From: Flavobacterium sp. GSB-24
GTDB lineage: Bacteria; Bacteroidota; Bacteroidia; Flavobacteriales; Flavobacteriaceae
Length of the DNA: 64,000 bases
Assembly: GCF_027924665.1 (NCBI RefSeq)
Contig: NZ_AP027043.1
Span: forward strand, 3,410,001 to 3,474,000
Direction of reading: 5' to 3'
The notes beneath the pieces are model-generated. The model saw only the letters and a list, made by a program, of their open reading frames with translations, did no database searches and had not been told where the DNA came from. The position numbers were made by a program, and so were the translations under genes. Below are positions 1-64,000 of the stretch, in pieces. How positions within the stretch are numbered: the stretch's first letter is position 1; the number at the start of each line of letters is the position of its first letter.

Positions 1-1535
1 GCGAAGGCACTAATATTAGCTTACTGGAGAATATTGTAAAAGAACAGCGTAAAATTATTGAGAAAGAAACAGGTAAAAGCGCCAATAAAACACCTCAGGT
101 TTGGGCTTTATATAAAGAGGTTCAGGATTATTACGATCAGGGAATGCGAGTTCCTGATGATGTAATTCTCTTGTTCTGTGATGACAACTGGGGAAATGTC
201 CGCAAACTTCCAGATCTTTCAAAACCCCTACATAAAGGCGGATACGGAATGTATTATCATTTTGATTATGTGGGCGGTCCAAGAAATTCAAAATGGATTA
301 ACATAAGTCCGATACAAAGGGTCTGGGAACAAATGAATCTTAGCTATGAAAACGGGGTCGATAAAGTTTGGATTGTTAATGTTGGTGACTTAAAGCCAAT
401 GGAATTCCCAATCAGCTTCTTTTTGGACATGGCTTGGAACCCTAAAAATTTCAATTCTCAGAATCTCTTTCAATATACAGAAAACTGGGCAGCAGAGCAG
501 TTTGGGAGCAAATATTCTAAAGAAGTAGTCAGACTATTAAATACCTATCCGAAATTTAATCGTCGCGTTACTCCAGAAATGCTGGACAGCAAAACTTATT
601 CTTTAGAAAATTATAATGAATTTGAAACGGTTGTTAATGAGTATAAAAACTTAGCCCTTGATGCTTATAGAGTCTACAATGAACTTCCTAAAGAATATAA
701 AGATGCTTATTTTCAACTGGTTTTATATCCAATAGATGCCTGCTGTAATCTTTATGAAATGTATTTTGCACAGGCAAAAAATATGAAACTGGCAGCCGAA
801 AAAAATAGTCGGGCCAATTATTATGCAGATCAGGTTAAAGTTAAATTTGAGCGAGATTCTATTCTTCAAAATAAATACAATAATGAGATTTCTGGCGGCA
901 AATGGACTCATATGATGGATCAGATGCGTATAGGCTATAAAGCTTGGCATGATGATCCTAAAAATATTCTTCCAGACGTAAAATATCTTTCTGATAAGGA
1001 AATTGTTGATCCGAAAGTTTTTATAGAAAAAGATGGCTATGTATCGATTAATGCAGCTCATTTTTCTAAAATGAATAATTCTAAAAAAATACATTGGGAA
1101 GTAATTCCAGATTTTGGAAAAACATTGAGTGGTATTACAACATTTCCGCAAAATAGTTACTCAATGGAAGCAGATAATGTTTTTGTGGAGTACGAAATTA
1201 ATTTTACTTCAGCGGGAGAATTTACGGTAGAACTTTTACTTGCTCCAACGTTGAATTTTAACAGTAATAAAGGACTTCGATATGAAATATCTTTTGATGG
1301 AGAAAAACCACAGCTCGTAAATTTTAATGGTCATTATAAAGGAGAATTAGGCAAATGGCAGGCAGAACACATGATTCATTCTGTCACTAAACATAACATT
1401 CTGAAATCAGGAAAACATATACTTCGTTTCAGGGTTTTAGATCCTGGAATTGTGCTTCAAAAAATTTTGATCGATACAGGCGGTTTGAAGCCTTCTTATT
1501 TGGGAGCTCCAGAAAGTGATAGAGTAGCTGAATAA
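1..1535 (+). CDS. GH115 alpha-glucuronidase, 5'-truncated by window edge
   Basis: The reading frame is open from base 3 to the stop, so this is the C-terminal part (about 510 residues) of a longer protein; the first in-frame ATG at 144 is not the real start. GH115 enzymes remove glucuronic or 4-O-methylglucuronic acid from internal and terminal xylosyl units of xylan. The region around 168-200 encodes DDNWGN followed by GGYGMYYHFDYVGGP, typical of the GH115 barrel, then WINISPIQRVWEQM. A helical domain follows, and from about 980 a C-terminal beta-sandwich typical of the family. The signal peptide and N-terminal domain lie outside the window. The next gene starts 37 bp downstream, so an operon is likely. 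Family assignment is from sequence resemblance; the enzyme activity is inferred. Confidence 0.88.
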   Translation, partial: EGTNISLLENIVKEQRKIIEKETGKSANKTPQVWALYKEVQDYYDQGMRVPDDVILLFCDDNWGNVRKLPDLSKPLHKGGYGMYYHFDYVGGPRNSKWINISPIQRVWEQMNLSYENGVDKVWIVNVGDLKPMEFPISFFLDMAWNPKNFNSQNLFQYTENWAAEQFGSKYSKEVVRLLNTYPKFNRRVTPEMLDSKTYSLENYNEFETVVNEYKNLALDAYRVYNELPKEYKDAYFQLVLYPIDACCNLYEMYFAQAKNMKLAAEKNSRANYYADQVKVKFERDSILQNKYNNEISGGKWTHMMDQMRIGYKAWHDDPKNILPDVKYLSDKEIVDPKVFIEKDGYVSINAAHFSKMNNSKKIHWEVIPDFGKTLSGITTFPQNSYSMEADNVFVEYEINFTSAGEFTVELLLAPTLNFNSNKGLRYEISFDGEKPQLVNFNGHYKGELGKWQAEHMIHSVTKHNILKSGKHILRFRVLDPGIVLQKILIDTGGLKPSYLGAPESDRVAE

Positions 1536-1572
1536 GTTTTAGGACACTTTTGGTAGATAAAAAAATATTAAA

Positions 1573-3900
1573 ATGATTAAAAAAAACATGAAAAAGCATT
1601 TATATAATCTGCTGTTTTTCTTTGGGTTTTCTATATTAGCTCAAGCGCAATCAGATCTAAAAGCCAATGTATCGGCTCAAATGCAGTTATTTGATTTAAG
1701 CGCAGTAAAACTAAAAGAAGGACCATTTAAAAATGCGCAGGATGTAGATCTGAAATATATTTTAGCATTAGATCCCGATAAACTTTTAGCGCCTTATTTA
1801 TTAGAATCTGGGCTTCCGCCAAAAGCAGATCGCTACGGTAACTGGGAAAGTATAGGACTTGACGGACATATCGGCGGACATTATCTTTCTGCTTTATCTT
1901 TAATGTACGCATCTACTGGAAATAAAGTACTTAAAGACAGATTAGACTATATGCTTTCAGAATTGGCACGCTGTCAGGATAAAAATGGCAATGGTTATGT
2001 TGGTGGTATTCCGCAGGGTAAAGTGTTTTGGGACAGGATTCATAAAGGAGATATTGATGGAAGCAGTTTTGGATTAAACAATACCTGGGTTCCGATCTAT
2101 AACATTCACAAACTTTTTGCTGGTCTAATTGATGCTTATCAGTATACTGGAAGCAAGAAAGCGAAAGAAATAGTAATAAAATTAGGAGACTGGTTTATAG
2201 AATTAATCCGTCCGCTTTCTGATGAGCAGATCCAGAAAGTTTTAGCTACTGAGCACGGAGGCATAAATGAATCTTTTGCCGATCTGTATATCATTACAAA
2301 AAACAAAAAATATCTTGAAACGGCTGAACAATTATCTCAAAAAGCTTTCCTGAATCCGTTATTGCAGAAAGAGGACAAACTCACTGGTCTGCATGCCAAT
2401 ACACAAATACCAAAAGTTGTTGGTTTTGAAAAGATTGCTGTTCTTTCTGATAATAAAGAATGGTTAGATGGGGCAGTGTTTTTTTGGGATAATGTTACAC
2501 AAAAAAGAACAGTTGCATTTGGAGGAAACAGCGTTTCAGAACATTTTAATCCCGTAAACGATTTCAGCGGAATGGTCAAATCGAATGAAGGTCCGGAAAC
2601 CTGCAATTCGTACAACATGGAACGTCTTGCAAAGGCTTTGTTTCTCGATAAAAAGGATGTGCATTATCTGGATTTTTATGAACGTACGCTTTACAATCAT
2701 ATTCTTTCCAGCCAGCATCCAGAAAAAGGTGGTTTTGTTTATTTTACGCCTATTCGTCCAAATCATTACCGTGTTTATTCTCAGCCCCAGACAAGCATGT
2801 GGTGCTGTGTGGGAACGGGGCTTGAAAATCATGCCAAGTACGGCGAATTAATTTACAGCCATTCCCAAAATGATCTTTTTGTAAACCTTTTTATTCCGTC
2901 GGTTTTAAAGTGGGAAGAAAATGGAATAGAGATAGAACAAACCACAAAATTCCCTTATGAGAATCAGACAGAGTTAATCTTAAAACTTAAAAAATCAAAA
3001 AATTTTACCTTGAATATCCGTTATCCAAAATGGGCTGAAAATTTTGAAATACTCGTTAACGGAAAAGAGCAGAAAACAGCATCTCAACCATCTGAATATG
3101 CTGCGATTTCACGAAAATGGAAATCGGGAGATAAAGTAACCGTCAGATTTAAAATGTCGGTACATTTAGAAAATCTTCCTGACGGCTCTAATTGGAGTGC
3201 ATTTGTAAAAGGACCGATTGTGCTGGCTGCAAAAACTTCAACCGAGGGATTAGACGGTTTATTTGCAGATGACAGCCGAATGGGACATGCTGCCAGAGGA
3301 AAATTTATTCCGCTTGATAAAGCCTATGCACTGGTTGGGAATAAAGCAGCTTATATTTCAAAACTTAAGGATTTAGGAAACTTAAGATTTCGTTTAGACT
3401 CATTAGAATTAGAACCTTTTTTCGAGGTGCATGACGCCCGTTATCAAATGTATTTTCAAACGTACTCCAAAGAAGAATATAAGGAAAAGCAGAAGTTGCT
3501 GAAACAGCAGGAAATCGAGGCTATGGCGCTTGAAGAGAAAACAATAGATAAAATAAATTGCGGAGAGCAGCAACCAGAAGTTGATCATTTGTATAAAGGA
3601 GAAAAAAGCAGTTCTGGCTACGAGGACGGAAAGTTCTGGCGAAATACAAGCTCTTATATTTCTTATCAGATGCTCAACAAAAACAGCGGCGGACGGTTTT
3701 TGCATATAAGCGTTTTAGATGAATTGAATATTGACAACATTAGTATTTTGATTAATGAAAAGCCGGCTGTAATAACTTCAGCCGATAAAAAAATGATCAA
3801 AATAAAAATAGACAGCAGGGATGTGCTGAATATTAAAATTCTAGCTAAAGACGGAAAAATCAGTCCGAAATTCTATCAGCTTAGAATTGTTAAGAATTAA
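1573..3900 (+). CDS. GH127/GH146 beta-L-arabinofuranosidase
   Basis: The 775-residue protein has a signal peptide ending in LAQAQS, so it is periplasmic or outer-membrane. An (alpha/alpha)6-barrel of the former DUF1680 type follows. The cysteine/zinc site of the family is visible: Glu342 and Cys344 in GPETCNSYN, and Cys411-Cys412 in MWCCVGTG. In the Bifidobacterium enzyme HypBA1 the equivalent cysteines bind zinc and one is the nucleophile. The length and the extra C-terminal beta domains resemble GH146 members of Bacteroides rather than short GH127 enzymes. In this locus it would remove beta-L-arabinofuranosyl (or related) caps from side chains. A start at 1588 (MKKHLY) is also possible. Subfamily choice is uncertain. 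Confidence 0.85.
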   Translation: MIKKNMKKHLYNLLFFFGFSILAQAQSDLKANVSAQMQLFDLSAVKLKEGPFKNAQDVDLKYILALDPDKLLAPYLLESGLPPKADRYGNWESIGLDGHIGGHYLSALSLMYASTGNKVLKDRLDYMLSELARCQDKNGNGYVGGIPQGKVFWDRIHKGDIDGSSFGLNNTWVPIYNIHKLFAGLIDAYQYTGSKKAKEIVIKLGDWFIELIRPLSDEQIQKVLATEHGGINESFADLYIITKNKKYLETAEQLSQKAFLNPLLQKEDKLTGLHANTQIPKVVGFEKIAVLSDNKEWLDGAVFFWDNVTQKRTVAFGGNSVSEHFNPVNDFSGMVKSNEGPETCNSYNMERLAKALFLDKKDVHYLDFYERTLYNHILSSQHPEKGGFVYFTPIRPNHYRVYSQPQTSMWCCVGTGLENHAKYGELIYSHSQNDLFVNLFIPSVLKWEENGIEIEQTTKFPYENQTELILKLKKSKNFTLNIRYPKWAENFEILVNGKEQKTASQPSEYAAISRKWKSGDKVTVRFKMSVHLENLPDGSNWSAFVKGPIVLAAKTSTEGLDGLFADDSRMGHAARGKFIPLDKAYALVGNKAAYISKLKDLGNLRFRLDSLELEPFFEVHDARYQMYFQTYSKEEYKEKQKLLKQQEIEAMALEEKTIDKINCGEQQPEVDHLYKGEKSSSGYEDGKFWRNTSSYISYQMLNKNSGGRFLHISVLDELNIDNISILINEKPAVITSADKKMIKIKIDSRDVLNIKILAKDGKISPKFYQLRIVKN

Positions 3901-3952
3901 CGAATAATATCTCAGTTGTACATTTTTCAGAAATTCCGAAAATAAAACTACG

Positions 3953-5530
3953 ATGAAAACAAAAGATTTTATATATGCTGTTTTGGCAATTACATCGATC
4001 GTTTTGACGAGTCAGGCGCAAAAAGGACAGGCGCAGAATCCCATTATTTTCGCAGATGTCCCTGATTTGTCTATAATCAGGGTTAACGACACTTACTATA
4101 TGAGCAGTACCACAATGCACATGAATCCTGGGGTGCCAATTATGAAATCTAATGACTTGGTGAATTGGCATCTTGTTAATTATGCCTATCAAACTTTAGA
4201 AGATAACGATGACAGACTGAATTTAAATCATGGCAAAAATGACTACGGCAGGGGTTCATGGGCGAGCAGTCTGCGTTATCACAATGGTGTATATTATGTA
4301 AGCACTTTTTCAGGCACGACGGGTAAAACCTATATTTTTTCTACAAAAGATATTGAAAAAGGACCATGGAAGAGAACTGTTTTAAACAATTCCTATCATG
4401 ACCATTCCCTTTTCTTTGACGATAATGGTAAAGTCTACCTTGTTTGGGGTGGAGGAAAACTTCAAATTGTAGAATTAAAAGAAGATTTATCGGCAGTAAA
4501 AGAAGAAACTAAGAAAGTTTTAATAGAAAATGCCAATGCTCCCGCGAAGAGTGATATTATGCTGCCGGCAGAAGGATCACAGCTTTTTAAAATTAAAGGA
4601 AAATATTATCTATTTAATATCTGCTGGCCCAAAAATGGGATGCGTACCGTAATCATACACAGAGCAGATAATATTATGGGGCCTTGGGAAGGAAAAATAG
4701 GACTTCAGGATTTGGGCGTTGCACAGGGCGGGATTATTGATACTCCCGACGACAGATGGTTTTCTTATTTATTTAGAGATGCAGGTGGAGTTGGCCGCAT
4801 TCCTTATCTGGTTCCTGTAAAATGGGAAAACGGCTGGCCAATACTAGGGGAAAATGGTAAAGTGCCTCAAATGCTAGATCTTCCAGCCAATAAAAGCTTA
4901 ATTCCCGGAATTGTAAACTCAGACGAATTTAATCGTAAAAGTGGAGAAAATGACCTGCCTTTGGTTTGGCAGTGGAATCATAATCCAGATAATGCGAACT
5001 GGTCTGTTAAAGAAAGAAAAGGTTATTTAAGATTAAAAACATCCAGAATAGACAGCAGTTTTACGCAGGTAAAAAATATTTTGACACAAAGAACTTTTGG
5101 GCCTGTATGTTCTGGAACGACAGCGATCGAGATTTCAAACATGAAGGAAGGAGATTTTGCTGGGCTTTCATTGCTGCAAAAGGATTTTGGCTGGGTTGGA
5201 GTAAAAGTGGATCATGGAACAAAAAGGATTGTCATGATAGATGCTGAAAAAGGAAATCCAAAGGAAGTAGAAAGTGTTCCATTAAATCAGGACAAAATAT
5301 ATTTAAAAGCCGAATGTGATTTTAGGAATCAAGCAGATCAGGGAAGATTTTATTACAGTATAGATGGAAAAAAATGGATCAGTATAGGAAAATCTATCAA
5401 GATGCCATACACAATTCCGCATTTTATGGGTTACCGATTTGGGCTGTTTAATTACGCTTCTAAAACTGCTGGCGGTTTCGCTGATTTTGATTATTTCCGT
5501 ATTGACGATAAGATTTCAAAAAACAATTAA
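3953..5530 (+). CDS. GH43 beta-xylosidase/alpha-L-arabinofuranosidase
   Basis: This 525-residue exported protein has a five-bladed beta-propeller (about residues 28-315) followed by a C-terminal concanavalin-like domain typical of GH43 beta-xylosidases. The three GH43 acidic residues can be placed: the general base Asp38 in ADVPDLS, Asp150 in YHDHSLFFDD, and the general acid Glu207 in LPAEGSQLF. The signal peptide ends near SQAQ. The fold and C-terminal domain resemble GH43 subfamilies 11/12, which act on xylo-oligosaccharides or on arabinosyl branches. It lies 52 bp after the GH127/146 gene and 41 bp before GH3, inside the enzyme operon. Exact specificity cannot be read from sequence. Confidence 0.88.
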   Translation: MKTKDFIYAVLAITSIVLTSQAQKGQAQNPIIFADVPDLSIIRVNDTYYMSSTTMHMNPGVPIMKSNDLVNWHLVNYAYQTLEDNDDRLNLNHGKNDYGRGSWASSLRYHNGVYYVSTFSGTTGKTYIFSTKDIEKGPWKRTVLNNSYHDHSLFFDDNGKVYLVWGGGKLQIVELKEDLSAVKEETKKVLIENANAPAKSDIMLPAEGSQLFKIKGKYYLFNICWPKNGMRTVIIHRADNIMGPWEGKIGLQDLGVAQGGIIDTPDDRWFSYLFRDAGGVGRIPYLVPVKWENGWPILGENGKVPQMLDLPANKSLIPGIVNSDEFNRKSGENDLPLVWQWNHNPDNANWSVKERKGYLRLKTSRIDSSFTQVKNILTQRTFGPVCSGTTAIEISNMKEGDFAGLSLLQKDFGWVGVKVDHGTKRIVMIDAEKGNPKEVESVPLNQDKIYLKAECDFRNQADQGRFYYSIDGKKWISIGKSIKMPYTIPHFMGYRFGLFNYASKTAGGFADFDYFRIDDKISKNN

Positions 5531-5571
5531 TCTTTATAAAAGGTTTAAAGTACAATCTAAAAATAGAAACA

Positions 5572-8166
5572 ATGAAAATAAAATATTGGTTTGTCATAAG
5601 TTTGTTTTCAGCAGTTAGCAGTCATGCACAGCTGTTGCCATATAAAAATCCTTCTTTAAGTTCTTCCGATAGGGCAAAAGATTTAATTTCAAGATTAACG
5701 CTAGAAGAAAAAGCAGCGTTAATGTGCGATCAGTCTGATGCTGTTCCAAGACTTGGAATTAAAAAATTTAACTGGTGGAGCGAAGCTTTACATGGCTATG
5801 CAAATAACGATAATGTGACCGTTTTTCCTGAACCTATAGGAATGGCAGCCTCATTTGACGATCAATTACTTTATCGCGTTTTTAATGCTGTTTCAGATGA
5901 AGCAAGAGCCAAATATAACCAATGGATTAAAGATGGAAACGAAAACAAACGTTTCTTAAGTCTGTCAGTATGGACTCCAAATGTCAATATTTTTAGGGAT
6001 CCGCGATGGGGGCGCGGGCAGGAAACTTACGGTGAAGATCCTTACCTTACATCAAGAATGGGAGTTTCTGTTGTAAAAGGACTGCAAGGGCCCACGGACG
6101 CTAAATATCGTAAACTTCTAGCTTGTGCCAAACACTTTGCCGTACATTCAGGTCCCGAATGGAGCAGACACGAACTGAATTTAAATAATGTAAATCCGCG
6201 CGAACTTTACGAAACTTATCTGCCAGCTTTTAAGGCATTGGTGCAGGAAGCAGATGTTCGTGAAGTAATGTGCGCTTATCAGCGTCTAGATGATGAACCT
6301 TGCTGCAGCAATACCCGATTGTTGCAGCGTATTCTCCGAGATGAATGGGGATATAAATATATGGTAGTTTCAGATTGTGGGGCTGTAACAGATTTTTATA
6401 CCACACATAAAGTTTCTTCAGATGCTGTACATGCTGCATCCAAAGCTGTACTGGCAGGAACAGATGTAGAATGTGTCTGGGAGAAATATCCTTTTAAAAA
6501 TCTGCCTGAAGCAGTTGAAAAAGATTTAATTAAAGAAGCCGATATCAATAAAAGTTTACAGCGTGTTTTAGAAGGCCGTTTTGAACTTGGAGAAATGGAT
6601 GACGATGCGATAGTACCATGGACGCAGATTCCAGCTTCAGTTCTTAACAGTAAAGAACATCAACAGCTGGCATTAGAAATGGCGCAGAAATCTATGACAT
6701 TACTGCAAAATAAAAACAACATTCTGCCATTGGCTAAAACATCGAAAAAAATCGCAGTTATTGGACCTAATGCAGCAAATGAAGCTATGTTATGGGGTAA
6801 TTATAACGGAACGCCAGTCAAAACAATTACAATCAAAGAAGGAATAGAATCCAAGACTGGATCAGATAAAATCTTTTATGATAAAGCCTGTGATTTGGTA
6901 GAAGATAAAGTAAATCAAAGTTATTTCGATCAGATTTCGTTTGAAGGTAAAAAAGGAATGAGAGCCACTTATTGGAATAATCCAAACAGAGAAGGAAATA
7001 GTGTTATTTCAACGCAAATTACCAATCCGATAAAAATGACTACTGCTGGACAGCATGAGTTTGCTTCTGGAGTTAAGCTCGAAGGCTTTTCTGCAAAATA
7101 TGAAACTGAATTTACCGCAAAAGCAACTGATAACCTTGTATTTAAAACCGGTGCGACAGGATTTTTTGAATTAATTGTTAATGGAAAATCTATTGCAAAA
7201 TATACCAACTGGAGAACTGTTCCAGGAAATATTTCATTTCCAGTTGAAGCAGGTAAAACTTATAAAATTGAAATTCATTTTGCCCAGTCAAACAACTGGC
7301 AGGCTAATCTTGAATTTGATTTTGGAAAAGAATTTGACATCAATTTTGCGTCTTTAATCCAAAAGTTAAATGGTATTGATACTGTAGTTTTTGTTGGCGG
7401 TCTTTCTACTTTATTGGAAGGAGAAGAAATGCCGGTTTCTTATCCGGGTTTCAAGGGAGGAGATAGAACCAATATAGAATTGCCAGCGGTACAGAGAAAA
7501 TGTTTAAAAGAATTAAAAGAGGCAGGAAAAAAAGTGATTTTTGTAAACTGTTCTGGCTCAGCTATAGCTTTAACGCCCGAAACCACCAGCTGTGATGCTA
7601 TTTTACAGGCCTGGTATCCAGGAGAATCCGGAGGCCAAGCTGTTGCCGATGTGCTTTTTGGGGATTATAATCCTGCTGGAAAACTGCCTGTTTCATTTTA
7701 CAAGAACTCGGAAATATTAAGAGATTTTGAAGATTATTCCATGAAAGGACGCACCTACAGGTATACGACAGATGTATTATTTCCTTTTGGTTTTGGATTG
7801 AGTTATTCTAAGTTTATTGTTGGTACAGGTAAATTGAACAAGATTAAAATAAAATCAAATGAAAATATTCAATTGACTATTCCTGTGCAAAATACCAGTA
7901 AGCGTGATGGGACAGAAATTATTCAGGTGTATGTTAAAAAAGTAAATGATACTGATGGTCCTTTAAAAACATTAAAAGCCTTTAAGCGCGTTGCTGTCAA
8001 TGCTGGAGATAAAGAAAACGTGCTGATAGATTTACCCGCTTCGTCATTTGAATTTTTCGATGCAGCATCTATGGCTGTTAAAGTAACTTCTGGCGAATAT
8101 GAATTGTATTACGGCACTAGTTCAGCGGCAAAAGATCTCAAAATGCTTAAAGTATTGGTACAGTAA
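5572..8166 (+). CDS. GH3 beta-glycosidase (probable beta-xylosidase) with PA14 insert
   Basis: The 864-residue protein has a signal peptide ending SSHAQ. Its GH3 N-terminal domain carries the nucleophile Asp268 in MVVSDCGAV and the substrate-binding CAKHFAVHSGPE stretch. The second GH3 domain is interrupted by a PA14-like domain (about residues 460-595, starting GMRATYWNNPN), and a fibronectin-III-like domain closes the C-terminus. This architecture is common in exported Bacteroidota GH3 enzymes acting on xylo- or gluco-oligosaccharides. With GH43 and GH8 beside it, the likely job is hydrolysing xylo-oligosaccharides to xylose in the periplasm. The specificity is inferred from context. Confidence 0.9.
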   Translation: MKIKYWFVISLFSAVSSHAQLLPYKNPSLSSSDRAKDLISRLTLEEKAALMCDQSDAVPRLGIKKFNWWSEALHGYANNDNVTVFPEPIGMAASFDDQLLYRVFNAVSDEARAKYNQWIKDGNENKRFLSLSVWTPNVNIFRDPRWGRGQETYGEDPYLTSRMGVSVVKGLQGPTDAKYRKLLACAKHFAVHSGPEWSRHELNLNNVNPRELYETYLPAFKALVQEADVREVMCAYQRLDDEPCCSNTRLLQRILRDEWGYKYMVVSDCGAVTDFYTTHKVSSDAVHAASKAVLAGTDVECVWEKYPFKNLPEAVEKDLIKEADINKSLQRVLEGRFELGEMDDDAIVPWTQIPASVLNSKEHQQLALEMAQKSMTLLQNKNNILPLAKTSKKIAVIGPNAANEAMLWGNYNGTPVKTITIKEGIESKTGSDKIFYDKACDLVEDKVNQSYFDQISFEGKKGMRATYWNNPNREGNSVISTQITNPIKMTTAGQHEFASGVKLEGFSAKYETEFTAKATDNLVFKTGATGFFELIVNGKSIAKYTNWRTVPGNISFPVEAGKTYKIEIHFAQSNNWQANLEFDFGKEFDINFASLIQKLNGIDTVVFVGGLSTLLEGEEMPVSYPGFKGGDRTNIELPAVQRKCLKELKEAGKKVIFVNCSGSAIALTPETTSCDAILQAWYPGESGGQAVADVLFGDYNPAGKLPVSFYKNSEILRDFEDYSMKGRTYRYTTDVLFPFGFGLSYSKFIVGTGKLNKIKIKSNENIQLTIPVQNTSKRDGTEIIQVYVKKVNDTDGPLKTLKAFKRVAVNAGDKENVLIDLPASSFEFFDAASMAVKVTSGEYELYYGTSSAAKDLKMLKVLVQ

Positions 8167-8187
8167 AAAACGATTTAAAATAGTAAT

Positions 8188-10101
8188 ATGAAATCTACAT
8201 TAAGTCTTGTTTTGGTTCTGTTTACTATCGTCTGGTCGTACGGGCAAAAAGCAGTTTTAACCTCTCCCAATCAAAAAATAACTGTTGCATTATTTAACAC
8301 TCAGAATAATTCTGGAAATTGGTATTTGCAGGTTAATTATGCTAATAAAGATAAACATGACGAAATAATTCCAAAAATATATTTGGGAATTGTACGAAAC
8401 GACCAATCATTTTCAAAAGGCTTAAAACTAAAAAAGATCGGCAAGCTAGTACTTATTAAAGAGCAGTACAAAGTATTGCATGGAAAGAAATCGGACTGTT
8501 CTAACACAGCAAATGAATTGGTTTTCTATTTTGAAAACGAATCGAAATCTCTCTTAAATGTAATTCTGAGAGTTTACAACGACGGTGTGGCATTTCGTTA
8601 TGAATTTCCAGAAAAAAAAGGAACTTATACCATTTCAGATGAACTAACAGCTTATTCTATTCCCGAAGGTACAGAAAGATGGCTGGAGAAGTTTGATTTG
8701 TCTAATGAAGGCCTGTACAATAGCATGAAAAATGGAGATATACAGCAAGATTGGTGCTATCCTGCATTGTTTAAGACAAAGTATGGCCCTAGCTGGTATC
8801 TGATTCATGAAGCCGATTTAGACAGAAATTATGCAGCTTCAAAACTGACTAATACCCAAAACAAAGAACGGTATAAAGTTACGCTGCCTGGAGCAGAAGA
8901 GGGCATAGGAGAGCCTTTTGCCAAAATAGCACTGCCTTGGAAATCGCCTTGGAGAGTTATAATTGCAGGAGAGCTTGGAGATATTGTAAAATCTACATTG
9001 GTTGATGATATATCGAAACCGTCTGTTTTAACTGATACAGATTGGATTCAGCCCGGTATAGCGTCGTGGAATTACTGGTCGAATAATCACGGAACAAAAG
9101 ATTTTAAAACCGTAACCCAGTTTGCAGATTTAGCCGTTGCTATGGATTGGCCTTATACGCTTTTAGATTGGGAGTGGGATCAGATGGGCAATGGCGGCAA
9201 CTTGGAAGATGCCATAAAATATATTCATTCGATTGGTATTAAGCCCTTAATGTGGTACAATTCAGGTAAGTTTAAATGGATCACTTCCACACCTGTTGAC
9301 CGAATGCTGACTCACGAAAACCGAGTTAAAGAATTTGAGAAGCTAAATAAGCTTGGCGTTTACGGGATCAAAGTTGATTTCTTTTTAAGTGAAAAACAAG
9401 AAATGATAAATTATTACTTAGACATTTTAGAAGATGCAGCGAAATATAAAATCATGGTTTATTTTCACGGATGTTTAGTACCGAGAGGCTGGCAGCGGAC
9501 TTATCCGCATCTTATGACTTATGAAGCTGTCCGCGGAGCAGAATGGTACAACAATGGACCAGAATTAACCGCAACGGCGGCACAACACAATAATATACTG
9601 GCTTTTACCCGTAATGTCGTAGGATCAATGGATTACACTCCGGTAACTTTTACAAATTCACAATTTCCTCATATTACTTCTTATGGTCATGAACTTGCAT
9701 TAAGTGTAGTTTTTGAATCGGGAATACAGCATATGGCAGACAGACCTGAAGGTTATTACGAATTGCCAGATGCAGCCAAAACATTTTTAAAACAGGTTCC
9801 TGCCTCTTGGGATGATACCATCCTGCTTGACGGCTTTCCTGGAAAATATACGGTTATCGCAAGAAGAAAAGGAACAGATTGGTTTATTGGAGGTATTAAT
9901 TCCGGAAGAAAAGAAAGAATCCAAAATTTAAAATTTGATTTTTTACCAGCAGGACAGACTTTTAAGCTCACATTAATTGCCGATGGAAATCATGATAAAG
10001 CTTTTTCTACGCAATATTTACTGGTAGATAAAACAACTTCGCTGGATGTGAAAGTATTAAATATGGGTGGTTTTGCAGCGTCATTAGTATTAAATAAGTA
10101 A
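8188..10101 (+). CDS. GH97 glycosidase, retaining alpha-galactosidase-like group (first copy)
   Basis: The 637-residue protein has a signal peptide ending SYGQ. It has the GH97 N-terminal beta-sandwich, a TIM barrel and a C-terminal beta domain. GH97 contains inverting alpha-glucosidases (SusB) and retaining enzymes. This protein carries Asp397 in GIKVDFF, the position of the nucleophile in retaining alpha-galactosidases, and Glu446 in TYEAVRG as candidate acid/base, so it belongs with the retaining group. Family members of that group include alpha-galactosidases and beta-L-arabinopyranosidases. In a xylan locus it may remove galactosyl or arabinopyranosyl tips. It is 21 bp after GH3, and a diverged paralogue lies two genes on. 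Confidence 0.88.
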   Translation: MKSTLSLVLVLFTIVWSYGQKAVLTSPNQKITVALFNTQNNSGNWYLQVNYANKDKHDEIIPKIYLGIVRNDQSFSKGLKLKKIGKLVLIKEQYKVLHGKKSDCSNTANELVFYFENESKSLLNVILRVYNDGVAFRYEFPEKKGTYTISDELTAYSIPEGTERWLEKFDLSNEGLYNSMKNGDIQQDWCYPALFKTKYGPSWYLIHEADLDRNYAASKLTNTQNKERYKVTLPGAEEGIGEPFAKIALPWKSPWRVIIAGELGDIVKSTLVDDISKPSVLTDTDWIQPGIASWNYWSNNHGTKDFKTVTQFADLAVAMDWPYTLLDWEWDQMGNGGNLEDAIKYIHSIGIKPLMWYNSGKFKWITSTPVDRMLTHENRVKEFEKLNKLGVYGIKVDFFLSEKQEMINYYLDILEDAAKYKIMVYFHGCLVPRGWQRTYPHLMTYEAVRGAEWYNNGPELTATAAQHNNILAFTRNVVGSMDYTPVTFTNSQFPHITSYGHELALSVVFESGIQHMADRPEGYYELPDAAKTFLKQVPASWDDTILLDGFPGKYTVIARRKGTDWFIGGINSGRKERIQNLKFDFLPAGQTFKLTLIADGNHDKAFSTQYLLVDKTTSLDVKVLNMGGFAASLVLNK

Positions 10102-10136
10102 ATGTTTTTTAACCTAAATTAATTAACAATCAGATA

Positions 10137-11495
10137 ATGTATTTTATAAAAAAAAGATTTTTAACAGCATTTATTATTCCTGTATTTAGTTTTGCTCAAA
10201 ACCCAATTGTACAGACAAGCTACACAGCAGATCCAGCACCGATGGTTTACAATAATAAACTGTATTTATATACTTCGCATGACGAAGACAATTCTACATG
10301 GTTTACCATGAATGATTGGAAATTATATAGTACAGAAGATATGGTAAACTGGACAGATCATGGTTCTGTACTATCGTATAAAGATTTTAGCTGGGCTAAA
10401 ATGAATGCATGGGCAATTCAATGCATAGAAAGAAAAGGCAAATTTTATTTGTATGCCCCAATTACAGATAATCAAGGACGAAATGGTATTGGTGTAGCAG
10501 TATCAGAGAGTCCGTATGGACCATTTAGAGATCCATTAGGAAAACCTTTGATACAAAACAGCAACGCCGATATTGATCCAACCGTTTTTATCGACGATGA
10601 TGGACAAGCCTATTTATTATGGGGTAACCCTGTTTGCCATTATGTTAAATTAAATGAAGACATGATCTCTTACAACGATGAGTTAAAGATCTTTCCAAAC
10701 ACAATTGAATCATTTGGAAAACGTACTGGAAAAGAAGATACCCGCAGACCTACCACTTATGAAGAAGGACCATGGCTGTATAAGAGGAATAAATTGTACT
10801 ATCTGTTTTTTGCCGCAGGACCTATTTCTGAGCATATAGGATATTCAACAAGCAAAAGTCCGCTTGGACCATGGAAATATCAAGGAGTTGTAATGCCAAC
10901 ACAGGGAGAGAGTTTTACAAATCATCCAGGAGTTGTAGATTTTAAAGGAAAAACGTATTTCTTTTATCATAATGGAGCTTTACCAGGTGGCAGCGGTTTT
11001 ACCAGATCTGTAGCAGTTGAAGAATTGTTGTTTAATTCTGATGGAAAAGTCAAAGAAATGAATATGACAGAGGGTATAAAAAAAGGAATCAATACTCTAA
11101 ATCCTTATGCTAAGTCAGAAGCAGAAACGATAGCTTGGTCAAAAGACGTAAAGTCAATGCAGAATAAAGAAGTAGGCGTCTTCATTACTGCCATGAAAAA
11201 CAATGCATTCACTAAAATAAAAGATGTTGATTTTCGCGAATCGGGTGCTGCAAAATTTACTGCTCGTGTAGGTACCACCCACAATGGAAATGTGTCAATG
11301 GAAATTAGACTTGATAGTCTGGATGGGGAATTACTAGGAACAGTAAAAGTTCCTATGACAGGAGGAAATGACAGATGGGCTGTTGTTACAACAGATATTA
11401 AAAAAGTTTCTGGAGTGCATGATCTTTATTTTGTATACAAGGGTAATGCTTCTGATAAAATCATGTATTTTGATTACTGGATGTTTTCTAAATGA
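10137..11495 (+). CDS. GH43 arabinofuranosidase/xylosidase with C-terminal CBM6
   Basis: This 452-residue exported enzyme has a GH43 propeller (about residues 20-300) with Asp32 in TADPAPM, Asp147 in ADIDPTVF and general acid Glu210 in YEEGPW. A CBM6-like beta-sandwich follows (about 325-452), containing [12 protein letters not shown] and ending [13 protein letters not shown]6 modules of this type bind xylan chains or their ends, and GH43-CBM6 proteins are often arabinoxylan arabinofuranohydrolases. The sequence around the active site differs clearly from the GH43 encoded at 3953, so the two probably attack different linkages. The signal peptide is short (ends SFAQ). Confidence 0.88.
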
Positions 11496-11572
11496 CATTT
11501 TTAATTAACAATACTATTTCTTGCAATGAAAAGGAGTTCAATCATTAACAAAAAGATAAATCTTAAAAGGTC

Positions 11573-13516
11573 ATGAATCTTAAAAATTTAATGTTCGTAT
11601 GTTTAGCGGGTTTCCTTAAACTAAACGCTCAGCCAGCAGTAAAAAGTCCAGACGGAAAACTTGCGGTGTCGATTTCTGTAAATAACGGAATGCCTAAGTA
11701 TAGTGTAACATACAATGAAAAAACATTTATAGAAAAATCTCCATTAGGCTTAAAAACAAATGCGGGGGACTATAGCTCTGGATTAACTTTAGAAAAAAAT
11801 AGCAGCCAAAATAAAATCGACGAATCCTATAAGCTCCGAAACATAAAACAAAGCAGTGTGCATTATAGTGCTAACGAAGCCGTTTTTTCATTCACAAAAG
11901 ATGGCAGATTAGCTTTAGATGTAGTCTTTAGAGTAAGCAACAACAATCTGGCATTTAAGTATAAATTATATCCGCAGAAAGAAACACTTTCCTGTATAGT
12001 TCAAGAAGAAGTTTCAGGATTTTTACTGCCAAAAGGAACCTCGACATTTCTTTGCCCGCAAAGTAATCCAATGACTGGATTTGCCAGAACAGCTCCCAGT
12101 TATGAAACTTCATATACACTAGATGATGTTCTCGGAAAGAATGGCTTGGGAAATGGATATACGTTTCCATGTCTGTTTAAAGTAAATAATGCGGGATGGC
12201 TTTTAATTTCTGAAACAGGTGTAGACAGCGGATATTGTGCAAGTAGATTAATAGGACATGAGAACGGATTATATTCTATTGGATTTCCGATGCCGGGAGA
12301 AAATAACGGAAACGGGACAACAGGACCAGGAATACCGCTTACAGGAGAAACGCCATGGCGTACCATTACAATTGGGGAAACACTTGCTCCGATAGTTGAG
12401 ACCACTATTCCGTTTGATTTGGTTAAGCCAAAATATGAAGCCTCTAAAGAGTATCAGTATACAAAAGGAACTTGGAGCTGGATCATGAAAATGGATAACA
12501 ATACTACTTTTCCTGTACAAAAGCAGTATATTGATTTTAGTGCTTCAATGGGATATGAAACCATTTTAATTGATGCACTTTGGGATACGCAGATTGGTCG
12601 TGATAAAATAGCAGAATTAGCAGCATACGGTAAACAAAAAGGAGTAGGACTCTATTTATGGTATAATTCAAATGGATACTGGAATGATGCTCCTCAAGGC
12701 CCCAAAGGACTAATGGATAATACAGCACTCCGTCGAAAAGAAATGGCATGGATGAAAAGCATCGGAATTAAAGGCATTAAAGTTGACTTTTTTGGAGGCG
12801 ATAAACAGGTGACCATGAAATTGTATGAAGATATTTTGACAGATGCTAATGAATTTGGAATAATGGTAATTTTTCATGGCTGTACTTTAGCTCGAGGCTG
12901 GGAACGCATGTATCCAAATTATGCCTCTAGTGAAGCAGTTTTGGCTAGTGAAAATCTGCATTTTGGACAGCAAAGCTGTGATAATGAAGCTGTAAGTGCA
13001 GCAACACATACTTTTATTAGAAACACTGTAGGAAGTATGGATTTTGGAGGAAGCGCTTTAAATAAATTCTATAATAGTGATAACATTGCCAATAAAGGCT
13101 CCAAAAGAATGACCTCTGATGTATTTGCGTTAGCGACTTCGGTGCTTTTTCAAAGCGGCGTGCAGCATTTTGCCTTAGCACCAAATAATTTATATGATGC
13201 TCCAGACTGGGCTATACAATTTATGAAAGAAGTACCAACAGTATGGGATGAAGTTCGTTTTTTAGAAGGATACCCAGGAAGGTATGTTGTAATGGCCAGA
13301 AGAAAGGGTGCAAAATGGTATATCGCTGGAATTAATGCTGAAAATAAACAGTTAAAGACAAAGATAAAACTAGAAATGCTTAATTCTGGTACGGCAGTAA
13401 ATTACTATGCAGACGATGACCAGTTAAACGGAAAAGTGAGTAAACTGACAATAAGTAAAAACAAAGAAGTTGAAATAAGCATACCTCACAACGGAGGAAT
13501 ATTAATAACAAATTAA
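11573..13516 (+). CDS. GH97 glycosidase, retaining group (second copy)
   Basis: The 647-residue protein has a signal peptide ending KLNAQ and the full GH97 domain set. Asp405 in GIKVDFFGG is the retaining-type nucleophile position and Glu454 in SSEAVLASE the acid/base candidate. It keeps the HGC.LARGWERMYPN segment seen as HGCLVPRGWQRTYPH in the first copy, but most of the chain has diverged, so this is an old paralogue pair rather than a recent duplication. Two different GH97 enzymes in one xylan locus suggest two related alpha-type side-chain linkages. It ends the enzyme arm: a strong hairpin terminator follows and the SusC gene has its own promoter. Confidence 0.87.
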   Translation: MNLKNLMFVCLAGFLKLNAQPAVKSPDGKLAVSISVNNGMPKYSVTYNEKTFIEKSPLGLKTNAGDYSSGLTLEKNSSQNKIDESYKLRNIKQSSVHYSANEAVFSFTKDGRLALDVVFRVSNNNLAFKYKLYPQKETLSCIVQEEVSGFLLPKGTSTFLCPQSNPMTGFARTAPSYETSYTLDDVLGKNGLGNGYTFPCLFKVNNAGWLLISETGVDSGYCASRLIGHENGLYSIGFPMPGENNGNGTTGPGIPLTGETPWRTITIGETLAPIVETTIPFDLVKPKYEASKEYQYTKGTWSWIMKMDNNTTFPVQKQYIDFSASMGYETILIDALWDTQIGRDKIAELAAYGKQKGVGLYLWYNSNGYWNDAPQGPKGLMDNTALRRKEMAWMKSIGIKGIKVDFFGGDKQVTMKLYEDILTDANEFGIMVIFHGCTLARGWERMYPNYASSEAVLASENLHFGQQSCDNEAVSAATHTFIRNTVGSMDFGGSALNKFYNSDNIANKGSKRMTSDVFALATSVLFQSGVQHFALAPNNLYDAPDWAIQFMKEVPTVWDEVRFLEGYPGRYVVMARRKGAKWYIAGINAENKQLKTKIKLEMLNSGTAVNYYADDDQLNGKVSKLTISKNKEVEISIPHNGGILITN

Positions 13517-13631
13517 AAGCGTAAGAAAGTTGATGTCAACACTAAAATTAAATAAAAAAATATAATAGCAATTTATGCAGCAGTAATTGGTATTCTGAAT
13601 AGTACATAAATGAGTTTCAATTGAAAATTTT

Positions 13632-13676
13632 GAGCTTGGTGGAAATTAATTATTAATTACCACCAGGCTTTTTTGT
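13632..13676 (+). terminator. Rho-independent terminator after the enzyme arm of PUL 1
   Basis: A stem of GCTTGGTGG against CCACCAGGC (one G-U pair) is extended by an AATTAAT/ATTAATT inner stem and followed by a T-run. It lies 116 bp after the second GH97 gene and separates the enzyme transcript from the SusC/SusD transcript. Confidence 0.75.
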
Positions 13677-14194
13677 TACAATATTTATTATATCAAGAAG
13701 AAATATTTTTTAGCAACCGATTGTTGTTTTGATCTGTATAATCTATTTTTTTTCTTTTAAGTATAAGGTAAATTTTATAAAACTTTTTATAAAAGCCTTT
13801 TTAATAGTTTTTTACCTATATAATAACCCTTTTAATCAATTTTTTATTGTTTTTTTAATATTATGTTTTTTGTATAAAATCTGTCATTTGGCTGTTAAAT
13901 CCATTGTTTTTTATTTTGAAATTAATTTTGAAATGAATAATTATCATTATTTAAATAAAAATATTATTCTTTATGTTTTTATATTGGTTTTTTTTTATAT
14001 ATAATTTAAAAATATCAAAAGACAACCGATTGTTTTTTAAATTGTTTTTTTATATTTGTTACTGATATATTTAGTGTATTAGATTGATTCACATTAAAGT
14101 ACTCAAAGATTAATTAAAAAGAAATTATGAACCACTAATTCAATTAAAACAAAAACAAACCACTAAACTATTTAACCAAACTAAAACAATAATT
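13677..14194. promoter_or_regulatory. AT-rich control region of SusC/SusD with a repeated palindromic operator
   Basis: The very AT-rich stretch contains CAACCGATTGTT twice, at 13714-13725 and 14023-14034. The element is an imperfect palindrome (AAC-N5-GTT with a central CG), the general form of LacI-family operators. The second copy overlaps the expected -33 TTG; a perfect -7 element TATATTTG lies at 14051-14058. This predicts a transcript start near 14065 and a leader of about 130 nt. A low-complexity open frame at 13729-14004 is not credible as a gene. The regulator is not in the window. Confidence 0.6.
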
Positions 14195-17100
14195 ATGAAG
14201 TTAAAACTCAAAATTGCACTAATCGGACTGCTGATCGCGAGCAGTCATAGTATAATGGCGCAGTCAAAGACCATTAATGGCGTTATTACAGACCCTTCAG
14301 GATTTCCATTACCAGGTGCCAGTATTAATGTAGAAGGCAGTCAGAATAGCACATCAACAGATTTTGATGGTAAATACACTTTAAAAGGAGTTAATCCTAC
14401 TGATAAAATAACTTATTCCTTTGTTGGTTTAATTTCACAGACAATTACGGTTGGAGAAAGAAATTCAATAAATGTTGCCCTTGTGCAATCGACACAAAAT
14501 TTAAATGAAGTTGTAATAGCCTACGGTACTCAAAAAAGAACAAAGATTACGGGAGCAGTTTCGACAGTAAGTTCAAAAGATATTGCGGCAGTGCCTATTA
14601 CGAATGCTGAATCAGCATTACAGGGACGTGCTGCAGGGGTTACAGTTGTAAATGGTGCGCCAGGTTCTAATCCTACAGTTAATATTCGTGGGCTGGCTAC
14701 AATGGGAAACAGTGCACCCTTATATGTCATAGACGGAGTATTAACAGGTAATCTTTCAGGTTTAAGTCCTAATGATATTGAGAGTATCTCTGTATTAAAA
14801 GATGCATCGACCACAGCTTTATACGGTTCTAAAGCTTTTAATGGTGTAATTGTAGTTACTACTAAAAAAGGTAAAAAAGGACCAGGGCAGTTAACTTTTA
14901 GCACTTATGTGGGCGGGCAGGAAGTAACTAAAAGATATAGTGTTTTAAACACTCAGCAGTATCTTCAATATGCGAAAGATTTAGGAAGTGATTTAACAGC
15001 AAGAGCAGCTGAATTTGGAAACATAAATACAAATTGGCAGGATCAGATTTTTCAAACGGGAATTATGCAGGATTACAATTTGAGTTTTTCAAATGGTACA
15101 GAGAATTCTACAAGCCGTTATTCTGCAGAATATATGAAGCAGGATGGCGCTATTGTAAATACAGGTTTCGAACGTTATTCTTTTAGAGCTAATAACACGC
15201 AGGATATTGGTAAATTAAAAATAGGGAGCAACATTGGAGTTTCTTTCAGCACCATTAATCCAGAACGAACGTCAGGAGGAAGAACATTATTAGAGCATGC
15301 TATTAAAATGGCGCCGTACTTGCCAATTTACAATGAAAATAGCTTAGGAGGCTATCAAGGACCAAGTGCTATTGATGGGAATGATGCAGAAAATCCTGTT
15401 CGTGTCGCTAATTTAGGATACCAGAAAATTAATAACTTGTCTATAATTGGAAATATTTTTGCTGAATTAGAAATTTACAAAGGATTGAAATTCAGATCAC
15501 AAGTTTCTTTAGATTACTATACAAGTAAAGACCATACTTTTATTCCAAGCTTTCAGGATGGTTCTTATCACAAACAGGCATTTTCTTCAACAAACGAAAC
15601 AAATTCACAAGGGCAGACTATCGTTTTTGATAATAGCTTAACCTATAAAACGACTATTGCTCAAAAGCACAATCTTGAAGTGTTAGGAGTTATTACTAAA
15701 ATTGATGGAAAATCTCAAAATCTAGCAGCCGGAAGCCGTTATTATATTTCAGATGAAATTGATCAGCTTCGTTATAATGAAGGAAGTTTAGGATCTGCTA
15801 ATTACGAAGAAAAAAACATAGGATACATTGCCCGTATTAACTACGACTACGATGATAAATATCTTCTTGCTGTTTCAGGACGTAGAGATGCATCTTCTCG
15901 TTTTGGAGCTAATAACCGCTGGGGGAATTTTTATTCTGTTGCAGTTGGTTGGAATATAGCTAAAGAAAATTTTATGCAAAATTCTATTTTCAGCACATTA
16001 AAACTTAGAGCTAGTACTGGAACAACAGGAAACGACAGAATAGATAATTATCAATATAGTGCCACTTTATTGGCAAACTATAATTACCCTATTGGAGGAG
16101 CAAACGCACCCGGTGTTTCTTTGGGAGTTGCCGCTAATCCTAACTTAAAATGGGAGTCAAAATTAGATAGAAATATCGGTTTAGATTTTGGTTTTTTTGA
16201 TGAAAAACTAACGGGTTCATTCGAATATTTTAACAATAAGAGTAGTGATATTCTGTTTGCAGTTCCTCTTGCAGCTTCTGTTGGGTCTGCAGGCGGCGGG
16301 ACTCAGATTCAAAATATTGCAGACGTAAAAGTAAGCGGTTATGAAGTTTCAATAGGTTTCAATGACAGAAAAGGGGACTTTACATGGTCTGCAGTGGCAA
16401 ATTTAGGGACAAGTAAAAATGAGGTAGTAAGTTTAGCGCCAGGAGTAACTAGTGTATTAGGCGGACCTTCGGCAAGAGCAGGTTTAGAGAATTTTTCAAG
16501 ACTAGAAGTAGGTCAGCCGTTATTTTACTTTTATGGATATCAGACCAATGGAATTTATCAAAACCAAGCAGAAGTTGATGCGGTTTTTGGACCAGGACAG
16601 ACTACAATTAAACCAGGTGATCTAAAAATTGTTGACCGCGATGGCAATAAAGTAATCAACGCAGATGACAAAACAAACATTGGAAATCCATATCCTGATT
16701 TCACTTATGGTTTAAATCTTAGTGCCGCATATAAAAACTTTGATTTCAATTGTTTCATAACTGGAGTTGCAGGTAATGATATTTACAATGCAAACACCTT
16801 TGATCTAAAAGGAATGAACCGTTTGTTTAACGCAAGCACAGATGTTTTAGATAGAGCAGTTGTTGTAAATGGCGTTGTAACAAATCCTTCAGCTACATTA
16901 CCAAGAGCACAGGGAGCTGATATAAACTGGTCTTCAGCCAACCAGCGCTACATCGAAGATGGTTCTTTTACAAGATTAAAAAATATAGCCTTAGGATATA
17001 CACTATCAGGAGATTCATTTAAGAGTTATTTCTCAAAAGCAAGATTCTACGTAAGCGGACAGAACCTTATTACTATCACAAATTACTCAGGTTTAGACCC

Positions 17101-17203
17101 AGAGATTGCACGTGCAGATGGTAATGCAAATTCAGCAGGAATTGATTTAGGAAGGTATCCACAGCCAAAATCTGTAATTTTTGGAATTGATGTTACATTT
17201 TAA
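14195..17203 (+). CDS. SusC/RagA-family TonB-linked outer-membrane transporter (PUL 1)
   Basis: This 1002-residue outer-membrane protein imports oligosaccharides with energy from TonB. It has a signal peptide ending SIMAQS, a carboxypeptidase-regulatory-like domain (about 25-110), a plug domain with the SusC hallmark LYVIDGVL and the SISVLKDASTTALYGSKA segment, and a long 22-strand barrel ending in aromatic-rich FGIDVTF. The SusD partner starts 9 bp after its stop. With the surrounding xylanolytic genes the cargo is probably decorated xylo-oligosaccharides. It is the first gene after the operator-containing control region and is therefore likely the main induction point. Confidence 0.95.
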   Translation: MKLKLKIALIGLLIASSHSIMAQSKTINGVITDPSGFPLPGASINVEGSQNSTSTDFDGKYTLKGVNPTDKITYSFVGLISQTITVGERNSINVALVQSTQNLNEVVIAYGTQKRTKITGAVSTVSSKDIAAVPITNAESALQGRAAGVTVVNGAPGSNPTVNIRGLATMGNSAPLYVIDGVLTGNLSGLSPNDIESISVLKDASTTALYGSKAFNGVIVVTTKKGKKGPGQLTFSTYVGGQEVTKRYSVLNTQQYLQYAKDLGSDLTARAAEFGNINTNWQDQIFQTGIMQDYNLSFSNGTENSTSRYSAEYMKQDGAIVNTGFERYSFRANNTQDIGKLKIGSNIGVSFSTINPERTSGGRTLLEHAIKMAPYLPIYNENSLGGYQGPSAIDGNDAENPVRVANLGYQKINNLSIIGNIFAELEIYKGLKFRSQVSLDYYTSKDHTFIPSFQDGSYHKQAFSSTNETNSQGQTIVFDNSLTYKTTIAQKHNLEVLGVITKIDGKSQNLAAGSRYYISDEIDQLRYNEGSLGSANYEEKNIGYIARINYDYDDKYLLAVSGRRDASSRFGANNRWGNFYSVAVGWNIAKENFMQNSIFSTLKLRASTGTTGNDRIDNYQYSATLLANYNYPIGGANAPGVSLGVAANPNLKWESKLDRNIGLDFGFFDEKLTGSFEYFNNKSSDILFAVPLAASVGSAGGGTQIQNIADVKVSGYEVSIGFNDRKGDFTWSAVANLGTSKNEVVSLAPGVTSVLGGPSARAGLENFSRLEVGQPLFYFYGYQTNGIYQNQAEVDAVFGPGQTTIKPGDLKIVDRDGNKVINADDKTNIGNPYPDFTYGLNLSAAYKNFDFNCFITGVAGNDIYNANTFDLKGMNRLFNASTDVLDRAVVVNGVVTNPSATLPRAQGADINWSSANQRYIEDGSFTRLKNIALGYTLSGDSFKSYFSKARFYVSGQNLITITNYSGLDPEIARADGNANSAGIDLGRYPQPKSVIFGIDVTF

Positions 17204-17212
17204 TATTTAAAG

Positions 17213-18709
17213 ATGATGAGAAAAATAAAATATATACTTATAGTACTGTCTGGGGTTTTAACCATTACTTCATGTGACACTAGCGAATTAGAATTGAATA
17301 ATCCCAATACTTTATCGCCTGAAACTTTCTTTAAAACCGAAGCACAAGTGCAGTCTGCAGTAAATGCTTCGTATGCAAATCTTCAGACAAGAGGACTCTA
17401 TGGCAGAAATCTTTTCTTCGCGATGGATCTTATGGGGCATGATGCTTTAGGAAATCCACAGTTAGAAGGTAACAAAAAACCTTTCCAGGATTTTTCTTTT
17501 AACGGAGGAAACGATATTATTCAATATTACTGGGAATCTTGTTATATAGGAATATCCAGAGCTAATTTTGTGCTGGATAACGAAGAAAAAATCAATGCAC
17601 TTCCAAATTCTGTTTTATCTCAGGAAAAAAAGAATAAATATTTAGGAGAAGCTCATTTTTTAAGAGCATACTATTATTTTCTATTAGTAAGACGTTTTGG
17701 AGATTTACCAATTTATAAATCAGGTACTATTATTGGAAACGCAAGAAGCCCTAAAGCAGAAGTGTATGCCTTGATTGAAGAAGATCTTGTATTTGCATCG
17801 CAAAATCTTTTACCCAAAGCATCAGAATCAGTAGGAAGGGCTAATAGAGAAGTGGCTTATGCACATTTGGGTAAAGTATTGTTATATCAAAAAAAATACG
17901 ATGAAGCCTTAGCAGCCTTTAATAATGTGACCAGTTACAGCCTCGAAGATAAAGGCAATTTTTACAACAACTTTATGGAAGAAACAGAACATGGTAAAGA
18001 ATCTATTTTTGAAATTGAGTTTGACGAAAAAAATGGAACAGGTGATCAATGGGGAGCTGTTGGTGATAGCGGAGGAACAGGCTTTGATGAGTCAACGCTT
18101 AGAGGTCAGGAATATGGAAATCTTAGCTGGTACAATGTTTATCCGTCAGATAATCTTTTAGATTCATATGAAGCAGGTGATAATCGTTTTGGAGATACTT
18201 TTTATGTGCCAGGTTCCTCTTATTTAAAAGGAACAAAGGTAATGGTAGCAGGTAACTTTACTACCTCTGCAGGTATTAGAAGAGCCGGCTGGAAAAAATA
18301 CCAAAACTATTACAATAGAGAAGATGAAGCAACCCGATCAAGCATTAACTTTAAAGTAATGCGTTATGCAGATGTACTGCTGATGAAAGCCGAATGCGAA
18401 AACCAAAGAAACGGCGGTTCTCAGACAGCTGCAATAGCATACATTAAAGAAGTGCGCGATAGAGCAAATCTGACAACTAATATTGCACCAACAAAAGACG
18501 CTGTTTTTGCAGCAATTGTGCACGAACGTCAGGTAGAATTTGCCGGAGAGCAATCTCGTTTTGATGATATTATAAGATGGGGTATAGCAAGTACTGTATT
18601 ACAAGGAACAGGTTTTACTGCTGGTAAAAGCGAGTTATGGCCAATACCAAACAGAGAAACCTCGTCTAATCCTAAAATAAAACCAAGTGATAATAATCCT
18701 GGTTATTAA
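17213..18709 (+). CDS. SusD/RagB-family surface glycan-binding lipoprotein (PUL 1)
   Basis: The 498-residue lipoprotein has its lipobox Cys at residue 21 (TITSC) followed by acidic residues compatible with surface export. The SusD fold is indicated by the N-terminal NNPNTLSPETFFKTEAQVQSAVNASY, tetratricopeptide-like helices with FLRAYYYFLLVRRFGDLP, and the C-terminal WPIPNRE..SNP..K.NPGY signature. It caps the SusC barrel and delivers glycan to it. It starts 9 bp after SusC, and a palindromic terminator follows. No other surface glycan-binding protein gene is visible in this locus. Confidence 0.95.
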   Translation: MMRKIKYILIVLSGVLTITSCDTSELELNNPNTLSPETFFKTEAQVQSAVNASYANLQTRGLYGRNLFFAMDLMGHDALGNPQLEGNKKPFQDFSFNGGNDIIQYYWESCYIGISRANFVLDNEEKINALPNSVLSQEKKNKYLGEAHFLRAYYYFLLVRRFGDLPIYKSGTIIGNARSPKAEVYALIEEDLVFASQNLLPKASESVGRANREVAYAHLGKVLLYQKKYDEALAAFNNVTSYSLEDKGNFYNNFMEETEHGKESIFEIEFDEKNGTGDQWGAVGDSGGTGFDESTLRGQEYGNLSWYNVYPSDNLLDSYEAGDNRFGDTFYVPGSSYLKGTKVMVAGNFTTSAGIRRAGWKKYQNYYNREDEATRSSINFKVMRYADVLLMKAECENQRNGGSQTAAIAYIKEVRDRANLTTNIAPTKDAVFAAIVHERQVEFAGEQSRFDDIIRWGIASTVLQGTGFTAGKSELWPIPNRETSSNPKIKPSDNNPGY

Positions 18710-18749
18710 GGTTTTAAATTTTGGTTAGTTTAAGTTAAGTTAGTTTTGT

Positions 18750-18783
18750 ATAAACAGCGCATTTACTGCGCTGTTTATTGTTT
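18750..18783 (+). terminator. Rho-independent terminator after SusD
   Basis: A perfect 12-bp stem, ATAAACAGCGCA against TGCGCTGTTTAT, has a five-base loop and is followed by TTGTTT. It ends the SusC/SusD transcript, or attenuates read-through into GH8. Confidence 0.8.
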
Positions 18784-18810
18784 ACGGTTTTCTGATTAGG
18801 AATATATTTA
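18778..18810 (+). promoter_or_regulatory. Weak promoter candidate for GH8-esterase
   Basis: TTG at 18778 and TATATTTA at 18803-18810, 22 bp apart, resemble the Bacteroidota -33/-7 pair with one mismatch in the -7. It lies between the terminator and the GH8 start codon at 18822. Confidence 0.35.
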
Positions 18811-18821
18811 AAAAAATAAAT

Positions 18822-20117
18822 ATGGTTGTATATAAAAAAAACTCAAGCAGGTATGTAATTAAAATTTCGTTTTTTTTAATGATCGTCATCATGACAACAC
18901 CCATTCGAGTTACTGGACAGGAAAAAAAGAAGACGGAAAAAACACAATCCGAAAGACCGCAATATAGAAATCTATTTAAGGAAGCAGGTTACAGCCAAGA
19001 CGAAATAGACAAGAAAGTAGCCAAAGCCTATTATGATATATTCGAAGGGCCAAACAAAGTATATTTTGAAGAAGGAGAAACTTTAGGATATGTTTCTGAT
19101 GTTAAAAATAAAGATGCCCGTACAGAAGGAATGTCATACGGAATGATGGTTGCCGTTCAGCTCAATAAAAAAGATGTTTTTGATCGTTTATGGAGGTGGT
19201 CTGTAAAATACATGCAGCATCAAGAAGGACCAAGAGAAGGATATTTTGCTTGGAGTGTAGATCCAAAGACCAAAAAACAAAATTCTCCCGGCTCTGCCTC
19301 AGACGGGGAATTGTATTTTATAACCAGTCTGCTTTTTGCTTCTAATAAATGGAGTAATGATACAGGAATAAATTACTATAAAGAAGCCAGAAGAATTTTA
19401 GATGCCATGTGGAAAAAAGATGGTACAGCGAATGTTCATAATATTATAAATATTGAGCATAAACAAATTTCCTTTGTGCCAGAAGGAGGAGGTTACAACT
19501 GGACAGACCCTTCTTATCATGTTCCTGCATTTTATGAAATATGGGCATTGTATGCTAAAGACGGTCATGAGCAGTTTTATAAAGAATGCGCCGATGTTTC
19601 GCGTAATTTTTTACATAAAGCCTGTCATCCTGTGACGGGGCTAAATTCAGATTATACAGAATTTAATGGAGAACCGCATCCGACACCTTGGATGCCTCCT
19701 GGATTCCGTTATGATTCTTGGCGAGTTCCTATGAACATTGCCATGGATTATACTTGGTACGGAAAAGATAAAGAATGGCAGGAAGACTATGCGAAGCGTT
19801 TTCAAAATTTTCTTAGATCTAAAGGATTAGACAAGTATGAAGATCAGTTTAATCTTGATGGTTCTACTCCCGATTTTATTCTTCAGGCCGGTCCTGTTAA
19901 AAAACTCAGACATTCAATCGGTTTAGTAGGAACCGCCGCTACAGCATCGTTAGTAAATAAAGATAAAGCAAGCATGGATTTTGTTCACGCTGTCTGGAAT
20001 GCCAAACTTGAACCTTATGAAGACGGTTACTTTGATCCCTATTATGATGGATTAATGTATCTCTTCAGTTTAATGCATCTTAGCGGGAACTACCAGATTA
20101 TAACTCCAAAGAGTTAA
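18822..20117 (+). CDS. GH8 reducing-end xylose-releasing exo-oligoxylanase
   Basis: The 431-residue exported protein resembles GH8 reducing-end exo-oligoxylanases (Rex), which remove xylose from the reducing end of xylo-oligosaccharides with inversion. The general acid is Glu102 in RTEGMSYGMM. Asp161 lies in SASDGELYF, and Asp229 in WTDPSYHVPAFYE is the base candidate typical of the Rex group. The N-terminal hydrophobic segment (residues about 14-30) should be a signal peptide, followed by a Lys/Glu-rich linker. It sits downstream of SusD behind a terminator and pairs with the esterase gene 27 bp further on. Confidence 0.9.
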   Translation: MVVYKKNSSRYVIKISFFLMIVIMTTPIRVTGQEKKKTEKTQSERPQYRNLFKEAGYSQDEIDKKVAKAYYDIFEGPNKVYFEEGETLGYVSDVKNKDARTEGMSYGMMVAVQLNKKDVFDRLWRWSVKYMQHQEGPREGYFAWSVDPKTKKQNSPGSASDGELYFITSLLFASNKWSNDTGINYYKEARRILDAMWKKDGTANVHNIINIEHKQISFVPEGGGYNWTDPSYHVPAFYEIWALYAKDGHEQFYKECADVSRNFLHKACHPVTGLNSDYTEFNGEPHPTPWMPPGFRYDSWRVPMNIAMDYTWYGKDKEWQEDYAKRFQNFLRSKGLDKYEDQFNLDGSTPDFILQAGPVKKLRHSIGLVGTAATASLVNKDKASMDFVHAVWNAKLEPYEDGYFDPYYDGLMYLFSLMHLSGNYQIITPKS

Positions 20118-21266
<1,149 letters not shown>

Positions 21267-21379
21267 ATCGAATTTTTCAGCTCAGTGCTGCGGTTCTCAT
21301 ATTCATTATCATTAGTAGTATATAATATTTCTTTTAACTGTTTTTATCTTATTTTGAACAGTGAAGTACGGAAAAATAG

Positions 21380-21431
21380 CTCAGGTTGATTGTTTAGTAC
21401 AAGGATTAGACAAAAACCTGAGTTTTTTTTT
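21380..21431 (+). terminator. Terminator closing PUL 1
   Basis: An 8-bp stem CTCAGGTT against AACCTGAG encloses a 27-base loop and is followed by nine T. No other gene end is near, so it closes the GH8-esterase transcript. Confidence 0.65.
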
Positions 21432-21547
21432 ATTCTTGTATCAAAAGGGAGTTTTTTGTGTCTTCTTTGTCTTTTAATTAAAAATAATCTTATATTTAAG
21501 GTTATTATTAACTGTTGTAAAGATTATAGATTATTAAATTAGATTAT

Positions 21548-21928
21548 ATGTTAAGAAAAGAGATATTTCTTGTAGATGATGATGATGACGATATTACCAA
21601 TTTTATGGATGCCATCAGCTCTCTGAACAAAGAAGTGAACTGCCGCACTGCGGGCAATCCTATAAAAGCGCTTTCAGAACTCAATTCTACTGATAAACTT
21701 CCTGATTTGATATTACTGGATTATAATATGCCTTTTATAAATGGGCTGGAATTTATACGCCGTTTGCGCAGTTATGACAGGCTGGCAAATATTGAAGTGG
21801 TAATGTTTTCAACACCAGATGAGCATATTATGATTCCCTGGCTTTTAAAAAACGATACGATCGTAAAATATATTTCAAAGCCTGATACATTTGAGGAACT
21901 AAAATCAGTCCTTGATGAAATATTATAG
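21548..21928 (+). CDS. Single-domain response regulator (CheY-like receiver)
   Basis: The 126-residue protein is only a receiver domain. The acidic pocket is an unusual run of six Asp (residues 10-15), the phospho-acceptor is Asp58 in LLDYNMP, and the conserved Thr/Ser and Lys-Pro are present in FSTP and SKPD. There is no output domain, so it must act through protein contacts or a phosphorelay. No kinase gene is adjacent, and it stands alone between two long non-coding stretches. Such orphan receivers are common in Flavobacterium; the partner cannot be named. Confidence 0.92.
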   Translation: MLRKEIFLVDDDDDDITNFMDAISSLNKEVNCRTAGNPIKALSELNSTDKLPDLILLDYNMPFINGLEFIRRLRSYDRLANIEVVMFSTPDEHIMIPWLLKNDTIVKYISKPDTFEELKSVLDEIL

Positions 21929-22259
21929 GCAGTTCTCAGGCGAAGTCCTTTTGTTATAACTAATTTGTTTATAGCATTGTACAGGTGTGCTTTTTAATTA
22001 TATCTGACTTAATTATCTATGTGAAAAAACACATGCAGCCATCCAAATCTTGGCATATACGGATCATAAATTTCACAAATCATTGCTATTAAATATGTAA
22101 TTTTTTTCGAGACAGAATCAAAAAGTCAGTTTTATACTCATAACTGATTTCAATTACTTTTGTTTTCTTCTCGGTGCTTATTGCGCTGCATATCCTTATG
22201 GTGATGCTTTTTAGAGCTTTCCTTTTTCCTTTTTAATCATTTAGTTTTTTTCTTAAATC

Positions 22260-22285
22260 AGCCTGCACCTGCAGGTTATTTTTTT
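22260..22285 (+). terminator. Small hairpin with T-run
   Basis: A 7-bp stem, AGCCTGC against GCAGGTT with a four-base loop, is followed by a T-run. It could terminate the response-regulator transcript 330 bp upstream. Confidence 0.4.
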
Positions 22286-22308
22286 ATATAGAATTTTCAA
22301 ATTTAAGC

Positions 22309-22384
22309 CTGTCCATTTCACGCCCTAGTTTGTCCGTTTGGGATATTTTCTGATTTTAAAACCAGAACTGCAGCTATACTTTTG
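22309..22384 (+). promoter_or_regulatory. Promoter with tandem AraC-type boxes (copy C)
   Basis: Boxes CTGTCCATTT (22309-22318) and TTGTCCGTTT (22330-22339) are spaced 21 bp start to start. The -7 element TACTTTTG (22377-22384) begins 47 bp after the start of the second box. The same arrangement recurs before the DoxX gene and the cupin gene. It would drive the alpha/beta-hydrolase gene at 22429. Confidence 0.65.
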
Positions 22385-22428
22385 ACTAATAAATTAACTA
22401 ATAGGTAAATGATTAAAACATCAGGATT

Positions 22429-23469
22429 ATGAAAACAATATCAAAAATCACCAACCGTATAACAGCTTTAACTTCTAAGGTATTTTTAATTACTGCTCTT
22501 TTTTTAAGCTTTAATGCTGTCAATGCACAATCAGAAAACCAGAAACCAAATGCAGTAACAATAAGTCCTTCTTTGGGAACACTAAAACAAGTTAATGCTG
22601 GTTTATTAAACGTAGGCTATACTGAAGCTGGACCTTCCAAAGGAACTACTGTAATACTGCTCCACGGCTGGCCTTATGATATTCACAGTTATAAGGAAGT
22701 GGTTCCTATTTTAGCTGCAAAAGGCTATAGAGTAATCACTCCATATTTAAGGGGATCTGGAACTACGACATTCCTTTCGAAAGATACTTTTAGAAACGGA
22801 CAGCAAGCAGCATTAGCAACTGATATTATTGCTTTGATGGATGCGCTTAAAATTGATAAAGCCATTATTGGAGGTTTTGATTGGGGAGCTAGGACAGCGG
22901 TTGTTATGGCGGTACTTTGGCCTGAACGTTTACAAGGATTAGTTTCTGTCAGCGGTTATTTGGTTGTAAATCTTGAAGCTAATTTAAAACCGCTGCCTCC
23001 AAAAGCAGAATTAGGATGGTGGTATCAATATTACTTTGCAACAGAAAGGGGAAAATTAGGATACACTCAAAATACCTACGAGTTTAATAAACAAATCTGG
23101 CAGATCGCCTCTCCATTATGGAAGTTCGATAAAGCGACTTACGATCAAACGGCGCAGTCTTTTGACAATCCGGACCACGTAGCAATCGTTATTCATAATT
23201 ACAGATGGAGACAATCACTTGAAGCGGGAGAATCTAAATACGATAGTTTAGAAAAACGTTTAGCAGCAAGACCTGCAATTAAAGTGCCTACTATTACAAT
23301 AGGAAGCGATTTTGACGGTGCTTTCGCCGATGGAAAAGCGTACGCAGACAAATTCAAAGGAAAATATGAACACAGAATCCTCAAAGGCATCGGACATAAT
23401 GTTCCTCAAGAAGATCCACAGGCATTTGCAAAAGCAATTATAGACGTCGATAATTTAAGTAAAAAATAA
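22429..23469 (+). CDS. Exported alpha/beta-hydrolase of the epoxide hydrolase/dehalogenase type
   Basis: The 346-residue protein has a long signal peptide ending NAVNAQS. The oxyanion motif HGWP is followed by a nucleophile elbow GGFDWG with Asp151 rather than Ser. An aspartate nucleophile is the mark of epoxide hydrolases and haloalkane dehalogenases. The catalytic His is in GIGHNVPQE near the C-terminus. Export from the cytoplasm is unusual for classical epoxide hydrolases. It is first in a run with Ohr and a DUF1223 protein, which suggests a detoxification or oxidative-stress setting. The natural substrate is unknown. Confidence 0.82.
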   Translation: MKTISKITNRITALTSKVFLITALFLSFNAVNAQSENQKPNAVTISPSLGTLKQVNAGLLNVGYTEAGPSKGTTVILLHGWPYDIHSYKEVVPILAAKGYRVITPYLRGSGTTTFLSKDTFRNGQQAALATDIIALMDALKIDKAIIGGFDWGARTAVVMAVLWPERLQGLVSVSGYLVVNLEANLKPLPPKAELGWWYQYYFATERGKLGYTQNTYEFNKQIWQIASPLWKFDKATYDQTAQSFDNPDHVAIVIHNYRWRQSLEAGESKYDSLEKRLAARPAIKVPTITIGSDFDGAFADGKAYADKFKGKYEHRILKGIGHNVPQEDPQAFAKAIIDVDNLSKK

Positions 23470-23529
23470 ATAAAGTAAAAAGCAAGCACAACACACAATT
23501 AACATTTCACAACACACAATTAAAAAATT

Positions 23530-23940
23530 ATGGAAACAAAAATTTTATACACAGGCAGGACACACACGACTGGCGGCCGCGAAGGAGCATCACAAAGTTC
23601 AGATGAACAATTGAATATTAAACTTAGTTCTCCAGGTTCTTCACGTTCTGGGACAAATCCGGAACAACTTTTGGCGGCAGGCTGGTCAGCATGTTTTATT
23701 GGTGCAATGGGAATTGCCGCCTCAAAGTTAAATATTAAACTTCCGTCGGATACTTCGGTAGATGCTGAAGTAGACTTGTGCGTGACAGAAGGTGCATATT
23801 CTCTTCAGGCAAGATTGAATATTAGTCTGCCAGGTCTAGATCCTCACACAGCAAGAAAAGTAGCCGATGAAGCACATCAGACCTGTCCTTACTCTAAAGC
23901 AGTAAGAGGAAATATTAATGTTGAAATTAATATCCTTTAA
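23530..23940 (+). CDS. ohr: Organic hydroperoxide resistance protein, Ohr/OsmC family
   Basis: The 136-residue protein is a full-length Ohr: a dimeric cytoplasmic thiol peroxidase that reduces organic hydroperoxides with a pair of cysteines. The peroxidatic Cys55 lies in WSACFIGA and the resolving Cys119 in HQTCPYSKA; a GGREG loop near the N-terminus is also typical. It follows the exported hydrolase by 60 bp and precedes the DUF1223 gene by 54 bp, with no terminator between, so the three genes may share the promoter at 22309-22384. Confidence 0.93.
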   Translation: METKILYTGRTHTTGGREGASQSSDEQLNIKLSSPGSSRSGTNPEQLLAAGWSACFIGAMGIAASKLNIKLPSDTSVDAEVDLCVTEGAYSLQARLNISLPGLDPHTARKVADEAHQTCPYSKAVRGNINVEINIL

Positions 23941-23994
23941 ACATTTAAAATCAAGAGTCTCTTCGAATGAGGCTTATTATAGTCAATTTACATC

Positions 23995-24765
23995 ATGAAA
24001 AAGATACAATTATTACCAGCTGTTTTCATCACATTGATGCTTTTAATAGGAGTGACTGTTTTAGGGCAAAATCCAGATAAAACAGCAGAGAAAGGTTTTG
24101 CTTTATTAGAATTATACACTTCTGAAGGCTGCTCAAGCTGTCCGCCTGCAGATGAACTGATGGGAAGAATCCAAAATGAATATAAAAACCATGAGGTTTA
24201 TATTTTGGCTTATCATGTCGATTATTGGGACAGACAAGGATGGAAAGATGTCTTTAGCAATTCAGCTTATACCAAAAGGCAGTACGATTATGCAAAATTT
24301 CTGGGAAAAGAACCAATTTATACACCACAGCTGGTTGTAAACGGAAAAACTGATTATATTGCTTCGCAGGAAACTACTGTTAGAAATGGAATCAAGTCTG
24401 CACTTTCAAAACCTGCTGCTGCCAAATTATTTCTCGAAGGCACTCAGGCCAATAATAATCTTAAAGTAAATTACAATATAGAAGGCGTTTTTAAAAACAG
24501 CAGCTTGTTACTTGCAATTGTTCAGAAAACAGCTAAAAGCAATGTAAAAAGAGGAGAGAATGCTAACCGCATTCTATCGCATTATCAAATTGTTCGTCAT
24601 TTACAGTCGTCAGCTTTAAAAGATAAAAAAGGAATAGTATGGATTCATCTGCCAAAAAAATTTAATACAAAAGATTTTGAAGTGATTGGTTTTATTCAGG
24701 ACAATAATACAGGAAGTGTTATGGGAGCATCACGAGCTGTGTTACAACAATCTCCGATTTTATGA
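23995..24765 (+). CDS. Exported DUF1223 thioredoxin-like protein
   Basis: The 256-residue protein has a signal peptide ending VLGQ and a thioredoxin-like N-terminal domain with a CxxC motif, Cys46-SS-Cys49, in EGCSSCPPAD. The DUF1223 marks YHVDYWDRQGWKD and YTPQLVVNG follow. The C-terminal half is a beta-rich domain. Members of this family are predicted periplasmic redox proteins with no settled function. It is placed after Ohr, consistent with thiol chemistry under stress. Its stop codon overlaps the start of a 48-residue reading frame in ATGA. Confidence 0.85.
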   Translation: MKKIQLLPAVFITLMLLIGVTVLGQNPDKTAEKGFALLELYTSEGCSSCPPADELMGRIQNEYKNHEVYILAYHVDYWDRQGWKDVFSNSAYTKRQYDYAKFLGKEPIYTPQLVVNGKTDYIASQETTVRNGIKSALSKPAAAKLFLEGTQANNNLKVNYNIEGVFKNSSLLLAIVQKTAKSNVKRGENANRILSHYQIVRHLQSSALKDKKGIVWIHLPKKFNTKDFEVIGFIQDNNTGSVMGASRAVLQQSPIL

Positions 24766-24908
24766 AAACAGTTTTTTTAAGCTTATCCTGTTGCAGTAAA
24801 ATGCCGGAAGCAAAACGTACCAAAAGTTTTAAGCGTAATAAAAGTGATCTTATTATAAAAGAAAATATCATGTTGTTAATGCAGGAGAATAAGGCACTTT
24901 GGCTTTGA
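24762..24908 (+). CDS. Small protein, 48 residues, overlapping the DUF1223 gene
   Basis: The frame begins MKTVFLSLSCCSK, at an ATG that overlaps the upstream TGA as ATGA, the usual sign of translational coupling. It continues with a Lys/Arg-rich middle and a helical, hydrophobic C-terminus ending KALWL. Its stop lies 21 bp before a strong terminator, so it fits wholly inside the DUF1223 transcript. The start resembles a truncated lipoprotein signal (LSCC). No family is recognised, and it may be a remnant of a longer gene. Confidence 0.4.
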   Translation: MKTVFLSLSCCSKMPEAKRTKSFKRNKSDLIIKENIMLLMQENKALWL

Positions 24909-24929
24909 AATTTGAACTTACTAAAGATA

Positions 24930-24964
24930 AAATCGGAACAGAAATATTTTGTTCCGATTTTTTT
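24930..24964 (+). terminator. Rho-independent terminator after ohr-DUF1223-small ORF
   Basis: A perfect 11-bp stem, AAATCGGAACA against TGTTCCGATTT with a nine-base loop, is followed by further T. It shows that the kinase gene downstream does not start before this point. Confidence 0.85.
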
Positions 24965-24993
24965 AGGGATTAAAAAATACTTTCAAAATATCC

Positions 24994-25001
24994 TATCTTT
25001 G
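24994..25001 (+). promoter_or_regulatory. -7 element of the LytS-type kinase gene
   Basis: TATCTTTG matches TAnnTTTG and lies 33 bp before the ATG at 25035. Together with the terminator just upstream it decides the start codon of the kinase. Confidence 0.55.
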
Positions 25002-25034
25002 ACAAAGCGAGATCTAAAAACACATAAAAAATAT

Positions 25035-26051
25035 ATGGAAAAAGTAAAAAACTTTCACGTTTCCCGAAAGGTGATTTGGGGAAGTTCTATAGCATTGGCG
25101 GTTCTTGCTTCGATACCAAAGTTATTTGACGCTGGTTCAACTCCTGGAGATATTGTCATCAATTCTTCGATTACCTTAATGTTCTCTATATTTATTTGGT
25201 ATTATAATATTTACAGCCTTCCAAAGTTCTCGTCGCAGCGTACCAATAAAAGTTTGTTTAACTGGAAACTTTTACTAAGTGTGATATTGGGGATTCTAAT
25301 TATGGTCATTCTGGTAATTGGGCATCAGGAACTTTTTCAGATTTCTAAAATGGATGCTCCAATCATGTTTGAATTGCGGGGCGTATTAATTAATCTGATT
25401 GTTTATATGTTTCTGCATCTGCTTTTTCAAAACTATCAGACCCAGAAGATGGGACTGGAATTAGAACGCACGCATGCTGTTAATCTAGGAGCGCAGTACG
25501 AATTACTGAAACAGCAGGTAAATCCCCATTTTTTATTTAATAGCCTCAATACGCTGAAATCTATGGTAGAAATTCAGGATCCGCAGAGTGCTGACTTTAT
25601 TTTAAAATTATCTGATTTTTACCGTTTTACACTCGAAAGCCGAAAGTTAGATTTAATACCCTTAAAAGAAGAACTTCAAATTTTAGATTCTTATGTGTTT
25701 CTGCTCAAAGCGCGTTTTGAAGATGGATTCGTTCTGATAAATGAAGTGGATCAAAAACAATACGAGTCTGTAGTTCCCCCTTTTACTGTTCAGTTATTAA
25801 TAGAAAACTGCATCAAACATAACGTGGTTTCCCTTGAAAAACCATTGCGAATCAAGTTATACTCAGAGGACGATTTTTTAGTTATTGAAAATCCAATACA
25901 GCTCAAAAGAGGTGTTTTGTCAACAGGTGTTGGTCTGGATAACATCAATAATCGACTTATGCATTTAGTTCATAAGGAAATTCAAATTGATAAAACCGAA
26001 ACTATATTTAAAGTAAAAATACCAATGATCTATGACTATCATAATAATTGA
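25035..26051 (+). CDS. LytS-type sensor histidine kinase
   Basis: From the ATG at 25035 the protein has 338 residues. The frame is open back to 24912, but that stretch contains a terminator and the -7 element, so the shorter start is preferred. Four predicted membrane helices (about residues 12-125) precede a His_kinase domain with the phosphorylated His165 in QQVNPHFLFNSLN and an ATPase region with LLIENCIKHN. There is no large periplasmic sensor domain. The partner LytTR regulator overlaps by 20 bp, so the pair is translationally coupled. The signal sensed is unknown. Confidence 0.9.
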   Translation: MEKVKNFHVSRKVIWGSSIALAVLASIPKLFDAGSTPGDIVINSSITLMFSIFIWYYNIYSLPKFSSQRTNKSLFNWKLLLSVILGILIMVILVIGHQELFQISKMDAPIMFELRGVLINLIVYMFLHLLFQNYQTQKMGLELERTHAVNLGAQYELLKQQVNPHFLFNSLNTLKSMVEIQDPQSADFILKLSDFYRFTLESRKLDLIPLKEELQILDSYVFLLKARFEDGFVLINEVDQKQYESVVPPFTVQLLIENCIKHNVVSLEKPLRIKLYSEDDFLVIENPIQLKRGVLSTGVGLDNINNRLMHLVHKEIQIDKTETIFKVKIPMIYDYHNN

Positions 26052-26799
26052 AGATGAGGTAAAAACAGCCAAAGCGCTTGGGCAGCTTATTCTGAGCATC
26101 AGACCTGATACTCAAATTTTGTCGTATATACAGAGCATAGATGGTGCCGTGAGTTATCTGTCAGAAAATGATCAGCCAGATCTTATTTTCATGGATATTC
26201 AGCTGGCAGATGGTCTGTGTTTTGAAATTTTCAAAAATGTAGAGGTTGTATCACCAGTAATATTCAGCACCGCATTTGATGACTATGCAATTGAGGCATT
26301 TAAGTCAAACGGAATTGACTACGTATTGAAACCATTTTCAAGAGAAAGTATTGCACAGGCTATTAAGAAAGCAGCAGAACTGAAGAATTTCTTCCAAAGA
26401 AATAAAAAGATGATACCAGATTTCGAGTATTTATTGACACGAACTGGCGAGAATAAAGGGAAAAGCAGTTTTTTGGTTTTTAAAAATAATAAATACCAAA
26501 CAGTTTTAACCGAGAATATTGCTTTGTTTTATATTAAAAATGAAACTCCAACCATCATGTGTTTTGATAAAACTGAATATCAAATTACACAATCATTAGA
26601 TGAGGTTCATAAGCTGTTATCGCCCATACAATTCTTCAGGATCAACAGGCAGTATTTGGTGAATTTTGCAGCAATTAGAGAGGCAGAACATTATTTCTCT
26701 CGTAAGTTAATTATCAAATTAACCATTCCAACAGAAGAAAAATTGTTGGTAGGAAAAGAGAAAGCAACCGCCTTTTTGAACTGGCTGGAAAATAGGTAA
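26032..26799 (+). CDS. LytTR-family response regulator
   Basis: The 255-residue protein has a receiver domain with phospho-acceptor Asp55 in LIFMDIQLADG and the conserved Lys-Pro in YVLKPF. A C-terminal LytTR DNA-binding domain (about 155-255) includes FFRINRQYLVNFAAI. It overlaps the kinase gene by 20 bp. Its target promoters cannot be told from the window. A palindromic repeat element separates it from the convergent AraC gene. Confidence 0.93.
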   Translation: MTIIIIEDEVKTAKALGQLILSIRPDTQILSYIQSIDGAVSYLSENDQPDLIFMDIQLADGLCFEIFKNVEVVSPVIFSTAFDDYAIEAFKSNGIDYVLKPFSRESIAQAIKKAAELKNFFQRNKKMIPDFEYLLTRTGENKGKSSFLVFKNNKYQTVLTENIALFYIKNETPTIMCFDKTEYQITQSLDEVHKLLSPIQFFRINRQYLVNFAAIREAEHYFSRKLIIKLTIPTEEKLLVGKEKATAFLNWLENR

Positions 26800-26814
26800 A
26801 GATTAGTTTTTTTG

Positions 26815-26985
26815 TTTGATGTTTCATGTTTCATGTTTTGAAACTTCGGGATTAAGTTTCAAGTTTCAGTCCCGAAACCTCTGGCTCAGGTTGCCAAACG
26901 GGCAAAAAGAAAGATTATATAGATATCTGGACGACATGCCGTATAAACCAGAACTTTAGACATGAAACATGAAACCTGAAACAAA
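26815..26985. repeat. Long-range palindromic intergenic repeat element
   Basis: The outer arms GTTTCATGTTTCATG (from 26821) and CATGAAACATGAAAC (from 26961) are a perfect 15-bp inverted match, extended imperfectly through flanking T and A runs. An inner pair, TTCGGGA and TCCCGAA, is nested near the left arm. It lies between two convergent genes and may act as a two-way terminator or be a non-autonomous mobile repeat. Confidence 0.6.
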
Positions 26986-26991
26986 AAAAAA

Positions 26992-27807
26992 TTAAAAGAC
27001 CTTCGAAGGAGACAATCCATATTGTTTCTTAAAGGCAAATGAAAAATGGGACAGGTCTTCAAAACCTACTTCAAGATAGACTTCAGTTGGGGTTTTTCCT
27101 TTTTCTTTTATCAGATAATAAGCCTGCTGTAATCTTTTTTGTAATAACCAACGGCTTGGCGAAACTTCAAAAATACGCTGAAAGTCACGTTTAAAAGTGG
27201 CCAGGCTTCTACCAGTGAGGTAGGCAAAACGGTCTAACTGCACATTAAAATGAAAATTCTTTTTCATGAAAGCTTCCAAATCAATTTTCCCCGGCTCATT
27301 AAAATCAAATAAAGTATCTTTGAGTTCGGGTTTACATTGCAATAAAATGGTAATAGCTTCATTTACTTTTAAAGTTTGAAGTTCTTCTGTAATTAATTGA
27401 TCTTCGTTGATATAAGGAATCAAAGATCCCATTAAACTTTTAAGCAGTGGAGTTTCTTCCAATTGAAAAACAGTTTCTGTTTCAGGACTTTTAATTAAAC
27501 TGGTCTTTTGATTGTGTTTTATTGAGAAATCACGCAATGCTTCCTGATTCAAATAAATTGAAATGGATTGAAATGCAGCATTAGGATCAGGCTGTTTATT
27601 GAATTTTATAAGCTGATTCCTTTTGATAAATCGAAAATCACCCGGTTTGAAAATATATTCTCTGATGCCGTTGTTTAAAGTAAGTATTCCTGAAATCTGA
27701 AAACTTAAAACATGTTCTGCAGCAAATTGTTCACCTTCGCGATTTTGGGTATAATAGCACGAATAAGCAATTGCTGGTATTTTCTGATTTATTTTTGAAT
27801 CGTTCAT
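26992..27807 (-). CDS. AraC-family transcriptional regulator
   Basis: The 271-residue protein has an N-terminal cupin-like sensing domain (about 20-130) and a C-terminal double helix-turn-helix (about 170-271). The domain is full length: first helix pair around LDRFAYLTGRSLATFKRDFQ and second around PTEVYLEVGFEDLSHFSFAFKKQYGLSPS. It lies 63 bp downstream of the SDR gene on the same strand and is probably co-transcribed with it. Tandem repeats before the SDR gene are a plausible binding site, giving autoregulation. The inducer is unknown. Confidence 0.92.
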   Translation of the reverse strand: MNDSKINQKIPAIAYSCYYTQNREGEQFAAEHVLSFQISGILTLNNGIREYIFKPGDFRFIKRNQLIKFNKQPDPNAAFQSISIYLNQEALRDFSIKHNQKTSLIKSPETETVFQLEETPLLKSLMGSLIPYINEDQLITEELQTLKVNEAITILLQCKPELKDTLFDFNEPGKIDLEAFMKKNFHFNVQLDRFAYLTGRSLATFKRDFQRIFEVSPSRWLLQKRLQQAYYLIKEKGKTPTEVYLEVGFEDLSHFSFAFKKQYGLSPSKVF

Positions 27808-27870
27808 ATTACAAATTTATAAAAAATGGTCAGCAATATTTAGTACTGACCATTACAGAATGTATTTAAA

Positions 27871-28758
27871 TTATTCTTTTTTAGTATTATTGGTATACCA
27901 TTTTCCTTGTGCGGTATCAAAAAAGCTTCCTGCTTCATCATGATCTGTTGATATACTAACATTCATCCAATTTTCCATTTCTTCTGTTCGCTTTTGGTCA
28001 GCATTTTTTAATATACCAATTGCTTCACTACCTAGTACCAAGTGTACAGGAGGGTTTGGATGAGACGCTAAATCCACCATCACTTTGGCTGCTTTTTCGG
28101 GATCACCAACAGCAACAAATTGTCCTCCTTTGAAAAAATCAGTACGTTGTTTTACCATTTCGTAGCCTTCTATTTCAGTTGCGTAAGACATAGAAGCGCC
28201 AGCCCAATCGGTACGGAAACCGCCTGGTTCGACACTAGTTACCAATATTCCTAACGAAGAAACTTCTTTGGCCAAAGCTTCGGTAAAGCCGCTTAGACCA
28301 AATTTTGCCGCCTGATACATCGTTAGACCTGGATTACCAACGCGTCCGCCAATAGAACTGATTTGTAAAATCCTTCCTGACCCCTGTTTGCGCATATAAG
28401 GAAGGACGGCACGCGTAATCTCAATTGGGGCATATAAATTAGTTTCTAACTGACTGCGGACCTGCTCACTGGTGTAAGCTTCGGCAGCCCCGATAATTCC
28501 GAATCCTGCATTGTTTACCAAGACGTCAATTCTTCCAAAATGTTCTGCAGCCGTTTTAACCGCACTATACACTTGTTCATAGTTAGTAACATCTAAGGCT
28601 AGCGGAAAGATTTGATCTTTGTAAAGAGCCTTCAAATCATTTAACTGATCGATATCGCGGGCCGTTGCCACAACTTTATCACCGCTTTTTAAAACTGCTT
28701 CTGTAAGATTACGTCCTAATCCTCTTGAGCTTCCTGTAATAAACCATATTTTATTCAT
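27871..28758 (-). CDS. Short-chain dehydrogenase/reductase
   Basis: The 295-residue protein is a classical-type SDR with the cofactor motif TGSSRGLG (residues 8-15), NNAG at 82-85, catalytic Ser134/135 and Tyr148-x3-Lys152 in MYQAAK. Arg12 after the glycine motif suggests NADPH preference. The C-terminus is longer than in core SDRs, as in the group annotated as oxidoreductases of unknown substrate. It is the first gene of a probable two-gene unit with the AraC regulator. Its promoter carries a pair of 16-bp direct repeats. Confidence 0.93.
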   Translation of the reverse strand: MNKIWFITGSSRGLGRNLTEAVLKSGDKVVATARDIDQLNDLKALYKDQIFPLALDVTNYEQVYSAVKTAAEHFGRIDVLVNNAGFGIIGAAEAYTSEQVRSQLETNLYAPIEITRAVLPYMRKQGSGRILQISSIGGRVGNPGLTMYQAAKFGLSGFTEALAKEVSSLGILVTSVEPGGFRTDWAGASMSYATEIEGYEMVKQRTDFFKGGQFVAVGDPEKAAKVMVDLASHPNPPVHLVLGSEAIGILKNADQKRTEEMENWMNVSISTDHDEAGSFFDTAQGKWYTNNTKKE

Positions 28759-28783
28759 TGTAATTGTATTTAAATGTTCAGTA

Positions 28784-28851
28784 CAAAATTACGGCAGAAG
28801 CAGGGATGAGTATTTTGTTAGAAAGCTCAAATTTATTTGTTAGAAAGCTCA
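28784..28851 (-). promoter_or_regulatory. SDR-AraC promoter with 16-bp direct repeats
   Basis: On the plus strand TTTGTTAGAAAGCTCA occurs at 28814-28829 and again at 28836-28851, a 22-bp period close to two helical turns. On the minus strand the -7 element TAATTTTG lies at 28791-28784. Tandem direct repeats upstream of -35 are typical of AraC-family activator sites. Confidence 0.6.
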
Positions 28852-28865
28852 TGATTCTATAACGA

Positions 28866-28891
28866 AAAAGCCTGAGATTATCTCAGGCTTT
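28866..28891 (-). terminator. Terminator of the DoxX gene
   Basis: An 11-bp stem, AAAGCCTGAGA against TCTCAGGCTTT with a three-base loop, is followed on the minus strand by further T. It lies 23 bp after the DoxX stop codon. Confidence 0.8.
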
Positions 28892-28913
28892 ACTATTCCA
28901 ATAAATAATAAAT

Positions 28914-29309
28914 CTATTCAGTTTTATGGGTAATGTAGTGAACAGTGTATAATTTTCTAAACATTAAATAAGTTATGCTAACCATTACAAAAGCAATAAC
29001 AGCGTCAGTTACTGCAGAAAAGCCTAGTACTGCGAGTTTTGAAAAGAACGCAAAAGTGATATCAAAGAAAATACCCGCAAAGACCCATTCTTTCAACCGC
29101 AGTAACTTATTTGGAATTAATAACACGATAACTCCTGCGGCTTTAAACACACCAAGCAGGTAGATGAAATGTTCTGGATATCCTAATTGCTGGGTAATTC
29201 CCCAAACAATAGGATTTGTAGTAAGTTCGAAAAAACCGCTGGCTCCAAACCATAAAGAAGTTAAGATAACACCTGTCCAGTAAATAATTTTTGTTGTTTT
29301 TGCATTCAT
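28914..29309 (-). CDS. DoxX-like membrane protein
   Basis: The 131-residue protein has four predicted membrane helices and the DoxX-like pattern FGASGFFELTTNP..WGITQQLGYPEHFIYLLGVFK near the start. DoxX-like proteins are small inner-membrane proteins, some associated with redox stress; the function here is not known. The gene has a dedicated promoter carrying the same tandem boxes as the cupin and exported hydrolase genes, and its own terminator, so it is a single-gene unit. Confidence 0.85.
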   Translation of the reverse strand: MNAKTTKIIYWTGVILTSLWFGASGFFELTTNPIVWGITQQLGYPEHFIYLLGVFKAAGVIVLLIPNKLLRLKEWVFAGIFFDITFAFFSKLAVLGFSAVTDAVIAFVMVSITYLMFRKLYTVHYITHKTE

Positions 29310-29339
29310 GATTTTAAAATTTTAAGCTGTTAAACAGGG

Positions 29340-29415
29340 CAAATTTGCATCAGAACACTCTCATTAGATAATCATAAGTAATTGAAGTGGACAATTTCGA
29401 TCTTTAAATAGACAA
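29340..29415 (-). promoter_or_regulatory. Promoter with tandem AraC-type boxes (copy B)
   Basis: Reading the minus strand, TTGTCTATTT (29415-29406) and TTGTCCACTT (29394-29385) are 21 bp apart start to start. A -7-like CAAATTTG (29347-29340, one mismatch to TAnnTTTG) begins 47 bp after the second box start. The geometry is identical to copies A and C. Confidence 0.62.
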
Positions 29416-29480
29416 TTTGGAGGCTAATTTTATTTAAAGCTTTACAATTTGATCGAAATAGTCAGCATTGCTCTTTAATT

Positions 29481-30437
29481 TTATTTGATTTTTTGGAACG
29501 ATTTTGGCTTGGTCCCAATATGTTCCTCAAAAACCTTGGCAAAGTGACTTAAATTAGAAAATCCCATCTTAAAGCCAACCTCTGACACAGTCATTTTATT
29601 TTCTTTTAGTAATCATGCTGCCTCTTTCATTCGGAATTTTTGGTAATAGCTAAACAAACTGTCCCCAAAAATTTGTTTAAATAGTCTTTTAAACTTTGAT
29701 TCGCTCATTCCTACTTCTGAAGCCAGTTGTTTTATAACGGGAGGCGCAGCAATGTTGTTCAAGATTGTATCTCGCACTTTATAAATTTTTTGAACATCTA
29801 TTTGATTTAGTGCATGTGTAGTTGGATTTTCTCTTTTAAAAAGTTCTTTTAAAGTCAGACAGATTAATTCCTCGGCTTTAATTTTAAAAAAGAAATCATT
29901 GAGGGAAGCTGGAATATCAGCCTGAATAATTTCCATAGCCACCTGCTCAATTTTTGGCGAAAGCAGCTCTTCAAATAAGATCGACTGTTCGCTGGTAATA
30001 ATATTTCTGAAAATTTCATTGTCAATATTCACTCCTAGAGTTTTGGCTAATTTATCGGAATCGATTCCAATAAAAATAGAGTTGAATTTAGTTCTACCCG
30101 GATAGAATGTTTCAATATTAAGTTTTCCCTTAAAAATCTGAATTGAAGGAAGATTTCCTGAATATTTGTTTTTTGAATCGGCATCTGGAAAAATATTATT
30201 AAAAGAAAATAGTATTCTATTCAGTGTATTTTGACCTCCTAGTCTTTTCGCAAGCACATTGTCATTAAACTCATAAAAACTTACAAGCATATTTATGGAA
30301 TTGTCTAATCTAAATCCTCTTAAATAGCCTTTCCCTTTATTGTCGGGTATTACTAATATTCCATTTTTTACCTCTGTACCTAATAAATCCGCAAAACCCG
30401 CTAAAAAACCGAATTCCTCCTTTAAATGTAATTTCAT
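29481..30437 (-). pseudogene. AraC-family regulator broken by an in-frame TGA
   Basis: The intact frame encodes 274 residues and stops at TGA (29615-29613) just after KFRMKEAA, inside the AraC DNA-binding domain. Translation of the same frame beyond that stop gives 43 more residues, beginning LLKENKMTVSEVGFKMGFSNLSHFA when read in two parts, and ends at TAA (29483-29481). This is exactly the missing second helix-turn-helix and would restore a normal length near 318. A single base change therefore removed half of the DNA-binding domain. The N-terminal part resembles other AraC_N sensing domains. It is divergent from the amidohydrolase gene. Read-through or a truncated functional product cannot be excluded. 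Confidence 0.85.
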
Positions 30438-30453
30438 TATAATGACCTTTTAG

Positions 30454-30508
30454 AGCTATTATTGTGTCAAATGTAGCTATTTTAATCCTTATTGACTAGA
30501 TAACTTTG
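30454..30508 (+). promoter_or_regulatory. Amidohydrolase promoter with AGCTATT direct repeat
   Basis: AGCTATT at 30454-30460 and 30475-30481 (21-bp period) precede the -7 element TAACTTTG at 30501-30508. The period fits an AraC-type site, and a divergent AraC gene begins at 30437. Confidence 0.45.
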
Positions 30509-30535
30509 CCTAAAAATTAATTTAAATAATTCAAA

Positions 30536-31834
30536 ATGACTACTATTAAAACTAAAGCCATCAGCAATGTAAATGTGTTTGATGGCAAGAATGTAATTGG
30601 TATAAAAACAGTTGTCTTTAGTGACGGTGTAATTACTTCCATTCTAAATGAATTACCAGAAGACATAAGTGAAGTTATTGACGGATCAGGCTGTACTCTG
30701 CTGCCTGGTTTAATAGATGCCCATGTGCATACCTCCGTAGAATTCTTAAAAGATGCATTAAAATTCGGTATCACTACCGAATTAGAAATGATGGGAGGAT
30801 TTACCAGTAAAGGACGTGAAACCCAATTAAAAGGAGTTACAGGTGCTGCCGATGTGCGTTCTGCCGGTATGGGTCTAACAGCTCCCGGCGGTCATCCAGA
30901 CGAGCTTATTCCTAAAGGTGATGGTATTCCGGAATTCGTGTTAAAAGAAATGGAGAAAATGAGTGAAGAAGAAAAGGCCATTTTTTTAGCTGCTCACCAA
31001 GCTCAAAAGGAAGAAGAAGAAATAGGTGCCGATGTTACCTCAATTAGCGGAGCAATAGATTTTGTTCATCGTCAGGTAAATAATGGTGCAGATTATTTTA
31101 AAATAATGATTGAGGAAGGAACTGTAATGAATGCACCGGGTTTACCTGTCATTGAAACTCCGGTATTAAAAGCAGCAGTTGATGAAGCTCATAAATTAGA
31201 TAAGATTGCAATAGCCCACGTTTTAACGGCAGAAGCGGCCAAAACAGCGGTCGAAATTGGTGTCGACGGCTTGGCACATCTATTTATTGACAGACCAGAT
31301 TGGACCAAAGAACTCATTGAAGCTATTGCGGGCAAGGGAATTTTCGTAACTCCTTGTCTGGTATTAAATTCATCGATTATAGGTAATTCTGCCTGCCATG
31401 TTGCGCATGATGAAAGAGTTGATAAAAAATTAAATGAAGACTGGAAAATGACCATGTGTTCTTGTTTCAATACTTTTCCCGAAGGCAATATGAAAGATAA
31501 CTTTGACAACGTGAGGGATTTACGAGACGCAGGAGTAGATATACTTGTTGGAACAGATGTATCTGTACCGATGCCCCATTTGGGCGGACTTGCACATGGT
31601 GTGAGTGTTCATCATGAAATGCAGCTGTTAGTAGAAGCGGGATTAAGCCCAATTGAGGCATTAAGAGCAGCCACATCAGTACCATCTAAAAGATTTAACT
31701 TATTAGACAGAGGATCAATTGCTGAGGGATTGAGAGCAGATTTGCTTTTAGTTAAAGGTGATCCTACTATTAATATTTCTGATTCTCTATCTATAGTGGG
31801 AATATGGAAGGAAGGTGAGTCTTATCACAGCTAA
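30536..31834 (+). CDS. Imidazolonepropionase-like amidohydrolase
   Basis: The 432-residue cytoplasmic protein belongs to the metal-dependent amidohydrolase superfamily. His63-x-His65 in LIDAHVHT binds metal, the barrel carries FKIMIEEG (Lys near the metal site), H in IAHVLTAEA and HLF, and the C-terminal Asp in ILVGTDVS. It ends with the small beta domain (GSIAEGLRADLLLVKGDP) typical of the group. Relatives include imidazolonepropionases and prolidase-like enzymes, but without histidine-degradation genes nearby the substrate stays open. It is transcribed away from the broken AraC gene. Confidence 0.85.
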   Translation: MTTIKTKAISNVNVFDGKNVIGIKTVVFSDGVITSILNELPEDISEVIDGSGCTLLPGLIDAHVHTSVEFLKDALKFGITTELEMMGGFTSKGRETQLKGVTGAADVRSAGMGLTAPGGHPDELIPKGDGIPEFVLKEMEKMSEEEKAIFLAAHQAQKEEEEIGADVTSISGAIDFVHRQVNNGADYFKIMIEEGTVMNAPGLPVIETPVLKAAVDEAHKLDKIAIAHVLTAEAAKTAVEIGVDGLAHLFIDRPDWTKELIEAIAGKGIFVTPCLVLNSSIIGNSACHVAHDERVDKKLNEDWKMTMCSCFNTFPEGNMKDNFDNVRDLRDAGVDILVGTDVSVPMPHLGGLAHGVSVHHEMQLLVEAGLSPIEALRAATSVPSKRFNLLDRGSIAEGLRADLLLVKGDPTINISDSLSIVGIWKEGESYHS

Positions 31835-31876
31835 ATCGACAAAGTTTTATAATCCATAATAATCATAACTCCACTT

Positions 31877-31952
31877 TTGTCCACTTCATTTCTCACTTTG
31901 TCCATTTGAGGTATATTATCATTTCAATGCCAGTAAAGCCTTGGTACTTTTG
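31877..31952 (+). promoter_or_regulatory. Promoter with tandem AraC-type boxes (copy A)
   Basis: TTGTCCACTT (31877-31886) and TTGTCCATTT (31898-31907) are 21 bp apart. TACTTTTG (31945-31952) starts 47 bp after the second box start. It drives the cupin gene at 31998. It is the best-conserved of the three copies. Confidence 0.68.
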
Positions 31953-31997
31953 ACAAGAATATTAACAAAAACAACAAATTAATTAAAACGATTAAAC

Positions 31998-32405
31998 ATG
32001 AAAACTTTAAATTTTGCATCAACTACAGTTTCTGCCCTTAGCCTTTTAGCATTGATTATTACCAATACTGTTTCTGCCCAGCAATCAGGAATAAAACGTA
32101 CTGATTTGCAGCGTTACGATCTTAGTGTACCGGGATACGAAACGGTTCAGGCACGCATCGATTTTGATGCTCATACTGCTTTTGGAAAACATTCTCACCC
32201 CGGAGAGGAAGTTATTTATGTTCTTGATGGCGTATTGGAATATGAAGTCGAAGGTCAGTCTCCTGTTACTTTAAAGGCCGGAGAAGTACTTTTTATCCCT
32301 GCTGGCGTAGTTCACTCTGCAAGAAATAACAGTCATGCAAAAGCTTCGGAACTGGCAACATATATAGTGGAAAAAGGAAAACCTGTCTTGGTAATGAAAA
32401 AGTAA
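31998..32405 (+). CDS. Exported cupin-domain protein
   Basis: The 135-residue protein has a signal peptide ending TVSAQ and a single conserved cupin barrel. Metal ligands are visible: His65 and His67 in FGKHSHPGEE with the following Glu, and a later His in GVVHSARN. Small cupins of this kind include oxygenases and sugar-binding or isomerase-like proteins, so no reaction can be assigned. It is under the tandem-box promoter that also drives the exported hydrolase and DoxX genes. Confidence 0.85.
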   Translation: MKTLNFASTTVSALSLLALIITNTVSAQQSGIKRTDLQRYDLSVPGYETVQARIDFDAHTAFGKHSHPGEEVIYVLDGVLEYEVEGQSPVTLKAGEVLFIPAGVVHSARNNSHAKASELATYIVEKGKPVLVMKK

Positions 32406-32642
32406 ACTATACTGAAAATCTATTTATAAGATAAATTAGTGATTCATTCCTGCTTAAAAAAGATTGAATCATATGGAAACTCTAAATGAATTGAAGTTCT
32501 GATTAAACAAGATTATAAATAAAATTTATATATACTAAAAATTATTAATTTGTTTTATAATCGTAGAATTATCAATTTTGTCCTGTCAATAAGAAATGAC
32601 AGAGATAAATAAAAATTTTAAATAAATTAAAACCTAAAAGAA

Positions 32643-33560
32643 ATGAAAACCAATTTAAAAACAATCGTAACAACAAGCTTCGCCATTTTTTTATTAGCTG
32701 TATCAACAGTATTTGCTCAAAGTCAAAGAAAACCGGCAAGTTTAGGAAGAGAAGAATATATTGAAGTAGAGAAAAATGTAAAACTGCATGTAACGGATTT
32801 AGGAGAAGGAAAACCAGTAGTACTGATTCACGGATGGCCATTAAGTGATGCTATGTATGAATACCAATATGCAGAACTTATCCAGAAAGGATATCGCGTT
32901 ATCGGAATTACTTTAAGAGGTTTTGGATTATCAGACAAACCGGGTGGTGCGTACAACTATGATGTTTATGCAGATGATATCAAAGTAATCCTAGACAAAC
33001 TTAAAATTGAAGGAGCAACAATCGGCGGATTCTCTATGGGAGGCGCAACAGTGATTCATTATGTTGCCAAATACAATGCAGCCCACGTTTCAAAACTGGC
33101 TTTGTTTGGTGCAGCAGCTCCATTATGGACAAAAAGAGCAGATTTTAACTACGGTTTCTGGACAAAAGAAGATGTAAACGGTCTTATTGCCCTTAATAAT
33201 ACTAACAGACCACAATTATTTGAGAATTTCGGAAAAATATTCCCAGCAAATGAAACAAGCGTATCGGCAGGACAAGGTGCATGGTTAGGAACTATTCAGG
33301 CACAGGCATCTCCATATGCAATGGGAGAATCTATGAAAGCACTTCGTGATACAGATTTAAGAGAAGATTTGAAAAAAATCAAAATACCAACTCTTATACT
33401 TCACGGAACACAGGACAAAATTTGTTCTTACGAATTAGCTGAACAAATGCACAAATCAATTGCCAATTCAACTTTGGTTCCATTCGAGAAAAGCGGTCAT
33501 GCCTTGTTTATCGAAGAGCTTCCAAAATTTAATGCTGAATTGATCAAATTCATAAAATAA
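32643..33560 (+). CDS. Exported alpha/beta-hydrolase, chloroperoxidase-like
   Basis: The 305-residue protein has a signal peptide ending TVFAQS. The motifs are HGWPLSD (oxyanion hole), nucleophile Ser131 in GGFSMGG, an Asp in HGTQDKI and His in SGHALF near the end. The pattern resembles cofactor-free haloperoxidases and arylesterases. Unlike the exported hydrolase at 22429 it has a Ser nucleophile, so the two are not functional copies. The 237 bp before it hold no recognised motif apart from AT-rich sequence. A hairpin terminator follows. Confidence 0.85.
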   Translation: MKTNLKTIVTTSFAIFLLAVSTVFAQSQRKPASLGREEYIEVEKNVKLHVTDLGEGKPVVLIHGWPLSDAMYEYQYAELIQKGYRVIGITLRGFGLSDKPGGAYNYDVYADDIKVILDKLKIEGATIGGFSMGGATVIHYVAKYNAAHVSKLALFGAAAPLWTKRADFNYGFWTKEDVNGLIALNNTNRPQLFENFGKIFPANETSVSAGQGAWLGTIQAQASPYAMGESMKALRDTDLREDLKKIKIPTLILHGTQDKICSYELAEQMHKSIANSTLVPFEKSGHALFIEELPKFNAELIKFIK

Positions 33561-33585
33561 TAAGATAAATAAAAACAAAAATTAG

Positions 33586-33618
33586 GAAAGTCGTCTTTTA
33601 AAGATGACTTTCTTTTTT
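33586..33618 (+). terminator. Terminator after the haloperoxidase-like gene
   Basis: GAAAGTCGTCTT pairs with AAGATGACTTTC (one G-U pair) and is followed by T6. The RidA gene starts only 22 bp after it, so that gene may depend on partial read-through. Confidence 0.75.
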
Positions 33619-33640
33619 AGATAATTATAAGAAGGAAATA

Positions 33641-34153
33641 ATGAAAAATATAGTAACACTTGCATTAGTACTATTGAGTTTTAATTTATCAGCACAAACT
33701 CCAGAGCAAAAGCTAAGTCAATTAGGAATTCAATTGCCGCAAATACCAGAATCATTAGGAAGTTATGTGGATATGGTAAAAGTTGGAAACATGGTTTTCC
33801 TGTCGGGAAGAGGACCGCTTAAAGCAGACGGGAAATACATTGCTGGAAAAGTCGGGAGCAGTCTCACCACCGAAGAAGGTTATCAGGCCGCCAGGCTGAC
33901 AGCCATAAATCAGCTGGCGGTACTTAAACGTGCTTTTGGAAGTCTGAACAAAATAAAACGCATAGTAAAAGTAAATGGTTATGTAAATACCGCGGAGTCT
34001 TTTACTGACCAATCAAAAGTAATGAATGGTTTTTCTGATTTATTAATTGAAGTGTTTGGCGAGAAGGGCAGGCATGCGCGTACTTCTGTGGGTGTATATA
34101 CACTTCCGCAAAACATGGTAATTGAAGCAGAAATGATTGTTGAAATGGAATAA
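33641..34153 (+). CDS. Exported RidA/YjgF-family protein
   Basis: The 170-residue protein has a signal peptide ending NLSAQ and a YjgF/RidA domain of the type with YVDMVKVGNMVFLSGRGPL and GYQAARLTAINQLAVLK. RidA proteins deaminate reactive enamine/imine intermediates in the cytoplasm; the export signal here makes that role doubtful. The motif ARTSVGVYTLPQNMVIEAEMIVE ends the domain when read in full. It lies directly behind a terminator with no clear promoter of its own. Confidence 0.87.
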   Translation: MKNIVTLALVLLSFNLSAQTPEQKLSQLGIQLPQIPESLGSYVDMVKVGNMVFLSGRGPLKADGKYIAGKVGSSLTTEEGYQAARLTAINQLAVLKRAFGSLNKIKRIVKVNGYVNTAESFTDQSKVMNGFSDLLIEVFGEKGRHARTSVGVYTLPQNMVIEAEMIVEME

Positions 34154-34391
34154 CTGTCCAGTATTGTTTTATCATATATCATATTTGCCATCGAAGCTTT
34201 TTTCTTAAATCGTATTGGATAATTTATTTAAGTTAAAACCAGACAGTCTTAGCTTTTTGCCGAGCAGTGTTATGAATTCACTTTAACAATGTGTCACAAA
34301 AATATAGATTAGTTATATGGTATTTTTTCATAGAGGTGATTCATAATTAGGCTAAAATTCAAAAGAATAAATTATTATAATTTCGTGTATG

Positions 34392-34414
34392 AAATATACT
34401 TTTTAGTATATTTG
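34392..34414 (+). promoter_or_regulatory. TetR operator overlapping the tetR -7 element
   Basis: AAATATACT-TTTT-AGTATATTT is a perfect palindrome with 9-bp arms. Its right arm contains the -7 element TATATTTG (34407-34414), so binding would block transcription of the TetR gene at 34433. Related sites lie downstream of the gene. Confidence 0.7.
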
Positions 34415-34432
34415 CTGTCTAATTAATTTAAA

Positions 34433-35023
34433 ATGATGACTAAGGCCGAAAAAACAAAACAATTCATATTAGAAACTGCGGTTCCTCTTTATAATGAAAA
34501 GGGCATTTCGGGAGTTAACATTGATGATGTTCTTGAGGCGACCAAGCTTACCAAAGGATGTTTATATGGTCATTTTGAAAATAAAGAAGATTTGTCTGAC
34601 CAAGTAATTGACTTATCTCTTAAGATGGTTTCTGATAGAATAAGAGCTGCTGTTTACGGCTCAAAGACAATGAAGGGCAAAATACATGCCTTTTTAGATT
34701 TTTATAAAAACCCCATTAATACCTATATTTCAGGCGGATGCCCGATATTTAATACTGCAGTAGAGGCAGATGATAATTATCCCTTTATAAGAGAAAAAGT
34801 GGCTAAAGTATTTAAAAAAGGTCAACAGGAATTAACCGCTCTGCTTCAAGAAGGAATTAATAACGGAGAATTTTCTGCCAAACTAGATCCCGTTGTTTTT
34901 GCTTTTAAATTGGTAGCTTCTGTTGAAGGGGGAATAGTAATGTGCAGAGTTATGCAGACTGCAAAACCAATGCAGGGTTTAGTAAAGAGTCTAAAGTCTG
35001 AATTAGAACAATACGTCATCTAA
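34433..35023 (+). CDS. TetR-family transcriptional repressor
   Basis: The 196-residue protein has an N-terminal TetR helix-turn-helix (about residues 5-55) with LETAVPLYNEKGISGVNID and LTKGCLYGHFENKEDL, and a C-terminal ligand-binding domain of the TetR_C type with GGCPIFNTAVEADD. A palindromic operator covers its -7 element, and similar palindromes follow its stop codon, upstream of the SDR remnant and the MDR reductase gene. This arrangement suggests autoregulation plus control of the downstream oxidoreductases. The start may be the first or second of two adjacent ATG codons. Confidence 0.93.
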   Translation: MMTKAEKTKQFILETAVPLYNEKGISGVNIDDVLEATKLTKGCLYGHFENKEDLSDQVIDLSLKMVSDRIRAAVYGSKTMKGKIHAFLDFYKNPINTYISGGCPIFNTAVEADDNYPFIREKVAKVFKKGQQELTALLQEGINNGEFSAKLDPVVFAFKLVASVEGGIVMCRVMQTAKPMQGLVKSLKSELEQYVI

Positions 35024-35037
35024 TTTTTTTTAGTATG

Positions 35038-35083
35038 AAATAAACTAAAAAGTATAATTTAAAATAGACTTTTTAGTTTATTT
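35038..35083 (+). promoter_or_regulatory. Two adjacent TetR operators
   Basis: AAATAAACT-AAAA-AGTATAATT (35038-35059, imperfect) and AAATAGACT-TTTT-AGTTTATTT (35062-35083, one arm mismatch) match the palindrome before tetR. The outer arms also form a perfect 16-bp inverted repeat, AAATAAACTAAAAAGT at 35038-35053 against its complement at 35068-35083. Confidence 0.65.
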
Positions 35084-35140
35084 TAAACAAAACAATCTGT
35101 TGATCAGAGAACCAAAAACATAAAATTAATTTAAATAATT

Positions 35141-35372
35141 ATGAAATAAAAAAACGGCAAATACAATATTTATAAGTGGCAGAAGTGACCGAATAAGATT
35201 CGCAATTGCAACAAAAAACTAAATCCAGAGCAGTTAGTAAAAGCTCTTATTTCTGGAATCAAAAAGAGCAATTTACTATTCGTGTTGGTAATTCTAAATT
35301 ATTATTGTTAGCAGGTTTTTTCCAAAACTGGCTTTCAATCTGGTAAATTCTAAAAAAACTACGCTGCCTTAA
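35141..35372 (+). pseudogene. Remnant of a short-chain dehydrogenase gene, internally deleted
   Basis: After ATG-AAA and one extra T, the frame reads KKTANTIFISG and continues RSDRIRFAIATKN before a stop, which is the start and degraded Gly-motif of an SDR (normally TIFISGGSxGIGxAIA). The next 150 bp encode, across frames, EQLVKALISGIKK, then IRVGNSKLLLL, then KLAFNLVNSKKTTLP and a stop, resembling an SDR C-terminus. About two thirds of a normal gene is missing. It sits 57 bp after two TetR operators, where the regulated gene would be expected. Confidence 0.6.
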
Positions 35373-35400
35373 GCAGTAATTAAACTTTAAAACATCTAAA

Positions 35401-36402
35401 ATGAAAGCATTTGTAATTAATAAATACAGTAAAAAGCAAAGTCTGCATCGTGTAGAACTTTCTTTACCAGATGTAAAAGAAAATGATATATTGGTCGAAA
35501 TCCATGCGGCAGGTGTCAATCTTTTAGACTCTAAAATAAAAACAGGAGAATTTAAACTCATTCTACCCTATAAACTGCCGCTCATTTTAGGTCATGATGT
35601 GGCAGGAATAGTTGTAAAAACAGGAAAGAATGTAAAAAAGTTTAAAACTGGGGACCAGATCTATGCGAGAGTCTCAGATTACCGAATAGGTACGTTTGCC
35701 CAGTTTATTGCCATTGACGAAAAAGATGCCGCCCTGAAACCTACAAATCTTTCGATGGAAGAAGCTGCATCTATTCCGCTGGTAGGGCTTACATCGTGGC
35801 AGGTTTTGGTTGAAAGAGCTGGAGTAAAATCAGGTCAAAAAGTGTTTATACAGGCGGGATCTGGTGGAGTTGGAACTTTTGCTATTCAGCTGGCCAAACA
35901 TTTGGGTGCTGTAGTTGCTACTACGGCAGGTGCTCAAAGTACCGGCTTATTAAAAAAACTTGGAGCTGATATTGTTATTGATTACAAAAACAGTGATTTC
36001 GAAAAAATCTTGAGTGATTATGATGCAGTCTTAAATAGTCAGGATCAGAAAACACTCGAAAAATCGCTGCGAATATTAAAACCAGGTGGCAAACTAATTT
36101 CTATTTCCGGACCGCCGACACCTGTTTTTGCAAAAGAAATCAAAGCTCCTTGGTTTGTAAAAATTGTCCTGTCATTACTAAGTTCTAGTATCCGTAAAAA
36201 AGCAAAACATAAAAACGTAGACTATTCTTTTTTGTTTATGAAAGCAGATGGGGAGCAGTTAAGTGAAATTACCAAACTTATCGAGTCTGGTGTAATCAAA
36301 CCTATTGTTGATAAAATTTTTCCTTTCGAAAAAACAAACGATGCGTTGTCTTATGTAGAAAGCGGAAGGGCTAAAGGAAAAGTTGTCATTAAAATAAAAT
36401 AA
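35401..36402 (+). CDS. MDR-family NADPH:quinone reductase-like oxidoreductase
   Basis: The 333-residue protein is a zinc-independent medium-chain reductase: a GroES-like N-terminal domain (LGHDVAGIVVKTGKNV) and a Rossmann domain with the NADPH motif AGSGGVGTFAIQLAK. The zinc-ligand residues of true alcohol dehydrogenases are absent. Family members reduce quinones or alpha,beta-unsaturated carbonyls. It lies downstream of tetR and the TetR operators, next to the SDR remnant, so a TetR-controlled detoxification unit is likely. No terminator was seen after it. Confidence 0.92.
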   Translation: MKAFVINKYSKKQSLHRVELSLPDVKENDILVEIHAAGVNLLDSKIKTGEFKLILPYKLPLILGHDVAGIVVKTGKNVKKFKTGDQIYARVSDYRIGTFAQFIAIDEKDAALKPTNLSMEEAASIPLVGLTSWQVLVERAGVKSGQKVFIQAGSGGVGTFAIQLAKHLGAVVATTAGAQSTGLLKKLGADIVIDYKNSDFEKILSDYDAVLNSQDQKTLEKSLRILKPGGKLISISGPPTPVFAKEIKAPWFVKIVLSLLSSSIRKKAKHKNVDYSFLFMKADGEQLSEITKLIESGVIKPIVDKIFPFEKTNDALSYVESGRAKGKVVIKIK

Positions 36403-37094
36403 CATTTTTACCCGAAAGCAAAGGTTTTTATGCATTCATATTTGTGATGTAAAAACTTTTTCTAAGATTTTAATCGGCACTTTTCAGTTTCAAATTAGCA
36501 TTTATTTCACCTGATAGTTATGAATATTTTTCTTTTTCATTATTCATTGTGGCCCTAGCAGGTGATTTATAAACGATAATCAAATATTGTTTAAATTAGA
36601 AAATACTGTTTAACTGATTTGCAGTATCAAAAATGCTTTTTTGAATCAAAAGTGCCAGATTAATAATTATAAAGATTAGAACCTAAAAATCCGGAAGAAC
36701 TTGATTGGTTAGTACGTGAAACTAATTTGGGAGTTGCAATCAATATAATTCCTAACTATATGCGAACAGGCGCTCCTTTTCTAAATGACATTCTCTAATT
36801 ATACTTGTAAGTATCCTACACTTACAGGGATGTCCCTCCTTAATTGCACTTTTTGCCATTAATACTTTTAAATCTTATATAGTAAAATATAAGCATGATT
36901 ATTATTTTACATCAGATATATTATTCGCTCATTTGTGTACATGAAATAAAAGTTTAATTTTACTTTTTTAATTATTAGATTTTCTTACCGCTTGTTATAG
37001 TAAAAATATTCCTTCCTAATTTTTTTCACAAGCAGCTGGCTCAATAAAGTATTGTAAGAACTTATTTTTTTATTTACATAAACCCATAATTTCG
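36403..37094. other. 690-bp intergenic stretch with a gene remnant
   Basis: No complete gene is visible. Between 36673 and 36798 a 41-codon frame without start reads EPKNPEELDWLVRETNL, then GVAINIIPNYMRTGAPFLND, then a stop, which looks like the C-terminus of a lost protein. The last 130 bp precede the HTCS gene and are AT-rich with no perfect -7 element; TAATTTCG at 37088 is the nearest match but is too close to the ATG to be used. Confidence 0.4.
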
Positions 37095-39833
37095 ATGTAT
37101 AAATTTCTAAAATATACTTTGATACTTTTTATAGTGTCATTAGGTCTAATCTCCTGTAAACAAAAACTGAGTGATAAAATAAAAGTTGGATTTTCTCAGG
37201 CCATGACTACTGATGACTGGCGTAAGCAGATGAACAGCTCAATGAAAATTGAAGCCTCATTACGGCCTGAAGTCGATCTGACTATAAAAGATGCCAATAA
37301 CAGCATAGAGAAGCAAATAGAAGATATTGAAGGATTCATATCTAATAAAGCAGATGTCATTATTGTATCCCCAATCCAGTCTAAACCTTTGACGGCAGTT
37401 GTAGAAAAATCAATAAAAGCCGGAATTCCTGTTCTTATTGTAGACCGGAAAATTGAAGGAGAAAACTATACTGCTTATCTTGGAGCTGATAATATTGAAA
37501 TTGGCAGAATTGCAGCGCGATATATTATTTCGCACGGTAAAGGTTCAGGTAAGATTATAGAAATAACAGGAGCAAACGGTTCTTCACCAGCGTATGAGCG
37601 TAGTTTAGGGTTTGATCAGATTATCAAAGAAAATAAACGTTTCAAAATTGAAAAAATCATATTTGGTGATTGGGAAAAAGAGTCAGTTAAAGCGCCCCTA
37701 AAAGCGATTCTTTTGCAAAATCCTGATATCGAATATATTTTTGCCCATAATGACCGTATGGCTTTAAGTGCCTGGGAAACTGCCAAAACTGCAGGACTGG
37801 AAAAGAAAATTAAATTTATTGGTGTTGACGGACTCAACACAGTGAATGGGGGAATAGAATTGGTTAAAAACGGAGTTTTAGACGGAACAGTGCTGTATCC
37901 GACAGGAGGAAATGAAGCATTGAAACTGGCTTTAAAAATGTATTATAAAGAAGCAGTTGCAAAAAATAACATACTCAATACAATCGTAATAGATAAGAAT
38001 AATGCTGAAATTATCGAAAATCAAATGGATAAAGTCGATCAGCAGCAGACAGTTATTGAGTCTCAGCAGGGAGCAATAAAAGTTCAGGAAAGAGAATATG
38101 CTTCGCAGAACAATCTGGTTCGATTATTGAGTTTTTTCTTAGTGATTATTTTGAGTCTGACTATCTACAGCATTTATTCAACTATTTCTATTTCAAAGAA
38201 GAAAAAACAGCTTGAAAAAATTAATCAGACTGTTATTGACCAGAATAATGAAATTCAGGAAATGGCTCAGCTTGCGACTAAAAGCAATGAAGCAAAACTG
38301 AATTTCTTTACAGGACTTTCACATGAATTTAAAACTCCTATAACTTTGATTATGAGTTATGTAGAGTCGCTGATTGAAAATGAAAAAATTAAGGGAACTG
38401 CCCTTATCGATGAAGTAAAACTAATTCATAAAAACTCAAACAGATTATTGCGTTTGATCAATCAGTTATTGGATTTCAGGAAAATTGAAGAGCAAAAATT
38501 TACCCTTAGGGCTTCCAGTACAAAAATTTACGATTTCACAAATGAAGTCATGGCTAATTTTAAAGGCGAAGCTGCCAGAAGAAATATTGATTTTCAATTA
38601 AGCTGTAAAAACAAAAATCTGGAACTCTTTATTGATCGCGGTTTAATGGACAAAGTATATTTCAATTTGCTGTCAAATGCTTTTAAATTTACGCCCGATA
38701 ATGGTAAAATTAGTATTTCAATTGTCGAAAATCAGGATAATACAGTACAGATCCATTTTAAAGATTCCGGAATTGGAATCCCTGATGATGAACTTTCAAA
38801 TGTTTTTGATCCATTTTTCAGGGCTTCAAATAATAATAAAAACAGTTCAGGCATTGGATTGCATTTATCAAAAGAGTTTGTGCTTTTGCATCAAGGAATA
38901 ATCGAACTGAAATCTAAGCAGGGCAGTGAATTTGTCATTACATTATTAAAAGGAAGCAGTCATTTACAGCCTGGTGAAATTATTCAAAAAGCCGAAAACC
39001 TAACCAGTATTCCAAACTTAATTACTGATAATTTAAATATAGAACCCGATTTAAAAGAATCAAACACCATTTCTGATGCTGAGAAACACACTCTACTAAT
39101 CATAGAAGACAATGTAGATTTGGTTAACTTTTTAAAAGCAAAACTGTCCAATGAATATGTAGTGTATAATTCTGATGGAAGCGATGCGATTCAAAAAGCA
39201 TTAGAAATTATTCCGGATATTATAATCTGTGATATTAATTTAGTAGATAAAGATGGTTACGAGATTAGTAAAGAATTGAAGAAAGATCTTCGTTCTTCTC
39301 ATATTCCAATTATTATTTTAACTGCGCAGAGTAATAAAGAATCTGTTTTGAAAGGATTGCAAAGCGGAGTAGACCAGTATCTTACGAAGCCTTTCAGTCT
39401 TTCTATTTTGAAACAATCTATATCAAGCTTGCTTTTTAATAGAGAGAAACTTCGTTATTATTATACTAATAATATTTATCGTGTTGAGCCTGAATCGAAA
39501 TTTGGCAATCAGGAACAATCCTTTATTACCAAAATGAATGATATTATTAAAAAGAATGTCGAAAATCCTAAATTCTCTGTTGAAGATTTAGCCGATAAAC
39601 TTGGAGTTTCCAGAGTTCAGCTGTATCGAAAAGTAAAAGCAATTATCGGAATTAATATCAGCGACCATATTAATAATGTAAAATTAGAGAAGGCGGCAGA
39701 GCTTTTAAAGTTAAATAATATGAATATTTCTGAAATTGCTTACTCGCTGGGATTCTCTTCTCCCAATTATTTTTCTACAGCTTTTAAGAATAAATTTGGA
39801 ATTTCACCAAAGGAATACAAATCCTCAAATTAA
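37095..39833 (+). CDS. Hybrid two-component regulator (HTCS) with periplasmic sugar-binding sensor
   Basis: The 912-residue protein joins a periplasmic-binding-protein domain of the ribose/LacI type (about 30-325), one membrane helix (about 343-366), a histidine kinase (His410 in GLSHEFKTPI; ATPase LLSNAFKFTPDNG and DSGIGIP), a receiver (Asp713 in IIICDINLVDKDG) and an AraC DNA-binding domain (about 805-910). Most HTCS proteins sense with beta-propellers; this sensor type is that of B. thetaiotaomicron BT1754, which binds fructose. The N-terminus has a lipobox-like LISC at Cys21. It would switch on the genes after 40064. Confidence 0.95.
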   Translation: MYKFLKYTLILFIVSLGLISCKQKLSDKIKVGFSQAMTTDDWRKQMNSSMKIEASLRPEVDLTIKDANNSIEKQIEDIEGFISNKADVIIVSPIQSKPLTAVVEKSIKAGIPVLIVDRKIEGENYTAYLGADNIEIGRIAARYIISHGKGSGKIIEITGANGSSPAYERSLGFDQIIKENKRFKIEKIIFGDWEKESVKAPLKAILLQNPDIEYIFAHNDRMALSAWETAKTAGLEKKIKFIGVDGLNTVNGGIELVKNGVLDGTVLYPTGGNEALKLALKMYYKEAVAKNNILNTIVIDKNNAEIIENQMDKVDQQQTVIESQQGAIKVQEREYASQNNLVRLLSFFLVIILSLTIYSIYSTISISKKKKQLEKINQTVIDQNNEIQEMAQLATKSNEAKLNFFTGLSHEFKTPITLIMSYVESLIENEKIKGTALIDEVKLIHKNSNRLLRLINQLLDFRKIEEQKFTLRASSTKIYDFTNEVMANFKGEAARRNIDFQLSCKNKNLELFIDRGLMDKVYFNLLSNAFKFTPDNGKISISIVENQDNTVQIHFKDSGIGIPDDELSNVFDPFFRASNNNKNSSGIGLHLSKEFVLLHQGIIELKSKQGSEFVITLLKGSSHLQPGEIIQKAENLTSIPNLITDNLNIEPDLKESNTISDAEKHTLLIIEDNVDLVNFLKAKLSNEYVVYNSDGSDAIQKALEIIPDIIICDINLVDKDGYEISKELKKDLRSSHIPIIILTAQSNKESVLKGLQSGVDQYLTKPFSLSILKQSISSLLFNREKLRYYYTNNIYRVEPESKFGNQEQSFITKMNDIIKKNVENPKFSVEDLADKLGVSRVQLYRKVKAIIGINISDHINNVKLEKAAELLKLNNMNISEIAYSLGFSSPNYFSTAFKNKFGISPKEYKSSN

Positions 39834-39839
39834 TATTGA

Positions 39840-39874
39840 TTTAAAATTGATACAAATCAGGTATCAATTTTAAA
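39840..39874 (+). terminator. Hairpin after the HTCS gene
   Basis: A perfect 14-bp stem, TTTAAAATTGATAC against GTATCAATTTTAAA with a seven-base loop, lies 6 bp after the stop. No long T-run follows, but the arm itself ends in TTTT. It separates the regulator from the structural genes. Confidence 0.55.
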
Positions 39875-39908
39875 CCTAATGTAACAAAATCGAAACTACA
39901 CGGTTTTC

Positions 39909-40039
39909 GTAAATAAGTTTTAAATTATGTAAAGCCTTGTAAATAAGTCTTTTAGTGTAAAAATATCAAACTATCAATAATTATAGAATAAAATTGTAAC
40001 ATCATTAAAAATAAGTTGTTTTTATTGCGGATATCTTAG
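39909..40039 (+). promoter_or_regulatory. Fructan-locus promoter region with direct repeats
   Basis: GTAAATAAGT occurs at 39909-39918 and 39939-39948, exactly 30 bp apart, each followed by a T-rich YTT; the AAATAAGT core recurs at 40009-40016. A -7-like TATCTTAG (40032-40039, one mismatch) lies 25 bp before the permease ATG. Repeats spaced near three helical turns are plausible binding sites for the HTCS AraC domain. Confidence 0.5.
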
Positions 40040-40063
40040 CAACAAGTTTTTAATACATCTACA

Positions 40064-41422
40064 ATGAACAAGATATTGATTTGGTCTGTTACTGCTGCAC
40101 TGGCAGGTTTTCTATTCGGTTTTGATACCGTAGTTATTTCTGGAGCTGATAAACAACTACAGCTTCTCTGGCATTCATCTGATGCTTTTCATGGATCTGT
40201 TGTTATGGCAATGGCACTGTGGGGAACAGTCGTAGGTGCTATTTTTGGAGGAATCCCAACCAATAAAATAGGACGTAAAAAAACCCTGTTTTGGATCGGA
40301 ATTTTATATTTCATTTCTGCAGTTGGTGCTGCTTTTGCCAATGATCCTTATGTTTTTGCTGCTTTTAGGTTTATTGGAGGTTTGGGTGTTGGGGCTTCAA
40401 CCATTGCTGCTCCGGCGTACGTTTCAGAAATTGCTCCAGCTGAAAAACGAGGGAGATTGGTTGCTTTGTATCAGTTTAATATTGTTCTGGGTATTTTAAT
40501 CGCGTTTATATCTAATTATTTTTTAAAAGACATTGGAGAAAATGCTTGGCGCTGGATGGTTGGGGTTCAGGCTATTCCGTCTGTTGTTTATATTCTTTTT
40601 ATCATAACAATTCCAGAAAGTCCAAGATGGCTCCTGTCCAGAAACCGTGATGAAGAAGCCCGTAAAGTACTCCTTAAAATCGATCCCTCGGCCTCTCTTT
40701 CTTCCATTATGGATGATTCCAGAGAAAATGGAGTGACGAAACATGAAAATATATTCATGAAGAAATACCGTTTCCCTTTAATCCTAGCTTTTTTAATTGC
40801 TTTTTTCAATCAGTTTTCAGGAATCAATGCTTTTTTATATTATGCACCCAGAATTTTTGAAGAAGCAGGTTTAGGACAGAACACGGCTTTATTAAGCAGT
40901 ATCGGCATTGGGATCACCAATCTTATATTTACTTTAATTGGAGTAGCATTAATTGACAGATTAGGAAGGAAGTTGTTAATGTATATTGGTTCTATTGGAT
41001 ATATCATATCTTTAGGATTAGTTTCTGCTTCATTTTATTACAATTGGGGAGGATTATCAGTACCCATTTTTCTTTTCCTGTTTATAGCTTCACACGCCAT
41101 CGGTCAGGGAGCAGTTATCTGGGTTTTCATCTCAGAAATTTTTCCAAATCATATCCGTGCATCGGGACAGGCATTTGGAAGTTCAGTGCATTGGGTTCTG
41201 GCAGCGATTATTCCGTCTTTAATTCCAATGTTGTTTTCAGAAATAGGACCAGATGCCGTATTCTTAATTTTTACACTAATGATGGTATTACAGCTCCTGT
41301 TCGTAATTTTTATGATGCCGGAAACTAAAGGAATCTCTTTAGAAGTATTAAGCGAAAATCTAACCAAAAAAAATATCAAAAAAAATGAAATCAAAGAAAC
41401 ATCTGCCGCTGGCATTCTATAG
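40064..41422 (+). CDS. MFS sugar:proton symporter, probable fructose permease
   Basis: The 452-residue protein has twelve predicted membrane helices and the sugar-porter signatures GFDTVVISGA, the NKIGRKKTL loop after helix 2, PESPRWL after helix 6, DRLGRK in the second half and PETKG near the end. It would carry fructose released in the periplasm across the inner membrane. The next gene starts inside its 3' end (38-bp overlap), so the two are tightly coupled. In the equivalent Bacteroides locus a permease of this family has the same position. Confidence 0.92.
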   Translation: MNKILIWSVTAALAGFLFGFDTVVISGADKQLQLLWHSSDAFHGSVVMAMALWGTVVGAIFGGIPTNKIGRKKTLFWIGILYFISAVGAAFANDPYVFAAFRFIGGLGVGASTIAAPAYVSEIAPAEKRGRLVALYQFNIVLGILIAFISNYFLKDIGENAWRWMVGVQAIPSVVYILFIITIPESPRWLLSRNRDEEARKVLLKIDPSASLSSIMDDSRENGVTKHENIFMKKYRFPLILAFLIAFFNQFSGINAFLYYAPRIFEEAGLGQNTALLSSIGIGITNLIFTLIGVALIDRLGRKLLMYIGSIGYIISLGLVSASFYYNWGGLSVPIFLFLFIASHAIGQGAVIWVFISEIFPNHIRASGQAFGSSVHWVLAAIIPSLIPMLFSEIGPDAVFLIFTLMMVLQLLFVIFMMPETKGISLEVLSENLTKKNIKKNEIKETSAAGIL

Positions 41423-42992
41423 TGCGATACTCCTTTCAGCAGGGGGATTTATACCGTACTCGGCTGTTGCACAAACAACTGCTGTTTCAGTATCAGCCTC
41501 GGCTGAGGAACAAATGTACCGACCTAATTTTCATTTTACACCAAAAAAAGGCTGGATGAATGATCCTAACGGAATGTTCTATGCAGATGGGAAATATCAT
41601 TTATTCTACCAGCATTTTCCTGATGGAAATAAATGGGGACCAATGCATTGGGGGCATGCGGTCAGTAAAGATCTGATTCAATGGGAAGAATTGCCTATCG
41701 CAATTTACCCAGATAAGGATAAATATATTTTCTCAGGAAGTGCTGTTGTAGATATAAATAATACATCAGGTTTAGGTATCGAAAATACGGCGCCAATTGT
41801 AGCGGTTTATACGCTGCATGATATGACAAAGGAAAAAGAAAATAAAATTGATGTTGAGCAGCAGGATATTGCTTTCTCGAATGACAATGGTTTTACATGG
41901 CAGAAATTTGAGGAAGGAAATCCTGTCGTAAGAAACCCGGGAATTCGTGATTTTCGTGACCCAAAAGTGACTTGGGATAAAACCCATAAACAATGGATAA
42001 TGGTTTTAGCAGCGCAGGACCGTTCCCAATTTTATAAATCCAAAGACTTAAAAAGCTGGCAATATTTATCTGATTTCGGAAAAAATATTGGGGCACATGG
42101 AGGTGTTTGGGAATGTCCAGATTTTTTTGAAATAAAAGTGCAGGGTACAAATGAAACCAAATGGGTTTTAATTCAGAGCTTAAATCCAGGAGGTGCAAAT
42201 GGAGGTTCTGGAACGCAATATTTTATTGGAGATTTTGATGGAACTGCTTTTACATTAGACCCAAATTTTGCCAAAAGAATAGAACAGGAAAAAGCCGTCT
42301 GGATAGATTACGGAAAAGATAATTATGCCGGTGTAACATGGAATAATATTCCAAACTCGGACGGGCGAAGATTATTTATCGGCTGGATGTCCAATTGGGA
42401 TTATGCCCAAGATGTACCGACAAATGTCTGGAGAAGCAGCACTACGATCGCTAGAGAAATTCAGCTAATAAAAAAAGGAAATGAGTTCAGTCTGATTAGC
42501 ATTCCTGTAAAAGAAATCAATAAATATATTTCTAAAACAATCAAAGGCAAAAGCTTAAAAGGTAAAGGTAATCTTTCTATTCCAGAAGCTGCAAAAGTTG
42601 ATTTAACTAAGGCAATTATTGATTTTAAGCTAAAAAACATAAAACAGGACACCTACATTTTTATGCTTTCAAATGATAAAGGCGAGTCTTTGACATTCGG
42701 AATCAATAATAAAGCTCATTATTTATTTGTGGACCGTTCAAAGTCTGGAAAAAATGATTTCTCAGAAAAATTTGCTGCAACGATTACCAAAGCATCTTTA
42801 GGCGGCAGTCAAAAAGAGGGTGCTTTTAAAATTATTCTGGATAAAACATCTATTGAAATATTTTACAATAATGGCGAAAAAGTTATAACCGAAATCTTTT
42901 TCCCGCAGCAGCCATTTACATCTCTTTCGGTGTCTTCAAAACAGACAATAGAATTAAACAACCTCGTAATTAACCAATTAAATAAAAACTAA
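41385..42992 (+). CDS. GH32 exo-fructanase (levanase/inulinase type)
   Basis: The 535-residue protein starts inside the permease gene; the start is supported by a normal signal peptide ending SAVAQ. The GH32 five-bladed propeller carries the nucleophile Asp60 in GWMNDPNG, the transition-state stabiliser Asp192 in FRDPKV and acid/base Glu243 in WECPDFFE. A C-terminal beta-sandwich (about 385-535) follows. The sequence is of the exo-acting beta-fructosidase type. With no lipobox it should act in the periplasm on imported fructo-oligosaccharides and release fructose for the permease. Confidence 0.93.
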   Translation: MKSKKHLPLAFYSAILLSAGGFIPYSAVAQTTAVSVSASAEEQMYRPNFHFTPKKGWMNDPNGMFYADGKYHLFYQHFPDGNKWGPMHWGHAVSKDLIQWEELPIAIYPDKDKYIFSGSAVVDINNTSGLGIENTAPIVAVYTLHDMTKEKENKIDVEQQDIAFSNDNGFTWQKFEEGNPVVRNPGIRDFRDPKVTWDKTHKQWIMVLAAQDRSQFYKSKDLKSWQYLSDFGKNIGAHGGVWECPDFFEIKVQGTNETKWVLIQSLNPGGANGGSGTQYFIGDFDGTAFTLDPNFAKRIEQEKAVWIDYGKDNYAGVTWNNIPNSDGRRLFIGWMSNWDYAQDVPTNVWRSSTTIAREIQLIKKGNEFSLISIPVKEINKYISKTIKGKSLKGKGNLSIPEAAKVDLTKAIIDFKLKNIKQDTYIFMLSNDKGESLTFGINNKAHYLFVDRSKSGKNDFSEKFAATITKASLGGSQKEGAFKIILDKTSIEIFYNNGEKVITEIFFPQQPFTSLSVSSKQTIELNNLVINQLNKN

Positions 42993-43010
42993 CTAAAAAC
43001 CACTAACCTC

Positions 43011-46000
43011 ATGAAAAGTAAAATTATTTATTTTCTATTTTTCTTCTTTCCCATGCTGATGATGACAGCTCAGGAAAACGGAGTAAAGGGAACGGTAATT
43101 TCGGCAGATGACGGAATGCCGCTTCCAGGAGCAACCGTAATTATTTCGGGTACAAATACCAGTACAGCAACAGATTTTGATGGAAATTTTTCCTTTCAAA
43201 ATGTTGCTTCAGATGCTGTACTTGTAATCTCGTTTATCGGATATGCGCCGCAATCTATTTCTGTTAACGGGCAGAAAACGATCAATGTAACGCTGAAAGT
43301 TGACAACAATCAATTGAATGAAGTTGTAGTAACCGGTTATTCCAAACAAAAGAAAACGGATATCACAGGAGCAGTCGCAGTTGTGAACATGAAAGAAGTC
43401 ATGAAACAGCCAGAGCCAAACCCGATCAAAGCTTTGCAGGGAAGAGTTGCCGGAGTAAAAGTGTCTTCAGATGGTTCGCCAAGCGGAGGAAATACAAAAG
43501 TAGTGATCCGCGGTGTCGGGACGCTGAACAATACAGATCCGCTCTACGTAATTGACGGAATGCCGACAAAATCTGGAATGCATGAATTAAATCCTAACGA
43601 TATTGAAACCATTCAGGTGCTGAAAGATGCTTCTTCAGCCAGTATTTATGGCTCCCGAGCTTCAAATGGTGTGATTATCATTACAACCAAAAAAGGAAAA
43701 GAAGGTAAAATGAGAATCAATTTCAGCACATATGCTTCCTTTTCTGATTATTCAAGAAAGTTAGATGTTCTCAATGCGAACCAGTTTGGTCAGGCACTTT
43801 GGCAGGCCAATATAAACGATGGTTTAAATCCAAATAATAATAACCTTCGTTATCAGTTTGACTGGTCGGTAAATAATAATAAACCGCAATTGAATAAAGT
43901 TCTGGTTCCAGAATATTTAGATGCCGAGCAAACCATACAAGCTTCAAATACGGACTGGTACGATGCGATTTCTCAAACTGGAGTTGCCAATTCTTATGAT
44001 TTGTCTGTTTCGAATGCTTCAGACAAAGGGAGCTACGTTTTTTCATTAGGATATTACGGGAACGAAGGCGTGGTTAAAACAACAGATTTTGAAAGAATTT
44101 CTGCCCGCATGAATGGGTCGTATAAATATTTTGACGGAAAGCTGGTTATTGGCGAGAATTTCAGTTTAAATAGAACTAATGAAGTAACAGATCCTGGTGT
44201 TCTAGACCCCGCGCTTAGAGCTTTACCGATTATTCCGGTGCACACTGTAGACGGAATTGGCTGGGGAGGACCAGTCGGAGGGATGAATGACAGACAGAAT
44301 CCAGTTCGTCTTTTAGAATACAATAAAGATAATAAATACGATTACCTGCGTCTTTTTGGTAACGCTTACGCGGATTTAGAAATCATTAAAAACCTGCACA
44401 TCAAAACCAGTTTCGGAATGGATTACGGCTTTTACAAAAAACGTACACTGCAGAGAAGCTACAAATCTGGTTATCTGCAAAACGATCAGACTTCTGTTAC
44501 CATCGATCAGTCGATCAGCGACAAATGGACATGGACAAATACTGCAATTTATAGCCTGAATTTTGGAAAAAGCAATCTGAATCTGATGGCAGGAACAGAG
44601 ATGTACAAAGATACTTATGATACAAATACGCTGCGTAAGAACGACTTTTTGATTGAAACTCCAGATTATATGTATCCCGATGCAGGAACAGGAGAATCTT
44701 TTACCAGCGGAACTTCTACTGTATATTCTTTACTTTCTTATTTCGGAAAAGCAGATTATGAGTTTGATAATCGATATCTGGTTTCGGCTACAATTCGTCG
44801 TGATGGTTCTTCCCGTTTTGGAAAAAACAATCAGTTTGGAACTTTTCCAGCAGTTTCAGCAGGATGGAGAATCAGCAACGAAAATTTTATCAAAAACAAT
44901 GCTTCTGTTTTTTCAGATTTAAAATTAAGAGCAGGCTGGGGACAGACTGGTAATCAGGAAATCAGTAATACTGCGGTTTATTCGCTTTATCTGGCAAGTT
45001 ATGCGGGTGGAAGTCCAACATGGGCAACTTCTTTTGGAACAGCTTACGATATTGCAGGAAATGGAAACGGATTACTTCCGTCTGGTTTTATTGCGACTCA
45101 GTCTGGAAATGATGATTTGAAATGGGAGACAACTACACAAACGAATATTGGTTTGGACTTTGGTTTATTCAAACAAAAATTAAGCGGATCTGTAGATTAT
45201 TATATCAAAAAAACAGATGATATTCTAGTATTGCCACCTTATTTAGGAGTTATTGGAGAAGGCGGAAACCGCTGGGTAAACGGAGCTTCTATGGATAACA
45301 AAGGCTGGGAGTTTTCTCTGGGCTATCATGATGAAACCTCATTTGGACTGAAATATGATATTTCAGGAAATATTTCGGCAAACAAAAATAAGATTACACA
45401 ATTGCCAGATGAAGTAAAAAACAATTACGGTGGTGACGGACTGAATGATAATATTTTAGGGCGACCAATCAATTCGATGTACGGATATGTTACTGACGGA
45501 TTGTTTACAAGTCAGGATCAGGTGGATAATTCGGCAATTCAAGAAGGGAAGGGGCTTGGAAGAATCCGTTACAGAGATTTAAATGGAGACGGGGCAATTA
45601 CAGATAAAGACCGCACGTGGATTGGAAATCCAAATCCTGGACTCCTATACGGCATTAATTTAAACTTGTCTTATAAAAACTTTGATTTTACAACCTTTTG
45701 GGAAGGAGCAAGCGATGTAGATGTTATCAATAATACCAAATATCAGACTGATTTCTGGAGTGTTGATGATGTGGGATCAAACAAAGGAACCCGCCTGCTT
45801 AATGCATGGTCTTTAGACAATCCAAATTCTACAATCCCAGCATTGACAACTGTTGACAGAAATGCAGAGTCGAGATTTTCAACTTATTATGTAGAAAATG
45901 GAAATTATCTTAAACTTAGAGTTTTGCAGTTTGGATATAGTTTTCCTAAAGAATTACTGAAGAAACTAAATATGGAGAGTTTTAGACTTTACATAAGCGG

Positions 46001-46115
46001 ACAGAATTTATTGATTATTGATGCCAAAAGCTTCACAGGAGTTGATCCGGAAAATGCAGGTTTTGGATATCCTCAGCCGACAACCTTTACTGCCGGTCTT
46101 AATTTTACTTTATAA
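43011..46115 (+). CDS. SusC/RagA-family TonB-linked transporter (PUL 2)
   Basis: The 1034-residue outer-membrane protein has a signal peptide ending MMTAQ, a carboxypeptidase-regulatory-like domain (about 24-105), a plug with LYVIDGMPT and TIQVLKDASSASIYGSRAS, and a C-terminal barrel ending TFTAGLNFTL. It would import fructo-oligosaccharides made on the surface by the lipoprotein GH32. It lies 18 bp after the exo-fructanase gene, and SusD follows by 15 bp. It is a distant paralogue of the PUL 1 SusC and shows no sign of recent exchange with it. Confidence 0.95.
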   Translation: MKSKIIYFLFFFFPMLMMTAQENGVKGTVISADDGMPLPGATVIISGTNTSTATDFDGNFSFQNVASDAVLVISFIGYAPQSISVNGQKTINVTLKVDNNQLNEVVVTGYSKQKKTDITGAVAVVNMKEVMKQPEPNPIKALQGRVAGVKVSSDGSPSGGNTKVVIRGVGTLNNTDPLYVIDGMPTKSGMHELNPNDIETIQVLKDASSASIYGSRASNGVIIITTKKGKEGKMRINFSTYASFSDYSRKLDVLNANQFGQALWQANINDGLNPNNNNLRYQFDWSVNNNKPQLNKVLVPEYLDAEQTIQASNTDWYDAISQTGVANSYDLSVSNASDKGSYVFSLGYYGNEGVVKTTDFERISARMNGSYKYFDGKLVIGENFSLNRTNEVTDPGVLDPALRALPIIPVHTVDGIGWGGPVGGMNDRQNPVRLLEYNKDNKYDYLRLFGNAYADLEIIKNLHIKTSFGMDYGFYKKRTLQRSYKSGYLQNDQTSVTIDQSISDKWTWTNTAIYSLNFGKSNLNLMAGTEMYKDTYDTNTLRKNDFLIETPDYMYPDAGTGESFTSGTSTVYSLLSYFGKADYEFDNRYLVSATIRRDGSSRFGKNNQFGTFPAVSAGWRISNENFIKNNASVFSDLKLRAGWGQTGNQEISNTAVYSLYLASYAGGSPTWATSFGTAYDIAGNGNGLLPSGFIATQSGNDDLKWETTTQTNIGLDFGLFKQKLSGSVDYYIKKTDDILVLPPYLGVIGEGGNRWVNGASMDNKGWEFSLGYHDETSFGLKYDISGNISANKNKITQLPDEVKNNYGGDGLNDNILGRPINSMYGYVTDGLFTSQDQVDNSAIQEGKGLGRIRYRDLNGDGAITDKDRTWIGNPNPGLLYGINLNLSYKNFDFTTFWEGASDVDVINNTKYQTDFWSVDDVGSNKGTRLLNAWSLDNPNSTIPALTTVDRNAESRFSTYYVENGNYLKLRVLQFGYSFPKELLKKLNMESFRLYISGQNLLIIDAKSFTGVDPENAGFGYPQPTTFTAGLNFTL

Positions 46116-46130
46116 TAAAAGATTGAAAAA

Positions 46131-47822
46131 ATGAAAAAAATACTATATATAGCAGGATTTGCAGTGATGGGTTTCTTGGCTTCCTGTTCCGATTTTTTAG
46201 AAAATGATCCGCGTGGGGTGTTGTCAGAAGAAGATATTGTTACACCTCAGTCCGTTGAAGGATTTATGAATGCAGCTTATGCACAGTTAGGAAACGATCA
46301 TTATGATTCTCCGTATAGTCTGTGGCCATTCGGGAATGTCCGCTCAGATGATGCTTACAAAGGAGGAAGCGGTACAAATGACATACAGGATTTTCACTTT
46401 TTTGAAGTATCCAATAATATCAGACCCGATTTTGGAGAGTTGGATTCTTTCTGGTATATCAGCTATGTAGGAGTTTCAAGAGCCAATAAAGCCTTAAAAG
46501 CATTAGAGCAGCTCTCAGAAGCGGATTATCCGCTGAAAAAAACACGAATGGCTGAAATGCGTTTTTTAAGAGGACATTTTTATTTTATGCTGAAAATTAT
46601 GTTTAGAAATGTTCCTTACATAACAGAAGATATTCCAGTAGAAGATTATAAAACAATTTCAAACAAAGCGCTTTCAAACGAAGAACTTTGGAATAAAATT
46701 GCAGAAGATTTTCAGGCTGCAGCCGATAATTTGCCAGATACACAGCCACAAGTGGGGCGTGCCACTAAAAAAGCGGCTTATGCTTATCTGGCAAAAACAA
46801 GATTGTATCAGGCCTATACGCAGGATGAAACATTTAAAGTTACAGGTATAAACCAGCAGCATCTGCAGGAAGTAGTTGCGGCAACAGATAACGTAATTGG
46901 AAAAGCTTCTTTAGAACCTGATTTTGCAAACAACTTTCTTCCCGGAACTTACGAGAACGGACCAGAATCTATTTTCTCAATCCAGTTTTCTGATAATGAC
47001 GGTACGCTTTATGGAAGATTGAATTTCTCAGACGTTCTTTCAACGCCGCAAGGTTTAGGATGCTGCGATTTTCATAAGCCAAGCCAGAATCTAGTGAATG
47101 CCTTTAAAACAGGCGTAAATGGTCTGCCGGAATTTGATACTTATAATGATCAGGATTTTGATTATAAAAACATAGATGCTAATACAGTTGATCCGAGATT
47201 ATATCATACCGTTGCAATGCCAGGTCTGCCTTATAAATATGATCCTGAATTTCTATATGTTGAAGCTTGGGTTAGATCTCCAGGAACGTATGGTTATTTT
47301 GCTTCTCTAAAAGAAAATGTTGCACCAAGCTGCAGCTGTGTGGTAAATATTGATCCGTTTTATGGAAATTCAAAAAACAGAATCCAGATTCGCTATGCTG
47401 ATGTGGTTCTGATGCGTGCCGAAGCTTTGATTGAATTAGGAAGACAATCTGAAGCTTTGCCTTTAATTAATGAAATAAGAGAAAGAGCTGCACAGAGCAC
47501 AGGAAGACTGCCTTACGTAAACAATTTTAAAATCAATACATATGTGGACGGAAGCAATTGCAACTGGACACAGGATTTTGCCCGTAAAGCTTTGCGCTGG
47601 GAACGTCGTTTAGAATTGGCTATGGAAGGAAGCCGATTCTTCGATCTTGTTCGCTGGGGAATTACAGATCAGGTTATGAATGACTTTTATGCAAAAGAAA
47701 AAACAAAACGTACCTATTATCAGGATGCTTTTTTTGATGCACACAAAGAAGAATACTGCCCAATTCCGTTGAAGCAAATTAATTTCAGTCAGGGATTGTA
47801 TAAACAGAATCCAGGTTATTAA
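46131..47822 (+). CDS. SusD/RagB-family surface glycan-binding lipoprotein (PUL 2)
   Basis: The 563-residue lipoprotein has its lipid-modified Cys at residue 19 (FLASC) and the SusD signatures MRFLRGHFYFMLKIMFRNVPY and, at the end, CPIPLKQINFS..LYKQNPGY. It is longer than the PUL 1 SusD, mainly through insertions around residues 290-410, a region that includes two cysteine-rich stretches (GCCDF and CSCVV). It forms a complex with the adjacent SusC. Confidence 0.95.
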   Translation: MKKILYIAGFAVMGFLASCSDFLENDPRGVLSEEDIVTPQSVEGFMNAAYAQLGNDHYDSPYSLWPFGNVRSDDAYKGGSGTNDIQDFHFFEVSNNIRPDFGELDSFWYISYVGVSRANKALKALEQLSEADYPLKKTRMAEMRFLRGHFYFMLKIMFRNVPYITEDIPVEDYKTISNKALSNEELWNKIAEDFQAAADNLPDTQPQVGRATKKAAYAYLAKTRLYQAYTQDETFKVTGINQQHLQEVVAATDNVIGKASLEPDFANNFLPGTYENGPESIFSIQFSDNDGTLYGRLNFSDVLSTPQGLGCCDFHKPSQNLVNAFKTGVNGLPEFDTYNDQDFDYKNIDANTVDPRLYHTVAMPGLPYKYDPEFLYVEAWVRSPGTYGYFASLKENVAPSCSCVVNIDPFYGNSKNRIQIRYADVVLMRAEALIELGRQSEALPLINEIRERAAQSTGRLPYVNNFKINTYVDGSNCNWTQDFARKALRWERRLELAMEGSRFFDLVRWGITDQVMNDFYAKEKTKRTYYQDAFFDAHKEEYCPIPLKQINFSQGLYKQNPGY

Positions 47823-47841
47823 TCCTTAAAGAATCAGCAAA

Positions 47842-49239
47842 ATGAAAAAAGCTTTAAATAAATATTGGACTAAAATGTCTATAGTTTTGGCAATGATTTT
47901 TATGGTTACTGCCTGCGAAAACAGTTTTGAAACTGGCGGATTTGATATGAATTCGCCTTCAAATGTACTTTCATTTAAATTAAACGGAGTTTCAGGAAGC
48001 ATTGATCAGACAACAGGGAAAATTACTGTTGTAATGCCTTACGGATCAGATATAACAGCCATAAAACCAGAAGTTGTTTTAGAAGAAGGAGCAACGTCAA
48101 ATCTGGAATTAAATTCAGCTATTAATTTTACAAATCCAGTAAAATTCAGAGTGGTTAACGGTAATTTATACAAAGATTACACAGTAACAACAACCGTTTT
48201 AAGTCCAATTAAGAGTTTCACGATCAATGGTGCAGCAGCAATTGTAAACGACATCAGCAGAACAATTAATTTGACCTTACCTGAAAATACTGACTTAACA
48301 GCGCTTAAACCAGTGATCGAAGTTACAACAGGCGTTACAATTTCACCAGCTTCAGGAGCAACAGTTGATTTTACAAATGCAGTCACTTTTGTAATAACAT
48401 CAAATGGTAAGAGCGTTAACTATACTGCAAATGTCGGAGTTCCAGTTACAGGATTAACAGTTGCATTTTTAGGAACTGCAGCTACAAGATCAGGAATCAC
48501 AAACATGGATGAAGTTACAGCTTCAAACTGGTTATTTGATAATTTCCCGGGAGCTAAATATATTTCCTTTGAAAGTGTTCAGAATGGTGCAGATTTAAGT
48601 GATGTCGATGTGATTTGGTGGCATTTTGATTCGGCTGCAAATTTACCTTCTATTGCTTATAATCCTGCCGTTACCACTGCACTTAAAAATTTTAGGGCAA
48701 ATGGCGGAAACCTGCTTTTGACTTCTTTCGCTTCACAATACGTTGATGCTTTAGGAATTGTTCCATCAGGAAAAGGACCAAATAATGTTTTTGGTGATTT
48801 TCCTCCAAATGGATTTGTAGACGGAAATTCATGGGGAATGTCATTTGTTGGTCATGAAGCTCATCCAATATTTCAGGGTTTAACCACTTTTGAAGCTGGA
48901 AAAGCTAATTTACTGCAAAGCGGCACTTTCAGATTAAATCATACCGCATGGTGGTTTTTACCGGAATGGGGCGGATACAATAATGGAGAAGGTTGGAGAA
49001 ACCAAACAGGAGGAACCAATCTGGCAAGTGAAGCTTGGGATAATGAACTGAACGGAAGGGTTACCATTGCAGAATTTCCAAATACAAGTACAAATAAAAA
49101 TGTAATTGTTATTTCAATGGGGGCTTACGACTGGTACAATGAAACCAACAGCAGCGGCGTGCCAAGCCAGTCTAATGAGTTTATTGCAAACATCAGACTG
49201 CTGACACAAAACAGTATCAATTACCTAGCGGGAAAATAA
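47842..49239 (+). CDS. Surface glycan-binding lipoprotein, DUF4960 type
   Basis: The 465-residue lipoprotein (Cys25 in MVTACEN) has two Ig-like DUF5018-type repeats (about 40-120 and 123-200), each with the pattern of TGKITVVMPYGSDITAIKP or RTINLTLPENTDLTALKP. A C-terminal DUF4960-like domain (about 205-465) is Trp-rich (WWHFD, AWWFLPEWGGYNNGEGW), fitting carbohydrate binding. The position after SusD matches the surface levan-binding protein of the Bacteroides fructan locus. It probably holds levan at the surface for the next gene's enzyme. Confidence 0.85.
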   Translation: MKKALNKYWTKMSIVLAMIFMVTACENSFETGGFDMNSPSNVLSFKLNGVSGSIDQTTGKITVVMPYGSDITAIKPEVVLEEGATSNLELNSAINFTNPVKFRVVNGNLYKDYTVTTTVLSPIKSFTINGAAAIVNDISRTINLTLPENTDLTALKPVIEVTTGVTISPASGATVDFTNAVTFVITSNGKSVNYTANVGVPVTGLTVAFLGTAATRSGITNMDEVTASNWLFDNFPGAKYISFESVQNGADLSDVDVIWWHFDSAANLPSIAYNPAVTTALKNFRANGGNLLLTSFASQYVDALGIVPSGKGPNNVFGDFPPNGFVDGNSWGMSFVGHEAHPIFQGLTTFEAGKANLLQSGTFRLNHTAWWFLPEWGGYNNGEGWRNQTGGTNLASEAWDNELNGRVTIAEFPNTSTNKNVIVISMGAYDWYNETNSSGVPSQSNEFIANIRLLTQNSINYLAGK

Positions 49240-49258
49240 ATCACTTGAATTTAATACA

Positions 49259-50815
49259 ATGAAATACAGAAATATAATTACAATTGCTCTCGCTTTCTTT
49301 TGGCTTGCTTCGTGCAGTCAAGATGAAACTTATATTGGAGGTTCGATTTCAGGAGGCAATTCTGAAATAACAAGTGTTTTTCCTGTTCCGCCAGCGCAAT
49401 GGATGGGCGCAGACGATCCGTACTATAGCGCGGGTTATACTGGAGATATAATGCCTTTTTTTGATAACGGAAAATTTCATATCTACTTCTTGCATGACGC
49501 ACAGAATAAACCAGCAGGAAAAGGATTTCATGATATTCATGAATATCAGAGCATAGATCTGGCGCATTTTACTTATGAAGGCCAAACCATTCCGTATGGT
49601 TCAAACCTTGAACCTGATTTTGCGATTGGCACTGGGTCAGTTATCAAAGCGGGCAGTCTTTATTATTTCTATTATACTGGACATAACGAAACTCCAGCTT
49701 TTGTTCAATCCAATGCAAGAGAAAGCGTATTATGCGCAATTAGCAGCGACTTGAAAAACTGGACAAAAGTTCCCTCTTTTAAAATAACTGCACCGACAGG
49801 ATATTATAACTATGATTTTAGAGATCCTCATGTATTTTACAATGATGAACTGAAAAAATATTCAATGCTGGTAAGCACACAGACAGAACCGGGAAGGAAA
49901 GCCGTTCTGCTGCATTTTACAAGTGCTGATCCTGCATCAGGAAAATGGGATGTTGAAGCTCCACTTTATACTACAACTCTAGAGGATAATTATCTAATGA
50001 TGGAGTGTGCGGATATTTTCAAGATGGGAAGTAACTGGTATTTAATGTTTTCTGAGAATTGGAGCGGAAGCAAAGGTACACATTACAGAATTGCATCATC
50101 TATCAATGGTCCCTGGACAAAACCTGAGAATGACAGAATTGACGGAGAATATTTCTATGCAGGAAAAACGGCTTCTGACGGAAATAAAAGATATGTTTTT
50201 GGATGGAGTGCCAGAAAAACACCTGAAAATGATTTAGGAAATAAAGATTGGGCGGGGAATATGGTTATTCATGAATTGATTCAGAATTCAGATGGAACTT
50301 TAGGGACTCAATCTCCGAAGTCAGTAAAGGATTTATTTTCTAAAAAGAACGCTACTGCTGAAGTAGATGCCATTTCAGCAAATGCAACAGCCAGTAATGG
50401 AACCTATTCTTTATCGGGAGAAACAGAAAAAGCAACGGTAACTTTTAAAAGTATTGGAAAGAAGGTCAAAATAAAAGCCGAAGTCACTTTAGCGAAAGCT
50501 ACCGGAACAACCGGATTTGTTTTTCATACCAATGATACAGGAAGTTACTATAAAATTGTTTTTGATATTGCTAATGGAAAAATAAGCGGTTATAAATCGG
50601 CTTCGCAGGAAGTTACTCGTTTGCCTTTTGCCTTTCAGACAAATGTAAAATATGATGTTGAAATAATTGCCGAGGGAAGTGTTGTTGTGATCTATATTAA
50701 TGGAAAAGCAACGCTCACCAACCGCATTTACGGAAGAGACAAAAACAAATGGGGATTAATCGCTGAAGGACAGACAAGCACAATCTCAAATCTTCAGATA
50801 ACTCAGCCAGAATAG
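49259..50815 (+). CDS. Lipoprotein GH32, probable surface endo-levanase
   Basis: The 518-residue lipoprotein has its lipobox Cys19 (WLASC). The GH32 propeller is present, but the nucleophile motif is changed from WMNDPNG to TGDIMPFF with Asp63. The other catalytic residues are normal: Asp189 in DFRDPHVF and Glu249 in MMECADIF. This variant is shared by the BT1760-type surface endo-levanases. A C-terminal beta-sandwich (about 375-518) follows. As a surface lipoprotein it would cut levan into oligosaccharides for SusC/SusD uptake. Confidence 0.88.
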   Translation: MKYRNIITIALAFFWLASCSQDETYIGGSISGGNSEITSVFPVPPAQWMGADDPYYSAGYTGDIMPFFDNGKFHIYFLHDAQNKPAGKGFHDIHEYQSIDLAHFTYEGQTIPYGSNLEPDFAIGTGSVIKAGSLYYFYYTGHNETPAFVQSNARESVLCAISSDLKNWTKVPSFKITAPTGYYNYDFRDPHVFYNDELKKYSMLVSTQTEPGRKAVLLHFTSADPASGKWDVEAPLYTTTLEDNYLMMECADIFKMGSNWYLMFSENWSGSKGTHYRIASSINGPWTKPENDRIDGEYFYAGKTASDGNKRYVFGWSARKTPENDLGNKDWAGNMVIHELIQNSDGTLGTQSPKSVKDLFSKKNATAEVDAISANATASNGTYSLSGETEKATVTFKSIGKKVKIKAEVTLAKATGTTGFVFHTNDTGSYYKIVFDIANGKISGYKSASQEVTRLPFAFQTNVKYDVEIIAEGSVVVIYINGKATLTNRIYGRDKNKWGLIAEGQTSTISNLQITQPE

Positions 50816-50839
50816 AAATTAATAATAAAATATTTTAGA

Positions 50840-51745
50840 ATGAATAACGGAAAAAACCTTAAGGCGGTGGCGTACGGAGAGGTACTTTGGGATGTTTTTG
50901 CCAATGAGAAAAAGATTGGAGGGGCACCGCTTAATGTCGCCCTGCGCATGAAAACTTTTGGCTGCGAGGTGGCTATGATTAGCTGTGTAGGAAACGATCA
51001 AGATGGCAGAGTGATTAAGGAAGAGATAAAGAGTCTGGGACTTAAAACCGATACAATAGTTACCTCAGAAGATTTTCCAACCGGTCTGGTAAATGTCACT
51101 TTAAACGAACGAGGTTCGGCAAGTTATGAAATCAGCTACCCGTCAGCATGGGATAAAATTGTATTGAATGAGCAGACTGAAAAAATAGTGAAGCAAGCAG
51201 ATGTACTTATTTATGGCAGCTTAGTCTGTCGAGATGCCGTTTCAAGAAAAACTTTAAAAGAACTGCTGAATTCAGTGGCTTACAAGGTCTTTGATGTCAA
51301 TTTAAGAAAACCGCATTATTCCTATGAAATTTTGCAGGAATTAATGAACTCAGCTGATTTTATTAAGTTCAATGATGAGGAATTGCTAGAGATAGCAACA
51401 GCTATGGAATCTCCTTTTACAAGTCTGGAAGACAATATGCATTTTATTGCAGAGAAAACAAAAGTAAGGGCTATGTGTGTCACTAAGGGAAAACACGGAG
51501 CCTTATTAATGTGGGAAGGAGAGCTTTATCAAAATGGAGGATATCCTATTAAGGTATCTGATACAGTTGGAGCAGGGGATTCCTTTTTAGCGGCTTTAAT
51601 CACATCACTGCTTACCGATAAAGCACCTAAGAATGCCATTGATTTTGCCTGCGCGGTAGGAGCTCTAGTAGCCGAAGCTCCAGGAGCAAATCCAGAAATT
51701 TTACCTTCCAGAATTGAAAATCTGCTGGGAAAAGTTAAAATTTGA
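50840..51745 (+). CDS. PfkB-family fructokinase
   Basis: The 301-residue cytoplasmic kinase has the PfkB N-terminal IGGAPLNVALRMKTFG signature and the C-terminal DTVGAGDSFLAAL signature with catalytic Asp247. As last gene of the fructan locus it would phosphorylate fructose delivered by the permease. The gap from the GH32 gene is 24 bp. A strong terminator follows 40 bp after the stop. Confidence 0.93.
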   Translation: MNNGKNLKAVAYGEVLWDVFANEKKIGGAPLNVALRMKTFGCEVAMISCVGNDQDGRVIKEEIKSLGLKTDTIVTSEDFPTGLVNVTLNERGSASYEISYPSAWDKIVLNEQTEKIVKQADVLIYGSLVCRDAVSRKTLKELLNSVAYKVFDVNLRKPHYSYEILQELMNSADFIKFNDEELLEIATAMESPFTSLEDNMHFIAEKTKVRAMCVTKGKHGALLMWEGELYQNGGYPIKVSDTVGAGDSFLAALITSLLTDKAPKNAIDFACAVGALVAEAPGANPEILPSRIENLLGKVKI

Positions 51746-51784
51746 TTTTAAGCTTAAGCGAAGTATTAATATATCTGTGGAAGT

Positions 51785-51820
51785 AAGCCTGATGCCTTTT
51801 GGCATCAGGCTTTTGTTTTT
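51785..51820 (+). terminator. Terminator closing PUL 2
   Basis: A perfect 12-bp stem, AAGCCTGATGCC against GGCATCAGGCTT with a TTTT loop, is followed by TTGTTTTT. Confidence 0.88.
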
Positions 51821-51913
51821 CAAGCCAGAAAAATCTAAAGGATTACAAAAGGACAATAATCTTTGTTTTTTGATTAAAAAATTAAAATTGGAAAAAAAAT
51901 AAACAAAAAATAG

Positions 51914-51954
51914 ACAGACAAGTTTGTCTGTTTTATTTTTTTGTTTTAAGTTTG
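51914..51954 (+). promoter_or_regulatory. TetR-type operator and promoter of the DUF1348 gene
   Basis: ACAGACAA-GT-TTGTCTGT (51914-51931) is a perfect palindrome. The -7 element TAAGTTTG (51947-51954) starts 33 bp after the operator start, and TTTG inside the operator fits a -33 element. The same layout is found before the TetR gene. Confidence 0.75.
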
Positions 51955-52030
51955 TTCTGTCTAATTATTACTAGATGTATAATCGAAATAAACGAATAAA
52001 GAGAGTATTAACAATTTAATTTATTAAAAA

Positions 52031-52441
52031 ATGGAACAGAAACATCCACTACCACCATTTACATTTGAATCAGCACTACAGAAAATTCAATTTGCTGAAG
52101 ATGCATGGAATTCCCAAGACCCTGAAAAAATTTCCAAAGCGTACACTATTGACAGCGAGTGGAGAAATAGAGATAAATTCGTAAACGGCAGGGAAGAAAT
52201 TGTCAAGTTTCTTGCCGATAAGTGGAAAAAAGAGCAAAATTATAAACTGAAGAAGGAGTACTGGTCGCATACAGACAACCGCATTGCTGTAAGGTTTGAA
52301 TATGAGTATATGGATGAAAAAGGTAATTGGTTTAGGGCGTATGGTAATGAAAATTGGGAATTTGATGAGAATGGGTTGATGGCCAAAAGATATGCCAGTA
52401 TCAATGATTTGCAAATCACAGAAGAACAACGAAAGTTCTAA
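52031..52441 (+). CDS. DUF1348 family protein (NTF2/SnoaL-like fold)
   Basis: The 136-residue cytoplasmic protein matches the DUF1348 group: an aromatic- and charge-rich NTF2-like domain with [33 protein letters not shown] and [11 protein letters not shown]. Function of the group is unknown; the fold often binds small hydrophobic ligands or catalyses simple isomerisations. The promoter carries an 18-bp palindrome shared with the TetR gene downstream, so it is very likely under that repressor's control. A small-molecule detoxification role is a reasonable guess only. Confidence 0.85.
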
Positions 52442-52580
52442 TAGCGGAAAAATGTATTAGAAACAGGATTAGCAAAATTTTACTGCAGCTAGTTCTGTTT
52501 TTTTTATAAATCACAATCCAAAAGACATTTTTAGCTAGATTTGATTTAGGAAAGTCAGCTATTAAATATTATTTTAGTAG

Positions 52581-52621
52581 ACAGACAGGTTTGTATGTTT
52601 GTTTCGGTAGTTGTATATTTG
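52581..52621 (+). promoter_or_regulatory. TetR-type operator and promoter of the second TetR gene
   Basis: ACAGACAGGTTTGTATGT (52581-52598) matches the operator at 51914 in 16 of 18 positions. The -7 element TATATTTG (52614-52621) again starts 33 bp after the operator start. A transcript start near 52628 rules out the in-frame TTG at 52611 as initiation codon. Confidence 0.75.
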
Positions 52622-52640
52622 TTCCAAAATAAATCAGCTC

Positions 52641-53165
52641 ATGATATCTCCAAAAGAAAGAATTATGGATGTAACCTTTGGCCTCTTTGCTAACCAGGGT
52701 TACAATTCGACCGGTATTAATCAGATTATTTCTGAAGCAAAAGTTGCCAAGGCTAGCTTTTACCAACATTTTAAGTCCAAAGAAGATCTATGCGTAGCAT
52801 TCTTAAACGCAAGACATACATATTGGTTCAATGAACTCAATAATTTTATAACCGACAAAAAAGATACTAAATCAAAGATTTTGTCATCGTTTGATTATTT
52901 AATTTACATGAACTCTAAGGAAAATTTCAGAGGCTGTAGCTTCTTAAATATTTTATCTGAAATCCCTAGTGATAATCTTAAAATACTGAACGTAATTCAG
53001 GATCATAAGAAAGATCTAAGGAAATTTTTTTCAAATTTTATTAATGATGAAGCTTTATCGGATCATATATATATGCTTTTTGAGAGCTCTCTAATAGAGA
53101 GTCAGATGTTCAAGTCTAATGAAATGATAGAGAAATCTAAAATCATTATCAGCAGTCTAATTTAA
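52641..53165 (+). CDS. TetR-family transcriptional repressor
   Basis: Starting at the ATG 52641 the protein has 174 residues. The N-terminal helix-turn-helix reads IMDVTFGLFANQGYNSTGINQI and KASFYQHFKSKEDL, typical of TetR. The C-terminal ligand domain contains RGCSFLNILSEIPSD. The frame is open to a TTG at 52611, but that codon lies inside the -7 element. Operator copies before this gene and before the DUF1348 gene predict a small regulon with autorepression. The ligand is unknown. Confidence 0.93.
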   Translation: MISPKERIMDVTFGLFANQGYNSTGINQIISEAKVAKASFYQHFKSKEDLCVAFLNARHTYWFNELNNFITDKKDTKSKILSSFDYLIYMNSKENFRGCSFLNILSEIPSDNLKILNVIQDHKKDLRKFFSNFINDEALSDHIYMLFESSLIESQMFKSNEMIEKSKIIISSLI

Positions 53166-53227
53166 AATTGCCCTCAATAAGCTTTTCCTTAAACAGATAT
53201 TTCTTGTTTTAAAAAATTTACACTTAG

Positions 53228-53431
53228 TTGCCGGGGCTTGCCAATCACTGGCTGACAGGAAAACAAACAAAACCTATTGATGTTTTCTAAGAAACTAGTT
53301 TTGAAACTTGTCGTATTTCTCCTTTGCTTTCAAAAAATAATTTGTCAGTCGCTACAGAAATTGTGGCAATACAAACAAATAATAACCGCTCAAAACTCTT
53401 TGTATTAAAAGTACTAGAGTTCTTAGATTAA
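53228..53431 (+). pseudogene. Decayed reading frame of unknown origin
   Basis: One frame reads LPGLANHWLTGKQTKPIDVF, an in-frame TAA, then ETSFETCRISPLLSKNNLSV and on through ATEIVAIQTNNNRSKLFVLK to a stop after VLEFLD. It has no start codon and is interrupted, so it is best seen as the C-terminal remnant of a lost gene. The family could not be identified with confidence. Confidence 0.35.
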
Positions 53432-53433
53432 TT

Positions 53434-54102
53434 TTATCCGTTTTCTTTAGTAATTTTAAGATCGGTGAAATGGGCCAATGTTCCAGGACCAACCCAAAGG
53501 CCAATACTTCCCCGCAGATTTTTACCCTGTTTCAGATCGCTGACAATGAGTGTTGGCTGTGAAGCTCCGTTGACGTAAAGTTTTGCGGTTTCGTCCTTTA
53601 TCTCAATCTTTATTTTGATCCACTCTGCAGGCTGCATGTCAGCATAAGCTTCATATTTTTCAGGAGTTTCTTTCCTCAGTTTTTCCCATGGATATCCAGG
53701 AACTGAGATATATTGTGTGGAGTGGTTTCTACGAACCTGATCATTTGCCCGGCCGTTTGTAGGACGCAAATAAAATACTTCCATTTTAGAGGCATCATTA
53801 CTCACGCGAAAAGCAATACCAACAAATCCGCGTGCGGTTTCTCCAGCACTGGCAAGCGTTTGTCCAGAAATAGACGCTTCAATTGTTCCGTTGTGAAAAT
53901 CAATATCCTTCAGGATCGCAAGTGTTTTTTCATCATTGGACAGTCCCTGAACCTGTAATGCTTTTTTACCTTTGTAATCAACCTGCTCTACAGTAACCTG
54001 TGAGCAAATTACCTTATAAGGACTAAGTGTAATATTTTGAGCTTTGGTCTGTGCATGGACCAGAAGACCCAATGCAAACGTAAACAGCAAGTTTTTTATC
54101 AT
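53434..54102 (-). CDS. Secreted LamG/concanavalin-like domain protein
   Basis: The 222-residue protein has a signal peptide ending TKAQN and then one beta-rich domain resembling the 3-keto-disaccharide hydrolase (DUF1080)/LamG class: DIDFHNGTIEASISGQ, ARGFVGIAFRV, EVFYLRPTNG, WIKIKIEIKDETAKLYVNG and RGSIGLWVGPGTLAHFTDLKI are typical strands. Such domains bind or act on sugars, but no catalytic residues can be assigned. It is monocistronic. The 228 bp before it contain only its promoter region and a short coding-like tail on the same strand. Confidence 0.75.
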   Translation of the reverse strand: MIKNLLFTFALGLLVHAQTKAQNITLSPYKVICSQVTVEQVDYKGKKALQVQGLSNDEKTLAILKDIDFHNGTIEASISGQTLASAGETARGFVGIAFRVSNDASKMEVFYLRPTNGRANDQVRRNHSTQYISVPGYPWEKLRKETPEKYEAYADMQPAEWIKIKIEIKDETAKLYVNGASQPTLIVSDLKQGKNLRGSIGLWVGPGTLAHFTDLKITKENG

Positions 54103-54330
54103 CTTATATATTCCGTTTTACTCTTATTCTCTGCAATATAATAAAAATGATGTAAACAGATAGTCAAATGGAGCTGGGCCGATACTATAATCGAATTTCT
54201 CGTTATTAAATTGTAAAAATGAAATGCAAGAAACATTTATTTTTTACTTAATGTAAAAGATACCGTCTTAACTTTTGTGGCAAAAAAGGTTTCCATTTCA
54301 AAAACTAGATTATTTCCGTTTTGCTTTACT

Positions 54331-54726
54331 TTACAAATTGGGATAAAAATGTAAAAGGATTTGTTTTGGAGTTTCTATAACTTGTCTGCGAATTGGGTCA
54401 AACCATTCGACTTCTTTCGTTACCTCTGCACAGCATTCATTTTTTGAATTGAAAAAAGAGCTTTTAATCCTGATTTTGTCATCGATATAAAAATGTTTGA
54501 GCTCAACAAAAAAATGCTGGGTAAACATTAGATCTTTATAACAAATCAGTTCATGATTTCCTTCGTGCAGATCGAGATTCAGAGTGTTCAGTTTCTCTTT
54601 TGAAAAACCATTATAAAATAAAAAGTGATACAATAATCGGACTGAGTATGAAATGTATGCGGCACTTTCCATAACCATAAAATCATTCACATCTTCTCCG
54701 GTAACAACGTAGTTTTTGCAGATCAT
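54331..54726 (-). CDS. Hotdog-fold thioesterase-like protein
   Basis: The 131-residue cytoplasmic protein resembles the 4HBT acyl-CoA/acyl-ACP thioesterase-like group widespread in Flavobacteriaceae: VTGEDVNDFMVMESAAYISYSVRLL at the start (read in two parts), then KDLMFTQHFFVELKHFYI, and the closing RRQVIETPKQILLHFYP. The central hotdog helix is present, but the usual catalytic Asp/Glu cannot be placed with certainty. It stands alone between the LamG-like gene and the YceI operon. Confidence 0.65.
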   Translation of the reverse strand: MICKNYVVTGEDVNDFMVMESAAYISYSVRLLYHFLFYNGFSKEKLNTLNLDLHEGNHELICYKDLMFTQHFFVELKHFYIDDKIRIKSSFFNSKNECCAEVTKEVEWFDPIRRQVIETPKQILLHFYPNL

Positions 54727-54874
54727 CTAATTTTGATTGAGGTTAAAAAAAAGAGGCCAGCTTATATAAAAACTGACCCCAGAACATTAGTCATGTTTAA
54801 TGAGGTTCTAAATCAATAATTCGATCCAGATCTTTGAAGAGTAGTTTCTTTGCTAAAAAGCACCTTTTAAAAGA

Positions 54875-55429
54875 TTACTTAACTAATAAAAAATTGTAAT
54901 TGATTTTTATTTTATCGGCAACTTTCTTTCTGACAAGACTTGGTATTTCAATATCAAAATCTTCTGGTTTTACTTCAAAAGAACCAATTGCATTAACTCC
55001 GTTCGCAGCTTTAGAAATTTTTATGATTACTGTTAAAGGTTTTGTTTTGCCGTGAATGGTAAGATCGCCTTTTAAGGTAAAATTTTTAGGAGTATTGGTA
55101 ATCTTAGAAATATCAAAATCTTCTATTTTGCCTTTTAAAGTTGCTTTCGAGAATTTTTCAGATTCCATGTAATTTTCATTAAAATGCTCTTCCATTAATG
55201 CAACTTTGAATCGGAATCCTTTTATTAAAACCAAAGAAGCAAAATCACCAGTTGACTGATCAAGAACTGCAGATACAGATTTGTTTTCGGCTGCAACTTC
55301 CTCATAAGAAGGCATCGAAGCCTGAAATTTTATATTTCCTGTTTTTGTAATTAATTTTTGTGCAGAAGCATTTGTACCTACAGTAATAATTAACAGCAAA
55401 AAGAAGAAATTCAGCAATGATTTTTTCAT
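54875..55429 (-). CDS. YceI-family periplasmic lipid-binding protein
   Basis: From the ATG at 55429 the protein has 184 residues with a signal peptide ending NASAQ. The frame is open to 55465, but that start would overlap the upstream gene and spoil the signal peptide. The YceI lipocalin-like barrel shows GNIKFQASMPSYEEVAAENK, KATLKGKIEDFDI and LKGDLTIHGKTKPLTV. YceI proteins bind polyisoprenoid lipids in the periplasm. It is the last gene of a four-gene operon, 5 bp after the cytochrome gene. Confidence 0.9.
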   Translation of the reverse strand: MKKSLLNFFFLLLIITVGTNASAQKLITKTGNIKFQASMPSYEEVAAENKSVSAVLDQSTGDFASLVLIKGFRFKVALMEEHFNENYMESEKFSKATLKGKIEDFDISKITNTPKNFTLKGDLTIHGKTKPLTVIIKISKAANGVNAIGSFEVKPEDFDIEIPSLVRKKVADKIKINYNFLLVK

Positions 55430-55434
55430 AATGA

Positions 55435-55803
55435 TTAATTTTCTTTTAATCCGTCCGTATTCCATTTTACGATTAAGTCAATATTAGCCTGCGACATTCT
55501 TCCGCCTTGAGGCATAAGCCCCTGCTGGCCGTTTTGCAGTTGAATTCGGTTTAATAAACCAGAATTTTCAACAGCCGCTTTAACTTCTGCAAATGTAGTT
55601 AGAGGTCTAAACGCTGCAGATCTTCCGCTTGAATGACAGCTGATACAGTTGGCATCAATAATAGATTTTACATTTTTACTATAAGTAATTGATGTTGTTG
55701 GATTCGTCGGCGTTGTTGGTGTTTCGATATCCTGAACTGTATCTGAGTCACTACAGCTTGCCAATGCAGCTAATAAAATTGTAAGTAAGATTGTTTTTTT
55801 CAT
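55435..55803 (-). CDS. Cytochrome c-type lipoprotein
   Basis: The 122-residue lipoprotein (lipobox ALASC, Cys17) has a Thr/Pro-rich linker and one haem-binding motif CISCH near residue 53 with a distal Met candidate in GLMPQGG. It is small enough to be a single cytochrome c domain anchored to a membrane. It lies between the DUF5777 gene (20 bp) and YceI (5 bp). The four-gene set suggests a periplasmic electron-transfer or ligand-handling function. Confidence 0.87.
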   Translation of the reverse strand: MKKTILLTILLAALASCSDSDTVQDIETPTTPTNPTTSITYSKNVKSIIDANCISCHSSGRSAAFRPLTTFAEVKAAVENSGLLNRIQLQNGQQGLMPQGGRMSQANIDLIVKWNTDGLKEN

Positions 55804-55823
55804 GATTTATTGATTTATAGTTA

Positions 55824-56666
55824 TTAAAATACTCTGTATAAGTTAAAGCCGAAAAAGAAATCACCTTTACCCCAGTCACCAGATGCATTAGTAAGGTATC
55901 CGCTCTCGCTCATAGATTGTGAATTGGTAAAGATTAACTGAAATACGTGCCCGCCTGTTTCTACGTCAAGTCCTACAGATAATGGATTTTTATAGAAGTC
56001 GGGTTTATCAAAATTGTGCATGTATTCTAAATTAACAGATAGTCTTTTAGTGATTTTATAGCGTCCGCCGCCGCCAAAAGAAAACTGATTATCTCTTTCG
56101 ATATCAGGATTGTAAAGGTTTTTGTGGATAAATGACGGTACTAATTCCAGTGACAGTTTTTCGCTGATCTTTCTAGATATTAAAACCTGCTGTACATACG
56201 TAAGACGATGCTTAAATTCTAAACCAGGATATTGATCTTTTTCTAAGAAAGTGTTAATATCTGCAACGCTGTAACCAACAATGTCCAAAGGAAAATTATC
56301 GTTTTGTCTGGCAACTCTGTATTTTAATCCTGTTTCATACATTTTGTTTAAGGTATGTCGGGAAAGACTTACCGATAACCAGTTGGTTACGCCATAAATA
56401 CCGCCTAGTTTTGTAGTGGCATTATCAAGACCAAAAAAACTGTCGAAACCATCTTTAACGCTGCCAAATCGATGTGATACCACAAAATAAAACTCTTTTT
56501 TTGCTGGCATTTTTGTGGTCTGCAATGTTACCAGCTGTAAAGCTTTAAAAGTTGCGGTTGAGTAATTTTCTTCTACCTGAGTAGAATCAAGACCCTGCAG
56601 CAAGTCATCTTGTGAATATGCCATGGCCGTCAGAAAGAAGCAGATTGGAACTAAAAATTTCTTCAT
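55824..56666 (-). CDS. DUF5777 family beta-barrel protein
   Basis: The 280-residue protein has a signal peptide ending AMAYSQ. The mature part alternates polar and aromatic residues as in outer-membrane barrels and contains the DUF5777 marks FYFVVSHRFGSVKDGFDSFF, LGGIYGVTNWLSVSLSRH and the terminal GDFFFGFNLYRVF. The function of this family is unknown. Its position with a cytochrome and YceI suggests an outer-membrane component of the same system. Confidence 0.82.
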   Translation of the reverse strand: MKKFLVPICFFLTAMAYSQDDLLQGLDSTQVEENYSTATFKALQLVTLQTTKMPAKKEFYFVVSHRFGSVKDGFDSFFGLDNATTKLGGIYGVTNWLSVSLSRHTLNKMYETGLKYRVARQNDNFPLDIVGYSVADINTFLEKDQYPGLEFKHRLTYVQQVLISRKISEKLSLELVPSFIHKNLYNPDIERDNQFSFGGGGRYKITKRLSVNLEYMHNFDKPDFYKNPLSVGLDVETGGHVFQLIFTNSQSMSESGYLTNASGDWGKGDFFFGFNLYRVF

Positions 56667-56673
56667 AAATTGA

Positions 56674-57081
56674 TTAATTGATTTGTTTGTTTAATAATGT
56701 GCATTGATCTAATTTGACTTCTTGAAAAAGTTCATCATATCCAATGCATTTACCTTTAACTCTTGTTATAGTATTAGCAGATTTATTTTTTAATTTTTGA
56801 GTGAAGAGACAGAAAACAGTATTTTCTAGAGTGATCACAGAATCTGTTTCTTTGGTTACCATTCCTGTAATTTCAATAGTCTTATTGAGATATAAAGAAT
56901 CTGCTGTTTTAGGATTCGTGTTATAATCTTCCAGTAGTTTTGTGGCAGTTATACTGAAATCAGGCGTTTCTGATTCGATATTCCGTGCTTCTTTAAATAG
57001 GAATCCGTAGTAAAAGTAAATACCGGCTGAGATGATAATCAGTAATATAGCAGTTACTATTGCTGTTTTTCTTCTTTTCAT
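56674..57081 (-). CDS. Membrane-anchored OB-fold (tRNA_anti-like) protein
   Basis: The 135-residue protein has one N-terminal membrane helix (about 8-30) and a periplasmic OB-fold domain with NKTIEITGMVTKETDSVIT and GKCIGYDELFQEVKLDQCTL. OB-fold proteins of this type occur in Bacteroidota with YceI and cytochrome genes. It is first in the four-gene operon (7 bp to DUF5777). Its upstream region carries the bipartite GTAGGGTAA element. Confidence 0.75.
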   Translation of the reverse strand: MKRRKTAIVTAILLIIISAGIYFYYGFLFKEARNIESETPDFSITATKLLEDYNTNPKTADSLYLNKTIEITGMVTKETDSVITLENTVFCLFTQKLKNKSANTITRVKGKCIGYDELFQEVKLDQCTLLNKQIN

Positions 57082-57109
57082 TTTTTATTATTTTGATAAG
57101 ATTTAATAG

Positions 57110-57138
57110 TAAAACAGCCTTGATAAAGATTACCCTAC
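57110..57138 (-). promoter_or_regulatory. Bipartite GTAGGGTAA-N13-TGTTTTA element (copy 1)
   Basis: On the minus strand GTAGGGTAA (57138-57130) is followed after 13 bp by TGTTTTA (57116-57110), which ends 28 bp before the ATG of the OB-fold gene. It is shared with sites before FecR and beside the ECF sigma gene. Confidence 0.6.
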
Positions 57139-57211
57139 CAAAGAATTGTGTTTTTTGAAAAAAAATAAAAAAGAAGAAAAAGAGTTTTTTAAAACCCTTG
57201 TAGAGATAGAA

Positions 57212-59746
57212 TTAAAAAGAAACTCTAAAACTCACGTTTGGAGTTCGTTGCAGCGAAAAAGTATCAACTTCTTCTATAGAATTTGTTAGGGAACTTATTC
57301 TATAATATTCGCTGATTTCGTTTTTACGGTTGAGAATATTTAAGATTGAAATTCCAATTTTGTACTGAATTCCATTTGATGTTTCCCATTTGTAAGTTGA
57401 AGAAATATTAACCTGCGAGAAAATATGCAGATTGGTATTATTAGGTTTGTTATAAAACAAAACAGGATTTGAAGGATCTATTTGGGCAAAATCGGGAGAG
57501 GTTTTTGGCCGGCCAGAAGACCATTTTGTCCCCAGAGCAATTTTGAAATTGTTTTTCTCGTAAATTCCAGCCCATGATAAAGTATGGGTCAGCTCAAAGT
57601 TATTTGGAAAACTAGGATATTGGTAATTTGGAAAATGATAATTGTTTTCATTGTACGTATAACTAAACCAAGTTAGAAATTGATTTATTTTTTTTTGAAT
57701 AAGCATTTCTGTTCCCCAAACTTCATAGTCTCCGGTAGTTCTAACAAATTCCAACTGGTTCTGAAAACCCTGACTGGAAGTGGTGATTCCTATTACTTTT
57801 TTATAAAAATTTTCAATGTCGAGAAGCCAGTCATTCTTTTTATAAAATAAATTTAAAGATAACTGTCTGCTTTTTTGAATGGGAATTGTAGTATTATTTG
57901 AAATGATCCAGCGTCTTTTTTCAATCCCAAAATAATCTTTTTGTAAATCAATAATCTGCTGGGAGTTTTGACTTTTGATCTCGCCCAAAAGTTCCAGATT
58001 TACATTTTTATTGATGCCGTACGCAAATTGTATTCTAGGTTCTGCAATATATTTTTTAAATTTTTCAATATAATTAAGCCGCATTCCAGCTTTAAAATAG
58101 ATTTTGGAAATTGTATCGTTGTATTTTCCTTCTGCAATTAAAGCATGAGTTCGAAGCACGTCTTTTACCTTACGGTAAAAGTCTGGATTTGTTACCTGTT
58201 CCAAATTAGTGATACCCATTTCATTGAACTGATAACCCTCATTAAAACTAAAATTAGAATTAATGATATGATTGTTTTCTAAGTTAATTCCGTTATTGTT
58301 AACTGTATTTTCCTGAATGACAACTTGATCTCCTAAAGTCGTTTTCTGATTGGCTAGAAGTTCATAAGAAGAATTGTAGAAATTAATTTTTGTAGTATTG
58401 AAGCTGTTCCAGTTTCTTCGCCATGACAAATTTCCACCATAATTCTGCTGGCGCAGCACATTCTCTTCTGATTTATTGGTGTTATAAACGGTGGCACTTT
58501 GAAAAACCTCCAAATTGTCTTTTATGGTAATTAAATCCAGTACTATTTGATCTTTTGATCCTATTTTTTGGGCATATTTGAGTGTCGCATCGTAGAAACC
58601 AAATTTTTTGTCGCTTTGATAGTTTACGTTTTGATTTTGAGAGAAATCTGTAATGGTTGTGTTTTGAAAAACCTTATTGAAATATTCTTTGTAAGTAGGA
58701 GTTTCTACAAAATCAGTAATCGATTTACGGGCAGAAATTTCAATATAACTTTTTTTAGAAAGATTGTATTTGGCATAAACATCGGCATTAATCATGTTAA
58801 TTCCTGCACTAAACGAGTTTTTTTCTGCTGTTTCGGCAGTAGAAGAAATAGCCACAACACTGGATACACTTTCGCCATAAAACGCAGAACTTCCGTTTTT
58901 ATAGATAGAAATTGTATGGGCTAAATTGGGATTGAAAACAGATATTAAACCGAAAAAATGTCCTGTTTGAAACATTCGGATTCCATTCCATAAAAATAAA
59001 TTCTGGTCGTGTGTACCGCCTCTAACATTAATGCTGGAAACACTTTCGTCAAGACTGTTTACACCAGGAATCTGCTGCATAGTCTGTAAGGCATCAGGTT
59101 CGATAAGTCCGGGAAGTATACCAAATTTTTTAGGTTTAATTTCAAACGATCCGTTGTTGTTTTTCGAAATTCCTGATGCTAAAATTGCATTGGCTTTTAT
59201 TTCGTGCAGTTCTGTAATTTCAGGTTCCAGCAATATCTGGGGACAATTTTTAGAAACTAAATTTCCAGGTGAAATTCTTTTGGATATAAATCCTACGTGA
59301 CTAATTGTAAATATACTTTTGTCTTCTTTAGCAAATTCAAAATAACCTTCTGAGTCAGTTGCAAACTGAGTTTTGTTAGGCAAACTGATATTTGCGTTTT
59401 CAATAGGTTTTTTATCTGCTGCTGAAATGACATAGCCGCAGATCATTTCTGTGGCATTCTCTTTTTTATAGATATTGATGAATTTATTGCCAATATTTTC
59501 AAAAGATAAATGCGTTTTTTTACCCAGATATTCCAGTTTTTGTTCTAAAGAAAGGGATCTTTTTGGAGGATTGATTTCCAGTCCAGCAATGTTATCCTCC
59601 GTGTAATTAAAATTGACATCGTGTTGTTTTTCAATATCAAGTATTATTTTTTTGAAAGGCATTGACTTGCCCTTGTCCTGAGCAGAAAGATTCAGGGCAA
59701 GAAGCATTAGAACAAACAAAAAATGAAATTGTCTGGGGCGGAGCAT
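57212..59746 (-). CDS. TonB-dependent receptor with STN domain, partner of FecR/ECF sigma
   Basis: The 844-residue outer-membrane receptor has a signal peptide ending NLSAQD, an N-terminal STN signalling domain (about 25-90: KKIILDIEKQHDVNFNYTED), a carboxypeptidase-regulatory-like domain (about 97-185), a plug with GVNSLDESVSSINVRGGTHDQ, and a 22-strand barrel ending RTPNVSFRVSF. The STN domain contacts the anti-sigma factor FecR, whose gene ends directly before its ATG. The cargo is unknown; such systems serve siderophores, haem and some other large ligands. Confidence 0.92.
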   Translation of the reverse strand: MLRPRQFHFLFVLMLLALNLSAQDKGKSMPFKKIILDIEKQHDVNFNYTEDNIAGLEINPPKRSLSLEQKLEYLGKKTHLSFENIGNKFINIYKKENATEMICGYVISAADKKPIENANISLPNKTQFATDSEGYFEFAKEDKSIFTISHVGFISKRISPGNLVSKNCPQILLEPEITELHEIKANAILASGISKNNNGSFEIKPKKFGILPGLIEPDALQTMQQIPGVNSLDESVSSINVRGGTHDQNLFLWNGIRMFQTGHFFGLISVFNPNLAHTISIYKNGSSAFYGESVSSVVAISSTAETAEKNSFSAGINMINADVYAKYNLSKKSYIEISARKSITDFVETPTYKEYFNKVFQNTTITDFSQNQNVNYQSDKKFGFYDATLKYAQKIGSKDQIVLDLITIKDNLEVFQSATVYNTNKSEENVLRQQNYGGNLSWRRNWNSFNTTKINFYNSSYELLANQKTTLGDQVVIQENTVNNNGINLENNHIINSNFSFNEGYQFNEMGITNLEQVTNPDFYRKVKDVLRTHALIAEGKYNDTISKIYFKAGMRLNYIEKFKKYIAEPRIQFAYGINKNVNLELLGEIKSQNSQQIIDLQKDYFGIEKRRWIISNNTTIPIQKSRQLSLNLFYKKNDWLLDIENFYKKVIGITTSSQGFQNQLEFVRTTGDYEVWGTEMLIQKKINQFLTWFSYTYNENNYHFPNYQYPSFPNNFELTHTLSWAGIYEKNNFKIALGTKWSSGRPKTSPDFAQIDPSNPVLFYNKPNNTNLHIFSQVNISSTYKWETSNGIQYKIGISILNILNRKNEISEYYRISSLTNSIEEVDTFSLQRTPNVSFRVSF

Positions 59747-60646
59747 TTATTTTTCGTCAAAAATTATTTTGTTTTCTGAAACTTTTTTGGCTTTTAGATG
59801 ATACGTTGTGCTGATAATCTGCAAAGCTGTATTTAAGTCTTTAGCAGGTAACTTTCCTGTAAATAAAGAGATCGTGTCTTTGGCGTTTAACTCGATCTTA
59901 ATATTATACTGTCTTTCAACCTCTTCTAAAAGGCTTTGTATATTTTCCTGATAAAAGCATATCTGATTATTTATCCATTCTGGTTTCGAAGAATTTACAG
60001 TGAGTTTAATCTGCTTTCCGTTTTCAAAACTCACGCTTTGACCGTGGGTTAGTAGAATTTCGGTCGAATCATAATTTACTTTTACACGCCCTTCGTAACA
60101 CACCACATCAAACCTGTTTTTTCTGGTTTTAACATTAAACTGTGTTCCTAAAACGGTTACTTTTCCAAGGCTTGTTTCCACTTCAAAACGTCTTCCTTTT
60201 GCAACCTTGAAATACGCTTCTCCTTTTAACTCAAGATGTCTATTATTGTCCCAGTTCCATTTTTTATAGTTTATTTCAGAACCGGAGTTTAACACTACTT
60301 CAGAATTATCCGGTAGTGAAAAAGTGGTCTTTTTTCCAAAGTCTGCGGTTTCCGTTTCAGACATAAAAACTTTCATCGCAAATGTAACTCCAAGTGCGAG
60401 GACAAATATGGCCGCTGCGCGAAACATCCATTTTCTGTATAACGGAACAACTTTTGGAGCTGGTTTTTTCTGGCTTAAAATGTTAGACAGCATAGTATTT
60501 TCATCAAAGTCATCTGTCTCTAGATGAGCTGTATATTTCTTTATCTTCTGGTATTTTTCAAAATTAGGGCTCGCCTCAAATTCCGCCAATTCATCTTGAG
60601 ATAAATCATCGTTGAGCCATTTTGCTAATAAGCGATCTTTTTTCAT
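59747..60646 (-). CDS. FecR-family anti-sigma factor
   Basis: The 299-residue protein has a cytoplasmic N-terminal sigma-binding part (about 1-70), one membrane helix (about 74-94), a FecR domain (GSEINYKKWNWDNNRHLELKG and AYFKVAKGRRFEVETSLGKV) and a C-terminal DUF4974 (about 225-299) that contacts the receptor STN domain. Its stop is immediately followed by the receptor ATG. The gene starts 51 bp after the ECF sigma gene. The bipartite element lies in that gap, suggesting sigma-dependent expression of fecR and receptor. Confidence 0.93.
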   Translation of the reverse strand: MKKDRLLAKWLNDDLSQDELAEFEASPNFEKYQKIKKYTAHLETDDFDENTMLSNILSQKKPAPKVVPLYRKWMFRAAAIFVLALGVTFAMKVFMSETETADFGKKTTFSLPDNSEVVLNSGSEINYKKWNWDNNRHLELKGEAYFKVAKGRRFEVETSLGKVTVLGTQFNVKTRKNRFDVVCYEGRVKVNYDSTEILLTHGQSVSFENGKQIKLTVNSSKPEWINNQICFYQENIQSLLEEVERQYNIKIELNAKDTISLFTGKLPAKDLNTALQIISTTYHLKAKKVSENKIIFDEK

Positions 60647-60664
60647 TTTATCGTATTATTTAAT

Positions 60665-60693
60665 TAAAACAATTAGAACTAAATTTACCCTAC
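60665..60693 (-). promoter_or_regulatory. Bipartite GTAGGGTAA-N13-TGTTTTA element (copy 2)
   Basis: On the minus strand GTAGGGTAA (60693-60685) is followed after 13 bp by TGTTTTA (60671-60665), ending 18 bp before the FecR ATG. It lies in the gap between the sigma and FecR genes. Confidence 0.6.
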
Positions 60694-60697
60694 TTTT

Positions 60698-61213
60698 TTA
60701 GATATCAATTTCTTTACGTAAGCTTAAAAGAGCCAAATGAATGCGTTTTTCTACCGCCTTTACGCTGATATTGAGTTCTATGGCAATTTCACTGTATTTT
60801 TTGCCGTCGATTCGATGCATCAAAAAAGCAGTACGCTGTTTTTCGTTTAGGTTTTCTATGGCTTTTAAAAGTTTGGCTTGAAACTGTTTTTCTTCCAAAA
60901 GATATTCCGGACTTTGATTTGTTTTATCTAAACCTGTAAAGTTTTTTTCATATTTCAGAACAACTTTCTGATGTGCAATTTGGTTTAAAGTAGTATTGTT
61001 CGCAATCGTGTAAATGTATGATTTGGCTTTTTCTAACGGCACTGAAGCACAGTTCTGCCAAAGTTTTACGAATGCTTCCTGGGCTGCATCTTCTGCTTGC
61101 TCTGCGTTGCCAAATTTGTATAAAAGAAAATTCCGAAGCGCTTTGATATGACTTTTAAAGAAAGACGAAAAAATTATTTCATCACAAGTATTGGATTGGT
61201 TTTTATCTGGCAT
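60698..61213 (-). CDS. ECF sigma factor (FecI-like)
   Basis: The 171-residue protein has sigma region 2 (LRNFLLYKFGNAEQAEDAAQ, EAFVKLWQN) and region 4 (LNEKQRTAFLMHRIDGKKYS and EIAIELNISVKAVEKRIHLA), with no other domain. It heads the sigma-FecR-receptor operon and would be released when the receptor binds its ligand. A housekeeping -7 element TACTTTTG lies at 61244-61237 on the minus strand, so basal expression does not need the factor itself. Confidence 0.93.
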   Translation of the reverse strand: MPDKNQSNTCDEIIFSSFFKSHIKALRNFLLYKFGNAEQAEDAAQEAFVKLWQNCASVPLEKAKSYIYTIANNTTLNQIAHQKVVLKYEKNFTGLDKTNQSPEYLLEEKQFQAKLLKAIENLNEKQRTAFLMHRIDGKKYSEIAIELNISVKAVEKRIHLALLSLRKEIDI

Positions 61214-61236
61214 GTAGGTTCTCAGTTTGTACGACG

Positions 61237-61244
61237 CAAAAGTA
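61237..61244 (-). promoter_or_regulatory. -7 element of the ECF sigma gene
   Basis: TACTTTTG on the minus strand matches TAnnTTTG and lies 24 bp before the ATG. Confidence 0.5.
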
Positions 61245-61260
61245 TTTGTTTTTAATTGAA

Positions 61261-61289
61261 GTAGGGTAAAAGCAAAGCCGATTGTTTAA
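61261..61289 (+). promoter_or_regulatory. Bipartite GTAGGGTAA-N13-TGTTTAA element (copy 3)
   Basis: The element is on the plus strand: GTAGGGTAA (61261-61269) and TGTTTAA (61283-61289). It points to the lipoprotein gene at 61413, away from the sigma gene, from the shared intergenic region. Confidence 0.5.
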
Positions 61290-61391
61290 TAGAAGAATAA
61301 AATGGTATCGGCTTTTGATAATTTAGTATAGAAGAACATACTGAAATCCTTGTTGTTACTTTATTAAAAAAAACAGTTTCTTAAAATTTAT

Positions 61392-61399
61392 TACCTTTG
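61392..61399 (+). promoter_or_regulatory. -7 element of the repeat lipoprotein gene
   Basis: TACCTTTG lies 14 bp before the ATG, giving a very short predicted leader of about 7 nt. Confidence 0.5.
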
Positions 61400-61412
61400 T
61401 AAAAACATAAAT

Positions 61413-62435
61413 ATGTTCCTTTTGAAAAAATATTTATCACTCGCAGTTTTCCTGTTCCTGCTGTTTTCCTGTCAAAGTGAAACAGATGAAGAAAATAATA
61501 ATGCACAGGGAACAATTACAAATGTTTCCCCGCTGACTACATATCTGCAGAGAGTTGCAATGGTACAGACCGTTCAGGATAATGTTATCGACGGATCTAG
61601 CTATTGTACTATAAAACTCCCTTATACGGTTACTGTAAACAACCAGCAGATTGCAGTTAATACAACTGCCGATTATCAAAAGGTTGTAGATAATATCAAT
61701 GCCAGTAATTATGATGATGATATTGTGAAAATTGATTTTCCTGTAACTATGGTATACTATAATTACATTGAAAAATTGATTCCCAATCAGGCTGATTTTG
61801 ATTCTTTGATTGATTACTGGAATCTTTATCCAGATCTTTTATCTAAAATTAATGGATTAAAAATCAATTATCCTATAACAATTAATATTTACAACAGCGC
61901 TAGTCAAATAGCAAGTTCACAATCGATTATAAGCGATCAGGCATTTTTTAATTTTATTAAAAATTTAAATGAGAGTCAGTATATTTCTTTAAAATATCCT
62001 ATTACGATAGCAGATTATAACGGACAGACAAAATCGATTACCAATAATTTAGAGTTCGAAAATGCTATTAAATATGCTATAGATTATTGTCCAGAAAATA
62101 ATATTGTAACATTAGATTTTGAACAAACCCTAACAAATGGTTTCTGGGAAATCCCGTATTATTTTGATGATACCGTAAAAACGTCAAATTACAGCGGTTA
62201 CTCTTTTGTTTTTAAAAGTGATAAATCTGTTGTGGCCAGTAAAGGAGGAGTTTACGAAACTGGTCAATGGGAAAGTACTGTTCAATATGGAGTACGAGAA
62301 CTGAAGATACATTTTACAAGTGAATTACTTGGAAAATTGAATTTTAACTGGAAATTATTTGAATTTAATAATTCTCAGATCCGATTAAGAGATGTAGGTA
62401 CTACAACTGATTATCTGTACTTTCAGAAAAAATAA
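61413..62435 (+). CDS. Lipoprotein with four tandem repeats, unknown function
   Basis: The 340-residue lipoprotein (lipobox LFSC, Cys20) is not assigned to a family. From about residue 65 it shows four related units of about 45-50 residues, each with a hydrophobic strand ending in Pro: KLPYTVTVNN, KIDFPVTMVYYN, KINYPITINIYN and SLKYPITIADYN, followed by an I/N-rich segment and an F..I helix. A different C-terminal domain (about 245-340) has lipocalin-like strands (SFVFKSDKSVVAS, YETGQWES, FNWKLFEFNNSQIRL). It is divergent from the ECF sigma gene. Confidence 0.8.
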   Translation: MFLLKKYLSLAVFLFLLFSCQSETDEENNNAQGTITNVSPLTTYLQRVAMVQTVQDNVIDGSSYCTIKLPYTVTVNNQQIAVNTTADYQKVVDNINASNYDDDIVKIDFPVTMVYYNYIEKLIPNQADFDSLIDYWNLYPDLLSKINGLKINYPITINIYNSASQIASSQSIISDQAFFNFIKNLNESQYISLKYPITIADYNGQTKSITNNLEFENAIKYAIDYCPENNIVTLDFEQTLTNGFWEIPYYFDDTVKTSNYSGYSFVFKSDKSVVASKGGVYETGQWESTVQYGVRELKIHFTSELLGKLNFNWKLFEFNNSQIRLRDVGTTTDYLYFQKK

Positions 62436-62459
62436 GTTACTATTAAAATGCGTGGTTTT

Positions 62460-62615
62460 TTACCGCAAAGAGCGCAAAGGTTTTTCGCAAGGTTCGCAAG
62501 GTTTTATATAATTAAAAAGTTCGCAAAGCATTGTTCAATACAAACCTTTGCGAACTTTTTAATCATACCTTATTTAAAAAAAAACCTTAGCGTTCTTTGC
62601 GTTAAAAAAGTGAGT
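62460..62615. repeat. Nested palindromic intergenic repeat element
   Basis: The core is a perfect 18-bp inverted repeat, ATTAAAAAGTTCGCAAAG at 62511-62528 and its complement at 62546-62563. Outer sequences ACCGCAAAGAGCGCAAAGG (62462) and CCTTAGCGTTCTTTGCGTT (62584) form an imperfect outer pair. The unit GCAAAG/GCAAGG recurs several times. It lies between convergent genes and can act as a bidirectional terminator; it also resembles REP/MITE-like intergenic repeats of flavobacteria. Confidence 0.7.
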
Positions 62616-62630
62616 AGTTAAAAAAAAGGG

Positions 62631-63737
62631 TTACTTTTTCTTCTTCTTTCCCAGCCATATAAGTAAACCTGTAATAGGCAGTGTCGCCGCAAAAAGACAA
62701 ATCAAAAAAGCTAGAATTTTGGTTGGATAACCATAGATACTTCCTGTATGTATGGGATAAATAAGACGCCTTACTTTATCGCCATTACTAAACGATTCAT
62801 AAGGTTTGATTTTTAAAAGTTCACCTGTATATTTATCAAAATAAGCCATACTCGAAATATTCGGTATCGATTTTTCAATATTTAGTTTAATGACCATGAT
62901 ACTATTTATCGTGTCAGAAGGAATTCTGATTTGGGTATCTCCTTTGTATTTATAAATACTGTCAGTTTTTGAGAATATGTTTTGATAGAAATAGGTTTTA
63001 TCCAGTTTAGGGTCAACTTTTGTTGGGTTTTCAACTTTAGCCGAATGTTTTTTTGTGGTTCCATCAGCAAATAAATAAATACCGCTTTCAAACCATTTAA
63101 AAGACCAGGTTAGTCCAGTAAGCGATACTGTTAGAAGAAACAAAAAGCTGTAAAATCCAAATGTGGAATGAAAATCCCAATTGACTCTTTTAAAAGAAGC
63201 GCTCCATTTTACAGTTAATCGCTGCTTTAGATTTTTCATTTTTTTCGGCCACCATAAAATAAGACCCGAAATGAGCAGAAAAACAAAAATAAGACAGCTG
63301 CAGCCTGTAATAAATTTTCCAGCTTCACCTAAAATTAAATGACGATGTAAGTCCAATACCACAGAAAAAAACCTGCTTTTTTCCGTAGTTTGGCACAAAA
63401 CTTTTCCAGTGTATGGATCTACAGAGAAAATCTGTTCATTTTTATCGGCATCGGTTCCAGAAATAATTACAGTTCTTTTGGGATCTTGATAAGTCTGAAT
63501 ACGCTCTAATTCTGTGATCGCATATTTTTTCCTGATGGCATTGACATAAATGTCAACGGGCAATTTCTTTGTTCCAATACTAGAAACTTCATAAAATTCG
63601 GGATTGACAAAAGTATCAATCTCTTTTTCAAAAACTAAAATGCTTCCTGTAAGTGCGACTATAAATACAATAAGCCCGGACGCAAGTCCGAGCCATAAAT
63701 GTAAAAATCCAATATTTTTTTTAAATGTTTTATTCAT
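62631..63737 (-). CDS. PepSY-associated membrane protein
   Basis: The 368-residue protein has four main membrane helices (first about 13-35, then about 140-165, 185-210 and 335-360) with PepSY-type periplasmic segments between them, including QIFSVDPYTGKVL and YFDKYTGELLKI. Conserved His residues are seen (LHLWLG, DLHRHLILGEAG, DFHSTFGFYSF, PIHTGSIYGYPTKI). This family is often encoded beside TonB siderophore receptors and some members act as ferric-siderophore reductases. The downstream order with a TonB receptor C-terminus at 63778 supports that context. Confidence 0.88.
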   Translation of the reverse strand: MNKTFKKNIGFLHLWLGLASGLIVFIVALTGSILVFEKEIDTFVNPEFYEVSSIGTKKLPVDIYVNAIRKKYAITELERIQTYQDPKRTVIISGTDADKNEQIFSVDPYTGKVLCQTTEKSRFFSVVLDLHRHLILGEAGKFITGCSCLIFVFLLISGLILWWPKKMKNLKQRLTVKWSASFKRVNWDFHSTFGFYSFLFLLTVSLTGLTWSFKWFESGIYLFADGTTKKHSAKVENPTKVDPKLDKTYFYQNIFSKTDSIYKYKGDTQIRIPSDTINSIMVIKLNIEKSIPNISSMAYFDKYTGELLKIKPYESFSNGDKVRRLIYPIHTGSIYGYPTKILAFLICLFAATLPITGLLIWLGKKKKK

Positions 63738-63777
63738 GTAGGAGGAAGGAAATATTTTCCAAATATAATTAAAGCTT

Positions 63778-64000
63778 TTAAAAAGAGTACCCCAATGTTA
63801 AAAGCCAGTTCGACGGCGCACCAGGGAACAAACGGATAAAGTCGTAACCACCAACCCAATACGTTTTGTTCAGTATATTATTGGCATTTACCTGAATCTT
63901 AAATTTATTAATGTTATAATATAATGCCGCATTAAATAAAGTATAGCCTGGCAAGGTTTGAGTGTCGGTCTGGCTTAATGTACGTGTAGTGGCAAAATTA
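63778..64000 (-). CDS. TonB-dependent siderophore receptor, C-terminal part only
   Basis: The frame is open from the window edge to a stop at 63780-63778 and encodes about 73 residues. They read as the last barrel strands of a siderophore receptor: QTLPGYTLFNAALYYNINK, VNANNILNKTYWVGGYDF, and the terminal GAPSNWLLTLGYSF, whose final Phe is the outer-membrane insertion signal. The gene continues past the window. It lies upstream of and on the same strand as the PepSY protein gene, with 40 bp between them. Confidence 0.9.
   Translation of the reverse strand, partial: NFATTRTLSQTDTQTLPGYTLFNAALYYNINKFKIQVNANNILNKTYWVGGYDFIRLFPGAPSNWLLTLGYSF

Follow-up and report, generated by a model that had tools for sequence, protein, structure and literature searches.

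A probable LytTR two-component regulon for peroxide and electrophile detoxification in Flavobacterium

Results

Within the window, the whole 64,000-nt stretch of the Flavobacterium sp. GSB-24 genome that was analysed, a block of genes contains EH1 (22429..23469, + strand), an alpha/beta hydrolase (Pfam PF00561). Its N-terminus suggests that it is exported, and the name epoxide-hydrolase-like was given to it in the earlier note; its best NCBIfam match is a haloalkane dehalogenase model, below the cut-off. On the same strand follow ohr, encoding an Ohr/OsmC family peroxiredoxin (23530..23940; TIGR03561 above cut-off, PF02566), and the gene for a DUF1223 protein (23995..24765; PF06764). Then come genes for a LytS-type membrane histidine kinase of 338 aa (HisK; 25035..26051, +; PF06580) and for a LytTR response regulator (26032..26799, +; PF00072 and PF04397 above cut-offs), the putative binder of the promoter boxes described below, as suggested by co-occurrence. 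Two AraC-family genes, AraC_A (26992-27807) and AraC_B (29613-30437, cut by a stop codon at 29613-29615), lie on either side of a gene for a DoxX-like membrane protein on the minus strand (28914..29309; PF13564), and an exported cupin (31998..32405, +; PF07883) is encoded beyond AraC_B.

The kinase and regulator genes overlap, the first ending at 26051 and the second starting at 26032; a PF06580 kinase gene adjoins a gene with receiver and LytTR domains, as in LytS/LytTR systems. The HisK reading frame was listed from a TTG at 24912; an ATG at 25035 gives 338 aa, and we take this ATG as the start because most orthologues are 338–339 aa long. HisK has a conserved NPHFLFN box, and several of its homologues are named LytT family sensor kinase. 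Four N-terminal helices are present in its predicted structure (mean pLDDT 77; 14 sequences), of which only about three pass a simple hydropathy scan, and a Pfam search matched no sensor domain. The phosphate-accepting residues are kept: H165 is invariant in 14 kinases, and D55 and K100 of the regulator are invariant in 12 sequences. The LytTR core, a motif of the FhRh(H/N)R type, reads FFRINRQ, with F201, R203, N205, R206 and Q207 invariant (n = 12 sequences). When the regulator was used in a PDB sequence search, the best-matching stretch lay outside the LytTR domain in every one of the best 60 of 62 matches.

Three promoters of the block carry paired boxes. Before EH1 (+ strand) the boxes are CTGTCCATTT at 22309..22318 and TTGTCCGTTT at 22330..22339, with the -7 element TACTTTTG at 22377..22384. 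The doxX promoter (- strand) has TTGTCTATTT at 29406..29415 as its first box, TTGTCCACTT at 29385..29394 as its second and the -7-like element CAAATTTG at 29340..29347, while the cupin promoter (+ strand) has TTGTCCACTT at 31877..31886, TTGTCCATTT at 31898..31907 and TACTTTTG at 31945..31952. The earlier note had described TTGTCCAYTT pairs of 21-bp period at 22309/22330 (+), 29415/29394 (-) and 31877/31898 (+), in each case with a -7 element whose start is exactly 47 bp from that of box 2. All three pairs are indeed present, and the 47-bp distance is exact in the EH1, doxX and cupin promoters alike. Compared with TAnnTTTG, the -7 element of the Bacteroidota primary sigma factor, the EH1 and cupin elements match and that of doxX is one off; orthologous doxX promoters mostly have CANNTTTG at this place, versus CAAATTTG in the window.

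Promoters of the Bacteroidota primary sigma factor have a TTG near -33. When the four main gene groups are taken together, 47 of 207 sites have a TTG 19–28 bp before the -7 element (EH1 28/69, cupin 6/37, EHN 3/31, doxX 10/70). Since these promoters have a -7 element but mostly no TTG in the -33 zone, they would need an activator. With the -7 element at 47 bp and the -7 box spanning -12 to -5 (PMC9723704), the box pair is centred near -62, and transcripts are predicted to begin some 5 bp beyond the -7 element.

Whether such pairs are common at random positions, a possibility raised in the earlier note, depends on how much of the architecture is counted: random occurrences are frequent for the short hexamer pair and not for the complete architecture. 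The pattern TTGTCC-N15-TTGTCC occurs 9 times in the window at up to 2 mismatches against 4.28 expected, and 2 of 100 shuffles reach 9; as a genome-wide signal it was discarded (47 matches at up to 1 mismatch versus 51 for the reversed pattern). Full boxes, TTGTCCAYTT-N11-TTGTCCAYTT at up to 3 mismatches, gave 10 matches in the organism's own 5.35-Mb genome and 18 in the reversed control, so this count alone is background. The three sites of the window, with 0, 1 and 2 mismatches, are at the top of the own-genome list. A fourth pair, C1:4505790 (-), ties at 2 mismatches and is without a match at up to 3 mismatches once the -7 element at +47 is required. Downstream of it lies a SusC-like gene (31% to the window ORF at 14195), and the pair was set aside as chance. 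When boxes and -7 element at +47 were searched together at up to 2 mismatches, 29 matches were found in 17 of 150 genus genomes and none in the reversed control.

The spacing is close to invariant. In 78 named loci plus the window (79 sequences), 201 pairs have period 21, and of 195 matches to the -7 element at offsets 15–89, all but one (194) are at 47 bp; with reversed boxes as control, the period histogram still shows 17 pairs at 21. Smaller peaks at period 51 (20) and period 56 (33) were rejected: the six examples viewed of each repeat a single piece of gene-like sequence, which we read as coding. The spacer between the boxes is less conserved than the boxes themselves, and the 21/47 geometry stays fixed over about 200 promoters belonging to genes of several kinds. 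Far from being absent from orthologous promoters, the same architecture precedes the same genes in relatives. This bears out the proposal of a small regulon in which EH1 (followed by ohr and DUF1223), doxX and the exported cupin gene share one promoter architecture at one spacing.

The boxes occur together with the HisK-LytTR pair. LytTR relatives, defined by E<=1e-60 in the 150 genus genomes, were found in 26, and all 17 genomes with strict box matches are among them (hypergeometric 2.9e-16, uncorrected for phylogeny); 17 of 17 carry the HisK-LytTR pair, which in the window is located between the sites. A looser pattern (up to 3 mismatches) matched in 25 of the 26 LytTR-positive genomes, with 84 matches against 11 in the reversed control, and in 19 of the 124 LytTR-negative genomes, with 22 against 28. 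Of the 84, 75 lie within ~11 kb of the LytTR gene. Six 3-mismatch matches fall outside the clusters. Those inspected among the 22 in LytTR-negative genomes were five from G057, G055 and G078 plus one of two in G016; the repeats in G078 and G016 were dismissed as not promoter-like. G057 retains a doxX-type pair with no LytTR match at 1e-60, no gene after the pair and the cluster absent, and is read as a deletion scar.

Of 79 named loci around LytTR relatives, 77 have LytTR at 83% identity or more, and under a loose rule every one of the 77 contains a site; this rule counted 220 sites in LytTR loci, 52 of them with 4–5 mismatches. F. johnsoniae CI04 is among the strains in which a locus carries the cluster. 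EH1 is found in exactly the 24 genomes of the 150-genome sample with LytTR at at least 83%. Because boxes, regulator and genes all travel together, co-occurrence alone cannot separate them, with one exception: G094 has a HisK-LytTR pair of 57% identity and three sites in the region, and no EH1 match. Two HisK-LytTR clusters of another order (58 and 60% identity) both have a 4-mismatch pair with an exact -7 element before doxX-EH1-ohr (reversed control 0). Furthermore, two box pairs outside the cluster adjoin HisK-LytTR paralogues (38% and 40% identity) and keep the distance to the -7 element unchanged, and a LytTR paralogue of 33–35% is nearby in a subset of loci. No site was seen at G134 (LytTR 45%), L218 (39%) or L234 (53%), and a match in Olivibacter L216 (LytTR 54%) was discarded as weak and overlapping coding sequence.

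Autoregulation is common among LytTR regulators. Here it is not evident for hisK-lytTR, since no box pair lies directly before HisK in the loci checked (74 of 79). At three loci a small gene for an exported product lies between a box pair and HisK.

Discussion

Comparison of these sequences makes it probable that the box pairs are operators of the LytTR regulator (26032-26799), of which two adjacent molecules would bind each pair and activate the promoter. According to PMC4847170, LytTR sites consist of two repeats of 9–11 nt with 11–13 nt between; read as TTGTCCAYTT-N11 or as TCCAYTTCA-N12, the 201 pairs at period 21 fit this layout. They also fit the usual position of LytTR operators, just upstream of the core promoter at about -60, the value of -62 being calculated from the -7 offset.

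Known systems show both likeness and difference. YpdA/YpdB of E. coli is likewise a kinase with a LytTR regulator, and the oligonucleotide printed for YpdB carries a direct repeat, GGCATTTCAT, with 11 nt between (10 + 11) and hence the 21-bp period seen here (PMC4847170). That system is pyruvate-responsive and has another box sequence, whereas the present one has many of its putative targets in a single cluster and a kinase without a matched sensor domain. AgrA of Staphylococcus aureus, also a LytTR regulator, works from direct repeats with their centre at about -60, and its core motif is FFRCHNS where ours has FFRINRQ (PMC4227749); it differs in signal, box sequence and promoter class. Among the LRS-like LytTR operons of Bacteroides, one has TCCGGTATTCA-11bp-ACCGGAAATCA, with the second repeat starting 45 bp before the Bacteroidota -7 element TATCTTTG, versus 44 bp here (PMC6193735). 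These operons have a 22-bp period, combine a regulator with a membrane protein and are presumed autoregulatory. Unlike LRS systems, with their membrane inhibitor instead of a kinase and autoregulation through the repeats, the present cluster has a kinase and a receiver protein, and in the loci checked its regulator genes are not directly preceded by a box.

In the mechanism that we propose, membrane-bound HisK (25035-26051) would respond to a signal linked to the membrane by phosphorylating the LytTR regulator at Asp55. The phosphorylated regulator would be loaded onto the direct repeats TCCAYTTCA-N12-TCCAYTTCA, centred ~62 bp before the transcription start and so placed directly upstream of RNA polymerase. 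The output would comprise epoxide-hydrolase-like enzymes, Ohr/OsmC peroxiredoxins, DUF1223, DoxX and cupins, and in some relatives also a Nit6803-like nitrilase. What the sequences themselves show is the boxes, their spacing and conservation, and their co-occurrence with the HisK-LytTR pair; binding, activation and phosphorylation are inferred.

The regulator might instead repress, or both repress and activate, but this is unlikely: the pair near -62 does not overlap the polymerase site but precedes it, and the lack of a TTG 19–28 bp before the -7 element in most promoters suits activation. Another LytTR regulator of the genome could be the main binder, or several LytTR proteins could share the boxes. 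The two paralogous HisK-LytTR loci (38%, 40%) with the same box pair and -7 distance, and the 33–35% paralogue close by in a subset of loci, point in this direction. Against it, the cluster's own LytTR gene is the conserved neighbour, with 75 of the 84 sites in its cluster, and we give either of these readings little chance.

The earlier note had favoured AraC-family control, which would here mean binding by AraC_A, by AraC_B or by some other protein of the wider AraC_A family. Direct repeats with a period of about 21 bp are frequent among AraC-type sites, and the boxes share this layout. Both AraC genes lie between the sites of the window. The wider AraC_A family (at least 57%, unlinked; 57–60% for the copies encoded elsewhere in the genome) is missing from only one of the 24 genus genomes with LytTR at at least 83%; the 23 that have it include all 17 with strict box matches. 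It is also found and at 63–64% in both class relatives with sites; G057, which kept a site and has no LytTR, has a relative of 59%. Given this distribution, presence at the genome level separates LytTR from the AraC_A family only through a few genomes. In G013 sites are present and no AraC_A relative was found at 1e-20, in G094 sites are present with a relative of only 42%, and G078, G083 and G111 have relatives of 57–59% and no site at up to 2 mismatches. In G055, moreover, a pair lies beside a LytTR paralogue with no AraC_A relative at 1e-20, and at this threshold none was found in G134 either.

Neither AraC gene is conserved in the block together with the sites. Close orthologues of AraC_A (80–100%) occur in 4 of 150 genomes, own included, and the gene is within 17 of 79 LytTR loci (>70%); for AraC_B these are 2 of 150 (95–100%, own included) and 1 of 79, and AraC_B is interrupted by a stop codon in the window while the boxes are intact. 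The block does hold a LytTR regulator, of a family known for paired direct repeats with the length, spacing and position seen here, and this regulator occurs in G013, from which the AraC_A family is missing. AraC control is not supported, and we consider binding by an AraC-family protein improbable. Finally, it is scarcely credible that the resemblance is due to chance, or to promoter copies that share an ancestor and have no regulator: the hexamer pair alone does not exceed the genome background and many of the compared promoters are orthologues, but the 21/47 geometry is fixed across gene types, the strict search of 150 genomes had an empty reversed control, and sites persist at 57–60% regulator identity.

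Operation of the boxes by the cluster's own LytTR protein thus remains our preferred reading, and the genes together probably form a compact LytTR two-component regulon for peroxide and electrophile detoxification. Judged by titles and the starts of abstracts, in a search with most subscription journals outside its scope, the literature contained no description of this regulon, nor of any Flavobacterium LytTR regulon, although regulators of this type seem to be frequent in these genomes. More tentatively, and with somewhat less than an even chance, the cluster may be a self-contained movable detoxification island, in which the LytS/LytTR pair, an operator code of its own and a rigid promoter geometry (TCCAYTTCA-N12-TCCAYTTCA with the -7 element 44 bp away) travel together across Bacteroidota orders. 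Variants of the code stand beside paralogous LytTR systems, and the operators of the phylum's many orphan LytTR regulators might therefore be readable directly from sequence. Here sequence alone yields regulator, operator, promoter geometry and target genes together. If the proposal is true, it would link a membrane kinase to the detoxification of organic peroxides and epoxides in Flavobacterium.

A shared promoter architecture in Flavobacterium

The earlier note had described three pairs of TTGTCCAYTT boxes in the window, at 22309/22330 (plus), 29415/29394 (minus) and 31877/31898 (plus), with a period of 21 bp and a -7 element of the TAnnTTTG type 47 bp past the start of box 2, and a sequence check confirmed this description. 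These promoters stand before EH1 (an exported epoxide-hydrolase-like gene, with ohr and DUF1223), doxX and an exported cupin gene. The hexamer pair alone lies close to background, with 9 matches in the window vs 4.28 expected and 47 in the whole genome vs 51 for the reversed pattern. With ten-base boxes the own genome yields 10 matches (reversed control, 18), topped by the three window sites at 0, 1 and 2 mismatches; one more 2-mismatch site lacks the -7 element. A single-domain response regulator (PF00072; 21548-21928, plus) lies just upstream of the EH1 promoter. Further upstream, 17213-21266 (plus) encodes a SusD-like protein (recognized by eye), a GH8 glycosidase and an esterase, a combination suggestive of a polysaccharide utilisation locus.

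When boxes and -7 element were searched at the fixed distance with at most two mismatches, 29 matches were found in 17 of 150 genus genomes, and none with the backwards pattern. Of 17 regions retrieved around these strict matches, 16 share one block: EH1, ohr, DUF1223, a LytS-type membrane kinase (HisK; in the window 25035-26051, plus), a LytTR response regulator (in the window 26032-26799, plus) and doxX, usually also with cupin and/or an EHN epoxide hydrolase. The remaining region, L075, is a second locus of genome G136 matching the window's amidohydrolase-cupin part; G136 has the block itself in L076.

Scanning 79 named loci around LytTR relatives, with up to 4-5 mismatches permitted in the pair, gave 220 sites in 78 loci (52 sites with 4-5 mismatches): 70 before doxX, 69 EH1, 37 cupin, 31 EHN, 4 nitrilase, 3 ohr types and 6 unassigned. 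The last comprise three before a small exported gene, one each before EHN and DUF1223, and a weak one in Olivibacter. The small gene (134 aa) directly precedes HisK, with the box pair ahead of it (L169 8066, L210 8045, L215 1633; plus); from this placement it is a further predicted regulon member, and read-through into HisK could possibly provide feedback. When the geometry was not preset, 201 box pairs in 78 of the loci plus the window had period 21 (reversed-box control, 17); the next commonest periods, 56 (33 pairs) and 51 (20 pairs), read as coding sequence in the printed examples. Of 195 -7 matches in the same set over offsets 15-89, 194 lay at 47. Genome G108 has two further EHN genes away from the cluster (L225, 10523, minus, and 12196, plus), whose weaker pairs depart from the loose pattern at 3 and 4 positions and have the -7 element at 47. 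Periodic 21-bp TTGTC- or TTGTT-type repeats in L223 (~10050) and L224 (~9230) are not promoter-like.

The LytTR protein as candidate regulator

Of the 150 genomes, 26 have LytTR relatives (E<=1e-60), with identity reaching >=83% in 24, and all 17 strict box genomes fall within these 24 (hypergeometric 2.9e-16 for co-occurrence with the 26, counting genomes as if unrelated by descent). A looser pattern matched 25 of the 26 (84 matches vs 11 for the reversed control) and 19 of the 124 genomes without LytTR; there, 22 matches vs 28 reversed place the LytTR-negative genomes at background. The two 1-mismatch exceptions were inspected. In G057 (L221, ~10241, minus) a doxX-type promoter has no gene behind it and the cluster is absent, which looks like a deletion scar. 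In G055 (L222, 10320, minus) the pair directly follows a paralogous HisK-LytTR (38%) and precedes an outer-membrane efflux gene (PF02321). In G102 (L227, 10440, plus) a pair outside the cluster precedes an outer-membrane barrel gene and then a HisK-LytTR paralogue (40%), making autoregulation possible. Apart from any detoxification gene, the G055 and G102 pairs associate the box with LytTR proteins. G094 (LytTR 57%) has three sites and no EH1 match.

The earlier note had instead proposed AraC control, and two AraC-family genes lie between the window sites. Close orthologues of AraC_A (26992-27807) and AraC_B (29613-30437, minus) occur in 4 and 2 of the 150 genomes, own included, and in 17 and 1 of the 79 loci. 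An in-frame stop interrupts AraC_B after 274 codons, inside the HTH region (36 of 80 HTH_18 profile positions), its frame continuing to 29481; Root935 (L140) and G136 (L075) have longer copies, the former locus being 98.4% identical to the window across this region. In L140 the block's SDR gene is split into two overlapping frames (11838-12724, minus). That an AraC-family protein, for example from the wider AraC_A family, regulates the boxes appears very improbable. In favour of that rival, the wider family (>=57%) is present in 23 of the 24 LytTR genomes, with a copy inside the block in just four of them, and, at 63-64%, in the two class relatives with sites described below. On the other side, G013 has LytTR and sites with no family member at 1e-20, the G094 relative reaches 42%, and G078, G083 and G111 have 57-59% relatives and no strict site. 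Genome-level presence alone therefore separates the two candidates weakly; what favours LytTR is its place in the block, the box pairs beside its paralogues and the form of the operator.

As for that form, LytTR sites are two repeats of 9-11 nt, 11-13 nt apart (PMC4847170), with the examples ACCACTTAT-12 bp-ACCGCTTAT in streptococci and TCCGGTATTCA-11 bp-ACCGGAAATCA, 11 bp, TGTA-19 bp-TATCTTTG in Bacteroides (PMC6193735). Recast as TCCAYTTCA-N12-TCCAYTTCA, the window pair takes a 9-12-9 form. The second Bacteroides repeat starts 45 bp before the -7 element (PMC6193735), compared with 44 bp from TCC in the Flavobacterium pair. AgrA repeats are centred at about -60 (PMC4227749); with the -7 box at -12 to -5 (PMC9723704), our pair would be centred near -62. 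Only 47 of 207 promoters have TTG in the -33 zone, which suits an activator.

Distribution and proposed function

Beyond the genus sample, LytTR was found in 2 of 299 family genomes, both Flavobacterium (1e-60), and, among 395 class genomes (1e-75), the carriers were 3 Flavobacterium and 2 members of a single other genus. The latter two (LytTR 58 and 60% identity) have a doxX-EH1-ohr run, in both preceded by a 4-mismatch pair with an exact -7 element. A second pair in G802, with 2 mismatches and a -7 element off by one, precedes a Haem_bd/cytochrome P460 gene; a scan of L234, a further LytTR locus at 53%, found no site. A Pedobacter polaris record (91%) holds the cluster with two sites, suggesting transfer between orders, although contamination of the record may be the source.

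The NPHFLFN box is conserved in the kinase, for which a middling-quality model predicts four N-terminal helices and no separate sensor domain. In the regulator D55, K100 and FFRINRQ are kept. We propose that the regulator would bind the box pairs and activate the promoters. Ohr scores above the TIGR03561 cut-off, the nitrilase just under that of Nit6803, and EHN epoxide hydrolases are among the block genes; this gene content suggests that peroxide or electrophile stress may be the theme of the regulon.
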